From Artemia franciscana (lineage: Eukaryota > Arthropoda > Branchiopoda > Anostraca > Artemiidae), in assembly GCF_032884065.1 (NCBI RefSeq), contig NC_088864.1:25295865-25359864 (forward strand): a DNA stretch of 64,000 bases, given 5' to 3'. The notes under the pieces are model-generated. The model had not been told where the DNA came from and ran no database searches. It saw nothing but the letters and a program-made list of their open reading frames with translations. The position numbers were made by a program, and so were the translations under genes. Positions 1 through 64,000 of this stretch are shown here, one piece after another. The stretch's first letter is position 1, and every line of letters starts with the position of its first letter.

Positions 1-124
1 AGTAAAATAAAAAGGATGTTGACAGACAATATCACCATGGAACAAAAAGACGAATTGATGAAAAGCAAAGCATCAAAATACGTTAGTAGTACCATAAATA
101 GCTTACTAACGGATACGTTTAAAA

Positions 125-1262
125 CATAATGAATCAGACACACGAAAATACAGACAGACACAGCAACAGGCAAACACACAGTCAGACATCCAGGCACGGT
201 GAGAGAAAGAGGCAAACGCACAAACAAACACACAGAGTTAAACAAAAAACACACAAAGACAAACACACAGACAGGCAAACACACAGTCAGACACAAAGGT
301 ACGATGAAAGAAAGACAAAAACACACAGAAACACACAGTCAGATACACAAAAACAAAGACAGACACAGAGACAGGCAAACACAAATTGTAAAGCACACTT
401 TCACAGTGAGAGAGACAAAAAAGCCCAACACAAACATACGGAGTTAGACACAAAAACACTAACAGAGAGAGATTAAAATTCTTACAAACACACAAGACAA
501 ACCACAGAGGCAAGCAAAAGTACGGTCAGGTACATAGGCACGATAAAAGAGAGACAACGGCACACACAAAACAAAGAGTCAGACACAGAAACACATAGAT
601 AGACGGAGAGACAGACAAAAAGACGTTCAGAAGCAAAGGCAAGATGAGAGATAGACAAAGACACCAACAAAACACAAAGTAAGATGCACAAACACACAAA
701 TACACACACAAAGACTGACAAACAATCGCTCAGACACAAATGTAGAGAGAGACAAAATTACCCACACAAACGCACAGAAACGCGAGTCAGAAACACGAAC
801 ATGCAAAGACACAAAAAGGAAAACAGTCGCCCAGACACTCTAGCCTACAGAAAGAGAGAGGCCAAAATACACGCTCAGAGACACAGCCACGGAGAGAAAA
901 AGAGTAAAAACACATCCAAACACACAGAGTCAGATACACAAACACACAAAGACAGACACAAATTTATGCGGACCGATACTTAGACAAACAGGCAAGGTCA
1001 GAGAGAGACAAAAAACACACATACACAAACAAAAAAAGTCAGACGCAAATTGACAGACACAGAGACAGACAAACAGACGCTCAGATACAAAGGCAGTGAG
1101 AAAGAGAGAGAGAAATAAAGACACATGCAAGAACGCACAGTCAGAGATACGAAAACACAAAGACAAGCAAACAGACACTCAGGCACACGAACGTGGTGAG
1201 AGAGAAACAAAAAACATACACAAACAGACAGAGTTAGACACACAAAGACGCAAATACAGACG
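125..1262. repeat. CA/GA-rich tandem satellite, ~101 bp period
   Basis: The plus strand is made of CACA, GACA and CAGA words and is very poor in T. A recurring marker of the form GRT-GAGAGARAGAC begins near 201, 306, 408, 545, 646, 744, 851, 894, 1001, 1098 and 1198. The spacings are 105, 102, 137, 101, 98, 107, 43, 107, 97 and 100, so the period is about 101 bp with one long and one half unit. Long Lys/Thr/His/Gln-rich open frames on plus and Cys/Leu/Val-rich frames on minus are by-products of this composition, not genes. Confidence 0.8.
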
Positions 1263-1442
1263 CTTAACCAATGAAAGTACCACCTCCTACGGTATGGGTA
1301 CCAGCAACTGGCCAATAGCTAACCCAGGTAACTGTAACCACCGTTTCACACCCCTGGTACCTGCAGCCAACCTATCTAAAAAGCTAGAAAAAATGTCATC
1401 CAAATGGATATTTCATCGGATCTTGCACTTTTTCTAATGATT

Positions 1443-1600
1443 TAGCCTTTTTATTACATGCTAGTTGGTTAGGTTAACCTAACCTACACATGGTAGGCTA
1501 GGTCATTTCAGGTTAGATAGCGTGCCAAAACGCCTAATTTCACCTACCCATTGTGTAGGTTAGATTAAGCTAACCCACTAGCATGTAAGAAAAAGGCCGA
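1443..1600. mobile_element. MITE-like element with ~47 bp terminal inverted repeats
   Basis: The left arm (about 1443-1491, beginning AGCCTTTTTATTACATGCTA) matches the reverse complement of the right arm (about 1552-1599) with a few mismatches. The ~60 bp centre has no coding potential. Small size, long TIRs and no ORF fit a miniature inverted-repeat transposable element. No target-site duplication was resolved. Confidence 0.6.
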
Positions 1601-2350
1601 ATCCTTAAGAAAAACGGTTTGAGTTTCTATGAAATACTTTTCTTGGTCCAACTGTCCAAGGAACGACTCCATTGGGCTTTCCCCTGGTCTTACATTCAAT
1701 TCTTAGGCCGGACAAAAATCTTGAAGAAAAAAACGCCTTGAAAGAAAAAAACACCTTGAGTAAAATGAAATCTTGAAGAAAATAATCTCTTGAAGGATTT
1801 TGTAACATCCAACGTTTTAGCCTTCATTACATAAAAGTTACGTGTTCACCACGCACCACCATTATATAACACTCACATTTCCACCACCATTAGATAACAT
1901 CCACAGGTGAGGCATCCTCAGTTAGAAACTGGGGTTCCCTACTGGCCCCTGAGCTCTTGCAAGTCACGTGAAATTACGTCATTCTCAACGTAGGTAAACT
2001 TTCCCAGAACAAGTGTCGTTAGCCCTCAAAACCTGTTTGGCCGTTAAACATTTAAATTTGGAAAAACTTAAGACATTCTCTGCAAAAACTTGGCAATGGC
2101 GGCAATGATGCTTACTTAACAGCTTATTCACTTCTATGTGCAACTCTTACTAGAATGTATGTAGTGAAACGTAAAAGCCACCTGTATGCTTGGTTGACCA
2201 GGTGTACTATACCATTACATAACAAACAAATGTACTATGGTATTGCATAAGAGCCAGGTGTGCGTAATAACGTCTTGAGAGACTAGTAGCTCCGATAGTC
2301 TATCTCATATCTGTCAATTTAAAACCATTGAGGCGTCACTATAGATCTAG
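1601..2350. other. No recognisable gene
   Basis: AT-rich sequence with short direct repeats (CTTGAAGAAAA-type words near 1720-1800; CACCACCATTA words near 1855-1905). I see no exon, RNA or transposon signature. Confidence 0.5.
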
Positions 2351-2354
2351 AGAA

Positions 2355-2835
2355 TTAAGTTGAAACTTTCAGGGTATGTTAAGGAGAATGTTGAACTAAT
2401 CAAAAGGCACATGTACACGCTACTACTGCTACCAATACAACTGGCACTGCTAAACCTTCTTCCATTACAACTACTACCACAAATAATACTACTAAAAGTA
2501 CAAAGAAAACTGCTAGTAGTACTTCTGAAACTAAAGGTATTATGGTGAATGTTTCACAGAATCTTGAGGAGGATGTTGAACGAAATTTATCGACAATATG
2601 TCGGTTCAAGCTATTAAAAGGGCGTAAGAGCTATGTCCCTGGAAAATCTCAGAGCATTAAGTTGAAACTTTCAGTGCATGTTGAGGGGCACGTTGTACAA
2701 ACCAAAAGGCACTATAAGCATACTAATATCACTAATATTACTACTACTTTTAATAATAGTAATAAAAAGTGCATTACAAACTTTGATTTCCGATTAAATG
2801 AGCCTTCTATCGATCTTTTAGGATCAATAGTTTGA
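2355..2835 (+). other. Duplicated Thr/Asn-rich coding-like module
   Basis: A block starting ATTAAGTTGAAACTTTCAG occurs at about 2354 and again at about 2657. It encodes an IKLKLS...KRH peptide, and each copy is followed by an ACT/AAT trinucleotide-rich tract. In frame 1 (about 2394-2835) the region reads as a Thr-rich segment, then a charged segment with the motif NVSQNLEEDVERN, then the second IKLKLS block and a second Asn/Thr-rich tract. The first IKLKLS block lies in a different frame from the Thr-rich tract that follows it. It could be an exon of a low-complexity secreted or adhesive protein, or a repeat relic. I do not recognise the family. Confidence 0.25.
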
Positions 2836-3274
2836 TACGATCATCTCTGGGGAAACAAAACCAACGAAAAAAACAAATGAATACTCATCCATGACATTTC
2901 TTCTGGCTAGAAAATGCAAAAATACATATTTTTGTATATAGGAGCTTTAAAGCTTAACAGTAGGGTTCTCTGATATCCTGAATCTGAAGATGTGATTTTC
3001 ATTAAGAGATTTTGATGGTTTCGGAGTTTTTCGCCCCTTTTTGAAAAATTGGGAGAATTTTCTCTGGCTCGTACTTTTGATGGTTAACATTAAAATTGAT
3101 GAATTTCAAGTATTTTGAAAGTTTCTGTTACTATTGAGCTGCATCACTCCCTACTTACAGTTTGTTACTTCAAACTGTTTGAAAACCGAATGATTTGAAA
3201 TATTCTTTCTCAACCAAAGAAAAAGGCTATTTAATTCAAATCGAACAGAAATTTAATCTAAAAGCATTTGTCCG

Positions 3275-3660
3275 CAAAAGTCGTTTCTTAAAAGGAGAGT
3301 AAAGAAGAGTAAAAAGCTTCATTAAACCAAAGATAAACAGAGACAAAGTCAAATAATTTTTGAATCGTAAAATAAGCCAAAAATCACCATCAATACGTCA
3401 TCCCCCGATTGGACTCCTCCCCACATCCTTAACCTATTTTTTGCAGCATCCTTTGCCTTTTTTATGAATAGGTAAATGAAACGTAAACAAAAGGAAATTT
3501 CAATAAATGACTAAGTCAAACTCAAAGCGAGCAGAGACTAAGAAAGGGAGGACTTGTGACCTCCATGCCTTCAAAAAACTAGAACATGATTTGGACTTCG
3601 TTAAAAAAAATTCAAATTGTTTCCCTTTCTTTAATTTTAATAGATCCAAAATTAGTATGA
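3275..3660 (+). repeat. Dispersed repeat family B, copy 1
   Basis: Shares a core around AATAAATRRCYRAGTCAAAC with copies near 33740-34010, 41490-41645 and 42330-42655, and in reverse near 3940-4150 and 62370-62600. Upstream the copies share 'CCAAGCGTAAAACTAC'-type and 'ATTAAGCCTAGAATGAGC'-type words. It has no coding potential I can support and is probably a SINE or LINE-tail fragment. With the 3940-4150 copy it forms a spaced inverted repeat. Confidence 0.55.
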
Positions 3661-3699
3661 AAGTCAGGAATGAATATCAGTGCTTATACTAAACTGTCC

Positions 3700-3882
3700 A
3701 TCATTTTTATTTGTCAGTAATGTAGCGAACTTGATTTTTTATTCTTTTCGATACTATGAAAAATATAAACACATGTTTTTTCCCTATGTTTCCCTATGTA
3801 ACGGGCCATGGAGCCTTGTGGGGATAGAAAGTTATTATTGTCCATTTATTTTGATGTTAATAAACTGAACTGAACTGAAAAT
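3700..3882 (+). mobile_element. LINE 3' end with (TGAAC)n tail
   Basis: The segment ends with TTAATAAACTGAACTGAACT followed by GAA (about 3858-3880). A short TGAAC-repeat tail of this kind is typical of CR1/L2-type non-LTR retrotransposon 3' ends. Upstream there is no reverse transcriptase, so this would be a severely 5'-truncated insertion. The identification rests on the tail and is an inference. Confidence 0.45.
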
Positions 3883-3939
3883 CTTGAAATAAGGATTGTC
3901 TTCAGTAAAGAGCAAATTTTGTTCTGATCTTAAAAACAG

Positions 3940-4150
3940 ACGGAGGTGTCATCCCTACTCCTATTAGTTTCTTCTATTTTTAGTTTGACTCTTTGTTTGT
4001 TGTAACATTTGTTCGTTTTGGATTTTATTAATTTATTAATGGTTGTTTGTGATAGTTATATGCTTGAAAACTTATATAGTTGATTTCTGCTCATCTTTGG
4101 ATCAATGCAGCTCATTATGTTTCATTGAAAAACTTATTTTGTGAAAAAAA
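3940..4150 (-). repeat. Dispersed repeat family B, inverted copy
   Basis: The reverse complement of this stretch matches the family B core (TTTTGCTCATTTTTGG-type words, TTGAAAAAC at the distal side), as also seen at 62370-62600. It is diverged. Confidence 0.4.
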
Positions 4151-4723
4151 GTGTTTTAACGTTAAGGCCGTGATTTAGTGAACTGATGGAACTCGAAAAT
4201 CCCATGTTAAATTGAAAATTTATATTTAAAAAGTACTCAAGTATTCATTGGCGGAAGATGCCGCTTTTAATATCAGGCCATAGCTTCTTGAAGATGCTAC
4301 AAAATGTTTGAAAGGATTTTGCTCTATTTCCTCTAATTGCTTAGAAATCTTAGAAAATGTCTAGGTCTTTTTCACAAGTGTACTCGATAAAAGATATTGC
4401 TTTTAGAATAAAATCGGTACTGTCATGAGCAGAAGACAATAACCTGTAAGATGATTGGAACTATTTTTCGATTTATTTTCCTGTTTTCTAACAGTCCCAT
4501 AGAATATTTTCAGCTACCTGAAATTTTTACAAGTCGGTTGCCAGAAAGAATCGTTTCAGATCACCGATAATACCCCCAAGAGACCAAAATGACAAGGTGG
4601 TATAATCAGCTGCTTGTTTATAGAATGTGAAATTTCCATAAATTATTTCAACGCAATGAAGAAACCTAGAAATAAGAAATAGTCAGGAGCCTTCAGTAAA
4701 GCTGTGCACACAAGGCCAAAATC

Positions 4724-5038
4724 ATGGAGAAAATTAAATCAAAGCGAGGTATACATCTTAAAAGTGTTACCACACATAGACAGCGCCTTTGTAAAAAGTA
4801 TTTGGAGCTTGGTAGATGTAAATATCCAAAATATCTAATAATGCGGTACCCTGAAGAACTAGACAAGTCGAGAGATTTAGGTCAATCGACAAACCTTGAG
4901 GCGGAGCAGAACCCCGTAGCTACTTCCCCGTTGCCCTACCGGATCGTGACTGGTGGTAGAAACTTGGATTGCGACGAATTGAAGGATTGCCGATGGATTT
5001 TTGATCCTGTATTTTTCGTGCGCGATCTAGAGACTTAA
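4724..5038 (+). CDS. Hypothetical 104-aa ORF, possible decayed CCCH zinc finger
   Basis: The ORF runs from an ATG at 4724 to TAA at 5038. It is unusually charged and ends just before the family A repeat at 5097. Residues ~22-42 read RLCKKYLELGRCKYPK followed by YLIMRYPEEL. The C-x8-C spacing and a following PEEL-type helix recall a C-x8-C-x5-C-x3-H finger of the kind in ZMAT5-like spliceosomal proteins. The third Cys and the His are absent, with Tyr where the His is expected. It may be a degraded retrocopy or a chance resemblance. No introns or neighbours help, and I cannot assign a function. Confidence 0.2.
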   Translation: MEKIKSKRGIHLKSVTTHRQRLCKKYLELGRCKYPKYLIMRYPEELDKSRDLGQSTNLEAEQNPVATSPLPYRIVTGGRNLDCDELKDCRWIFDPVFFVRDLET

Positions 5039-5111
5039 GTTTGGAAGCACAGGTGAGGAGGAAGCAACCCGTAAAAATCATAGAACCTTAACGAAATTAA
5101 ATAAAAAAAAA

Positions 5112-5379
5112 CAAGTTTTTTTAACTGAAAGTAAGGAGCGACATTAAAACTTAAAACTAACAGAAATTACTTCGTATATGAAAGAGGCTGCTTCCTCATC
5201 AACGCCCCTCTCTTTACGCTAAAGTTTGACTCTGTCTCTCAATTCTTCTTTTTAAAACAGTAAAACCCTTTAGCGTAAAGAGCGGGGCGTTGATGAGGAA
5301 GCAGCCTCTTTCATATACGAAGTAATTTCTGTTCGTTTTAAGTTTTAATGTCGCTCCTTACTTTCAGTTAAAAAACTTG
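5112..5379. repeat. Terminal hairpin of A1, ~113-bp arms
   Basis: The left arm (5112-5224) and right arm (5268-5379) are near-perfect inverted copies separated by a 43-nt loop containing TTTGACTCTGTCTCTC. The arms run from CAAGTTTTTTT at the outside to TTTACGCTAAAG at the loop. As RNA or single-stranded DNA this would fold into a very stable stem. Confidence 0.9.
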
Positions 5380-5967
5380 TTTTTTTTTTTATTTAATTTC
5401 TGAACGTTTTTGAATCAATGCATGTTTTGATTTTGGCTCTCCGCAGAGGAATAATTAAAACGAAATTTGCATTTTTTTTTTGGCTAAATGGCTTTCTCAT
5501 AATTTTGATCGAATGATTCTGAGAAAAAAAGAGCGGGGGAGGAAGCCTAGTTGCCCTGCGATTTTTTGGTTAATTAAAAAGGCAACTAGAACTTTTAATT
5601 TTTTACGAATATTTTTATTAGTAAAAGATTTACGTAACTTATAAATTCGCTTACATAAAGAACTTTTGTATTCTCATATTTTTATTACATATATGAGGGG
5701 GTTCGCCCCCTTGTCAGATCCTCGCGCTTTACACTAAAGCTTAAATTTTGTCCAAATTCATTAAGAATGAGCCCAGAATCACAAAAGCCGTAGAATAAAT
5801 AGTTGAAATTACTAAAAATACTTTAGCGTAAAGAGCGAGGTATTAGGAGGAGGTGAGCCCCTCAAATGGGTAATAATTTCTGTTTGTTTTAAGTTTTAAT
5901 GCTTTTCCTTACTTCCAGCTGAAAGAACTTTTTCATATTTATTTTTTCATTGTTTTTTTTTTAAATA

Positions 5968-6231
5968 ATGCTAGTAAATCCTGCGCTCCCTTCATGGATA
6001 TTTTCTTCCCCCATGACAAATTATCGATGGAAAGTACCCCCAGCATATCCCCCTCTTCTTAACCCCTCCCCAACCAAAAAAATCCTCCTGAAAACGCCTG
6101 TACACTTCCCAATAACCATTACTGTATGTAAGCATTGGTCAAAGTTTGTAACTTGTTGCCCCTCCCATGGGGACTGTGGGGGATTAAGTCGTCCCCAAAG
6201 ACATATTTATAAGGTTTTTCGACTACGCTGA
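5968..6231 (+). CDS. Recurring family A short ORF (87 aa), function unknown
   Basis: The frame encodes a peptide with the conserved C-terminal words TITVCKHWSKFVTCCP and HGDCGG...PQRH...VFRLR. Equivalent open frames occur in other family A copies at 7704-8000, 8731-9045 (minus), 23115-23414, 30653-30967, 47603-47864 (minus, disrupted), and in strongly diverged form at 19084-19317 and 40475-40762 (both minus). Several begin with a hydrophobic FIFSLFFLNNA segment. Three to four Cys are shared. It may be a real element-encoded peptide, or simply a frame kept open by recent common descent. Confidence 0.25.
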   Translation: MLVNPALPSWIFSSPMTNYRWKVPPAYPPLLNPSPTKKILLKTPVHFPITITVCKHWSKFVTCCPSHGDCGGLSRPQRHIYKVFRLR

Positions 6232-6864
6232 ATAAAATGGCTATCTCAGAATTTTGATCCGTTGACTTTGGTAAAATAATTAGCATGGGAGGGGGCCTAG
6301 GTGCCCTCCAATTTTTTGGTCACTTAAAAAGCGCACTAGAACTTTTCATTTCCGTTAGAATGAGCTCTCTTGCAACATTATAGGACAACTGGGTCGATAC
6401 GATCACCCTTGGGAAGAAAAAAAACAAAAAAAAAACAAATAAAATCGCATCCGTGATCTGCCTTCTGGCAAAAAATACAAAATTCCACATTTTTGTAGAT
6501 AGGAGCTTGAAACTTCTTCGGTAGTGTTCACTGATACGCTGAATCTGATGGTGTGATTTTCGTTAAGATTCTATGACTTCTAGGGGGTGTTTCTCCTATT
6601 TTCTAAAATAACGCAAATTTTCTCAGGCTCGTAACTTTTGATGGGTAAAACTAAACTTGATGAAACTTATATATTTAAAATCAGCATTAAAATGCAATTC
6701 TCTTGATGTAGGTATTAGTATCAAAATTCCATTTTTTAGAGTTTTGGTTACTATTGAGCCGGGTCGCTCCTTACTACAGTTCGTTACCACGAACTGTTTG
6801 ATTTACACCACCAGATTCAGCGTATCAGAGAATCCTACTGTAGTTTCAATCTCCTGTCTACAAT

Positions 6865-8470
6865 TAAACAAAAAAACAAAACAAGTTTTTTTAAGTGAAA
6901 GTAAGGAGCGACATTAAAACTTAAAACGATAAGAAATTACTCCGTGTATGAAAGGGGCTTTTTCTCTTCAACGCCCCGCTTTTTACGCTAAAGTTTTTTA
7001 CTGTTTTAAAATGTAGAGTTAAGAGAAAGAGTCAAGCTTTAGCGTAAAGAGCGGGGCGTTGAGGAAGAAAAGCCCCTTTCATTTACGGAGTAATTTCTGT
7101 TCGTTTTAAGTTTTAATGTCGCTCCTTATTTTCATTTTAAAAAAAATGTTTTTGTTTGTTTAATTTCTGGACGTCTTTGAATTAATGCATGGTTTGATCT
7201 TGGCTCTCGACATATAAATAATTAAAACGAAATTTGCATATTAATTTTTTGAGGCTAAATGGCTTTTTCACAGTTTTCATCGGAAGATTTTGAGAAAAAA
7301 GGAGCGAGGGAGGAGGCCTAGTTGACCTCCTATTTTTGATTACTTAAAAAGGCAACATTTACTTATTATTTTTACGAACGTCTTCGTAAGTAAAAAATAT
7401 ACGTAACTTACGAATTAAATTACGTAGCAAACTTCAATATTCGTATATTTTTATTGCGTATATGAGAGGGCTCATCCCTCGTTGATACCTCGCTCTTGAT
7501 ACTAAAGCTTAAATTTTGTCCCAATTCCTTAAGAATGACCCCTGAATCACAAAGGCCGTAGAATAAATAGTTGAAATTACTAAAAATGCTTTAGCGTAAA
7601 GAGCGAGGTATTACGAGGAGGTAGACCCCTCATATGCGTAATAATTTCTGTTCGTTTTAAGTTTTAATGCTGCTTCTCACTTTCAGTAGAAAAAAAACTT
7701 TTCATGTTTATTTTTTCATTGTTTTTTTTAAATAATGCTAGAAAATCCTGCGCCCCCTCCATTGAAAGTCTCTTCCCCCATGAGAAGTTCCTCATGGAAA
7801 AATCCTCCCCGGTAACCCTCTCCCCTCAAATATCCCCCCAAACCAAAAAAATCCACCTGAAAACGTATGTACACTTCTTAGTAACCATTACTATATGTAC
7901 ACACAGGTCAAAGATTGTAACTTGCAGCCCATCCAACGGGGACTGCGGGGGAGTAAGTCATCCCCAAAGACATAGTTATCGGGTTTTTCGACTATGCTGA
8001 ATAAAATGGCTATCTCAGAATTTTGATCCGGTAACTTTGGGGGAAAATGACCGTGGGAGGGGGCCTAGGTGCCCTCCAATTTCCCATCACCCCTGGAAAA
8101 AAAAAACAAATAAACACGCATCCGTGATTTGTCTTCTGGCACAAAATGCGAAATTCCACATTTTTATAGATTGGGGCTTGAAACTTCTACAACAAGGTTC
8201 TCTGATACGCTGAACCTGATGGTGTGATTTTCGTTAAGATCGTATGACTTTTAGGGGGTGTTTCCCCCTATTTTCTAAAATGAGGGAAATATTTTCAGGC
8301 TCGTAATTTTTGATGGGTAAGACTATTCTTGATGAAACTTATATATTTAAATCAGCATTAAAATGCCATTCTTTTGATATAATTTTTGGTATCAAAATTC
8401 AATTTTTTAGAATTTTGGTTACTATTGAGCCTAGTCGCTCCTTACTACAGTTCGTTACCACGAACTGTTT
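6865..8470 (+). repeat. Family A repeat, copy A2 (full-length)
   Basis: Same order of blocks as A1, directly following it in the same orientation: hairpin 6882-7150, second hairpin about 7460-7650, short ORF 7704-8000, right terminus ending CGAACTGTTT at 8470. The terminal hairpin loop is inverted relative to A1 (it reads TTACTGTTTTAAAATG...AGAAAGAGTCAA). Confidence 0.8.
6882..7150. repeat. Terminal hairpin of A2 with inverted loop
   Basis: The arms (from 6882 in to about 6993, and from 7037 out to about 7150) are the same sequence as in A1. The loop between them is the reverse complement of the A1 loop although the rest of A2 runs in the same direction. Confidence 0.85.
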
Positions 8471-8471
8471 A

Positions 8472-9420
8472 AAATGTGGAATTTTGTATTTTTTGTCAGA
8501 AGGCAGATCACGGATGCGTGTTTATTTGTTTTTTTTTGTTTTTTTTTCCAGGGGTGATCGTATCGACCCAGTGGTCCTAGAATGTTGCGATAGGGTTCAT
8601 TCTAACGGAAATGAAAAGTTCTAGTGCCCTTTTTAAGTGACCAAAAAAATCGGAGGGTGCCTAGGCCCCCGTCGCACGCTAATTATTTTCCCAAAGTCAC
8701 CGGATAAAAATTCTGAGATAGTCATTTTATTCAGCGTAGTCGAAAATCCTTACAACTATGCCGTTTGGGATGACCTACTCCCCCACAGTCCCCGTGGGAG
8801 GGGCTACAAGTTACTAACACTGACCAGTGCTTACATATAGTAATGGTTATTGGGAAGTGTACAGACGTTTTCTTGGGCGTTTTCATTTGGTTGGGGGCAG
8901 GGGTTGAGAAGAGGGGGATATGTTGGGGGAACTTTTTACGGAGGAATTTGTCATGGGGTAAGAAAATTTCGATGAAGGGAGCGCAGGATTTTCTAGCATT
9001 ATTTAAAAAAAACAATGAAAAAATAAAAATGGCAAAGTTTTTCAACTGAAAGGAACAGAATATTCCTATTATTATTTTCTTGTAAATATTAATTCCTGTA
9101 AATATTCCATAATAATTTCTGTTAAAAGGGACAGAAATTATTACGCATATGAGGGGCTCACCTCCTAATACCCCGCTCTTTACGTTAAAGTATTTTTAGA
9201 AATTTCAACTATTTATTCTACGGCTTTTGTTATTTAGGGGTCATTCTTAAGAAATTGTGACAAATTTTAAGCTTTAGCGTGAAGAGTGAGGTACTGACGA
9301 GGGGGTGAAACCCCTCATATATACAATAAAAATATGAGAATACAGAAGTTTCTTTACGTAAGCTAATTTGTAGGTTGCGTATATCTTTAACTAATAAAAT
9401 TTATTTTTACTTAAATTTTA
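8472..9420 (-). repeat. Family A repeat, copy A3 (inverted, partial)
   Basis: Reverse-oriented copy abutting A2. It starts inside the right-hand part of the unit (AAAATGTGGAATTTTGTATT) and runs back through the GCCTAGG block, the short ORF (8731-9045, minus, 104 aa) and the second hairpin. It lacks the terminal hairpin. With A2 it forms a palindrome whose arms are roughly 800-900 bp, with a ~300 bp spacer (about 8166-8471). Confidence 0.75.
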
Positions 9421-11080
9421 AGTAAAAAATTTAAAAATCTTTTTTAAAAATTTTAAATCTTAAAATTTTTATTTTACTTTAAATAATAAAATTTTATTTT
9501 TACCCAGCCAAATATATTACTATTTCTCGGCTGAAACATCTCACCAAAGGAAGCTGTCAATCAAAACCTTTGACAAGACTTGATAACTGGTGCTATTTGA
9601 AGTTTTGACAACCAACGGTCTCTAGAGAATTAAAAGACAGAAGGCTAACCTAACTTCAATTTTGAAGCTCGATGTTTTCAATTTCACTTAATCACGGCCT
9701 TAATCACAACCAAATTTTACATTATCATTGCTATTGTACATTATCATTAGTTTATAACCTAATTTTATTGTTTTCAGAACTTCGAAAAGAAACAAACAAT
9801 ACAATTTTGAAGGTCTATTCATAAAAAAATGATGGATCTGACTACCTATGAGCTTTTCTAATTTCTTACAACCTGAAGTGCTAATTAGGTCTTATGATCT
9901 AATACCAAAAATAAACCATTCTGTGTTTATTTTCTATTAAGTGCCTAGTAATTCAAAGTAGTTTGTTAAAAACCACTGGTCGTTGGACTAATTGGAAGAA
10001 CTCTTTTTTGCGCCATTGTTAAGTGACTTGACTTCTTTGAAACTTTGAAGAAGATCAATATACATTGACTTAAAAAAGGACCGTGACTCAATTAGACTTC
10101 AAGTAATCATGGAAATATGTCATTTTCTTAGAAGTTCAACTTTTTATTATTAAGTCTGTCAATCTCTTTTGTATCGACACTTTAATCAACCCTTTCCAAT
10201 TTATTTAGACTACTCATTTACACTAACTGTCATCATAAATTTTTTTAATGAAGAGTCTAAAGACGTTATCAAGGATCTATCCGAAAGAACAAAAAAAAAC
10301 TTTCAAAGAAAAGAAAAACCTTCCTAAAGAAAAGAGTGTTCAAAAGAAAAATGAGGTTTTTTTCTTCATCGTCTCTTTAGAATAAAGAATTTCACAGCCT
10401 TTTTCTTTTTCAAATACTTAAAGATGCAAACTAGAAATGTTTCGTATAATAGGGAGCTATAATGACCAAGATTTCTTCCAGTTGAGGAAGACATTTCCAT
10501 GCACTTCTGCTTGATTGCTCAAAATCTTTTTCAAAAAACCTTAATATGAAATAACAATAGAAGTAAAGGAATTGGCCCTGTCTATCAATATTATTTGAAA
10601 GTTAACTTTTTTGGCATATGGAACATGTTTATCACAAGGAACAATATAATGAAAAAGGAGGGACTTTTTTGGAATATTTCAAGTAGCGGTATCTCCTCCT
10701 CTTAAGAAGGATTTTCAACTAAGCACCGGTTTTTTAGCCTTGATTGACTGGCTTAAGAGAGTAGGGGAATTTTTTTCATGAGTTGGCTAAATTTTAATTT
10801 CATTACCTATACAATAATCCTCTCATTTCTTCTTCTATTTAACTGATATTCTCTTGTGAAGCTATTTAATCTTGTGAAGCTAATAAAAGCCTAATCTGGT
10901 ATTTAATCTAACGTAAACAAAGAAATGACAATATAAGCTACAGAGAAGATAAGAAGAACTAACTATGAAAAGAATACCAGGTCAGTATTTAGGTTTTTCT
11001 TTGTTCATGTTTTTTTTTTCTTAATGCCAGCAAGAGCTGTCACCAAGTCAGTACATCAAAATTGCCAGCCTTCTTTTCCC
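9421..11080. other. No recognisable gene
   Basis: AT-rich sequence, with a run of TTTAAATTTTAAAT words at 9410-9500. No ORF over 60 codons, transposon signature or RNA gene that I can support. Confidence 0.5.
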
Positions 11081-12100
11081 TGATTAAATAAAAAAAAAAT
11101 ATTTCAAGTAAAACTAATGAGCACAATTAAAACATAGAACGAAAAGGAATTATTCCGTATATGAGGAAGAATTCCCCGTTCTCAACCCCAGGTATTTACG
11201 TTAAAGCCTCAAAGTTCTATGAAGGAAACAGCATCTCCTTTAATATACGAAATAATTTTGCCTCATTTTAAGTTTTGATGTTGCTCCCTATTTTCAGTTG
11301 AAAAAACTTGTCTTTTTTATTTAATTTATAACCGTTTTTATGATCATAACAGGAAATCTCCTTCCCTTCCTCGTGCAAAAATTTTTCTCTAAAAATTACC
11401 CCCGGATAGGCCTACTTTCCTCTTCACGGAAAATCATATCGTTGAAAACCCATCCCCGCCGGTAGAAAATTTCTCCGAAGTTTTTGTATATTTCCAATAA
11501 CAGATACTATATGCGTAGCCTGCAGCCTTATCCTTACTGACTATGGGGGGGTTTATTTCATCTCATAGTTATTAGACCTTCAAAGTATACTGAATTTCAT
11601 AATATTCTATCACAACAATTTTGATGGGATATCTTTGGGGAAAAAAGGGGGTGGAAGGTGAGCTAGTTGCCATCCAATCCTTCTGACCACTGAAAAATTA
11701 TGCTATTGGACAATTGGTTCCGTACGATTATGTCTAGGGAAAAAAACTCAGACGTGATCTTTCTTCTGGCAAAAAAAAATATACAAATTCCACATATTTC
11801 TAGCTAGGTGCTTGACACCTCTATAGTAGGGTCTTCTAATATACTGAATTTGGTGGTGTGATTTTTATTCAGATCCCTTTGCTTATTGGGGCTGTTTTCT
11901 CTTTGAAACTCGATAAATATTTCTCATGTTCGCAGGTTTCCATAGGCACCATTAAAATGAATGAGTTTTATATATATAGAATCAGTAATAAAAGCCAAAT
12001 ATTCTTATGTATGTATTGTTATAAAGATTCCGGTTTTTAGAGTTTAAGCTACTATTTGGCCGAGTCACTCTTCCTTACAGTTAATTACCACGAACTGTTT
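11080..12100 (+). repeat. Family A repeat, copy A4 (old, diverged)
   Basis: Recognisable blocks occur in the canonical order: GTCTTTTTTATTTAAT near 11310, CCAATAACAGATACTATATG near 11492, the 'GTTGCCATCCAATCC' block, 'GTGATCTTTCTTCTGGC' at about 11755, 'CTGAATTTGGTGGTGTG' at about 11845, and the right terminus ACCACGAACTGTTTG ending about 12100. Divergence is much higher than among A1, A2, A6, A8 and A10. Confidence 0.65.
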
Positions 12101-13339
12101 GTTTATATTTTCTTTATAATATAAGCTAACTGCCCTTATTATTTAGTGTCTCCTTCTTTCCGATCAAATTAATTATCAAATCTATTTAACTGATAAACAT
12201 TCTGTTGGGATTATAAGTTAAGAGGTCAAAAGCTATTGTTCCTTCCTCCTTAGAACTCCTCCCTCCCAATGAAGGCAAAAAAGACAGCCATCTCCACATT
12301 TTGCCAAGTATGCCTCGACTTGCAGCACACTGCCATGATTCCTTAACCGTCCGAAACACCACGGACCCTGCTTTTGTTGCTTAGCGGCTTAGAAGGTCTT
12401 ACTCTAATTACTAATCATATGTCGTTATTGAAAGGCAAAATTAAAATTTCAGACCTTTTCCTATTCTTCGCTATTTTTAGAGGGGATTGGTATTCCATCT
12501 TTGGCTTTTCTCGGATTTTTTTCTTATGTGTACATATGTTTGAATTTTCCGTAATTACTGCTTTTTTTCCCCTATTTTTTGCTTTTAATTCAAATTTGAC
12601 ATATGTAGTCTTTAACATAGATTTTAACATGAAATACTAACTCGTCCTATCTCTAGTTGAAGTCTATAGGCTCAGAAACTACATTCGAAACTTCAAGTTC
12701 CATTTAGGTCTATGCGCTTTCGATGCGAAACTGAATCACTCACAACTTTGAAAAACTCCTTGTTTCTTATAATGCTCCATTTGACATGAACAACTGCCTA
12801 AAAAGACAGAAGAAACCTGTCTTGACATTCAATTTAGCTAGCAAGCACTGTTGAACCATGATGTGTTGAAAAAAAGAAGCAACCTCTATATTAAACTTTA
12901 AACTCGGCTATCAAAATCTAGGGCCCTAAAATCTGATTGAAATTTAAATAAATCACATTAATGTTGGTTGTTACTTCCGTCATTGAAGAATTTTACTTTC
13001 TTCTTTTTTAATTCCGTGGAAGCATTCCAGTCCAGCTGTATTAATGCCTATTTAGCTTTAGTGAAGATCATTTGAAAGCCCATTTCGTGGAGCATTTGAA
13101 GTCCATTGTAGTCCGAGTGTCGTTAATTTGACCTGTAGTATATTGATTATTTTTGAGTTTAACTTCAAGTTTTATGTATTGGATTACCCAGTCATCTGAG
13201 TAATTTCTTTATTATAACATCTTTCACAGCGTGAGACTGCTAAAAAAAAAAAAGTTTAGTTGTTATGTGGAAAAGCTTTTTGCTAGTTGCCCAAGTGAGA
13301 AAAATGTTGGGAGACTCTCATATGACCCCGAATCCCCCA
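12101..13339. other. No recognisable gene
   Basis: AT-rich sequence. Open frames at 12374-12640 on both strands are hydrophobic or Lys-rich and look compositional. I see no exon or repeat that I can name. Confidence 0.45.
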
Positions 13340-15015
13340 AAAGAGTACTTACTTGCACTTGTGGTGGGAATCAGGTGTTTCCACCTCGCCCGGCATCGAT
13401 GATCTTAGAGACCTTCTTGGACCATGTTTTTCGACCTTGTGCCAGCTACTCTGCAAGAGTGAGCCACTGTGTTGACCATCTGTGACCGAATTTTCTGAAA
13501 CCTCAGATTGGTTAAAGGTCTGACTTGGCCAGGTTCCACCGGTTCTTCCTCTGTCCTCCTTGGCGTTTCTTCCAGTAGCTAATAGGCTCAACTAGAAGCA
13601 TTTGGCGAGGCAGGTACTCTGGCGGTTTCCGTAATACATGGCCCAACCATTTCAAACGGCGTTCTTTAATAGTGAGCACAACATCTCCCTGAATATTGCA
13701 CATTCGACGTATATTTACGTTGGAGATACGGTCACGTAGCTTTACTCTGAGAATTCTTCGCAGACAAGTATGCTCAAACACCTTAAGTGTATTCTCTTGC
13801 TCTAGTTTTACCGACCATGTTTCGCACCCGTAAAGGAGAACGGTGCGGACTAGTGCCATGTAAATTCGAACTTTCGTTCGGACACTGATTTCGCGGCGAT
13901 TCCATAAGGGTTTCCGAAGGGAGGCAAAGACGCTTTCTGTATTCTCTGTTGGATATCAGCGTTGGAAGATCCGTCAGTACAAAGCTGGGAGCCTAGGTAT
14001 GTGAAACGGTTGACTTTTTCCAGCTGAACTTGGTTGACAGTTAGTGGGAATGGTCCTGTGTCGTGGTTAATAGCCTTGAATTTCGTTTTCTCTGTGCTGA
14101 CTTTCAAGCCGATCAGGTCTGCCCAGGCCACAACGCTGTCAAGCATGTTTTGGGCTTCTACAGGGTATGACAGGAGGCCAACATCATCCGCATAGTCGAG
14201 GCCAGTCAGTGAGAGATTCTGTCCAATCAGTGCTCCTGGATAAGACGATAGAGCATTTTCAAGCACACAACCTATGCAATAATTGAACAGAGTCGGAGAG
14301 AGGACACACCCTTGTTTTACTCCGACCTCAACCAGAAATTCTTCGGTTTCTTCACCGTAGACTCTAACTCGGCTCACTGACACGTCATAGCATGCCTTCA
14401 TCAGTTCAACAAACTTCAGCGGCATTCCGTCATTCTCTAGGATCTTCCAAAGTTTCTGGTGAGTGAGAGAGTCGAAGGCGGCAATGAAGTCCAGGAACAT
14501 CAAGATCAGGGGTAGGTTGTACCTTTCAAACTGCTGGATAATGAGGCGAAAGGTGAAAATATTATCAGTATAGCCTCTATCTGGTCGAGAGCCGGCTTGA
14601 TTTCCTCGAGTTCTTTCCTTCCTTGCCCCTTTGAAGCGGCTCAAGAGTATGATCCCGAATATTTTGACTGCAATGTCTATGAGATTTATTCCGCGGTAAT
14701 TTTTGCATTTGGTTTTGTCTCCTTTCTTATAGAAAGGGAGGATGACTGATGTCTTCCAATCTTTTGGAAAGGTGTTAGTTCTCCACACTTCTTTGAGAAT
14801 GCCATGGATCTTTTCAGCAGTGACCTCAGGGCATTGTTTGTATAAGGCCGTCTTAACCTGGGGCTTTTTGGTTTTTAGGGTCTTGATCGCTTTTATTATT
14901 TCTGCTCTGGTCGGTGTATCAAGCTCGATATCCTAAGGCTCTTTAGACACGGAAGGTGGGAAGGCATCATAAGCAGATGAAGGGGATGGGTTCAGGAGGA
15001 ACTGACGATTAACCC
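13340..15015 (-). mobile_element. 5'-truncated LINE (non-LTR retrotransposon) with RT relic
   Basis: The minus strand encodes a reverse transcriptase. From about 14940 down it reads an I-K-A-I-K-T-L-type segment, then NYRGINL (about 14700), the box with FLDFIAAFDS (first catalytic Asp, about 14500-14470), GVKQGCVLSPTLFN, the catalytic LDYADDVGLL (about 14200) and a thumb region FTYLGSQLCTDG. A frameshift near 13930 moves into a second frame (13859-13512) with YMALVRTVLLYGCETW and ERRLKWLGHVLRKP, typical of the C-terminal region of RTE/CR1-like LINEs. A further frame change near 13530 leads into homologous sequence to about 13370. A TAG interrupts the frame near 14937. Endonuclease and ORF1 are missing. 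Dead copy; clade not certain. Confidence 0.85.
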
Positions 15016-15640
15016 CAAACAAGTAACTAAGACACTAACTCTTACTTCCAACAAGACCTGGCCGTGATTCAAGCTCTCTTTACTTTGCAGAGGATGAACT
15101 TCGTCATGACACAAAAACGAAAAACTCTTACACCTGCTCATCTTCTTCAAAGGTTAACTAATATCCAGTAACTCTTTCTTTTAGATATCCCTAGAGTTTT
15201 CACTTAAAAAGTAGCATTAAATTGAGATATTCTGCAATATAAATTTGGAGGGCAAAAATTCTGTCAGTTAAGTACACATTGAATGGGAGCCTTAGTTCTG
15301 TGGATTTTCACGATTCTAGGTTTTCATCTCCAAATTCTGCTTTCTAACTGAAGCAACATATTTTCCCGCAGCAGAATAACATTTCCCCAGCCAAATACTT
15401 TATATTTGCTATTTTTTCCCTTTTCCTTGAGGATTCCTCCAGCTAAATTCAATTCAAGTTTTCTATTAACAGATGAATAATCTTAGTCTAAAAAGATGAT
15501 TCAATCTATAGCACAGATGATTCAATCTATAGCACAGAAATATTTGAAGCGGACGAGTTAGGTACTATAACAACGAAAGCAAGAAGTTTAAAGGAATCGA
15601 GTAAAAAGCGTAGAAGAAGCTCATACACAAATTCAAAGAA
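15016..15640. other. No gene; 21-bp tandem duplication at 15496-15540
   Basis: Holds a perfect direct duplication of a unit containing GATTCAATCTATAGCACA (two copies, about 15499 and 15520). Nothing else recognisable. Confidence 0.45.
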
Positions 15641-17230
15641 CAATGACCAGCAATAAATAGTCCCTGAAAAGGAGTTCAAGTCACCTGACAGAACAATTTG
15701 ACCTCAAGACTGATTGTTTATTTTATTCGAGCCGAATGATTTTCAAGAAGACTCACAAGAAGTAAATTAGCTTTTGCTGGTGGCTCTTTGTCAAAAATGA
15801 AATGGTCGCTGATCTGAGAAAATTCATGACCACATTCTAGCATCGAATGTGACCCTGCAAACAGTACATGACCCTGTATGATGAGTCAGTTTTCCGGTGA
15901 TACGAAAGGTTTGGAGATGGAATATTTAATGAAGAGACCAAAGGCGAAGATAGTGGTGTCACATTAGACCCATGACTCATGTTACATCCTACTGCAAGAC
16001 CCATTTGATCAATGGGCAAAACATAGTCATGGATATAGGACTGTTAGTTGCAAATATGCCATGTCCTCGGTCGTTACAAGAAATCAAACGATAAAAACCA
16101 TGAGCGCAAAAGAAATAATGAAGGCTAATGAAATACCTATTCTTTACTTCAAAAATTTAAGTAGCAAGGTTTTCATTGCAAGTTAGGGACTACTAAGAGG
16201 TTTGCACTAGACCATTTGCACAACTTGAATTTTTGTGAAGATGTCAAAGCTGTTTCAAGTCCCCATCCTGAGTTGTAAAGTAACACTACCTGTTTACCTT
16301 TTAATGAAACGTCAGTTTACCCAGGAAAAGTTTTGGTGATATTTTCACCGTCAATTGATATTAGCCAGAATAATCCGACCTGTATTTATACTACCCTTCA
16401 TTTTCCGACTTTCCAGCGTGAGAAGCATAATTCCGAGCCTGATTTGACATTTGATGGAACATTCTACTTGAAAACCATTGAATATCACTGACTGACTCAA
16501 TAGAAAGTTTTTGAAGTGCTTAGTTTTACTCTTCGGACAGTTTTACCTTTGAAAGAGATTCTTAGCTGCCATATGATGCAAGCTTCTGGTCTACAGGAAA
16601 TATTGTGGCTGATATATGCACCAAATGCTGTTCAGCAGATTTTCAATGGCTATTTTAGGGATATAAGAGGTCAAGTGCTTGTTGATTGGATCTAAAACCG
16701 TTATTATCGGCACAAATGTGTAATGTAAAGCAGACAAGGGATTTTGATCAGATCGATCTTTGCAAGAGTTCAGACGAGTTTCATGTTTTTCACTCAGTAT
16801 TTGTCGTTGTCTCAAATGGACGCATTAAAGTTAAGGAGGTAGCATAAGAGATGTCAATTTACGTGTTTTCAAGAAAAATCGAGTCCCTCAAACATTCAAT
16901 GCTGAGAATATAAAAGATTATAAAGCTTTGGATTGACGTTTACATGAATGAAGTTGACTTACGGAAGTCTTCAGTTGTGCAATTGGGGCTTTTGCCTCTA
17001 CATTGCAGAACAGATGGTTTAGTTCTTTGCATCTTCCAATGCTCAGTTGTATGTGAAGTCTTATAGAATATATTTAGAAAGTGGTCAACCGGAAGGAAAC
17101 AAAATATCAGAGGTTCAAAAATTCAAAAACGGTAACTTTGTGATACAACACTTCGACAGATTCTGGATTGGTCCTGCCCATGACCTGATCATGGAACAAG
17201 TGTTAATACACTCTCTAATATACAGTTGAG
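15640..17230 (+). pseudogene. Decayed TE-associated protein (uncharacterised family)
   Basis: Many stops and frameshifts, but plus-strand frames carry spaced remnants. EQFDLKTDCLF near 15696 matches a Cys-containing N-terminal motif. Near 16980-17040 there is a QLGAFASTLQNRWF-like stretch. The frame 17047-17229 has GNFVIQHFDRFWIGPAHDLI followed by MEQVL. The pattern 'R/H-S/F-D-R-F-W-x-G-x-x-x-D-L-x-x-E-Q-V-L' belongs to a widespread, uncharacterised invertebrate protein family that I associate with repetitive elements. Assignment is from memory of the family pattern. Function is unknown and this copy cannot make a protein. Confidence 0.4.
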
Positions 17231-18565
17231 GTATAAAACGTAGACACAGTATGATCGAGTCCCAGCTGCTCACATGAAGTTAATTGGTTCCTGCGTGGCT
17301 GCCATCAGCTCTGCACTCCAATAATTATCGATCGCAGCATTTGGGACTTTTCTACTTTTCCTGCATTTTCCTTCTTTAACAGACGAGTGATTTCCAGTGA
17401 TATAGAAACTAGTGGGATCAAGAGGGAGCAGGGGAACTTAGACAAGACTATACCAATAGGTTTTGATATACTGATCGGCAAGAGTGTAAAAGTAAACTCT
17501 TGTTCACTTTTACAGCTAAGAGCTTAGCGATGCTAGCTAACAGGAAGATTAAATTTTTGGATAGCTTTTATGACTTTTGAGATTAAGTTTAATATACGCC
17601 TGCAGGCCCTACCACCCCCCAGCCTTACGTTTTTTTCTGAATTTTAAGCCCTCAAAAAATTTTCTTGGCATCAGATATTTAGTTCCATGTCCCCGAACCA
17701 AAAATGTGTAAAACTGACATATCTCATCACATTTTCAGTAGTTACTCAATTAACATTTTTTTTGTCAAAGCCTCGAATTCAACCAAAAAAACCAACAAAT
17801 TTGAGGAAACTATTGAGCAGCAGACTTTTTAGATTCAGACCCAGCATATATTTTTTGCTCGGGTAGTGAAAGAATCCTTTTTGTTTGAAGTTGATCCCCC
17901 TTTTTCATACATTTCCTAGACTATTTGGCTATGATCTTAACCAGTTCCTCCAATGAATATTGGGTGACCTACATCTAATTGAGAAGCAGTATTAAAGAAA
18001 TTTAGAAGCACATTCTGCTCCAGTCAGCCTTTAGTCTTTAGAAGAAAATAAATCCGAAATCATAATACATTAATGTTCAACAAATGGTTAGTCGAACCAT
18101 TTAGGTTTTAATCTATCTATCTGCCGAAGCATCGAAGCATTAAGGAGATCTTAGTCACCATTTTCATAATTTTAATGTACTTTTGTAGCGTATAAGCGTA
18201 CCTTGTATACGTTCTTCACCAATTTTTTTTCTTTTTGTCTTCCTCAAGTTTAAAAGGTCTTGTGTCTTATGATTGATGCTCATTTTATTTTTTAATTTAA
18301 TTACGGGAATTAAAAATCTAAATCGTCTTAGCAAAGCAGGTTCCAGACATATACTTGTATTTTTAGAAGATTGCAACGATTAGTGCCCACAATAGAAGTA
18401 TGAGTTTTTGTAAAAGAAGTTTAAGTAAGTTTTTATGAAAATGTAACCACACCAGAAAATGACAAACCAAAGGCAGTGTTGAAAGCATCACTTGAAAAAC
18501 TATGTTATGGTCCGGAATTTCAATGAAAAGAAAACCCAAAAGAAAAGAGAGTCCCATTTTAATAG
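17231..18565. other. No recognisable gene
   Basis: AT-rich, short ORFs only. No transposon core, exon or RNA signal that I can support. Confidence 0.45.
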
Positions 18566-18569
18566 TGTA

Positions 18570-19765
18570 ATCAAACAGTTCGTGGTAATGAAATTTAAAA
18601 ACAGATATGTGATACCAATAAAAATATCGAAAGAATCGGCTGATTATGGAGATTCAACTTTCATTAAGTTAAGTATTACTCATCAAAAGCTACAAGCTTG
18701 AGAAAATTGTCTGACTTCCAAAAAAAGATAGAGTTTTAATGGAAACCACACAATGAGATTTAGTGTATCAAAGAACCCTACTGTAGATGTTTGAAGCTCC
18801 TATGTGCCAAAATATGGAATTTGTTATTTTTCCAGACAAAAGATCAAGGAGACGTGTTTATTTATTTGTTTGCTTGTTTTTATTTCCAGGGGTGATCATA
18901 TCAACCCAGTGGGTCTAGAAAATCAGAAGAGGGCTCATTCTAACGGAAATGACAAGTTCTAGTGCCGTTTTTAAGTGAACAAAAAATTAGAGGGCAACTA
19001 GCCCCCCTCCCACGCCTTTTTTTTCCGAAAATCGTCCGATCAAAATATAGAGATAACTATTTTGTTCAGCATAGTTGAAATGCTCAATAACTATGTCTTT
19101 GGAGATAACATGACCCCCCACAGCCACAGGGGAAAGGTCTGCAAATTATGAAATTTGCCCACTGTTTACGTATAGTATCTGTGATTGGGAAATATGCGTG
19201 CATATTTAGGGCGGAGAGGGGAGGACGAATTTTCTGCTGAGGGGATTTTGCACGGGAAAAATTTTCCATGGAGAGGGAAGTTTCGAGGAGGTAAACTTTC
19301 AAGGGGAAATTCAACACCGGGGGAATACGCCAGAGTTCCTATACGAAATTTGTGTATGTATTGCTTTCTGTTTGCCGATTCAATTTTACATGTGGATATA
19401 TTAAAGGTAGTTGTCCGGGGTAAATTTCCACCAGGATTGAATTGCACAGAAGATATTTCCGTGGGAAGGAGTATTTTTCTGGGCAAGTGGAGCCAGATAC
19501 CCTACCCCCCCCCTCCTCAACACCTCGCTCTTTACGCTAAAGTTTTAATTCTGTCCCAATTCACTAAAAACGACTCCTGAAATACAAGGGTCGTTTTATT
19601 AGAACAATAAGTAACTTTTTTAAAGGTGCCAAAAGAGTTTAGCGTGGAAGAGCAAGGTGTTGAGGAAGGGGCAAACCCATTATATACGTAATAGTTTCTA
19701 TTCGTTTAAGTTTTAGTGATGCTCCTTACTTTCAGTTGAAAAAAAAACTGTTTTTTTTTATTATT
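18570..19765 (-). repeat. Family A repeat, copy A5 (diverged, inverted)
   Basis: Starts with AAACAGTTCGTGGTAATG (the terminal palindrome) and runs through the block order of family A in reverse. It ends with GCTCCTTACTTTCAGTTGAA at about 19720. It carries a diverged form of the recurring ORF at 19084-19317 (minus; words YFPITDTIRKQW and CGCGG). The terminal hairpin is imperfect. Confidence 0.65.
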
Positions 19766-22345
19766 TAATATAGAAAATGGGAGCACGTGTCCTAGTTTCA
19801 CTTTCCGTCATCCAAGTCTGATCAATCTTCAGCGAGAAGTGCACTGGTGGATGTCAAGATTCTTTTATCTACATATATTTAAAAAGGCTACCAGAGGTCA
19901 AGCAGAGTTGCCACGGGTAGTATCAAAGCACTGGTTTTATTACTTTTTGATGAAAGTATTACTTCTTGAATACTTTCTATGAAAGGAATACCTTTCCAAT
20001 ACTTTTGTCAATAGTATTACCCTATCTAGAAAAGGGTAATATCACAGGGATATTAGAAATAAAAAATAAGTTATGTCATTGCTCATATCACTGGTTTTTT
20101 ACCATTCAGTTTAGCGTATTAAATTACCATTCAGTTTAAAATATTTTAAAATCTTTTGTGGCAGACTTCTTGATGTCTTTTCGATAGTGCGCTCTCGTAG
20201 ATGTTAATTAAATTCAGAAGTTTTAGAATTTATAATTCGACCTGATGTAATCTTCACTTCAAATGCTTAAAACATCCAGAAAAGTAAATGGTAAAGGTTT
20301 AGATTAGTCTCCTGATAAAAACAGCTTATTCGTACATCATGTTATTCAGTCAAATGGGCTGTAAAGTTGCACGGATACCTTCCAGTAGAAGCAGGATATA
20401 AAAGAATAACAGAAAAGGTTAAAATTAGCTATTGCCGAAGTATAGGATGCAGTGGTTCTGTACCAACATGTAGAATATACAGTAAGAAGTAAATACTTAC
20501 ATATTGATTCGACTGAGCAGCATTTCTTCAAATCCACAGGGTAAAAAATTGTTTTTCCTTTAATTTAGATCGGAAGAAAGCTAAAATTAAAAAAGAAATT
20601 AGGATTTTTTAGAAGGAGGGCGAAACACCTAGAAAACAGCGTGACAGCAATACAAAAAGTACACCATTGGACACTCCATTATTAAAAACCCTAAACTGAA
20701 AGTAAAAAGAAGATACCACAAGGTTTTGAGTCTGATAATGTTAGTGTGATGCTTGAAAAGGATAACAGCCTTAAAGCCATGAAGGATAACATCTCTCATA
20801 AAGAAAGATATTCCCGGGCTTACTGTCTTTGGATGTAGCTGTCACAGCTTTGCACTATGCCCTGCTAAGGTTTTATGAGCAGTTGCCTACAGAGATTATG
20901 AGGTCCATTACAGTTATATACACACAAACATATCAAATAGTCCCAAACAAGTCTAAATAAAAGAACTGGAACTTCAACATAAGGAATTTCAATATTTCTT
21001 TGAAGTAGCTGAGTATGCACTCCTGCACCCTTCTTCAACTTGCTGGTTAGCTTTTAAGGCCGTCTCCAAGAAGTTGGTGATACAGTTTACTGCTTTGACG
21101 TTGTTTTTTTGCCATACTTTGGGTTAAACAGTAATGAAGCTTTGTAAAGTTTTGGTCGACCCCAAGTCTAGCTGTATTACCTATTTCTGAATTTCACTCC
21201 GTCTACGGCCTAAATTTTGAATTTCAGACCCCGGAGGGGAAAATACACGATCTTTTAAATAGCTATGGTGACACTCTCAAAACTGGCAAGGAATTATATC
21301 AAATATTAGCTTTTCACCACACGTTCAGATTTCGGAATAGATTTTTCAAACCCAAGAAACTTTAAATGCATGGAGATGGAAATAAATTTTAAAATTGATC
21401 ATTTTATGATTTGATATTTTACAATTGATGAGAATGACAGTGAGAAACTTGAATACTGACGGCTTGTGGCGACAAAAGACAATTGCCTTCCGTTTTAAAT
21501 CGGGAATTTCTTTGAAATAAAGTGAAGAGTAAGTAAAGTAAGTGAAGACCCCTTCTTCAAATACTAGCCTGGTTATCTCCAAAACTGCTTTATACAGATG
21601 AGCTCCTTCTATAATTTCTCTTTTACACATATTCAGGAACCGCTTCAATGTGTTTTTGGAAGTTGAAGCCCTTATTAGAGAGTGGAGATGACAACCATTT
21701 TTAAACGATGAGCTAGGTGACGGGAAATGTCAGTTTTGGAATTCAGTGTCTATCTTTAAGGACGGCATTGAAGACTCTGCTTTCATTAAAATACCTGTAT
21801 TCACGAAGGTTATTATGTTGTTGCCTCGTAGCAGCCCTTTGTCTCATGTCAGTAGGGAAGGAGGTACTGGATCCAGAGACTTGAGATATTCCAATAGAAC
21901 TAATCAGGTGCACAAAGAAGTGGAAGTCGAAGCTAAACGAACTTGCAAAAAACTTTTTAGATGATTATATTTGTTTTGATAGTCTTTTTAGCTATAAGCA
22001 GATAAAAGAATCTAGACATCCACCCATACACCTCTCGCTGAGGCTTTATCAGATATGGAAGACGAAAACTGAAACTAGGACACGTCCTCTCATTTTCTAT
22101 ATAAAATAAGTTATAAAGATAAGTTTTTTTTTTCAAATGAAAGTAAAAACAACGAATAAAACTTAAACAAACAGAAATTATTGCGTACAGGGAAGTGATA
22201 CCACCCTCCTCAATACCTCGCTCTTCACGCTAAAAATTTTGTACTTAAAACAAAGTTCTATTTGTATAAAGTTCTAATTCTATAAAGTTCTAAAAAAAAG
22301 TTTAGACGACCCTTGTACTTCAGGAGTCGTTCTTAAGAAATTAAA
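19535..22345. mobile_element. Composite foldback element enclosing a hAT-type relic
   Basis: Sequence at about 19535-19890 is repeated in inverted form at about 21975-22345. The outer part is family A hairpin sequence (shared words CGACCCTTGTA and CAGGAGTCGTT). The inner ~120 bp is unrelated to A: TATAGAAAATGGGAGCACGT on the left matches the reverse of ACACGTCCTCTCATTTTCTA on the right, with shared GGTGGATGTC and ATTCTTTTATCT words. The central ~2.1 kb contains decayed hAT-type transposase. Either a long-TIR DNA transposon landed between two inverted A copies, or the A copies and TIRs moved together. Confidence 0.55.
20640..21960 (+). pseudogene. hAT-superfamily transposase relic (ZBED/KIAA1586-like)
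   Basis: A single frame from about 20809 to 21113 with two stops reads VFGCSCHSFALCPAKVL, later SNSPKQV, ELQHKEFQYFFEVAEYALLH and SSTCWLAFKAV, then TALTLFF. This matches the conserved core of hAT-like transposases of the KIAA1586/SCAND3 type: C-x-C-H-S-x-A-L-C, then a S-P-K-x segment, FQ-x-F-x-E-V, and T-R-W-L-S with Arg changed to Cys here. Further relics follow, including LLNSYGDTL near 21258, LTACGDK near 21448, and a possible dimerisation-domain remnant in 21746-21964 (FTKVIMLLPRSSPLSHVS). Numerous stops and frame changes make it inactive. It lies inside the inverted-repeat element 19535-22345. Confidence 0.55.
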
Positions 22346-24007
22346 TAAAAAAACTAGTTTTTTAAATGAAAGTAAGGAGCAACATTAAAACTTAAAACGA
22401 ACAGAAATTACTCCGTATATGAAAGGGGCTTTTCCTCCTCAACACCTCACTCTTTACGCTAAAGTTTGACTCTTTCTCTTAACTCTATTTTTAAAACAGT
22501 AAGAAACTTTAGCGTAAAGAGCGGGGTGTTGAGGAGGAAAAGCCCCTTTCAAATACGAAGTAATTTATGTTCGTTTTAAGCTTTAATGTTGCTCCTTACT
22601 TTCATTTAAAAAAACTAGTTTTTTTAATTTAATTTCTGGACGTTTTTGAATTAATGCATGTTTTGATCTCGGTTCTCCGCACATAAATAATTAAAACGAA
22701 ATGTGCATATTAATTAATTGCAATTAACCCGAAGATTTTGAAAAAAAGGAGGGAGGGAGGAGGCCTAGTTGCCCTCCAATTTTTTGATTACTTAAAAAAG
22801 CAACTACAACTTTTAATTTTTTACAAACGTTTTCATTGGTAAAAAATATACGTAACTTACGAATTAATTTACGTAATAAACTTCTATATCGTATGTTTTT
22901 ATTGCGTGTATGAGGGGGTTCAAACCTCGTCGATACCTCGCTCTTTACCCTAAAGCTTAAATTTTGTCCCAATTCCTTAAGAATGAGCTCTGAATCACAA
23001 AGGCCGTAGAATAAGTAGTTGAAATTACTGAAAATACTTTAGCGTAAAGAGTGAGGTATAACAAGGTGGTCAGCCCCTCTTATGCGTAACATTTTTTGTT
23101 CGTTTTAAGTTTTAATGCTGCTCCTTACTTTCAGTAGAAAAAAACTTTTCATATTTATTTTTTCATTGTTTTTTCAAATAATGCTAGAAAATCATGCGCC
23201 CTCTTCATTGAAACTCTCTTCCTCCATGACAAGTTTCTCCATGGAAATATCCTCCCACGTAACCCACCCCCTCAAATCTCCCCCTAAACAAATAAATCCC
23301 CCTGAAGACGTCTGTACACATCCCAGTAACCATTATAACACAGGTAAACACAGGTCAAAGTTTGTAACTTGCAGCCCCTCCCACGGGGACTGCAGGGGAT
23401 TAAGTCGTCCTTAAAAACATTGTTATTAGGTTTTTCGGCTATGATGAATAAAATGGCTATCTCAGAATTTCGGTCCGGTGACTTTTGGGAAAAAATGAGC
23501 GTGGGAGGGGGCCTAGGTGCCCTTCAATTTTTTTGGTCACTTAAAAACGGCACTAGAACTTTTAATTTCCGTTAGAATGAGCCCTCTCGCGACATTCTAG
23601 GACCACTCAGTCGATACTATCATCCCTGGGAAAAAAACACAAAAAAAAAACAAACAAAAAAACAAATAAACACGCATCCGTGATCTGTCTTCTGGCCAAA
23701 AATGCAAAATTCCACATTTTTGTAGATAGGAGCTTGAAACTTCTACAATAAGGTTCTCTGATACGCTGAATCTGATGGTGTGATTTCCATTTAGGGGGAA
23801 CTTTTAGGGGGTGTTTCCCCCTATTTTCTAAAATGAGGCAAATTTTCTCAGGCTGTAACTGATCTTGATAAAGCTTATATATTTAAAGTCAGCATTAAAA
23901 TGCGATTCTTTTGATGTAACTATTGGTATCAAAGCTCCATTTTTTAGAGTTCCGGTTACTATTGAGCCGGGTCGCTCCTTACTACAGTTCGTTACCACAA
24001 ACTGTTT
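22346..24007 (+). repeat. Family A repeat, copy A6 (full-length)
   Basis: Terminal hairpin 22353-22618 (outer word ACTAGTTTTTTAAATGAAAG), second hairpin about 22900-23090, recurring ORF 23115-23414, GGGGGCCTAGGTGCCC block at about 23507, and right terminus ending ACCACAAACTGTTTG at about 24007. Confidence 0.8.
22353..22618. repeat. Terminal hairpin of A6
   Basis: Arms of ~110 bp mirror each other around a loop with TTTGACTCTTTCTCTTAACT. The outermost word is ACTAG rather than the CAAG of A1. Confidence 0.85.
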
Positions 24008-24009
24008 GA

Positions 24010-24800
24010 TTGGGGAAAGTTAAGTCGGGGGAGATAAATTAAGACAAATAAAAAATAATTTTCATTGGAATTTGTGTAGAATTCTGCCACTGCAAAATTT
24101 CCCATGAAAAGTCCACCCTCCAGAGACTTCCCTCCCCACGGAAAATTTTCCGCATGAAAAATCCCCCCGAGTAGAAAATTTGCCCCTCCAGTCCCAAAAA
24201 TATTAGTAGATAACAAATAGTATACGCAAACAATGGGCAAAATTATTGCTTAATAACCCTTCTCTTGGGCTATGGGGAATCTTGTAATATCTAAAGGCAT
24301 AGATATGGGACGTTTCAACTATGCTTAACATGGCTTTCAAAAAATTTGGACCACACGATTTTGGGAAAAAAGAGGCGTGGGAGCTACCCTCCATTCTTTT
24401 TGTTCACTTAAAAAGGGCGCTGTAGCTCTTAATTTCCATTTGAATGAGCCCTCTTCCGATATTCTAGGACCATTTGTTCGATACGATTACCACTGGAAAG
24501 AAAAATAAACATGCATCCGTGATCTTTCTTCTTAGAAAAAGTACAAAACATTTTTCACACACTGAATTTTTTTTATTATTTTAACGAGTTTATTAATATA
24601 ATTAAACGGCCTTTGTGATTCAGGAGTCCTTCTTAAATAACTGGAACAGAAACCCAAACTTTAGCGCAAATTGCCAGGTATTGAGGAAAGGGTGACCCTT
24701 CTCATATGCGTAAGGAATTTTTTGTCTGTTAATGTTGCTCCTTACCTTCAGCTGAAAAAATGTGTTATTTTTATTTAATTTCTGATCGTTTTTTAGCATT
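24010..24800 (-). repeat. Family A-related repeat, copy A7 (diverged)
   Basis: Contains recognisable but diverged A blocks: a short-ORF region with CCCCACGGAAAATTTTCC near 24135, the GGCGTGGGAGCTACCCTCC block at about 24375, AATGAGCCCTCTTCCGATAT at about 24442, CATGCATCCGTGATC at about 24510, and a degraded second-hairpin segment at about 24600-24700. Block directions are mixed, suggesting a rearranged copy. Confidence 0.4.
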
Positions 24801-26720
24801 ATTTAATAAACACATCCGATCAACATTTTGATATAGCCATTTTGTTCAACATAATTGAAGGATCTGGACAATATGTTTTGAGGATGACAATTCCTCCGCC
24901 CTCCATAGCCCTTAGCGCAAAGGTTGTGAGTTATGTCCTAGGGACGTACAAGGTTTTATAGAAAGCGTTGTCGTAGAAACATCAAAAAGGGTTCATTCAA
25001 TTGGAAATTGAGAGAAACTAACCCCCCTTCTACGCTCACCATTTCCCCGAACTCATCCAATCAAAATTGTGAAATCGACATTTTGTTCAACATCATTGAA
25101 AAGTCCGAAAATTATGTATTTGAGATGATGCTCTACATCCATTAGGGCAAGGGTTGTAAGTTGTACCCTGGAGGCATATAAGGTTTTTAATAGAAAGTGT
25201 TGTCGTAAAAACATCAAAAAGGGCTCATTCGATTGGAAACTGAGAGAACGAATACGCGAAAGTGGTTGGAGGGCAATCAACTCCCTTCCCAAGCCCACCA
25301 TTTCTCTAAGCACATCCAATCAAAACTTTGAGATAGCCATTTTGTTCAACGTAGTTGAAAAATCCGGAAATTATGTCTTTGAGTTTAACAACCCCCCACA
25401 GCCCTCACTGCAAAGGATGGGTGTCATGTCCTTGGGGCATATAAGGCTTTTATAGAAAGTGTGGTCGTAGAAACTTCAAAAGGGCTCATTCTACTGGAAA
25501 CTGAGAGAACTAGTGCCCTTATTAATAGTTGAAGGTGATCGAAGGGCAACTAACTTCCTCCCACGCCCAACATTTCCCCAAATACATCCAATAAAAACTT
25601 TGAGATAGCCCTTTTTTAACGTAGTTAAAAGGTCCGGATATTATGTCTTTGGAATGACCCCCCCCCCCCGTAGCTCTCAGGGCAAAGGTTGGGAGTTTTG
25701 CCCAGGGAGAATATTAAGTTCTTATAGAAAGTGTTGTCGTAGAAACTTCAAAAAGGGCCCACTATATTGGAAATTAGGAGGGCTAGTGCCCTTATTAATA
25801 ATCAAAAGTGATTAGAGGGCGAATGCACCCCTTCTCATGCCCTTCGTTTCCCCAAACACTTTCGATCAACATTTTGATATAGCCGTTTTGTTCAACGTAG
25901 TTGAAGAGTCTGGAAAACATGTTTTTGAGGATAATAACCTTCCTCCCCACCCCACAGCCCTCAGGAAAAGGGTTTTAAGTTACGTCACTGGGGGATATAC
26001 GATTTTTGGAGAAAATATTGTCGTTGAAACTTCAGAAATGACTCATTCCATTAGAATTTGAAAGGACTAGAGCCTTTTTAATTAGTTGAAAGTGATCAGA
26101 CGGCAAATAGCCCCTCCCTCCTATTTTCATCATTTCCCCAAACATATCCAGTAAAAAGTTTTAAGATTGCCATTTTGTTTAACGTATTTGAAAGGTTCGG
26201 AAATTCTGTCTTTGAGGACAACAAATCGTCCCAGCCCGTAGGGCAAGATTCAAAGGGATCGGAGGGAGGCTACCTCGCCCCCACACACACAAACACGTCT
26301 TATTATCCTGAAATGAATCTTATAGAAATTGTTATATAGTCATTCAATTCAAAAGAGTCTAGATAACCTATAACAAGGCTTTTGGGGTTGAAACAAATCC
26401 CAGAGCCCATGGGCAAGGGTTCTAAGTTATATCCAGTTGGTATTTAAGGTTCTTATGGAAGGGTAGCTGTATAAACTTGAGAGGATACTCATTTGGTTAA
26501 AAATTGGAGATTCTAGTTCCCTTCAAAGAGTCAAAATGATGTAGGGCAGCTAGCCCTCCCCCCGACTACCCCTCTTCACCAAACGAATCTGATTTGAATA
26601 TTTAGATAGTAATTTTGCTCAAAATAGTCAAAAAACAAAACAATGACTGTAAGGTCAAACAATGACACACACACCCCGTGCCCTGGGGATAGAGTTGTAA
26701 TTGATGGCATGGGGTCATGT
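24800..26720. repeat. Tandem array of a ~250-290 bp family A submodule
   Basis: A marker of the form ATTTTGAKATAGCCATTTTGTT, followed by CAACGTAGTTGAA, recurs near 24810, 25060, 25318, 25586, 25862, 26148 and, degraded, 26588. Spacings are about 250, 260, 265, 280, 285 and 440. Each unit also has a CCCCACAGCCCTCAGGGCAA-like block, a TATAGAAAGTGTTGTCGTAG block and an AGGGCTCATTC...GAAACTGAGAGAACTAG block. The same blocks occur once each inside family A copies, so this is a local tandem expansion of an internal A segment, with unit length growing along the array. Confidence 0.75.
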
Positions 26721-26891
26721 ACGGTTTATAACACGTTTTTTTTTATCAAACACGAAGATTTATCTTTTCCAAATCAGACCAAATTATCTCTTCAAAATCA
26801 CTGTTCTCATGCATAGAGTCCCTGGTAAATTCACTGTTTTCTCCCTATCCCTTCTTTGAATTTTTTTTCTTGCTGTTCACTTCAACTAGAC

Positions 26892-28496
26892 TCAACCTTC
26901 TTTTTTTCCTCTTTTTATTTCTTGAGACAAGCTTGAGTCCTTCGGTTTGTGGGCTGTTGCACATTTTACACAGGCTCTCTGATTTCCATGCCTCTTCCAA
27001 CCCTTGAGTCTAAAAATTTCAGGAAGTAAGGATTCATTCCAGAAGGATTCAAGCTTCGGAAATATTTTTTCCCAGTATTCTTTCGATCGGTGAACTGTAA
27101 TTATATCCCAATCGTCAATAGAGTTATAAACTATTAAGTGGCATATCATTTTATCCAGTATCTCGAGTTGGCCTTGTATCTGGGGGAAATACCTGTGATT
27201 TTATAGCTGAAGACCTTCACTGGATAATTCAAGAAAAAATCCTTTAGCTAAAGTTTTTGACAAAGCCATATCAAAAATGGTTTTGAACTCTGGTATATTA
27301 TGCACAGTTTTTATATCTATAGGTGTGCCATTAGGGAGCAGTCCATCTACAGATGCAGCAAGATACTGATGCTGTGGATGCACACTGAGTCCTATTTCAT
27401 CTCCCTTTATGACTTTTAAGTTGAATTTGCTTTCATATGCTTCTAGTGCCACTACTTCTAAATCTAAGCTCTTTTTCATTAGGGCAGAGCAGAATCTAGT
27501 TCCCAAGTTCCGAATTTGCTTAACGTTTGGGGCAACTCTGGTGTTATTTTTTCTGGTTGCAATTCTGTGAAAGTAGCTGATAATTATTTTCTTCGATCTT
27601 TCTTCAACCCAATTTTCATTTTTGGATTGGCCCTTGGTAATGTTGAATAAAAAGCTTATACTGGCAAAATCCAATTTTAAATACTGGTCAGTATATTTTT
27701 GTATGGCCAAATTTATTTCATCAGAAGTCATGTCTGGCTTATTGCAATTTGGTCCATAGTCACGATCACCAAAGTTATAATTTCTATTTTTTAACTTAGC
27801 AACGTGTTTTCCTCCGAGAGCACTATAATAACTGGTCAAATTACGTTTAGATCTTAAACGAAGTTTAGCCGTTTTATTGCAATATTTTATTGTTACGCTA
27901 GAAGGACTAAGCCGAAAAATATTTTTCCAAGTTAATTGATGCCATTTTGGACCTGAATTATAAGCAAGACCTACTCCATTAACTCTTGCATAGTATGAAC
28001 CTCGTTTAGACCGGCTTATTTGCTTTCCTCCGAAGAATTTTGCAACAACTGATATGTAGCTTTCAGCTAAGTTTGTAGTTGCGTCATTTCAAAGCTGCTC
28101 TGCTTTTCGACACACAATTTTGACCCCTGTCATAACATCTTCAAACACATGCAGGGGAAAAGTATTCGACCGACCTTCTATTTTACCGTTCACGGTCAAT
28201 TCAGCAATCTTAGGACAGCCAGAATAACATTTTGTGTGGTTTCCGAAAACAAGGTACCGACCTCTTTTTAACAAGTTTTTCAATTCTTCCGCTGTTTCAT
28301 TATTTTCAAAATTTGTTTTTAACGCAGCCCTTAAATTTTTTGTCAGTTGCTGGATAATTCATCTGGGAAGAAATTTCGTGTACAAAACTTTTTTATTTTT
28401 GCACAAATTATATAGATGAGTTGTATAATTTTTTTGAACGTGATTTGCACATTCATGTTTCCGTATGTTGGAACCATAGGAAACACTCTGTTTTAG

Positions 28497-28554
<58 letters not shown>

Positions 28555-28875
28555 GAATCACCGTCACCGATAAACTCTAAAAACTGTAATCCGTACATCT
28601 GCTCACTGGAACGAAAGCATTGAACTAGAATATCTGTTTCCATTCTCTTCGGATTTCCGTTATAATTCAGAAAGCAGAAATGATCTTTGGGTATTACTTT
28701 GGCGTTTGCAGAAGAAAAACATATATAACAGTATTTATTTCTTATGCCAACATATAACAGTTTTTTCGTAAATGCATCTATGGTAACTGCAACACATCCT
28801 TTTACCGAACAATCATGTCCTTTGCTACGCTTTTTCCAGCCTCCATCACATATCACTTTTGTCCAGTATGAGTCC
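26892..28875 (-). pseudogene. Mutator-like transposase fused to YqaJ-type exonuclease, disrupted
   Basis: One minus-strand frame can be followed from about 28875 to 26892. The N-terminal part has CDGGWKKRSKGH (first Asp), KLLYVGIRNKYCYIC and FIGDGDS (second Asp), then KHECANHVQKNY and YLVFGNHTKCYSGCP. This is the DDE core of the Mutator-like domain that arthropod proteins carry upstream of a YqaJ domain. The C-terminal part has HPQHQYLAASVDGLLPNG and IDIKT (the D...(D/E)xK nuclease motif), then YFPQIQGQLEI and YWEKIFPKLESFW. The frame is broken by TGA at 28359-28361, TGA at 28089-28091 and TAA at 27201-27203. A 53-bp poly(T) lies just after the GDGDS motif. Sequence upstream of DGGW is lost against a satellite. 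It is a transposon gene relic, probably self-encoded recombination machinery. Confidence 0.8.
28500..28552. repeat. 53-bp homopolymer A run (poly-T in the transposase frame)
   Basis: An uninterrupted A tract on plus lies within the Mutator/YqaJ pseudogene. The flanking coding sequence resumes in the same frame on both sides, so the tract replaces or pads a few codons after GDGDS. Length is prone to sequencing and assembly error. Confidence 0.9.
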
Positions 28876-28914
28876 TACTTATACCTATACCTAATGCCGA
28901 TCCTTATACCTAAT

Positions 28915-29850
28915 CCCGGTCAGGATTTAAAATAAGAGCTCTGAGACACAAGATCCTTCTAAATATCAAAATTCATTAAGATCCGATCACCCACTCATGA
29001 ACTAAAAATACCTCATTTTTTCTAATTTTCTCCTCCTTTCAACCCCCCCCCCAAATAATCGAATCGGGTGGGGGGAAATTATCAAGTCAATTTGTGCAGG
29101 TCCCTGAAACGCCTGCCAATTTTCATCGTCCTAGCACATCCAGAAGCACCATAGTACTGGACCCCCTAACTCCCCCAAAGAGAGCGGATCCAGTCCGGTT
29201 ACGTCAATCACGTATCCAAGACATTTTCTTATTTTACCCACCAAGTTTCATCCCGATCTCTCCACTCTAAGTGTTTTGCAAGATTTCTGGTTTCCCCCTC
29301 CAACTCTCACCAGTGTCAACAGATCTGGTAATTAAAATAAGGGATTTAAAATAAGAGCTCTGAGAAATGAGTTCCTTCTAAATATCAAATTTCATTAAGA
29401 TCTGGTCACCCGTTCTTAAGTTAAAAACACCTCAATTATTCTAATTTTTCCGAATATACAACCCCCCAACTCCCCTAAAGAGAGCAGATCCATTACAATT
29501 ATGTCAATCACGTATCTAGAGCTTGTGCTTATTCTTCTCATCACGTTTCATCTTGATCTCTCGACTATAAGTGTTTTCCAAGATTTCCCGTTTCCAAGAT
29601 TTCTTTTTCCCCACTCCAGCCCCCTATGTCCCCAGATATGATTCGGAATGAAAATAGGCCATCTGAGACATAAGATCTTTCTATATGTCAAGTTTCATTA
29701 TGATCCAATCGCCCATTCGAAAGATGAAGAAACCTCAGTTTTAACGTTTTCCAAGATTTCCAGTTTCCGCCTCCAACTCCCCCCAATGTCACCGGATCTG
29801 GTCGTTATTTAAAATAAGAGCTCTGAGGCACAAGATACTTCTAAATATGA
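28915..29850 (+). repeat. Interspersed satellite units (TTTAAAATAAGAGCTCTGAG type)
   Basis: The word TTTAAAATAAGAGCTCTGAG occurs at about 28926, 29346 and 29810, with a degraded start near 29650. Within units the order is CTTCTAAATATCAAATTTCA, TTAAGATCYGGTCACCC, CAACTCCCCCAAAGAGAGC, TCAATCACGTATC, AAGTTTCATCCCGATCTC and CCAAGATTTC...TTTCCCCCTCCAAC. Units are ~420 bp or shortened. I recollect this satellite type from Artemia sequences; this is memory, not a search. Confidence 0.7.
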
Positions 29851-31275
29851 AATAAAAAAACAAGTTTTTTAACTGAAAATAAGGAGCGACATTAAAACTT
29901 AAAGCGAACAGAAATTACTTCGTATATGAAAGAGGCTGCTTCCTCATCAGCGCACCGATCTTTACGCTAAAGTTTGATTCTTTCTCTCAACTCTACTTTT
30001 TAAAACAGTAAAAAAAACTTTAGCGTAAAGAGCTGGGCGTTGATGAGGATGCAGCCCCTTTCATATACGAAGTAATTTCTGTTCGTTTTAAGTTTCAATG
30101 TCGCTCCCTACTTTCAGTTAAAAAAACTTGTTTTTTTATTTAATTTCTGAACTTTTTTGAATGAATGCATGTTTTGATTTTGGCTCTCCACAGAAGAATA
30201 ATTAAAACGAAATTTGTATATTTATTTTTTTTCCCGCTAAATGGCTTTCTCATAGTTTTGATCGCAGCGGTAGAGGAAGCCTAGTTGCCCTCCGATTTTT
30301 TGGCTACTTAAAAAGGCAACTAGAACTTTTAATTTTTTGCGAATGTTTTTAATAGTAAAAGATATACGTAACTTATAAATTAGCTTACGTAACGAACTTC
30401 TGTATTCTCATGTTTTTATTACATATATGAGGGGGTTCACTCCCTCGTCCGTATCTCGCTCTTTACACTAAAGCTCAAATTTTGTCCCAATTCATTAACA
30501 ACGACCCCTGAATCACAAAAGCCGTAGAATAAATAGTTAAAATTACTAAAAATACTTTAGCGTAAAGAGCGAGGTATTAGGAGGCGGTGAGCCCCTCATA
30601 TGCATAATAATTTCTGTTCGTTTTAAGTTTTAATGCGGCTCCTTACTTCCAGTTGAAAAAACTTTTTCATATCTATTTTTTCATTGTTTTTTTTTTAAAT
30701 AATGCTAAAAAATCCTGCGATCCCTTCATGGAAATTCTCATCCCCCACGACAAATTCCTCGATGGAAAGTTCCCCCAGCATATCTCCCTCTTCTCAACCC
30801 CTTCCCACAACCAAAAAATGCCTCTGAAAACGTCTGTACACTTCCCAATAACCATTACTATATGTAAGCACTGGTCAAAGATTGTAACTTGTAGCCCCTC
30901 CCACGGAGACTGTGGGGGAGTAAGTCATCCCCAAAGACATAGTTATAAGGTTTTTCGGCGACGCTGAATAAAATGGCTATCTCAGAATTTTGATCCGTTG
31001 GCTTTGGGAAAATAATTAGCGTGGGAGGGGGCCTAGGTGCCCTCCAATTTTTTTGTTCACTTAAAAAGGGCACTAGAACTTTTTATTTCCGTTAGAATGA
31101 GCCCTCTCGCAAGATTCTAGGACCACTGGGTCGATACGATCACCCCAGGGGAAAAAAAAACAAACAAATAAACACGCATCCGTGATATGCCTTCTGGCAA
31201 AAAATACAAATTTCCAGATTTTCATAGATAGGAGCTTGAAACTTCTACAGTAGGGTTCTCTGATATCCTATCAGA
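29850..31275 (+). repeat. Family A repeat, copy A8 (3'-truncated)
   Basis: Terminal hairpin 29861-30130, second hairpin about 30420-30610, recurring ORF 30653-30967 (104 aa), GCCTAGGTGCCCTCC block at about 31031. The homology stops at about 31275, soon after GGTTCTCTGATATCC, so the right terminus is absent. It abuts the satellite at 28915-29850. Confidence 0.8.
29861..30130. repeat. Terminal hairpin of A8
   Basis: Arms of about 110-115 bp with loop word TTTGATTCTTTCTCTCAAC in the same orientation as A1. Confidence 0.85.
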
Positions 31276-31850
31276 CATTCAATCCCGATACCCTATCCTT
31301 AAAATCTATAAGTGTTAAATATAAAAGGCAGTTACCCGGCCCCACAGCCAATATATCTTCTTGGAGTGATAAATAGAAAATTTCACAGAAGCAAAAATGT
31401 GGTATTTTCCCACAGGTCCGAAAGTGCTGCCAACTATTGTTTCTACTCATTTCTGTTCGTGATTTCAGCTAAGTTTATCATTCGGTTTATCGGACTTGGG
31501 ATTGCAGTAGAGAAATGCTATCAGATGTGCCTAACAAACTTTAAAAGTTCTCTCATTGCTAAGGGAATTGGAGCTTATCCTTTGCTCCTTTCTAAATGGT
31601 GACGTTAGAAAGTTGGCCTCTTGCAAAAAAAAATCAACTTTTGACCTAAGACAGATAATTTTTTTTTTTTTTGACGACAACCGATAGCTCTTGATCAGCT
31701 GATCAAAGTATATGACATCCATTCTTTATTCAAGAAAAATTCCTTCATGAGGTATGCCAGTTTGAAAGTTTCAAGGGGTTGAAGCTTCAGTAGTAAGGTA
31801 CACATTGAAACAAAATCTAGGCCGATACAAATTTTGAGACATATAGAGGA
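31276..31850. other. No recognisable gene
   Basis: Contains an open frame at 31312-31602 (96 aa, with FIIRFIGLGIAVEKCYQMCL). I do not recognise it. Neither splice-site context nor neighbours support it as a gene. Confidence 0.35.
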
Positions 31851-32445
31851 CTTATAAGCAAAAGTCGGCTGTTAGGTAATGATCACCTTCGTCAATGAGG
31901 GGCTAACAACTTTTGCTAGTTGGTGTATCTATTATTTGTTTCCAGTGTATTTGATGGTAAAGCCAATTTGGTTCCAGTGGTCAGACATATAGTGGACTTG
32001 TAAGTAATAATCTGCTGTTAGGCTATCAGCGATAAGGGGTTCGCAACTAACCTAGTTGATGTACCCATTTATTTGTTTCCGGTAAACTTGATGCCTATCA
32101 CGGGAGAGGGAATTATAAGTAAGAATCGGTTCACTTTGGGCGATAAATGGCTGTTAGCTCATAACAATCTTCGGCAGTGAGGGGTTTGCCACTTTTGCTA
32201 GTTGGTGTACCTATTATTTGTTTTCGTTGTATTTGATGGTTAAACCAATTTGGTTCTAGTGGTAAGACTTGTAGGGGACTTGTAAATAATAATCAGCTGT
32301 TGGGCTACAATCATCTTCAGTGATGAGGGGTTTGCAACTTTTGCTAGTTGGTGTACCAATTTATTTGTTTCCGGTGAACTTGATGTATATCACGGGAGAG
32401 GGAGACTTGTAAGTAAGAATCTGTTCACTTTGGGCTATAAATTTG
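31850..32445 (+). repeat. Dimeric (higher-order) tandem repeat, ~140 bp monomer
   Basis: The word GCTAGTTGGTGTA (or variant) occurs near 31915, 32051, 32197 and 32343, spacing 136, 146 and 146. Monomers 1 and 3 share GTATTTGATGGTAAAGCCAA. Monomers 2 and 4 share CCGGTRAACTTGATG and ATCACGGGAGAGGG. The unit is therefore a ~285 bp dimer present twice. Confidence 0.7.
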
Positions 32446-33735
32446 TGCAAATTGGTGCACATTGTATTCGATCTTTTAAATCTGACAGAATTAAGTGTTT
32501 ACGCAACGGGTACAAACCATAACGTAAAACAATGATTTAGTTTCGTAATAATTAGTGTCACCTATGTGATTTTAATCCTGAAAAGTTACGGATAGCTTTA
32601 TAGTACCAACTAGATTATATAAGATACTGTTCCAAGTTTTCATCCATCACGATTTTTACGATTGAAAAGAATAAAGTTCAACTGGCTGCAAAGTCAATTT
32701 AGTCCCTTCTTTCGATATTATTTTGTAGTTTTTGTTTTTTCAACGCTGAGGAATAGCCTTTGGTCACGTGATTACTGATCGATAGCGAAGAAATAAAACC
32801 AAAGTGTTGCTCTGGCAACACTTTAGTCGGCAAAGCTAGACAAAGGTCGCCGCAACACTTCACATTGCCCGGGCAGCGTAAGTCTAGTTCATATAAACTA
32901 CACTCTTTCTCTCTATTCTGGAACTATTTAATAATGAATTCTAGCATAAACCGAAATAATATAATTTACTGGTTACAAGTCGTTACACCAGCGTAATGTT
33001 CTTCTTTTTTTTATCCCTAATCTTTTTTAAGAGAACACATCCAAACCATTTCAATTTCGTGTTCTACCTTAAAATTAATTATACTGACACGGACAACGTA
33101 TTTCACTTTCTTGACCGCAATTACAAAGATTTTTCTGTGATTGTGAAAATCATTTTTTGCTAGCATATATGAACAGAGTAGAATCTGTCAGGAATCAAGG
33201 GGTCTCGGACAAGGGAAGGGTGTCTGATCTTTCTGAACAGTATTCAACTTCAGATCAGGATTCTCAGATCCACTATATTTTAATTCGCGCAAGATTTGTT
33301 TTCTTAAAAAAAAGGGTGGGGACAAGGGATATCAAAAGTAGTCTTAATAAGAATTTTAAATATGAAATTGTACCGATTCCTTACAAGAGGACAAATCACC
33401 TTTTGTGGTGATTATAGATCTTATCTTACTGTTTTTTCTAAAATCAACCAACATACATTGTAAAAATACAAGCAAAAATTATTCTTTAATTGCAATTCTA
33501 TACTGATTCTAGTATTTTACGTTCTTTTAATAGCGCTTAATTACCATAAATGCATTGACTATTAAACCATCTTGTCGTTTAAGTATTTAACAACTGTTAC
33601 CGTCTAAAAAATATAAATAATACAACATTACCGGTATTAATCATTTATTTAAGAAATTAACTTGAACGCCCCTCATAATTAGGAGGGACAGTTTTGCTTA
33701 TCACAGTTTTTATAGTAATTAATTTTAGAAATTTT
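32446..33735. other. No recognisable gene
   Basis: Includes an 84-aa open frame at 33157-33411 without known motifs, followed by AT-rich sequence. I see no splice or family evidence for a gene. Confidence 0.4.
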
Positions 33736-33739
33736 TTCT

Positions 33740-34010
33740 TTAAAAGACGTTTATCAAAGAAAAGTAAATAGCTAAATTAAGCCAAAGATGAGCAAAAACA
33801 GAGTTAAATAACATCCCAAGCGTAAAACTACTAAAAATCACCCCTTAATAAATAAACGAATGCCATACCGAACAGAAATTACAATAAATAACCAAGTCAA
33901 ACTCAAAATGAGCAAAACTACAACAAAGAAGTGCGGGACTGACGCCATCTGTGGCCTCTATAGACCAAAAAGTAATTTTAACTTCACTGCAAACAATCTT
34001 TATTTTTAAC
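33740..34010 (+). repeat. Dispersed repeat family B, copy 3
   Basis: Carries AAATTAAGCCAAAGATGAGC, AAGCGTAAAACTACTAAAAA and AATAACCAAGTCAAACTCAA in the same order as the other B copies. Confidence 0.55.
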
Positions 34011-34203
34011 TATGTGATTCTATTTCTCATAAAATCAATAAAAAAAGTCACTTTTAAATCCAAGATTACTGAAAAAAAGGAACACATGAATATGTATTGA
34101 ACTTTTAATATATATACTGTTATTCTTTCCTGAAATTCTTAATAGTTTTGCACGTACTAAAGATAAAACAGAGAAAACGCTTAGAATGTATTTTGTATAC
34201 AAA

Positions 34204-34488
34204 ATATAAACTATATTATTAGTAGTCGTGGTAGTAAAAGCAGTAGTAGTAGTAGTAATAGTAGTAGTAATAGTAGTAGCAGTGGTAGTAGTAGTAGTAG
34301 CAGTAGTACTAGCAGTAGTACTAGCAGTAGTAATGGTAGTAGTAGTGATAGTAGTATTAGTAGCAGTAGCAGTGGTAGTAGTAGTAGCAGTAGTGGTAGT
34401 TGTGACAGTTGCAGTAGCGGTGGCAGTAGTAGTAGTAGTGGTATTAGTAGAAACACTAATAGTAATAACAGTAGTAGTAGTAGTAGTG
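34204..34488 (+). repeat. (AGT)n trinucleotide microsatellite, interrupted
   Basis: About 285 bp of AGT/TAG triplets with AAT, GGT and GCA interruptions. The Val-rich plus and Leu-rich minus frames are artefacts of the triplet repeat. Confidence 0.9.
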
Positions 34489-34712
34489 GCTTGCTTACAA
34501 GGCCGTATCCAGGGTGGTTAGGGGGTTAGACCCCCCCCCCCACCTGAAATGTTCGTCTGACTTATGAAAACTGAACAAAAATGGAAATGAATAAATTTTG
34601 TTATGCATTTTTAGATTTTTTTCTGTAGCCCCCCCCCCCCCCCGTCGAAAGAAATTCTTTTGTAAAATATCCCCAAAAAATATTCTGGATACTGCCTTGC
34701 TTGCACATATTG
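34488..34712. mobile_element. MITE-like element with terminal GGCCGTATCCAG inverted repeat
   Basis: Left end GCTTGCTTACAAGGCCGTAT with CCAGGG matches, in reverse complement, the right end ATTCTGGATACTGCCTTGCT. Two C-homopolymers (about 34531-34543 and 34630-34643) lie inside. Short, non-coding, with inverted termini. Confidence 0.55.
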
Positions 34713-34859
34713 TTTCTTGGTCAATTGTTCATCCCCCTTAGCTTTCTCTGAAAGTTCCGACTTTATACCCTAAGCCATTCCTGAGTTATGAAAACCCTTT
34801 TGACAACTTGCATTCAAATAGTGTGTTTTGATTTAGTAGAACACACCCCTAATCATTTC

Positions 34860-35195
34860 CTGAGAGCTCCACCTAAATTCCCTTGGCCTTTTCGAAACGA
34901 TGGGTTACACACGCCCCCCTTTCCCGGTAACAAATATTTTATGTAAACAATGGGTGAATTACATGACGTATATTCCTTGCCCCGTTGGCTGGAAGGGGGG
35001 GTGTCAATCACAGAGGCTTACTTATTAGGCCTTTCAATTGATTCGGGAGAATTAAGGGAGAAACGGGCTTTGGAGGGGGGCTGGTTGTCCTCTAATCACT
35101 TTTGACTCTTAAGAAAAGCAATAGAACTTTTAATTTCCAATCAAATGAGCCCCTTTTGGACTTTTTTATGACTATTTCTTCCAAAAGCCTTCGTA
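34860..35195 (+). repeat. Fragment related to the family A tandem submodule
   Basis: The order of blocks (CCCGTTGGCTGGAAGGGGGG, ATTAGGCCTTTCAATTGATT, GGAGGGGGGCTGGTTGTCC, AACTTTTAATTTCCAATCAA then ATGAGCCC) matches the units of the 24800-26720 array and the middle of family A. Confidence 0.45.
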
Positions 35196-37840
35196 AAAAA
35201 AAACAAACAATAATACATGGAGCCTGTTTAGGCCTTTAATTATGCAGCTCTATCGTGCTGCCTTTGATTATATCAAATTGTTCAATTTTACTCGAAACGC
35301 ATTCACTTTGGCAAATATAATTTCTTGAGATTTTAAACTAGAAGTTTAAAAAGTGGTTCCAGCTGCATATAAATTGTAAATTTCTTATAGTTTATTTCGC
35401 TTGGTAAATTTTATAACACATCCTACTATGGCTATATCTCGATTTTTTGTTTAATTTTTGGAGGCTCATATTGGTGGTTTGTATCTTTCAGGGCCGTAGT
35501 GAGGAGTTCAGCTATGAATTAGTCATCTACAGGTCTCTGGCAATTATACATCAAAAAGTGTTTTATGTGTGATTTTTAAATTTGGGGCAGGGAGACAAAT
35601 CAAACCAGGCGAAAATATACGTTTTTTATTTTAGGGGGAATTTAAAGAAGTTCTATATCTAGTTAAGTAAGCCTAAAATATATAGCACCTATGAGACATA
35701 TTAAGCAAACTAGCTTTATAGATAGCGCTGATGGTGAATTGTTTCCTGTAACGTTTCCACTAAAAATTCATTACATATAATTCAAAGAGTATCTTTACGC
35801 ATAATGTCAAAGTAAAATTATTGCTTAAAGTCTCATTTCCTCTAAGAATCCTACGACAATAATTTACTGAATCATGATTATTTAAATTTCTTATGGGATT
35901 GCAAATTTTTCTAGAAGAAAACCTGCATAAAAATCATATAATTAAAACAAGTTATATGTTTATAATTAATTTATAATTGTTTATAATTAAAACAAACCAA
36001 ACTAATAACCACCAAAACTTATTTAAATCCCAATCGTCATAGGAGGTCGTTTTGGGGCCATCTAGGGTTACCTTGGCTGGTTTAAGGTCAGCAGTAAGCC
36101 ACTTTTCTCTGTCTAAAGATTAATGTACAAACTAATAGGCCAGTCTTGAAATAATAAGCAGGCTGACGGTTTTCACTGCGCCATATTACTTCTGTTGTGT
36201 TTAGTCATTGTTAAACTGAATCTTGAAATTCTACATTATAATCCTTTTTGTATTAAGTGGCTTTGCTTTTTGTGTAAGTTGTTCTGTGTTTTCTATTTTG
36301 TAACTCAAAAACGTACAACTTTTATTTCTTATTTTCTCTAAAATTTATATTTGAGGGTCCTTTTATAATGAGTAAAATTATCCTAAATATTGTTATTTTG
36401 TTCCAAAAACAATCTTTCTACAGCAAGAAATTTTTTTAAAAGATAAAAATACAACCTATACTTCGATTTGTCACTACCAATGTATAGACACGCAATTTGA
36501 GGAAAAAACAGAGACCGAAGCCCTACCCTAGAACAACTTTTTAATTAAAATAAATAGTTCCAAGTATACCATCAACGTAATATTTTTTCCGTTTTTAATG
36601 TGTCAATAGTTTTAACTCTGGTTATGTAGTATTATGTAGCATCTTGTAGTCTGTATTATGCAGTTTTATATAGTTATGTATTTAAAACATAACTTTTTTC
36701 AATCGATTTAAATTCCTTTCTCTCGATAACTATCAATTGAAGATTGTTTTTAACTGTACCATACCTTTCACAATTCATTTAATATGCGTTTATGCTTTGT
36801 CCAACTTTAGAATCAAAATAAAGAAAAATATAGAAAAAAGTGTATTATTTTTCATTGAGACAATGGATGATTGATTCTATAAAAAAAACTTTATTCAATA
36901 GTAATAACAAAAGTACAAATATTTCAGCCTCAAGTCTGGATCCCAATGGGAAAAGTATAAAAGAATAGAAAATGACTGAACATATGCAAAATCTATAAAG
37001 AAAAAAAGGAAAAACCACAAACTCTATGCAAAAATTAAATGAAACAAAAGAAGAAAGTCACATCTGAAAACTGTCCGACATTCAATTATTATTCATCACA
37101 CATGCAGAAGCAAAGGCTAATATGACAGGTCAGGTCTTTTTAATGGTATATCGTTCTCTCCCCTTTTTTTTTCCAGTGATAAATGCTTCTGGATTTAATT
37201 ATCCATTGTCTTATTGAAAATCATGTCGGTTTTTCTATGTTTTCCTTTCGTTTTGATTGCAAATTGTGGCCTAAGAAATTTTTTATGGTCAACTTCCAGC
37301 TTCTATCCAAGCGCTTCTGTAATATATTCACTGCTTCCGAGTTACCTTTTAGAAACGCCAGATCATTTTTGTGGCACAAGACAGCTAGTTATTTTATTTC
37401 AGGGCGAATTCCTGTCTATCTTTCGGTAATAAATTTGAATAAAAAACTAATTTTTATTTATTTGACTAAAAACTGTAAAAGAGCAAAATAAAAAAGAAAC
37501 AAAACACAGCAGCAAAAAATATTAACTGCAAAGCTTGTTTATTTATTTTATTTTTCCTTTTCTAAACTTCCGTATAAAGGAAAGACGGGTGACACAAAGA
37601 AAGAGTATTTAATTAGCAGAAGCATTTTACAATCAATGCTATTTCTTTTCATAATCATCCTGACGAGTGAGTCTTTTTAATGTCTGTGAACAACATTTGG
37701 CAGAGAATGACGCAACCTGTAGTTTGAAGTAACCTGTGAAACTTCCTTTGAGCTCCTCGTTAGTTTGGAAGCGTTGGCCCACAAGCCATTTATTCGTTTA
37801 TGGGATAAGATGGATGTCATCCAACAATCACAACGAACGT
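35196..37840. other. Long AT-rich stretch with no recognisable gene
   Basis: Only short frames. The open frames at 37183-37491 show no family signature. No transposon core or RNA gene that I can support. Confidence 0.45.
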
Positions 37841-37849
37841 TCATTACTG

Positions 37850-38320
37850 CCAAATTATGGCAACTTTTATTTTTAGCCAAACACGTTTATTGCTTGAGTA
37901 TTCTATGCAGCAAAGAACAATAATTACTGCAGATCCATACGGTGAAACTTTTCAAGACCTATGGAAAATTATTCAAAAAAGAGGAAGAAGTATGCTGATG
38001 TCTGGATTTGTTCAGGCTCCTGACAATGTCTGTCTTCATAGTGCTTTTGCAACTCGGCGACTCCTTGAGCAATTTAAATTGGATATTTTCAAATACCTCT
38101 TATAGTCCCAAAGTAGTGCAGAATGGGTTTCATCTTTTTCCTAAATTGAAGAAGTGGCTTGTATGCAGCGCTTCCAAACTGAAAAAAAGCTCATACATAT
38201 CGTCAGAGGTCATTTCAAATTGTTGGCAGAGACATTTTGTAAACAGGAACCAAACCTGTCCAGACGTATGACAAATGCCTCAGCAGACAAGATGACTGTG
38301 CAAAGGTTGTAAAATTGTTC
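37850..38320 (+). pseudogene. Mariner (Tc1/mariner) transposase relic
   Basis: The frame 37857-38105 reads MATFIFSQTRLLLEYSMQQR then TIITADPYGETFQDL, RGRSML and VQAPDNVCLHSAFATRRLLE. This lines up with the mariner segment MAT-x-F-W-D...G-x-x-I-x-A-D-x-Y-C-E-T-L, then H-D-N-A-R-P-H-T-A. After a frameshift near 38100 the frame 38008-38271 continues YSPKVVQNGFHLFPKLKKWL, matching Y-S-P-D-L-A-P-S-D-F-H-L-F-P. The second catalytic Asp (DN) is kept. Counting 34 residues on, the expected third Asp is Gly, so the DD34D triad is broken. The N-terminal helix-turn-helix half is not recognisable. Confidence 0.75.
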
Positions 38321-38859
38321 TTTTTAAATTAGGCCATCTTTCCTAATCCAGAAAAAAAAACACCCTTGGAAATGACGCGTGTTTCTGACTGTAGTATAAA
38401 AAGTGTTTCTCACAAAATAAGGCAGGGTTGCGATTACAACTTTGACTTAATATTTGTTCTTGGCTTAGGAAAAACCCATATTTTGTAGAATTCACCTTAA
38501 GGAGGAAATTCAAACTTTCCTTTACCAAGATAATTCATGGTTATTGAAGTCTGTGAATGTCAAGCGTGACTTTGCAGGTATGACTGTTTAATCAATAGAA
38601 ATGGGACTCCATTTGAATGTTCTGCTAGAATCAAGAAAACCCAATATATTTCTATAGGCACATAGCGCAAGTAATAACATATTGAAGGATAAAAATTGTA
38701 TATTACATACATATTAAAAACACAAGCTAATTATGTATAAAGACGTTATATAGATGTATGTTGGTACTATTTTTGTTTTGAGACCCTTTTAAAGTACCAA
38801 GGACATCAAAATTAATACATTTCTACCCCCCTTGATCCATCTTAGGTCTACTCATAGCT

Positions 38860-38935
38860 AAAGCCAGGATTTCTCGGTTTCTTTCGCGAGTTTCTGAAAC
38901 CGAGGATTTCAGAAACCGCGAGAACAGCATTGCAT
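38860..38935. repeat. Short inverted repeat (AAACCGAG/CTCGGTTT)
   Basis: The words TCTCGGTTTC, CGCGAGTTTCTGAAACCGAG and TTTCAGAAACCGCGAGA can fold on each other in alternative hairpins. Function unknown. Confidence 0.5.
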
Positions 38936-39213
38936 GTCCTGCGCGAAATTTCACGATTATTGCCACACTGAACCGTGAAAAAAAACTTAGTGTAAACTGA
39001 ATTCGGTAAATTTGACAATAGTTTTCGTGCCTAAGTTCATATAGAGGTCTTCTTCATTGAAAATTCCCTTCCATGTCATCCTAATTTTTTTAGGACGTAT
39101 GTAGTTGCATGAGATTCCACATAACCAATTTCAAAGATCTGAACTAATTTTTACTGTCCTTGGTACTTGAACTGTGAAATACTATAAGCTATAATATTTA
39201 AAGACTATGGGCG

Positions 39214-39246
39214 ACAGGGATGGGGCAAAGTTAGCCCCATCCCTGT
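39214..39246. repeat. Perfect 13-bp hairpin downstream of the K2P stop
   Basis: ACAGGGATGGGGC and GCCCCATCCCTGT flank a 7-nt loop AAAGTTA. It lies about 60-95 bp downstream of the K2P stop on the minus strand, so it could be in the 3' UTR. The loop-containing word GCAAAGTTAGCCC is repeated just beyond. Confidence 0.7.
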
Positions 39247-39307
39247 ATGGCAAAGTTAGCCCTCTTCCACTATGGACATATGAGTATAATATGCCCAAGC
39301 ACCCATG

Positions 39308-39692
39308 CTATTTTTTTTGTCTCATAAGGCCTATTTCACGAGCAAATCTTTCTATTCTTAAAACAACTTTTTCTTGAAGTAGGTTAAAAGCCATGGCCAA
39401 AATAGCCATTCCTATCACCAAATAAAGGAAAGTTATCACAAGCTTTGTGTCCACATCACCAGTTGTCGTTAAGGCACCAGGAACCAAGTCACCATAACCA
39501 ATAGTCAATAAACTAATAAAGCAAAAATAGGCACCATCCACGAGATCCCACTCTTCCCAGGCTGAAAATAGAATTCCTCCAAACAGCACAAAGGATAATA
39601 TCACGAAAAGACATGCTTTCACTGAAACAGTCACATCTTCTTCCAGAAGTTCTGCTCTTTTAGCAGCACCAAGTTGATGAACAGGTTTACAT
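39308..39692 (-). CDS. Two-pore-domain K+ channel, 3' exon (M3-P2-M4)
   Basis: The exon starts after ...CCATCCAG (acceptor on minus, exon edge 39692) and joins in phase 2 to the exon 46079-46229 (AC|A gives Thr). It encodes CKPVHQLG...ELLEEDVTVS, a membrane segment (ACLFVILSFVLFGGILF, M3), a pore loop ending LLTIGYGDLVPG (second selectivity filter, GYG), then LVITFLYLVIGMAILAMAFN (M4) and a short basic tail ending LMRQKK and TAG at 39308-39310. K2P subunits dimerise to form background (leak) K+ channels in the plasma membrane. The tail after M4 is short (~27 aa). A GT within CTCGTGAAAT, about 35-40 bp before the stop, could instead be a donor to further exons. Confidence 0.88.
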
Positions 39693-39899
39693 CTGGATGG
39701 AAAAAATGTCTTAAAAATATTTTAATCTAAACCAGCTGTCATTAATATAAAATCAAAAATGGCAGAATTAAAATAAAATAAAGTCGCGGTATGCAACAAA
39801 AGAGTATTTAGACAGTTATGGATTATGTTTTTTTCATTTTTTTCTATTTCTAATAATGTTAATTGTGATCGCATTTACCCAGTAATGAAATTTAAAAGC

Positions 39900-41395
39900 A
39901 AATATTAACTAAAAACAAACAGATTTTTTCTTATTAAAGTCAGGAGGCACAAATCAAAACGAACCAAAAACTATTCCTTATACGAAGGAAGCATAGTGCC
40001 TTGCGTTGAAGCCTTAAACTTCTTTAAATCACTTCTTTATTTAAAGCAAATGACTTAAGAAAAAACGATTAGGAAAAAACAATGATCACAAGAGGTGGCT
40101 GGAAACAACTAAAGGATTTTTTTTTCAGTTCTTCAAGACTTTGCCTGAAACCCGTTCGAAATCGTAACGGAAAAAAAAAACTCCATCAAACAGGTTCCGT
40201 GTATCAGAGAATTTAAAATATCAGAGAATAATCAATATAAAAATCTTTCAAAAAAGGAAAAAAACAAGGAATGATTGCAATTTTTCTTAGGGAAGATCGT
40301 ATTGAAATGGTCCTAGAAGATCGGGAGAGGGTGCATCCGAACGTAAATTAAAAGGTCTAGTATTTTTTTAAATGACATAAAAGATAGGAGGGCAACTGGC
40401 CCCCTTCCCATGCTTATTAATTTCCCAAAGCTATTTGACCAAAATTTTGAGATAGCTATTCATACAACTACGTCTTAGGGGTAAAACGACCCCCCACAGT
40501 CCGTGCGGAGAGGCCTGCAAGTTATGAAATTACCCATTCTTTGCTTATAGTATTTGTTATTGGGAAGTATGCAGACATTTCTCGAAAGGGGGGGGTTGTG
40601 CTTGGGTGGATTTTTATTGGGAGAATCTTCCTTGGGCAGGGAAATTTCAGGGGTGGCGGTGAATTTTCCAGGAAAAATTTTACACTGGGGGGATTTGACA
40701 GAATTCCTATAATGAATTCTTGTTAATTGTCTTACATTATCTTTGCCAAATCGATTTTGCATGTGGAGATGTTCCGGGGGAACTATGCGGGGGCTATTTT
40801 TCGCGATTTTATTTCAGGAAAAATTTCTACGAAAGAGGGCATTTTCGGAGTGAACGAGAAACTGATTAGATATTGAAGTCTTTGCTAAGGATAATTTTTC
40901 AGGCTGTGCCTTTTTAATTAACCAAAAAATCGGGGGGCAACTAGGCTTCGTCCCCCGCTCTTTTTTTCTCAAAATCATTCGATCAAAATTATGAGAAGGC
41001 CATTGAGCCAAAAAAAAAATATGCAAATTTCGCTTTGATTATTCCTCTGCGGAGAGCCAAAATCAAAACATGCATTGATTCAAAAACGTTCAGAAATTAA
41101 ATAAAAAAAAAACAAGTTTTTTCAACTAATAGTAAGGAGTGACATCAAAACTTAAAACGCACAGAAATTACTTCGTATATGAAAGAGGCTGCTTCCTCAT
41201 CAACGCCCCGCTCTTTACGCTAAAGTTTTTTACTGTTTTAGAAAGAAGAATTGAGAGAAAGAGTCAAACTTTAGCGTAAAGAGCGGGGCGTTGATGAGGA
41301 AGCAGCCTCTTTCATATACGAAGTAATTTCTGTGCGTTTTAAGTTTTGATGTCACTCCTTACTATCAGTTGAAAAAACTTGTTTTTTTTTATTTA
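39900..41395 (-). repeat. Family A repeat, copy A9, inside the K2P intron
   Basis: Reverse-oriented copy. The part 39900-40900 is diverged, with the recurring ORF degraded at 40475-40762. The part 40900-41395, with TCAAAACATGCATTGATTCA and the hairpin 41113-41381, is nearly identical to A1. The sharp change in similarity suggests two insertions of different age. Confidence 0.65.
41113..41381. repeat. Terminal hairpin of A9
   Basis: ~113-bp arms. The loop (ACTGTTTTAGAAAGAAG...GAGTCAAA) is in the orientation expected for an inverted copy. Confidence 0.88.
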
Positions 41396-41489
41396 ATAGT
41401 ATACATATATTGATACATTCTCCCTAAAGTTATAATATTTTTTAATTTATTAAAGTGAAAAAAGGTAAAACTTTTTAAACGTATTTTGT

Positions 41490-41645
41490 TTATTTAAATA
41501 ATACAATAAATAACCGAGTCAAACTCAAAACGAGCGAAAATTAACAAGAGTAGGGCTAACAACCCCCATGCCTTCTCAATACCAGAACATAATTTTCACT
41601 TTACAGAAAATAAAATACATTTGAAAGGTTTTCACTTAGTTTTTA
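41490..41645 (+). repeat. Dispersed repeat family B, copy 4
   Basis: Contains AATAAATAACCGAGTCAAAC, TCAAAACGAGCGAAAATTAA and GTAGGGCTAACAACCCCCAT, shared with 42330-42655. Confidence 0.6.
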
Positions 41646-41689
41646 TTTGTTCAGCATGTCTTTACTAGATATATGTAACGGGAAGTCCT

Positions 41690-41900
41690 CCCCCTTGCAC
41701 TACCATTACAGCACGAGAGTCTGGTGCCCTTTTTAAGATTAATAAGAGATAGGAGGGTAAGCAGTCCTTTTCTCGAGCCCATTCATTTTCCAAACGCATC
41801 CAGTTGATATTTTGAGACAGCCATTTTGTTCAGCATAGTTGAAGGGTCCAGCAACTATTTCTTTAGGTATAATAGGCATGTCAACCCCCCATAATTATGC
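41690..41900 (-). repeat. Family A fragment (middle submodule)
   Basis: Contains GAGTCTGGTGCCCTTTTTAA, TTTTGAGACAGCCATTTTGT and CAGCATAGTTGAAGGGTCC, matching the A submodule in reverse orientation. Confidence 0.5.
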
Positions 41901-42329
41901 AATTGGTCCATTATGCTTTAAAATGAAATGTTTCTTTAAAGTTAATCAAAAGGCTTTGCGTTAAATGGTTGCCAATAAGACACCTCAGTAATATATCTAG
42001 AACAATTGGGGGTATTAAGTTGAATCTTCTGAGGATACCACTATTACTACTTCTGTTCGTACAATTCGAATAAATGAAAAGAGTGTAAGTATATCCAGGT
42101 TGTCAAAGAGCATAGATGGAATCTTATGGGAATGATATTAAGTTGTATTTTTCAGGTCAACTTCAGAAGCTATTAAATTAAATTAAGAAATACTGTTTGT
42201 GGAAGGATTAGAAATTGTTGAAAAATTTTCTCCAACTTACAAATAGCAACCCATACTATGGACTCTTATAGAAGAAAACTGAAAATATTTACAAATATTC
42301 TTTTTTACCATGAAAAAGACTATGTCAAT

Positions 42330-42655
42330 AAAAAACGAATAGAGATTAATTTAAAAATCTTTTCCACAAGACGAGTTCTTCAAAGAACAAGTAAAGAGCT
42401 CAATTAAGCCTAGAATGAGCAAAAATAAAGTCAAATAGTCTTCCAAGCGTAAAACTACCACAAACTACTATCAATAAATAAATGAAACTCAAAAACAACA
42501 TAAATTACAATAAATAGCCGAGTCAAACTCAAAACGAGCAAAAATTAAAATTAGTAGGGCTGGTAACCCCTATGCCCTCACAAGCCCAGAACACAATTTG
42601 CTCTTTACTGGAAACAAAACACGTTGAAATGTTTTCGTCTCTTGCATTGGGTTTA
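42330..42655 (+). repeat. Dispersed repeat family B, copy 5 (longest)
   Basis: Full block order: AATTAAGCCTAGAATGAGCA, CCAAGCGTAAAACTACCACA, CAATAAATAGCCGAGTCAAA, GTAGGGCTGGTAACCCCTAT, CAGAACACAATTTGCTC. It lies in the K2P intron. Confidence 0.6.
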
Positions 42656-43100
42656 TATTTTGGGTGCATTTTTTATATTCAGTAAAATGTTTCATCAGTA
42701 GTAGTGCTGTGGAATAGATTTTGATAATATTATCACAGAGGAATTATGCGTGGATGGGGAGTGTTTTTTATAACAGCAAAGAACCCGCAAAAATTTAGGT
42801 CTTTTATAGGGTCGAATGAATCTTGAACCCAATTTTGTAGACAGCCTTTAATACTCTTATTGCTTAATCCACCATTTTTCGAAAGAAACTTTTTTCTTTT
42901 TTTCTGCTGTATCATTTATTTATATAAACTAATGTCAAGGTATTTTGTAAAAAAAACAACTTATTGATGTTAAAAAAAAGGATAATTTTAATTAGACATC
43001 ACGAAATAATAGCAACCAGATTATTTTCCTTATTTATGAATTTTGTGTTAACTGAGGCTCCCTTAGCGCTGCTTACAAGCCCTGAATGTTTACAGTTGAT
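42656..43100. other. No recognisable gene
   Basis: AT-rich intronic sequence of the K2P gene; nothing else seen. Confidence 0.4.
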
Positions 43101-45560
43101 GAATAAAAGAATTTTTTTCTACGAATCTATATAATTGAATTCTTTTTGTTTCTTTGTTGTTTTTCCCCTTCGTCCATTCAACTAACAATGATATTTTATA
43201 TCGATAAGAGAAAAACAAAGATTGGCCACTTTTGGGATGCGACAAATCAATATCGAATTTTTTCAAAGTATTTTTTCTTCTTAGGCTGTTTTATTCAACG
43301 ACTGTGCCCAAGAATTTGCAACCCGATCGGAAACAAAACAAATATGGGTCTATGTTGGATGCCACCAATCCGTACAACCAAGTTTTTTTGATAGCTCTTG
43401 TCTTCAAGGGGTCTTCTTGTCCGTGTCTACATGCATGGTAAGTGTAAGCGAGTCAGAGGAAAATAAAGTCATCTAGTTTCCGGTGACTCATGTCTATACG
43501 ACTAAACTATCAATTTAAACTATTTTTATCTTCATTGAGTCTTTATCTACATGCCCTGTAAGTTTCAAGCCTATAGGAAATAAAACAAATTTTAGGCCTG
43601 TTTTTTGGCGTTGCCAATCGATTTTTTTTCAGTTTTTGCCCTTAAATATCCTATTTGCATTCTCTAAACAGATTAACTCTTTTAGTAGTTAAGACATAGT
43701 ATTGAGAGTCAAGAAGTTTTGATGGAAAGTTAAGTTTGCATCAGTGGTAGATTTGATTCAAATTGAGCTTATATTATCAAAGCTAATCTACAGTGGATTT
43801 TAAGAACAAGTAATAGTTGACCCTATGTCTCCTGTACTACATTGGGTGGTGGATAGGAGGGATGCTAAACAACATTACAAACAGTTTCTAAAGTGGTCAA
43901 TCTGCAGCCTATTTTTTTTCTAGGCTCCCCTCGCCAACGAAAATATGACGGTAAGTCCCAAGCCCATCGAGGACAGCAAGGCTTTGGTCCGTTTTCGGTT
44001 CCATAACACCCTCATCCGTCCATCAAAAATGTGTAGTCTCCTTTGCTCAGTCTTCAAACCTTTTGCAGTTTTAAGTGAATCGGAGCAAAGGCATTTTGAC
44101 CCTTTTTTCGGCCCCAATTTCAGTAGGAGGACTATGCACCAAAATTAAAGTTTTTCTTCTGCACTATGGACAACTTGACCCGGGGACTTGCTGTTGTAAA
44201 ACTTTCACCTTTAAAAAAGGGTTTTTTTCCCTTTTTACGTCTGTTTTATTAGGACCAATTATTCTTTTCCATTATTTCTTGAACTTTGGAGTCCCGTTGG
44301 ACTAATTACTAAAATATATAAGTCTGAAAAGGATATAAAAAATCTGGCCTTTTTTTGGGCCCCTTTTTTGGGGTCTATGCCTCCAAACCAAATCTTATTA
44401 TCTTTAGGCTTTTCTTTGCAGGGGGAATATCGGCTACAAGTTTTTATCTGATAAAGATGAGCAAGATTTTGACCGATTTTGACGAATTGACTCCCTAAAA
44501 CCCTTCTGCTTCAACCAAAAGTGTCTAGTCCTCTTAGCCCAGGCAATGATCGTTGAAATTCTCCTTCTAATCAAAGTACAAATGTTTGTTCACCCTTTCA
44601 CGGGGTACGATTTTAGCGCTGTCCTGTGTCCCAAACTAATTTTCTTTTCTAAATAAAAGGCTCCGATTAGCCTGGGCCTTACGGTCTCAAATTTAAATAC
44701 GTTCAGGAAAAAGTTTGTGAGTCTTTTTCAGAGTTCATATCTTTACCGAATCGAGATTAATTCAATTTTATTTCGCGAATCGGAACTCCATCGGGGGAAG
44801 GACTTTCCCCAAGTTTCAAGCCAATACAAAATACTTTTTGTGAAGCTGGTTTTTGGTGTCCCTTGTCCCCAGTTTAATTGCTGTTTTGTGTGTGTGGGGT
44901 ACCCTTAGCCTCGGAGCTTAAGGATGTTTCAAGCTGTTTACAGAGAGAGCTTTAGATCTTTTCAAGATTCATCTTTTTTTCTATTCCCTTGTGTATTGCG
45001 GTCCTCTGGGCTCAGGGACTAAAAATATAAATTTTAAGCTGAAAAACTACTACTTAAAATAGTTTTTTAAGCCTAAACTACTTAAAATAAATTCAAGCCA
45101 ATCAGTAAAAAGTTTTGTGCCCTCCTTGGGTGACATATTTAGTGTTCCCGGGCCCCAACTAAGGAAAACTGCCCGCACTTTCCTGGGGATCGAATTTTTC
45201 TTCTATTTCTTTTTAGTCCAAGGATTCCTGACTATAAGTTTCGAGCTGATTGGAAAGCGTATTTGGTTTTGTTGGGTCCCCATATTGTTTACCAACAGAG
45301 TCCCATTGGTCCGGAGACTTTAAGCTTATATTAAGTTTTTCAATCCGCTCAGAATAAAAAAAAATGTGAAAAGAAGTTTTTTTTAACTCTTTATTGGTCT
45401 CTTTTCTGGGGGTATCCAGTTTTTTTTTAATTTTAAATCTGCATTTGGGGACCCTTTGATCAAATAAATTAAGGTTTTCCCTCATAAACAAGTGTTTTTG
45501 TGATAAGTCTGGAGCTGTAACTTGCACCAAGAGCACAATATATTCACATAATTTATTTCA
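43100..45560. repeat. Degenerate internally repetitive intronic region
   Basis: Related phrases recur irregularly, for example GTTTCAAGCCTATAGGAAAT (43570), GTTTCAAGCCAATACAAAAT (44814) and AAATTCAAGCCAATCAGTAA (45090), together with TTTTTGGGCCCCTTTTTTGG-type and TTTTTCGGCCCCAATTT-type blocks. This suggests old tandem copies of a ~300-500 bp unit. I could not fix a period by eye. Confidence 0.35.
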
Positions 45561-46078
45561 TTAGTCTCAATTACCTTCTGTTTTTGCACGATGACCAGTA
45601 CCATACAAATGTAATCAAAAACTTCACGAGATTAACCCCTTCCCCAAAACGAAGGGGGGTTGTCAGCCCTTACGTGTTGGTAGATTTATGTAAATACAAG
45701 TAAGACATTGAATTTAATATTTCATGTTCAAACAAACTCAGAATGAGTTTGTAAGAAGTTCAGAATGGGTTTGTTTCAAACTTTGTTACAAACTATACAC
45801 AAATTCAAAACAAGCCCCCCCCCACCTCCTTAACGGACCATTAAATGAAAAAAAAATGATTTTAAACTATACAAGACAAACGAATAGTATATTCAAATTA
45901 AAAGTAGACTAAATTTTGAAAAAAAAAATTATTTTAAGCATTTAAACCATAACAAAGTAATAAAAGTTTTTTCATTTTTTTTTAGCCCAGCTTGAGAAAA
46001 AACTTTGTTTTTTACTAGGATAAATCCCTTTTCTGAAAAAAAAGTTTTAGGCTTAAACCTATTTTCTAGGCTACTTAC
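45561..46078. other. K2P intron, no further feature
   Basis: AT-rich intron sequence leading to the donor site of exon 46079-46229 (GTAAGT on the minus strand at 46078-46073). Confidence 0.5.
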
Positions 46079-46229
46079 GTGCATAGTTTTTTGTAAATGA
46101 ATTTGAAACTTCCTGCTAAGACCTCACCAACATTGCTCATGTAAAGCAACATCAATGGAATGCCAAATGTTGCGTAAAATATTGTTATTATTTTCCCAGC
46201 TACTGTTTGAGGGACTAAATTTCCATAGC
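46079..46229 (-). CDS. Two-pore-domain K+ channel, exon with end of P1 and M2
   Basis: A 151-nt exon on minus, between TTTTCTAG (acceptor) and GTAAGT (donor). It begins with two bases completing a split Gly codon (G|GC), then YGNLVPQTVAG, the M2 helix KIITIFYATFGIPLMLLYMS and NVGEVLAGSFKFIYKKLC. The first-pore GYG is thus split by a phase 1 intron, a position known to be conserved in K2P genes. The exon ends in phase 2 and joins 39692. Exons coding for the N-terminus, M1, the extracellular cap and the start of P1 must lie at higher coordinates on this strand. I could not find them before the window end. Confidence 0.9.
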
Positions 46230-47069
46230 CTAGAAAACTAAATATTATTAGATGATGGAATCTCTTTTCTACTCAGTTGAAAACAAAAAATGATTTAAAG
46301 TATACTTTTTATTCGTGGTTTTCTTTTTTTTAAGCTTCGAAGCTGCTCAAGCTTTCATTCATCGATAACTTAATGAAACTCGTTTTCCAAAAACCAAAAA
46401 ATAAATGTTCTTTATGGTTAGGCCTTATACATTGAACGAAGACGGGATTTCCTCTCTCTCTCTGACAATAAAATAATAGTAAAGGATTGAAACTAGTAGT
46501 CTAAGGATAACAAGTTTCGACAGCAGACAATTGCTGTATATTTATGAAAATGAAAAAGTTTCATATATAAAGACAGCTAGATTTTATTGAAGATCGCTTG
46601 CAATAGTGAAACCTAGGATTTCATTTGGATTAACCCTTCAAAGAGGTACGAAATGTTGCCCTCTCTTTTGAGCTGTATACACGAAGCTTCTGTCTTAAAT
46701 TGGATGTTTTCATAATGTGAGGCACTAGTCCAGGAGCTGCATTACTCATGTCATCCCTAGAGGAAATTTAGTGTAAGCTTTCAATCGTACTGCTTAAAAT
46801 GACTGTCTTAAAATGTTACTTTGATGTCGCATCGGGTGAAAGCATACCTAGGAGCAAATTAAGCAATATAACTTAAGCAATTTCCCTATAAAAAGGGAAT
46901 CGTCACTTTTTGCTAGGTCGTCATAATTGCATTGACGATCCACGCCTATGATACGCCACAACTATGACACGTAACTACAAAATCCCTTAAATAAAACCTT
47001 CGTTGAAAATCAAACGGCAGTAGTGAAACATATAGTCACCACATACTGATGTTTTGGATATTTCTTTTC
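46230..47069. other. No recognisable exon
   Basis: Upstream intron of the K2P gene on minus. No M1/P1 exon recognised. Confidence 0.4.
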
Positions 47070-48742
47070 AAACAGTTCGTGGTAACGAACTGTTGTAAGG
47101 AGCGACCCGGCTCAATAGTAAACGAAACTCTACAAAACGGAATTTTGATGCTAAAAGATACATCAAAAGAATCGGATATTCATGCTGATTTTAAATATAT
47201 AAGTTTTATCAAATTTAATCTTTGCCATGAAAAGTTACGAGCCTGAGAAAATTTGACTTATTTTGGAAAATAGGGGGAAACACCCCCTAAAAGTCATAGA
47301 ATCTTAACGAAAATTACATCATCGCATTCAGCGTATCAGAGAACCCGAAGTCAAAAATCTCAAGCTCCTACCTACAAAAATGTGGAATTTCGTATTTTGT
47401 GCCAGAAGACAGATCACGGGTGCGTGTTAAATTGTTTTTTTTTTTGTTTTTTTTTCCCAAGGGTCATCGCATCGACCAAGTGGTCCTAGAATGTTGCAAG
47501 GGGGCTCATTCTAACGGGAATGAAAAGTTCTAGTGCCCTTTTTAAGTGACCAAAAAATTGGAGGGCACCTAGGCCCCCTCCCACGCACATTTTTTCTCAA
47601 AGTCAACGGATCAACATTTTGAGATAGTCATTTTGTTCCGCACAGTCGAAAACCATAATAACTATTTCTTTGGGGATGACGTACTCCCCCACATATCCAG
47701 ACGTTTTCAGGGGGATTTTTTTGGTTTGGGGGTGGGGTTGCGGGGAGGAGGCTATGTGGGAGGATCTTTCCTTGGAGGAATATGTCATACGGGAAGAGAA
47801 ATTCAATGAAAAGGGCGTGGGATTTTCTAGCATTACTATAAAAAAAAGAAGAAAAAATAAACATGAAAACGTTTCTTCAATTGAAAGTAAGGAGTAGCAT
47901 TAAAACTTAAAACGAACAGAGATTATTACGCATATGAGGGGTTCTAAAAATACTTTAGCATAAAGAGCGAGGTATTTAGGAGGAGATAAATACCTTGCTC
48001 TTTATGCTAAAGTATTTTTAGTAATTTCAACTATTTATTCTACGGTCTTTCTGATTCAGGGGTCATTCTTAAAGAATTGGGACAAAAATTAAGATTTATT
48101 GTCAAGAGCGAGGTATTAACGACGGGACAAACCCCCTCATATATATAATAAAAAATATAAGAATATAAAAGTTTATTACGTAAGTTAATTCTTAATTTAC
48201 TTATATTTTTTTTTACTAATAAAAACGTTCGTTAAAAATTAAAAGTTCTAGTTGCCTTTTTAAGTAACTGAAACATTGGAGGGCAACTAGGCCTCTTTAC
48301 CCACCCCTTATTTCTCAAAATCGTCAGATCAAAACTAAGAGAAAGCCATTTACCAAAAAAATAATTAATATGCAAATTTCATTTGAATAATTTATGTGCG
48401 GAGAGCCAAAATCACATGCATTAATTCAAAAACATTCAGAAATTAAATAAAAAAAACTAGTTTTTTTTAACTGAAGGTAAGGGGCGACATTAAAACTTAA
48501 AACGAACACAAATTACTCCGTATATGAAATGGGTTGTCCCCTCCAAAATTCCTCGCTCTTTACGCTAAAGTTTGACTCTTTGCCACAGTTCTACTTTTTA
48601 AAACAATTGCAAACTTTAGCGTAAAGAGCGAGGCGTTGAGGAGGGGACAACCCATTTCATATACGGAGTAACTTCTGTTCGTTTTAAGTTTTAATGTCGC
48701 TCCTTACTTTCAGTTAAAAGAACTAGTTTTTTTTTCATTTAA
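47070..48742 (-). repeat. Family A repeat, copy A10 (full-length, inverted)
   Basis: Starts with AAACAGTTCGTGGTAACGAA at 47070, runs through all blocks in reverse (recurring ORF region 47603-47864, disrupted) and ends with the terminal hairpin 48456-48726. The hairpin loop is inverted relative to the body compared with A1, A6 and A8. Confidence 0.8.
48456..48726. repeat. Terminal hairpin of A10 with inverted loop
   Basis: ~110-bp arms; outer word ACTAGTTTTTT as in A6. The loop TTTGACTCTTTGCCACAG runs opposite to expectation for an inverted copy. Confidence 0.85.
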
Positions 48743-49120
48743 TACAATATTATATCCACAACCAACAAGCTCAAAATCCATTGACAAGAGACGGCATTAG
48801 ATATTAGATAATATTACGAAACAAGTAAACTATATATTTTAAGGACACTCTTGTTACAATTTATTCTTGTTTCCGTTCATCTAAAGATCGAAAAGTCAGA
48901 CTTTGATACAGATTACAATTTATTCATAATTATGACTAGCCGTATTGGTTGGGAGTTGGGAAGCTGTGTTAAACGTCATCGAGTACCAGTTATGAATTAC
49001 TTACACAGAGTATTTTAAACTTGAACGTTCATATTGAAATGTTAGCTTTATGATTAACAGCTTTAGATACTATTGCATGTCAACTGGGGCCAGAATCGTT
49101 AACCATTTGAGAAAATAAAG

Positions 49121-49122
<2 letters not shown>
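48743..49122. other. No recognisable gene
   Basis: Unique-looking AT-rich sequence between family A and the Helitron nest. Confidence 0.4.

Positions 49123-49197
<75 letters not shown>
49123..49197. repeat. (TA)n microsatellite at Helitron insertion
   Basis: About 72 bp of TA dinucleotides directly before the CTAG of the Helitron 3' end. Helitrons insert between A and T. Confidence 0.9.
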
Positions 49198-49198
<1 letters not shown>

Positions 49199-50676
49199 TA
49201 GCTGTTGGGGTGGCGCTTCGCGCCACCCCAACACCTAGTTGGTGGGGGCGCTTCGCGCCCCCCCCAAGCCCCCCCGCGCGCGTAAGTCGTTACGCGCCAT
49301 AATAGTTACGCGCCATTGTAGTTGTGTCCCTATGTCCCACCTGTGAATATAGATATATATATATATATATATGGTTTTAACTACGTAAAACTTGCGAATA
49401 TACAACATTCTTTGCTGTCCCATTGTCTTTGCATATAAATAGATTGTCAGGTTTACCGACTCTTGAACATGCAACATATAATGGTCCATGGGAAAACAAT
49501 CTGTATTCAGATCTATACCTCATGATTCTAATGATTGCCCTTGAGCTTTGTTGATGGTGATTGCTAATCGACCATTCCCTGTCCCGGTGTCCCGGTCGTC
49601 ATTTACATCCCCCTGTTTCCCCCGGTGTCCCCGTTGTAGTTGTGTCCCTGTGTCCCGGTCGTCATTTATATTCCCTGTGTCCCGGGTCCCGGTCATCATT
49701 TGTATCCCGGTGTCCCGGTCTGTATATACATTCGTTTTTTAGTTTTGTTTTTCTCCTTTATTTTTTTCCTTTTTTTTTCTTTTTTAGCTTATTTAGATTT
49801 TTAGATTTTTTAGTTTTTTTTATTAGTTTTTAGTTTTTATTTCTTTTTAGTTTTTTTGTCCCGGTCGTCATTTATATCCCCCTGTTTCCCCCGGTGTCCC
49901 CGTTGTAGTTGTGTCCCTGTGTCCCGGTCGTTATTTATATTCCCTGTGTCCCGGTCGTCATTTGTATCCCGGTGTACCGGTCTGTATATACATTCGTTTT
50001 TTAGTTTTGTTTTTCTCCTTTATTTTTTTCCTTTTTTTTTTCTTTTTTAGTTTATTTAGATTTTTAGATTTTTTAGTTTTTTTATTAGTTTTTAGTTTTT
50101 TTTTCTTTTTAGTTTTTTTGTGGTTTTTACCTTCTTTTTAGTTTTGTTAATTTTTTTTTTTACTTGTGTCCTGGTCGTCATTTATACTCCCTGTGTCCCG
50201 GTGCTTTGTTGATTGCTAATCGAACATTCCTTTTGTCCTGGTCGCTTTCTCTTTGAGTGTCGTCATTTATTTTTTTCTTTTTTAGTTCTTTTAGTTTTTA
50301 CCTTTTTTAGTTTTTTTTTAGTTTTTAGTTTTTTTAGTTTTTTACCTTTTTTTAGTTTTTTTAGTTTTTTTAGTTTTTTAGCTTTTTTATTTTTTTTATT
50401 AGTTTTTAGTTTTTTTGTAGTTTTTGCCTTTTTTTTAGTTTTTTTAGTTTTTTAGCTTTTTTATTAGTTTTTAGTTTTTTTTGTAGTTTTTGCCTTTTTT
50501 TAGTTTTTTTAGTTTTTTAGCTTTTTTATTTTTTTTATTAGTTTTTAGTTTTTTTTGTAGTTTTTGCCTTTTTTTAGTTTTTTCAGTTTTGACGTCACCT
50601 GATCCAGTTTTTTCAGGTGACGTCACCTGATCCACGATCCACAGATCCACAGACAACTTATTTTTATATATATAGA
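49198..50676 (-). mobile_element. Non-autonomous Helitron H1
   Basis: Read on minus, the 5' end is TCTATATATATAAAAATAAG (50676 downwards), followed by TTGTCTG and a GACGTCACCTGA/TCAGGTGACGTC palindrome (50591-50624), T/A-rich degenerate tracts and a 27-bp-type minisatellite (GTCCCGGTCGTCATTTATAT in plus sense). A ~190 bp fossil of the helicase C-terminus follows (about 49376-49570), then TATATA, TTCACAGGTGGGACATAGGG, and a GC-rich hairpin GGGGTGGCGCGAAGCGCCAC ending CTAG (49198-49201). The hairpin plus CTRR end is diagnostic of Helitrons. Confidence 0.85.
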
Positions 50677-51242
50677 TAGTTTTTTTTTTTTTTACTTATG
50701 TCCTGGTCGTCATTTATACTCCCTGTGTCCCGGTGCTTTGTTGATTGCTAATCGAACATTCCTTTTGTCCTGGTCGCTTTCTCTTTAAGTGTCGTCATTT
50801 ATTAGTTTTTTCCTTTTTTTTTTAGTTTTTTATTGGTTTTTACCTTTATTTTAGCTTATTTTTCAGTTTTTTCCTTTTTTTTAGTTTTTTTTTATTTTTT
50901 ATTTTTTTTAGTTTTTTACCTTTTTTTAGTTTTTTTAGTTTTTTTAGTTTTTTAGCTTTTTTACTTTTTTTATTAGTTTTTAGTTTTTTTTTGTAGTTTT
51001 TGCCTTTTTTTAGTTTTTTCAGTTTTTTTTTTAGTTTTTTATTGGTTTTTACCTTTATAGTTTTTTTAGTTTTTTAGCTTTTTTATTTTTTTTATTAGTT
51101 TTTAGTTTTTTTTGTAGTTTTTGCCTTTTTTTAGTTTTTTCAGTTTTGACGTCACCTAATCCAGTTTTTTCAGGTGACGTCACCTGACACATCCATCCAC
51201 ACATCCACAGACAGACAGACAACTTATTTTTATATATATAGA
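50677..51242 (-). mobile_element. Helitron 5'-end fragment attached to H1
   Basis: Contains a second Helitron 5' region: minisatellite, TTTTTAG-rich tract, the GACGTC palindrome (about 51149-51182) and CAGACAACTTATTTTTATAT ending at 51242. No 3' hairpin. H1 plus this fragment together are duplicated at 53143-55320. Confidence 0.7.
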
Positions 51243-51255
51243 TAGATAGATAGAT

Positions 51256-51257
<2 letters not shown>

Positions 51258-51326
<69 letters not shown>

Positions 51327-51816
51327 TTGTCTGTGTGTGTGTGTGTGCCTGTCGAGTGACGTCATGTTTGTGTGTCGACTGACGTCATGTTTTCGACTGA
51401 CGAAATTACAGACCAGGACATCGGGACACAAATGACGACCGGGACACCGGCACATAGGGAATATAAATGACGACCGGGACACACAAAGAGAAATCGACTG
51501 GGACACAAGGAATGTTCGATTAGCAATCACCATCAACAAAGCACCGGCACACAAATGACGACCGGGACACAGGGAGTATAAATAACGACCAGGACATAAG
51601 TAAAAAAAAAATTGTCGATTAGCAATCACCATCAACAAAGCTCAAGGGCAATCATTAGAATCATGAGGTATAGATCTGAATACGGATTGTTTTCCCATGG
51701 ACCATTATATGTTGCATGTTCAAGAGTCGGTAAACCTGACAATCTATTTATATGCACAGACAATGGGACAGCGAAGAATGTTGTATATTCGCAAGTTTTA
51801 CGTAGTTAAAAACATA
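51258..51816 (+). mobile_element. Non-autonomous Helitron H2 (lacks 3' hairpin)
   Basis: After a TA tract the 5' region ATAAGTTGTCTGTGTGTGTG and GACGTCATG repeats lead into minisatellite units (GACGACCGGGACACAGGGAA) and the helicase motif VI fossil (about 51610-51805, coding ITINKAQGQSLE and LYVACSRVGKPDN). The next Helitron begins immediately at 51819, so the 3' hairpin is missing. Confidence 0.75.
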
Positions 51817-51818
51817 TA

Positions 51819-53106
51819 TATCTATATATATAAAAATAAGTTGTCTGTCTGTCTGTGTGTCAGGTGACGTCATGTTTCTGTGTCGACTGACGTCATGTTT
51901 TCGACTGACGAAACTACAAAATTACATTGGGACACAAATGACGACCAGGACACCGGCATATAGGGAATATAAATGACGACCGGGACACTCAAAGAGAAAG
52001 CGACCGGGACACAAGGAATGCTCAATTAGCAATCACCATCAACAAAACACCGTCAACAAACCATCACAAATGACGACCGGGACACAGGGAGTATAAATGA
52101 CGACCAGGACATAAGTAAAAAAAAAACTAAAAAAAGGTAAAAACTACAAAAAAACTAAAAAGAAAAAAACAAACTAAAAACTAATAAAAAAACTAAAAAA
52201 GCTAAAAAACTAAAAAAACTAAAAAATAAAAAAAAATAAAAAAAGGAAACAAAAAGAAAAATAAAGGAGAAAAACAAAACTAAAAAAATAAAAATAAAAA
52301 AAAACTAAAAAGAAAAAAGAAAAAAAAACTAAAAAAACTAAAAAAAATGTAAAAACCAAAAAAAACTAAAAAGAAAAAAAGGGGAAAAATACAAAAATTT
52401 ATTTCATCATTTACCATTTCAAAAACGAATGTATATACAGACTGGGACACCGGAATACAAATGACGACCGGGACACAGGGAATATAAATGACGACCGGAA
52501 CACAGGGACACAACTACAACGGGGACGCCGGGGGGCACAGGGGGATATATAAATGACGATGGGGACACAGAGAATGTCCGATTAGCAATCACCATCAACA
52601 AAGCTCAAGGGCAATCATTAGAATCATGAGGTATAACTAAAAAAACTAAAAAAAAGGCAGAAAACTAAAACCTAAAAAAAAGACCAATTCAAAAACGAAT
52701 GTATATACAGACTGGGACACTGGGACACGAATGACGACCGGGACACCGGGACACAAGGAATATCAATGACGCCCGGGACCCTCAAAGAGAATTCACAGAC
52801 TGGGACACCGGGAAATAAATGACGACCGGAACACATGGAATATAAATGACGACCGGGACACCGGGGGGCACACGGGGATATATAAATGACGACGGCGACA
52901 CAGGGAATCGTCGATTAGCAATCACCATCAACAAAGCTCAAGGGCAATCATTAGAATCATGAGGTATAGATCTGAATACGGATTGTTTTCCTATGGACCA
53001 TTATATGTTGCATGTTCAAGAGTCGGTAAACCTGACAATCTATTTATATGCACAGACAATGGGACAGCAAAGAATGTTGTATATTCGCAAGTTTTACGTA
53101 GTTAAA

Positions 53107-53142
<36 letters not shown>
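51819..53142 (+). mobile_element. Non-autonomous Helitron H3
   Basis: Clean 5' end TCTATATATATAAAAATAAG at 51819, TCAGGTGACGTCATG, minisatellite, A-rich AAAAACTAAAAAAG tracts (52115-52400), more minisatellite, two motif VI fossils (start about 52590 and 52918-53105) and a terminal TA tract. The downstream neighbour is an inverted Helitron 3' end sharing the CTAG at 53143-53146. Confidence 0.75.
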
Positions 53143-53143
<1 letters not shown>

Positions 53144-55320
53144 TAGCTGTTGGGGTGGCGCTTCGCGCCACCCCAACACCTAGTTGGTGGGGGCGCTTCG
53201 CGCCCCCCCCAAGCCCCCCCGCGCGCGTAAGTCGTTACGCGCCATAATAGTTACGCGCCATTGTAGTTGTGTCCCTATGTCCCACCTGTGAATATAGATA
53301 TATATATATATATGGTTTTAACTACGTAAAACTTGCGAATATACAACATTCTTTGCTGTCCCATTGTCTTTGCATATAAATAGATTGTCAGGTTATCCCC
53401 CTGTTTCCCCCGGTGTCCCCGTTGTAGTTGTGTCCCTGTGTCCCGGTCGTCATTTATATTCCCTGTGTCCCGGGTCCCGGTCATCATTTGTATCCCGGTG
53501 TCCCGGTCTGTATATACATTCGTTTTTTAGTTTTGTTTTTCTCCTTTATTTTTTTCCTTTTTTTTTCTTTTTTAGCTTATTTAGATTTTTAGATTTTTTA
53601 GTTTTTTTTATTAGTTTTTAGTTTTTATTTCTTTTTAGTTTTTTTGTCCCGGTCGTCATTTATATCCCCCTGTTTCCCCCGGTGTCCTCGTTGTAGTTGT
53701 GTCCCTGTGTCCCGGTCGTTATTTATATTCCCTGTGTCCCGGTCGTCATTTGTATCCCGGTGTACCGGTCTGTATATACATTCGTTTTTTAGTTTTGTTT
53801 TTCTCCTTTATTTTTTTCCTTTTTTTTTCTTTTTTAGTTTATTTAGATTTTTAGATTTTTTAGTTTTTTTATTAGTTTTTAGTTTTTTTTTCTTTTTAGT
53901 TTTTTTGTAGTTTTTACCTTCTTTTTAGTTTTGTTAATTTTTTTTTTTACTTGTGTCCTGGTCGTCATTTATACTCCCTGTGTCCCGGTGCTTTGTTGAT
54001 TGCTAATCGAACATTCCTTTTGTCCTGGTCGTCATTTATATCCCCCTGTTTCCCCCGGTGTCCTCGTTGTAGTTGTGTCCCTGTGTCCCGGTCGTTATTT
54101 ATATTCCCTGTGTCCCGGTCGTCATTTGTATCCCGGTGTACCGGTCTGTATATACATTCGTTTTTTAGTTTTGTTTTTCTCCTTTATTTTTTTCCTTTTT
54201 TTTTCTTTTTTAGTTTATTTAGATTTTTAGATTTTTTAGTTTTTTTATTAGTTTTTAGTTTTTTTTTCTTTTTAGTTTTTTTGTAGTTTTTACCTTCTTT
54301 TTAGTTTTGTTAATTTTTTTTTTTACTTGTGTCCTGGTCGTCATTTATACTCCCTGTGTCCCGGTGCTTTGTTGATTGCTAATCGAACATTCCTTTTGTC
54401 CTGGTCGCTTTCTCTTTGAGTGTCGTCATTTATTTTTTTCTTTTTTAGTTCTTTTAGTTTTTACCTTTTTTAGTTTTTTTTTAGTTTTTAGTTTTTTTAG
54501 TTTTTTACCTTTTTTTAGTTTTTTTAGTTTTTTAGCTTTTTTATTTTTTTTATTAGTTTTTAGTTTTTTTGTAGTTTTTGCCTTTTTTTTAGTTTTTTTA
54601 GTTTTTTAGCTTTTTTATTAGTTTTTAGTTTTTTTTGTAGTTTTTGCCTTTTTTTAGTTTTTTCAGTTTTGACGTCACCTGATCCAGTTTTTTCAGGTGA
54701 CGTCACCTGATCCACGATCCACAGATCCACAGACAACTTATTTTTATATATATAGATAGTTTTTTTTTTTTTACTTATGTCCTGGTCGTCATTTATACTC
54801 CCTGTGTCCCGGTGCTTTGTTGATTGCTAATCGAACATTCCTTTTGTCCTGGTCGCTTTCTCTTTGAGTGTCGTCATTTATTAGTTTTTTCCTTTTTTTT
54901 TAGTTTTTTATTGGTTTTTACCTTTATTTTAGCTTATTTTTCAGTTTTTTCCTTTTTTTTAGTTTTTTTTTATTTTTTATTTTTTTTAGTTTTTTACCTT
55001 TTTTTAGTTTTTTTAGTTTTTTTAGTTTTTTAGCTTTTTTACTTTTTTTATTAGTTTTTAGTTTTTTTTTGTAGTTTTTGCCTTTTTTTAGTTTTTTCAG
55101 TTTTTTTTTTAGTTTTTTATTGGTTTTTACCTTTATAGTTTTTTTAGTTTTTTAGCTTTTTTATTTTTTTTATTAGTTTTTAGTTTTTTTTGTAGTTTTT
55201 GCCTTTTTTTAGTTTTTTCAGTTTTGACGTCACCTAATCCAGTTTTTTCAGGTGACGTCACCTGACACATCCATCCATCCATCCACAGACAGACAGACAA
55301 CTTATTTTTATATATATAGA
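53143..55320 (-). mobile_element. Duplicate of the H1 composite (H4)
   Basis: Almost identical to 49198-51242. It has the same 3' hairpin, tracts, palindromes and two successive 5' ends (ending about 54756 and 55320). It differs by loss of most of the motif VI fossil (the sequence jumps after AGATTGTCAGGTT at about 53394) and by an extra internal unit of about 350 bp (about 53650-53990 repeated at about 54040-54345). Confidence 0.8.
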
Positions 55321-55321
55321 T

Positions 55322-55357
<36 letters not shown>

Positions 55358-55358
55358 A

Positions 55359-55489
55359 TCTATATTCACAGGTGGGACATAGGGACACAACTACAATGGC
55401 GCGTAACTAATATGGCGCGTAACGACTTACGCGCGCGGGGGGGCTTGGGGGGGGGCGCGAAGCGCCCCCACCAACTAGGTGTTGGTGGT

Positions 55490-55494
<5 letters not shown>
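55359..55494 (+). mobile_element. Helitron 3'-end fragment
   Basis: TCTATATTCACAGGTGGGAC through GGCGCGAAGCGCCCCCACCA, breaking off before the terminal hairpin at GGTGTTGGTGG. A TA tract follows (55495-55570). Confidence 0.75.
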
Positions 55495-55570
<76 letters not shown>

Positions 55571-55571
<1 letters not shown>

Positions 55572-55723
55572 ATATTCACAGGTGGGACATAGGGACACAA
55601 CTACAATGGCGCGTAACTAATATGGCGCGTAACGACTTACGCGCGCGGGGGGGCTTGGGGGGGCGCGAAGGGCCCCCACCAACTAGGTGTTGGGGTGGCG
55701 CGAAGCGCCACCCCAACAGCTAG
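55571..55723 (+). mobile_element. Helitron 3' end with terminal hairpin and CTAG
   Basis: Runs from TCTATATTCACAGGTGGGAC to TGGCGCGAAGCGCCACCCCA and ACAGCTAG, ending at 55723 and followed by T. The hairpin just before CTAG is the Helitron termination signal. Confidence 0.85.
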
Positions 55724-55917
55724 TATATACATGTAAATAAGTTATAAGTTTGTGTGTTTGCCCGCGTGTGTGTGTTTGTTTGTCCGCATATGAGGTCATT
55801 ATAAGTATATAAGGCTTTGCATGTGACGTCAAAGGCTTTGTATATGATGTAAAAGGCTTGGTATATGACGTCATTATAAGTATATAAGAAGGCAATAATT
55901 CAAAAATTCAGGCGAGT

Positions 55918-56257
55918 TAATTCAAAGAGAAATTTTAGTATAAATCCTACAATGGTAGAAGAAACAGCCGAGGAAGCTGCTCAAAGAAATAATGCCAAAA
56001 GACTTGCGGCTAATAGAGAAAGTAAGAAAAGAAAGCGTGTCGAGGAATCACAAGAACAGCGTGAAAACAGGCTTGCGTCTCAAAGAGAAATTGCCAAAAA
56101 AAATCGTGCCGAGGAATCAGAGGAAGCTGCTCAAAGAGTCAATTGAAAGGGAAATTTTAGTATAAATCCTACAATAGCAGAAGAAACAGCCGAGTAAGCT
56201 GCTCAAAGAGTTAAAGTCAAAAGGCTTGCGGCTAATAGAATAAGTAAGAAAAGAAAG
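55918..56257 (+). repeat. 219-bp tandem duplication across the Helitron start codon
   Basis: The stretch with AGAGAAATTTTAGTATAAAT, CCTACAATGGTAGAAGAAAC and onward (55918-56037) recurs at 56137-56257. In the second copy the ATG is ATA and a TAA follows soon after. Confidence 0.75.
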
Positions 56258-56537
56258 CGCGCCGAGGAATCACAAGAACAGCGTGAAAATAGGCTAGCGG
56301 CTAAAAGAGAAGTTACCAAAAAAAATCGTGCCGAGGAATCACAAGAACAATGTGAAAACAGGCTCGCGGCTCAAAGAGAAATTGCCAAACGAAAGCGTTC
56401 CGAGGAATCACAACAACAACGTGAAAACAGGCTTGAGGATCAAATGGATAATACCAAAGGAAAGCTTGCTGAGGAATCACAAGAGCAACCTGAAAATTAT
56501 CGCCTGACATTCAGGTACAGCCCAGTCGATGATTATA
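55952..56537 (+). pseudogene. Helitron ORF, N-terminal charged repeat region
   Basis: Starts MVEETAEEAAQRNNAKRLAA and repeats a basic/acidic 16-17 residue motif of the type EESQEQRENRLAAQREIAKR about six times, probably a coiled coil. The first frame stops at 56144. The continuing frame passes through a TAA after AEETAE and runs to NYRLTFRYSPVDDYR, where a frameshift at about 56538 leads into the Helitron_like_N region. This type of arginine/glutamate-rich leader is common in arthropod Helitron proteins. Confidence 0.7.
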
Positions 56538-56538
56538 G

Positions 56539-57822
56539 ATGAGTAGATGTGTTCAAATCGAGACTATGTCTAAAATTTGTCCCTTTTGCAAGGCCTTGAA
56601 ATTTAACGGTGAAACAATGGGAATGTTTTGCAGCTCAGGAAAAGTTAAACTTCCTCAACTGGCTGCACCACCAGAGCCATTGAAGACTTTGCTTACAGGA
56701 ACTACGTCAGAATCTAAGCGTTTTTTGTTAAACATCAGAAAATATAACTCATGTTTCCAAATGACGTCGTTTGGTGCCCAAATCGGAAATCAAGATCAAT
56801 TTATGCCTACTTTCAAAGTAAAAGGGCAAACTTATCATAGAGCAGGGTCCCTTCTACCATTCTCAGGTGAGAATCATAAATTTTTACAACTCTACTTCAT
56901 CAGTGATAGAAATTCTGAATTGAATGCACGTTGCAAAATTTCTCCCGACGTTGAAAGGACTATCGTTTCCCAATTGCAACATCTTTTCCACGAAAATAAT
57001 AATTTAGTGCGTCTGTCCAAAACAGCAATCGATTTGCTGCCTACTGATACGCATAAAACTGTTATTTCTGCTGACAAAACGCCTACTGGCCAAAATGTGC
57101 GTAGATACAATGCTCCAACTGTCGACGAAGTGGCAATCGTTATGGTTGGTAATCAGTTTTTACCTCGAGATATTATTCTTCATAAGCGAAACGCTCATTT
57201 CGTAAGAATTGCTGAAACTCATCGATGCTACGATGCCCTACGATATCCTATCATTTTTTGGGATGGAGCCGACGGCTATCACTTTAATAATAAACTGATG
57301 GATCCATCCACTAACAAACAAACGGATAAGAAATGCAGAACAATGAATTATTATTCCTATAGACTAATGATTCGTCAGGATGAAGGCAATTATATTTTAA
57401 AGTGCCGTCAATTGTTTCACCAATACATCGTTGATATGTATACAAAGATTAAATCAGAACGATTGCTATTTATCCGTCTGAATCAGACCAAGATCCGCTC
57501 TGAACAATACATTCAACTGTGAAATGCAGTTGTAAATGACGGTAATACCACTAACGTGGGAAGATTAACGATTTTACCTTCGTCATATGCTGGCAGTCCC
57601 CGTCATAAGCATGAATATGCTCAAGATGCTATTGTGTATGTTCGTCTCTATGGTCGTCCAGATTTATTTATTACATTTACATTTAACGAATCTTGGGATG
57701 GGATACAGCAGCTTTTACTTCAAGGACAAACGGCGGTTCATAAACATGACATTACGGCCCGTGTCTTCCGGCAAAAGTTGAAATCAATGATAAAATACAT
57801 AACGGTACCAACATCGAAGTAG
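56539..57822 (+). pseudogene. Helitron Rep protein, Helitron_like_N domain region
   Basis: The frame has a zinc-knuckle-like CPFCKALKFNGETMGMFC, then KVKLPQLAAPPEPLKTLLTG, HRAGSLLPFSGENHKFLQLY, ALRYPIIFWDGADGYHFN, MNYYSYRLMIRQDEGNYI and LFHQYIVDMYTKIKSERLLF. A TGA at 57520-57522 interrupts it where relatives have Arg. The same frame continues with VGRLTILPSSYAGSPRHKHE and LYGRPDLFITFTFNESWD, then VFRQKLKSMIKYI, and stops at 57822. Family knowledge: this precedes the HUH nuclease motif of the rolling-circle Rep. Here the HUH segment is missing (deletion near 57795-57805). Confidence 0.85.
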
Positions 57823-58750
57823 ATAATCAGTGGGTTTTTCCATATTCACCTTTATTGTCAAAAACGTTTAATGCACACATAAACGGTGAATACTGTAACT
57901 CTGTAAAGGCAATCAAATACATATGTAAATACGTCAACAAAGGCAGCGAAATGGCAGTTTTTGGCTTGCAGTCCGAAGTCAGTGATATCGATGAAATCGT
58001 ACAATATCAGGCTGGAAGATACATATGCAGTAATGAAGATGTTTGGTGAATTCTTTCATTTCCGATACATAAAGGAAGTCCAGCTGTTGTTCACTTAGCG
58101 TTACATTTACAGAATGGACAACGTGTTTATTTTTCGGAATCAAACGTGCAACAATGAGCACTGAATCCACCGAATACATTGTTAACTGCATTCTTTTGTT
58201 ATGTCAAAATGATTCTTTTGAAAAAAAACTGTTGTATACTGAAGTGCCTTCGTATTACACGTGGAATATTAAAAAGAAATCATTTGAACGTCGAAACTAG
58301 GGTAAGTCAATCGACGGCCAACCTACCATCTTCAAAGATACCACGATAGGAGAACTCTACACCATTCACCCCAATCAACATGAATGCTTCTTTCTCCGCC
58401 TGCTTTTGGTGAATGTACCCGGTCCGAAGTCCTTTGAGTATTTGAGAACTGTGAACGGTACTATACATGACACTTACCGTAGTGCATATCAAGCTCTGAA
58501 TTTCTTGGAGAATGACCAACAGTGGGATGATTGCATCAATGACACATTCTAAACGTCAAATCCAAGTCAAATTCGTGCATTGTTTGGGATCATACTAACA
58601 ACTTGCTCTTCCTCAGCTCCTACAGAGTTATGGGAGAAATATAAATTGAAAATGGCCGAGGATATACTCCATCGAAAACGGTTAGAGACGTCAGATATGA
58701 CCTTTGCTTTTATATCAGAAATTTATAACTATACTTTCGTTATTATTGAA
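57800..58750 (+). pseudogene. Helitron Rep protein, catalytic-tyrosine region and beyond
   Basis: After the deletion the -1 frame reads NGTNIEVDNQWVFPYSPLLS, then YCNSVKAIKYICKYVNKGSE. The two Tyr of YICKY (codons at 57918-57920 and 57930-57932) are the paired catalytic tyrosines of Helitron Rep. It continues with FGLQSEVSDIDEIVQYQAGR, ICSNEDVW, TGA (58047-58049), SFPIHKGSPAVVHLAL, LQNGQRVYFSESNVQQ and TGA (58155-58157). Frameshifted relics follow: HPNQHECFFLRLLLVNVPGP near 58370, and a segment near 58550-58680 ending in AEDILHRKRL. Sequence ends at the inverted Helitron at 58753. Confidence 0.8.
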
Positions 58751-58752
58751 GA

Positions 58753-59511
58753 CTAGCCGTTGGAGTGGCGCTTCACGCCACACCAACACCTAGTTGGTGG
58801 GGGCACTTTCCGTAGCCCCCCGCGCGCATAAGTCGTTACGGGCCATATTAGTTACGCGCCATTGTAGTTGTGTCCCTGTGTCCCACCTATGAAAATAGAT
58901 AGATATATATATGTTTTTACCTACGTAAAACTTGCGAATATACAACATTCTTCGCTGTCCCATTGTTTGTGCATATAAATAGATTGTCAGGTTAACCGAC
59001 TCTTGAACATGCAACATATAATTGTCCATGGGAAAACAATCCGTATTCAGATCTTTACTGCATTTTTCTAATGATTGCCCGTGAGCTTTGTTGATGGTGA
59101 TTGCTAATCAAAAATTCCCTGTGTCCCCGTCGTAATTTATATACCCCCCTGGGCCCCCACTGTCCCCGTTGTAGCTGTTTCCCTATGTCCCGGTCGCCAT
59201 TTATATTCTCCTTGTCCCGGTCGTTATTTTTGTCCCGGTGTCCCAGTCTGTAATTTCTCTTTGAGTGTCCCCTTCGTCATTATATTCCCGGTGTCATGGT
59301 CGTCATTTGTGTCCCGGTGTCCCGTTCTGTAATTTGGTTAGTCGACAAACATGACGTTAGTCGACAAATATGACGTTAGTCGATAAAAACCTCATGACGA
59401 CATGCAGCTCAATCCTTATAATGACTTCAGTCGACAAACATGACGTCAGTCGACACACAAACATGACGTCATTCGACAGACACACAAACAAACAACTTAT
59501 TTATATATATA
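58753..59511 (-). mobile_element. Non-autonomous Helitron H6, inserted into the autonomous copy
   Basis: 3' end CTAG at 58753-58756 with a mutated hairpin (GGAGTGGCGCTTCACGCCAC in plus sense), CCCACCTATGAAAATAGATA, motif VI fossil (about 58915-59115), minisatellite and GTCGACAAAYATGACGT repeats. The 5' end AACAACTTATTTATATATAT lies near 59488-59511. More diverged than H1, H3 and H4. Confidence 0.75.
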
Positions 59512-59620
59512 GATATATGCGAGCGGGGGGGGGGCCCCAAGCCCCCCCCCCCCCCGCGCGTGTAGGTCGTTATGTGCCATATTAGTTACGCGCCATTGTA
59601 GTTGTGTCCCTGTGTCCCAC

Positions 59621-59960
<340 letters not shown>

Positions 59961-60159
59961 TTTATCTACGTAAAACTTGCGAATATACAACATTCCTCGC
60001 TGTCCCATTGTCTGTACATATAAAAAGATTGTCAGGTTTACCGACTATTGAAAATGCAACATATAATTGACCATTGGAAAAACAATCCGTATTCAGATCA
60101 ATACCTCATTATTCTAATGATTGCCCTTGAGCTTTGTTGATGGTGATTGCTAATCGAAC

Positions 60160-60745
60160 ATTCCATGTGTCCCCGTCGTCATTTATATATCCCCTATGCC
60201 CCCGGCGTTCCCGTTGTAGTTGTGTCCCTGTGTCCCGGTCGCCATTTATATTCCCTGTGTCCCGGTCGTCATTTGTGTCCCGGTGTCCCAGTCTGTAATT
60301 TCTCTTTGAGTGTCCCGGTCGTCATTTATATTCCCTGTGTCCCGGTCGCCATTTGTGTCCCGGTCTGTAATTTCTCTTTGAGTGTTCCGTTCGTCATTTA
60401 TAGTCCCTGTGTCCCGGTCGTCAGTTGTGTCCCGGTTGTCCATGGGAAAAACAATCCGTATTCAGATCTATACCTCATTATTCTAATGATTGCCCTTGAG
60501 CTTTGTTGATGGTGATTGCTAATCGAACATTCCCTGTGTCCCGTTCGTCATTTATATATCCCCCTGTGCTCCCTGGCGTCCCCGTTGTAGTTGTGTCCCT
60601 GTGTCCCGGTCGTCATTTATATTCCCTGTGTCCCGGTTGTTATTGGTGTCCCGGTGTCCCAGTCTGTAATTTCTCTTTGAGTGTCCCGGTCGTCATTCAT
60701 ATTCCCTGTGTCCCTGTGTCCCAGTCGTCATTTGTGTCCCGGTCT
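60160..60745. repeat. 27-bp-type Helitron minisatellite
   Basis: Units of the form TGTGTCCCGGTCGTCATTTA plus TATTCCC are repeated with variants (CGCCATTTGTGTCCCGG, GTCTGTAATTTCTCTTTGAG). The ~27 bp unit is a multiple of three and so leaves long Cys/Pro/Gly/Arg frames open on both strands. The same minisatellite occurs in H1-H4 and H6. Confidence 0.75.
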
Positions 60746-61128
60746 GTAATTTCGTCAGTCGACAAACATGACGTCAGTCGACAAACAACTTCATGACGGC
60801 ATAATGCTTATGCGTAAGTCGGTACGCGCCATTGTAGTGGTGTCCCTGTGGCCCACCTGTGAATATAGATAGAAATTAAACACGAGACCAAGAAGATGCA
60901 GTAGAAACTTTTTTTCAAGCCAAACATCAGTCCCTTTGTGGCGCACTCAGGAAGATACGATTTCACCTTTTCATATCATTTTTTTTGCCACCCCAGACTA
61001 TTCACTTCTTCGAGTATTCAATACAACATAATCAATTGCAGTTCTCTCTTACAGCCGACCGAGATCAAAACAGATTTCGTTTGCTGTTCAGACTTACTAC
61101 CGCTTTGACGCGAATCAGTAACATTTGA

Positions 61129-61327
61129 AAGTAAAACAGTTCAAAATAAAAAAATGTAAGTTGTTTTACTGCTGATGATGAACACTGTATATGTGTTCGA
61201 AATATCCAGTTAAATAATTTTATATCTATTCACTGTCAATTAAAAGGTTTCATCCCTATTTTGAACAGTTTTACTTTCGTAAAACAGTTCAAAAACTGAA
61301 AGGCAGTGTGGTCTTCGAAGTTATCTA
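61129..61327 (+). mobile_element. ~200-bp insert flanked by a 12-bp direct repeat, with hammerhead-like motif
   Basis: AGTAACATTTGA occurs at 61117-61128 and again at 61328-61339, as expected for a target-site duplication. Inside, GAAAGTAAAACAGTTCAAAA (61127-61147) is inverted at 61258-61278 with one mismatch. At 61172-61202 the order is CTGATGA, T, GAACAC, loop TGTATAT, GTGTTC, GAAA, which resembles the conserved core and stem II of a hammerhead ribozyme (one extra T). Hammerheads of this kind are known in Penelope-like elements and retrozymes. Stem I is not convincing. Confidence 0.45.
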
Positions 61328-61368
61328 AGTAACATTTGACGACCGAGGAGTGATCCGATAGCATTTCA

Positions 61369-61775
61369 TCAGATTGATAGGTTATGTGACTTCAAGTTTG
61401 TTTCTAATAAAGTTGTTTCTTTATTTGTTTCAAATAAAGAAACTGAAACTTCCATCTTTTCGGAAGCTTTTTCTTCGGGAAGCCCGTGAATGAGTAGATT
61501 AAGCTTTCTTTCTTTTACTTCACAGGCTAGCAGTCGCTTTTTCAACGAATCTGATTGGGTCTTTTGGTCATCTAAGGCTAACTCAAGCTCAGAAATTTTA
61601 TGGTCTCGCAACACAGCCTCATCCTTTAGAATTTTAATTTCTGCCGAAATTGAGTCTAATTTTATAGAAACTTGAGCTTGTGCCGTTAGGATTTTGTCCA
61701 ACTTCTCATTGATCAGCTTCTTGAATTGCTCAAAGGACGACTGAGTGACTACTGACGTTGTAAAATTTCAGCTAA
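61369..61775 (-). pseudogene. LINE ORF1-like fragment (coiled coil + start of RRM-like region)
   Basis: The minus frame from about 61775 reads TTSVVTQSSFEQFKKLINEK, then a heptad-patterned coiled coil (LDKILTAQAQVSIKLDSISA...RDHKISELELAL...LKKRLLACEV). The motif RKLNLLIHGLPEEK follows, and a stop comes after SHNLSI. Coiled coil followed by R/E-x-x-N-L-(L/I)-I-(H/F)-G-(L/I)-P-E is the signature of ORF1 proteins of arthropod non-LTR retrotransposons (RNA-binding chaperone). The frame is truncated shortly after the motif. Upstream stops separate it from 61809-62036. Confidence 0.6.
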
Positions 61776-61808
61776 AATACGTGAAGAATGAACAGTATTA
61801 GTCTTCCA

Positions 61809-62036
61809 TTATTCTCTTCCGTACACAAAATAACAAGCACTTTTCTTGAATATGGGCAGGCCCACGATAGAAGCGGCAATCACCGTTGGAAAGGTGGCCT
61901 GGTGGAACGGGAATTGCGGGACACGGTACCCCTTTATAATTATATTCCAATGCCACTGAATTAAAACCAAAGTTTGTTCAAATAACTCGTAAAAATTGAC
62001 GAATTTCACAAATGGAAATAAATATTGTGTGGTCAC
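61809..62036 (-). other. Unassigned 75-aa open frame
   Basis: Contains IIIKGYRVPQFPFHQATFPT. I do not recognise it. The overlapping minus frame has several Cys/His, lies in the same frame as the ORF1-like fragment and is separated from it by two stops. It might be a decayed N-terminal part of that element. Confidence 0.2.
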
Positions 62037-62369
62037 CAGTGTTGACTCATGCGATGGGGGAACTGCCCCTCTCCTGCTTGCAAATTAGGGTTACATTAAT
62101 GTCTTATTATACCGCTTTACGTTTACACTCTTTGAATGCTCAAAGACAATAATATTTCTTAATCTCTTACTGTACTCAATGTCACTAGTTGTGCAATCCA
62201 ATTAGATTCAGAGTTAAATCCAGTTTAGGTCCTCGCAGTTCAAAGACAAAATCAATACTGAAAAACTGGCGATGTACATTCATTTTTATTTTTTCAGTAA
62301 AGTGTAAATTATATTCTGGCCTTGGGAAGGCACATGGATTTTGTGCCTTACTCATGTTATTTCAGCTCG

Positions 62370-62600
62370 TTTGAGTTTGAGTCCGTAATTTGTTGTGATT
62401 TTCGTTCGTTTTAGGTTTCTTTTATTTATCGATGCTGATTTTTGGCAGTTATACGCTTGGTAGATATTTGATTTGATTTTTGCTCATTTTTGGTTTAATG
62501 GAGTTCTTTTCTTTTCTTTGAAAAACTGATTTTCTGGAATTTTTTTTTAATTATTAAAATGAAAAACCAAGTTCTTTTCAGGGGAAAGCGAAGGCTGATT
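62370..62600 (-). repeat. Dispersed repeat family B, inverted copy 6
   Basis: Reverse complement matches family B (GTTTGAGTTTGAGTCCG, GATTTTTGCTCATTTTTGGT, TTGAAAAACTGATTTTCTGG in plus sense). Confidence 0.5.
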
Positions 62601-64000
62601 TTTGGTGAAACAGTACTGTTAATTATGACAGTGTAGGAGAAGGGGTAAAACACCCTTAAAATAAGGTGCAATATTTACAGAAACCACCTTATTCAATGCA
62701 ACGGATCTGGGAGTTGCAGTGCTTATGTCTTGTTCTCCTTCTAGGAAGATACAGAATCTTTTCCTTCCCCTTTAAAAAGATGATCGAAGATACGTATCCA
62801 TTTTCTCCTTTTTTGGAGGGGGGGGGGAAGAACCTTGTATAGCCTCATTACAGCGAAATTTAAAATTCTATTGCCTTAACGGAGAAATCAAAGATTCTTA
62901 CCGCATAAGCAAGAGTGCAAATTGTTTAAGGTGAGGTGTTCAATTTTTTAGGAGCAACGATTGCTATAAATGAAGATTTGAAACCAAAAGTGAATAGAAA
63001 CTGCAATGAACAATAAACACAGGTTCATTTCTAATGAACAAAAGAATTCAAACATAAAAGGGTTTGTCAACTCCTTAAATCCCCAATATGTTACAGTGTC
63101 AATTAGTCTTTGGTCGATCGACTGTTTTATGAATTTGAAGAAAATTAACCTAAAAGAAAGATTTTACTATCAAAAATAAAAATTTAAAAAAGGTAAGTCT
63201 ATCAAATTATTTTCTTCTTATTTAATATTTTACATGGAGAAAATATAAGAAATGTGACTCCCCACCGCAGCGCTACGGTGGCAATTAAGCCTTACTAAAA
63301 AAATATTTAATTAAAAGTTCTATCTCACCTATGATCTGTCTATGTTTATGATCTGTCTTATGTTTATGTTTATGATCTGTCTTACGTCTGTATGATGTTT
63401 AACTTGATATTTTGACTACGGTGGCAAACCACCGTAGGCAAGATTGCAAGGATTTTTTTTGCTAAATAGAACTTCATTGAAGTAAACATTTATTATCTGT
63501 CAGTGTAGTTAACAAGTAACTCTTCAATTCTGACGGTTATTTGATTTTTAATTTGATTCAGTTTACTGTGTTATTTAAGTGAGTAAAGTGGCCAAAATCT
63601 TGGCTACATTACTATCTTGCGAAAATACGAGTAACCGTAAGTAGTTTAGCACTTTAAATCAAACACGGTAGTCAGCATGAAACTAAAATGTCTTTTGATT
63701 TTCATGTCTGAATCACGCCGCTAAAGACTCGTTCACTAACTCGTCCAGGTATCCAGTAGGTCATAAGACCAAATTTTTCAAAATGTCCAGTATTTTAAAA
63801 ATTTACTCTTGACAACTCTGATGCTGAAATTGCAATTTCTATCTTAAACAAGAATACAATTAGTAATTATGTCAAACACCACGCTACATTTTCAACAAAG
63901 ATTAATATTTATATGCATTTGAAGTCACCTATTACAAATTTAAGGCTATAATAGTAAAACTAAAATGAATAGACAATAGTGTTAACGGGGCTATATTCGA
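62601..64000. other. No recognisable gene; short tandem at 63325-63390
   Basis: AT-rich. A TATGTTTATGATCTGTCT-type word is repeated about four times at 63325-63390. Two related ACGGTGGCAA words lie near 63277 and 63418, the second in a small palindrome (CGGTGGCAAACCACCG). Confidence 0.45.

Follow-up and report, generated by a model that had tools for sequence, protein, structure and literature searches.

What kind of mobile element fills this locus with long hairpins and carries no recognisable protein? An earlier note on the window (the whole 64-kb stretch of DNA analysed here) had described at least ten copies of one repeat with its parts in a fixed order, and had entered this family under 5097..9420. 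Using a profile built from five copies to find the family in the 64-kb window, we obtained 48 overlapping matches in 16 blocks, together 24% of the window. The repeats are real, but the fixed order holds for few of them: both ends are present only in A1, A2, A3, and A5, in A4 the 3' end is missing, and everything else is fragmentary. The copies lie as follows.

5097..6800, + strand: A1, complete, TTAAAT...CTGTTTG; ends by alignment; empty site in 18/20 related units; sits in copy B inside a TTAA-flanked transposon
5097..5395, + strand: A1 5' hairpin; subterminal inverted repeat (subTIR) 5131-5142, its complement 5350-5361; ungapped arms 5084-5224 / 5268-5408
6763..6800, + strand: A1 3' end; subTIR GTCGCTCCTTAC 6763-6774, palindrome CAGTTCGTTACCACGAACTG 6777-6796, terminal TTTG
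6864..8470, + strand: A2, complete, TTAAAC...CTGTTT; in copy B at consensus position 1408
6870..7160, + strand: A2 5' hairpin (inverted-repeat pair)
22341..24008, + strand: A3, complete element (subTIR sites, alignment, profile)
29845..31270, + strand: A4, mutated 5' end (ATGAAAT) and body, 3' end absent (alignment, profile)
47069..48742, - strand: A5, complete element (palindrome and subTIR sites, alignment, profile)
40907..41396, - strand: A6, 5' end only, its hairpin 99% complementary, the rest absent or decayed (hairpin pair, profile)
2763..3183, + strand: 3' end fragment (profile)
11083..12101, + strand: decayed copy, 5' hairpin remnant and 3' end (profile)
18570..19302, - strand: decayed 3' part, stem-loop partly retained, subTIR gone (palindrome scan, profile)
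24798..26689, - strand: tandem array in which an internal segment of the family (consensus ~1063-1333) is repeated ~7-8 times (repeat finding, profile)

Ends and anatomy of the family

Alignment of the window copies gives precise ends, [A]TTAAA(T/C) at the 5' side and CTGTTTG[A] at the 3' side, for an element of ~1.6-1.7 kb in which no transposase, as the note had said, and no other protein is recognised. In A2 the terminal G is replaced by A; its relative L011 has G. Since these precise boundaries belong to the family itself, the copies are not internal pieces of a Maverick or an LTR element, and the anatomy described below is not that of a MITE, SINE or LINE, as the note had also held.

A 12-bp subTIR, GTAAGGAGCGAC at one end and GTCGCTCCTTAC at the other, is inverted between the two ends, bearing out the earlier claim of a repeat present in inverted form at both. 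In the window scan GTAAGGAGCGAC has 17 sites at one mismatch or fewer, compared with 0.08 expected. The subTIR lies 26 nt from the 3' end of the element in all four copies measured and 31-37 nt from the 5' end in the five measured there. Starting 2 nt past the 3' subTIR is the palindrome CAGTTCGTTACCACGAACTG, likewise present as described, with six occurrences at up to three mismatches where none is expected by the window scan. It forms a stem-loop with a 9-bp stem and a 4-nt loop (A1 fold, z -3.7) that is found in A1, A2, A3 (with one mismatch), and A5. An Rfam search of the whole window returned no family at the gathering threshold. Exact-pattern scans of viral and prokaryote collections, which may omit the window's own genome, gave no match, and neither did a literature text search with the family's sequence words.

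This architecture has published counterparts. According to PMC4067079 and PMC3627910, non-autonomous Helentron/Helitron2 elements (HINEs, DINE-1) have subTIRs, a 3' stem-loop, a 5' hairpin that includes the 5' repeat, and AA/TT insertion without target change. From its ends, subTIRs, 3' stem-loop, 5' hairpin, and empty sites that fit AA/TT, we assign our family, with a probability of roughly 85%, to the Helentron/Helitron2 clade, as a HINE-like, non-autonomous rolling-circle transposon that would be moved by the RepHel of an autonomous Helentron-like element. The co-changed arms of the hairpin and a Helentron gene in the genome, both described below, belong to the same observed base, as do two insertions with empty sites. 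The note had proposed that such an element might have its own mobility mechanism; its subTIRs, 3' stem-loop, 5' hairpin, and insertion fitting AA/TT without target change are instead the described Helentron/Helitron2 signature. Ends and empty sites place a repeat that is abundant in a 1.27-Gb genome in a known transposon class.

With HINEs and DINE-1 the family shares 12-bp subTIRs, an inverted repeat that can pair with the 5' subTIR, a 3' stem-loop just past the 3' subTIR, the lack of a recognised protein, insertion without clear target change at sites that fit TT/AA, and a very high copy number. Both also have tandem repeats that come from the interior, although the family's array stands outside any complete copy. 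Oyster HINEs have a 5' inverted repeat of 7-12 bp, mite HINEs have the 5' subTIR 2-4 nt from the 5' end, and published HINEs are described as T-flanked (PMC4067079 and PMC7492417); in our family the arms of the 5' inverted repeat are enlarged to roughly 120-130 nt, the 5' subTIR lies 31-37 nt inside the element, which we take as a variant trait, and the target reads AA in the element's orientation. In Helitron2, as described in PMC3627910, the 5' repeat is 0-2 bp from the end and the 3' repeat 20-30 bp from the end, directly before a hairpin. The family shares with it asymmetric terminal inverted repeats, a 5' hairpin made from the 5' repeat and downstream sequence, a 3' repeat within that range (26 bp) directly before the hairpin, the 5' terminal T, and paired hairpin changes. 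It departs from Helitron2 in the position of the 5' repeat (31-37 bp rather than 0-2), in a far larger hairpin, and in having no RepHel inside.

In the transposition proposed here, the RepHel of an autonomous Helentron-like element would nick the 5' end, one strand would be peeled off by rolling-circle replication until replication halted at the 3' signal formed by the subTIR and stem-loop, and the freed strand would be joined into an AA/TT site. The family would be moved by a Helentron-type protein, probably through a single-stranded intermediate. In the model proposed for Helitron2 in PMC3627910, rolling-circle replication ends where the 5' repeat pairs with the 3' repeat; the family's 5' subTIR may likewise alternate between the local hairpin arm and the 3' subTIR, and so mark that endpoint.

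Insertion sites and the TTAA-flanked transposon

The interval 5097-9420 is not one element. It consists of A1, A2, and pieces of an older copy, B, within a larger TTAA-flanked transposon.

4162..9703, no strand assigned: TTAA-flanked DNA transposon, TTAA-GGCCGTGATT...AATCACGGCC-TTAA; B and A2 as cargo, A1 inserted later
8471..9399, - strand: copy B, part right of A2, consensus 528-1408 (profile)
6801..6863, - strand: copy B, part between A1 and A2, consensus 1408-1473 (profile)
5040..5096, - strand: remnant of copy B to the left of A1 (by-eye alignment)

In units without A1, the profile tracks B through the 5040..5096 stretch to consensus ~1513-1526.

These nested insertions give two empty sites, so that ends and target can be read by comparing filled with empty sites, as the note had advised. 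Both fit A|A (T|T on the other strand), with no target loss or duplication within an ambiguity of 1-3 bp. At the A1 site, the filled sequence CGAAATTAAAT...CTGTTTGATTTACACC corresponds to the empty CGAAATTTA(C/T)ACC in 18 of 20 units; the junction shares three bases (ATT) with the empty site and would also accommodate a duplication of at most 3 bp. At A2, the profile matches of B meet at consensus 1408 from both sides, with a one-base ambiguity in a T run, and the site is intact in the other aligned copies. Nine independent 3' ends read CTGTTTG when the A2 type is excluded; eight are followed by A and one, in the copy at 11083-12101, by T. For a further insertion, L026, the 5' flank is missing and only the 3' junction is seen. 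Direct repeats in the flanks of A3 and A5 match over 1-3 bases at most.

Foldback elements and MITEs are known for fold-back DNA and high copy number, and the family has both. If a DDE transposase recognised terminal inverted repeats and so moved the family as a MITE or a Foldback transposon (FB/TU/Galileo-like), this would account for a near-perfect long hairpin at one end and short inverted repeats at both. Yet the long inverted repeat is confined to the 5' end, the extreme termini are not inverted repeats of each other, and the repeats that the ends have in common are subterminal and asymmetric (31-37 vs 26 nt). Neither empty site has a constant multi-base duplication, and the flanks of A3 and A5 match at no more than 1-3 bases. 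We therefore consider this origin highly improbable, and the suggestion of a foldback-type element is not upheld.

The nest also bears on how the family became abundant. A family search of the genome gave 26,239 first-look candidates, of which 40 were scored. The 20 closest A2 relatives fetched from these candidates all lie in the TTAA-flanked transposon, and 18 of the 20 cover it end to end. Part of the family's abundance, that of the closest A2 relatives, is therefore due to this transposon, in which A2 is cargo. It is possible, if doubtful, that this extends further and that the family is mostly relic, with its recent copy number owed to the TTAA-flanked transposon carrying A2 and part of B, a view compatible with the Helentron assignment. 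Such passenger spread is seen for the A2 type only, however; the flanks of A1, A3, and A5 differ from these and each of the three has precise ends itself, A1 entered the TTAA-flanked unit later, and the origin of the elements' first movement is left unexplained by it. A rolling-circle element amplified as cargo of another transposon is a caution for copy-number inferences.

The oversized 5' hairpin

The long terminal hairpin reported earlier is confirmed. There are six in the window, with ungapped arms of 121-145 nt that are 83-99% complementary and separated by 35-43 nt; in A1 and A4 these arms overrun the element's own end by 13-14 nt. Within the element, the 5' hairpin encloses the 5' subTIR and has arms of roughly 120-130 nt. 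The A1 hairpin folds as DNA at -137.6 kcal/mol, compared with a shuffle mean of -29.0 (z -24.6). A second related hairpin had also been described. It is indeed a relative of the first, but a weak and decayed one: in A1 its z is -1.75, and 11 of 200 shuffles fold equally well.

Changes between copies that affect both arms number 23, against a mean of 4.6 for mispaired arms, so the arms have changed together. The giant hairpin, its co-changing arms, and a 5' subTIR 31-37 nt from the end are the family's unusual traits. As a tentative reading, the hairpin may have a function for which its self-complementarity is actively maintained. One arm could correct the other while the element passes through a single-stranded stage, and the arms would therefore match within each source lineage. 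Their covariation would then record, in the genome, a Helentron-type single-stranded intermediate, and the family would be a structural subgroup whose 5' subTIR has shifted inward and now lies in a stem of >110 bp. The oversized, co-evolving hairpin offers a natural test of 5'/3' repeat pairing as the endpoint signal of rolling-circle replication.

Candidate proteins and a short reading frame

The host genome encodes a true Helentron Rep-helicase-endonuclease gene, in which the Rep motif FFRVEFQQRGSPHIH, Helitron_like_N, PIF1, and Exo_endo_phos_2 lie in one open frame of 2446 aa. No autonomous element with the family's ends was found in the fetched flanks of two Helentrons, C4112 and C6. At C4112, a family match is absent from the 961 bp 5' of the ATG and the 269 bp between the stop codon and the contig end. 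C6, a second Helentron lineage with a 2701-aa frame, has no family ends in 2.5 kb around the end of its frame. At a third locus, L062, a family end beside a Helentron fragment proved to be a separate family copy adjoining a truncated Helentron, not a partner.

Helitron1 has the ends 5'-TC and CTRR-3' and an A|T target. Its RepHel is abundant here: all 150 matches that were scored, out of 7,436 first-look candidates, are above the cut-off, and RGLPH(A/T)H is present in 29 of 30 fetched RepHel loci. This abundance, and a 3' stem-loop common to both groups, would suit a non-autonomous derivative of canonical Helitron1. Compared with the canonical description of Helitron1 ends, however, the family has TTAAA...CTGTTTG at A|A, and its subTIRs and 5' hairpin are Helitron2/Helentron traits; we regard such a derivation as very unlikely. 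The abundant RepHel, being of Helitron1 type by motif, was rejected as the partner. A Helitron_like_N remnant in the window at 56.5-57.5 kb, recognised by a Pfam match and plain translations, was set aside with it, the motif being seen in the genome copies only. PMC11492255 is one of the papers that mention both Artemia and Helitron.

One small feature of the interior, the short ORF listed in the note, counts against the Helentron assignment. A2, A4, and B each have a similar open frame, 110-154 aa long, and their three pairwise comparisons give dN/dS of roughly 0.55-0.63. In A1 and A3, on the other hand, the frame is interrupted; gap lengths are mostly not divisible by three, and Pfam has no match to the A2 peptide. 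An open frame with these ratios leaves room for a small protein, which is unexpected for HINEs.

Anatomy of the family and its 5' hairpin

A profile built from the five best copies of the hairpin-ended family yields 48 overlapping matches in the window, which fall into 16 blocks and cover 24% of it. Both ends are kept only in A1 (5097-6800, plus strand), A2 (6864-8470, plus), A3 (22341-24008, plus) and A5 (47069-48742, minus); A4 (29845-31270, plus) lacks its 3' end, and the remaining copies in the window are fragments or decayed. Because pairwise identity among five copies is 80.0-89.4%, the copies in the window are not young. When we searched the genome (an assembly of 1,270,528,402 bases in 6,468 contigs) with A2, we obtained 26,239 first-look candidates, the best 40 of which were scored.

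The anatomy of the element can be read directly from aligned copies. The left end is [A]TTAAA(T/C), or ATGAAAT in A4, and the right end is CTGTTTG[A], or CTGTTTA in A2 and CTGTTTG in its relative at locus L011; the flanks diverge directly beyond both ends. In sense order, an A/T-rich leader of 31-37 nt is followed by the 12-bp 5' subterminal inverted repeat (subTIR) GTAAGGAGCGAC, the rest of the 5' hairpin, the body, the 3' subTIR GTCGCTCCTTAC and a 3' palindrome, which begins two bases past the 3' subTIR and has a 9-bp stem and a 4-nt loop. The distance from the 3' subTIR to the element end is 26 nt in all four copies measured. Across the window there are 17 sites for GTAAGGAGCGAC at up to one mismatch, compared to 0.08 expected, and six for the 20-mer palindrome CAGTTCGTTACCACGAACTG at up to three mismatches, compared to 0 expected. 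A2, A4 and an older minus-strand copy, B, have similar short open frames (rough dN/dS 0.55-0.63); the frame is broken in A1 and A3, gaps are mostly not multiples of three, and the third-position excess is not consistent.

The window contains six long hairpins. Their arms, aligned without gaps, measure 121-145 nt, are 83-99% complementary and are spaced 35-43 nt apart.

Long hairpins in the window and the family copies that carry them
5084-5408, A1
6870-7160, A2
22347-22624, A3
29831-30159, A4
41104-41390, A6 (fragment at 40907-41396, minus strand)
48449-48735, A5

Given that the ungapped arms of A1 and A4 overrun the element end by 13-14 nt, the arms inside the element measure roughly 120-130 nt. 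The second hairpin, which is internal, is related to the first but decayed; in A1 it has an inverted profile match of 83 bits and a fold z of -1.75.

We compared the arms of the six hairpins over 100 alignment columns, counting a gap as a state. The two arms of a copy agree at 563 of 600 positions. The same departure from consensus is found in both arms in 23 cells and in one arm only in 35; A4 has no two-arm changes. In contrast, mispairing the arms between copies (265 derangements) gives an average of 4.6 two-arm changes and at most 11. The observed value is reached by 2 of 720 pairings, the true one included, a count in which the relatedness of the copies is not fully corrected for. In the five aligned copies the second arm has the same outer boundary; the inverted duplication is therefore ancestral, and similarity between the arms was maintained later, through either selection or arm-to-arm copying. 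This family is unusual in how large its 5' hairpin is and in that the two arms have evolved in step.

Insertion sites and a TTAA-flanked carrier

The nearest A2 copies in the genome share 3.82 kb that extend beyond A2 alone, with sharp ends TTAA-GGCCGTGATTAAGTGAACT...AGTTCACTTAATCACGGCC-TTAA. This unit has inverted ends of about 19 bp, carries A2 and part of B as cargo, and is spanned by 18 of the 20 loci fetched (L009-L028); the left end is absent from L012, and an inserted family copy cuts the match short in L026. The unit in the window is as follows:

4162-9703, TTAA-flanked DNA transposon, later hit by A1

In L009, the unit sits within another family copy whose sequence resumes across TTAA. 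The sharp-ended unit shared around the fetched A2 copies therefore indicates that they spread as cargo inside a DNA transposon flanked by TTAA.

A1 and A2 are both nested in B, and each has an empty site for comparison. The halves of B that flank A2 meet at consensus position 1408 with an overlap of one base in a T run; the A2 junction is ambiguous by one base. The empty site of A1, CCTTAACGAAATTTA(C/T)ACC, is uninterrupted in 18 of 20 related units (the pattern used was unmatched in the other two), and the filled site in the window reads CGAAATTAAAT...CTGTTTGATTTACACC. The exact A1 breakpoint may lie at any position in ATT, which leaves room for a duplication of as many as 3 bp at this one site. 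ATT occurs at both A3 junctions, but not at those of A5. These junctions are compatible with insertion between two A's, equivalent to T|T on the opposite strand. So too is the 3' junction of the further copy in L026 (TTTTA|ATTC), whose 5' end is missing and whose insertion site is intact in 14 of 20 units.

A HINE-like variant and its candidate helpers

As described for Helitron2, the 5' repeat pairs with downstream sequence to form a 5' hairpin, and the 3' repeat lies 20-30 bp from the end with a hairpin directly after it (PMC3627910). Non-autonomous Helentrons (HINEs) and DINE-1 are further described as lacking coding capacity, as having tandem repeats in their centre and as inserting at TT with the target left unchanged (PMC4067079, PMC7492417). 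Our family resembles these elements in its repeats, both hairpins, the spacing at its 3' end and insertions that leave the target with no clear change, but differs in the position of the 5' repeat. As for the TT target, its junctions fit A|A in the element's orientation and T|T on the other strand. We file it as a HINE-like variant.

A satellite-like array at 24798-26689 (minus strand) grew out of the element's interior; it holds seven to eight head-to-tail repeats of consensus about 1063-1333, with a period of 272 bp across 25270-25928. Oyster HINEs likewise bear tandem arrays.

We infer that a Helentron-type Rep-helicase protein (RepHel) moved the family through a single-stranded intermediate, with a switch in subTIR pairing. 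RepHel would nick the 5' end and displace one strand; displacement would halt at the 3' subTIR and stem-loop, and the displaced strand would then be joined into an A|A site. Two pairing partners would be available to the 5' subTIR, a local one and the 3' subTIR; in Helitron2, 5'/3' repeat pairing is proposed as the signal for the end of replication (PMC3627910).

Helitrons are reported to make up 8.81% of a published female A. franciscana assembly (PMC11492255). Among RepHel matches in the genome, the highest scores belong to the Helitron1 type (the best 150 of 7,436 candidates were scored, all above the cut-off), and the RGLPH(A/T)H motif is found in 29 of 30 fetched loci. The nearly equal scores of these 150 matches, many of which lie in frames of 1500-1700 aa, suggest recent Helitron1 activity.

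Using a probe peptide, we also detected true Helentron proteins in the genome, with the motif FFRVEFQQRGSPHIH containing the S described as diagnostic of Helentrons (PMC4067079). The helper class is present, then, and any Helentron-type helper of this family is a candidate only. The Helentron motif lies in an open frame of 2446 aa (L060, L070, L071; contig C4112) that encodes UCH, DUF6570, Helitron_like_N, PIF1 and Exo_endo_phos_2 domains; family matches are absent from the 961 bp before its ATG and the 269 bp between its stop codon and the contig end. They are also absent from the area sampled around the end of one frame of a second lineage, whose frames reach 2701 aa. For oyster HINEs, the partner was likewise left unresolved (PMC7492417). 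In the C4112 frame, the ubiquitin C-terminal hydrolase domain precedes Rep, helicase and AP-endonuclease; the second lineage (L072) has such a hydrolase too, adjoining the end of its frame.

Other features of the window

27201-28874, minus strand, Mutator-like transposase fragments (PF20700), together with a weak match to a YqaJ-type recombinase that falls short of the curated cut-off
39308-39721, minus strand, ion-channel exon (Ion_trans_2)
49588-55225, large arrays in which TTTTTTAGT-like and TCCCGGTCGTCATTTATA-like units are repeated in tandem
56539-57522, degraded Helitron RepHel

The ion-channel exon, which looks like that of a two-pore potassium channel, is the clearest host gene among the scanned frames. 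Identical consensus units of the large arrays recur near 49.6-51.1 kb and 53.4-55.2 kb.
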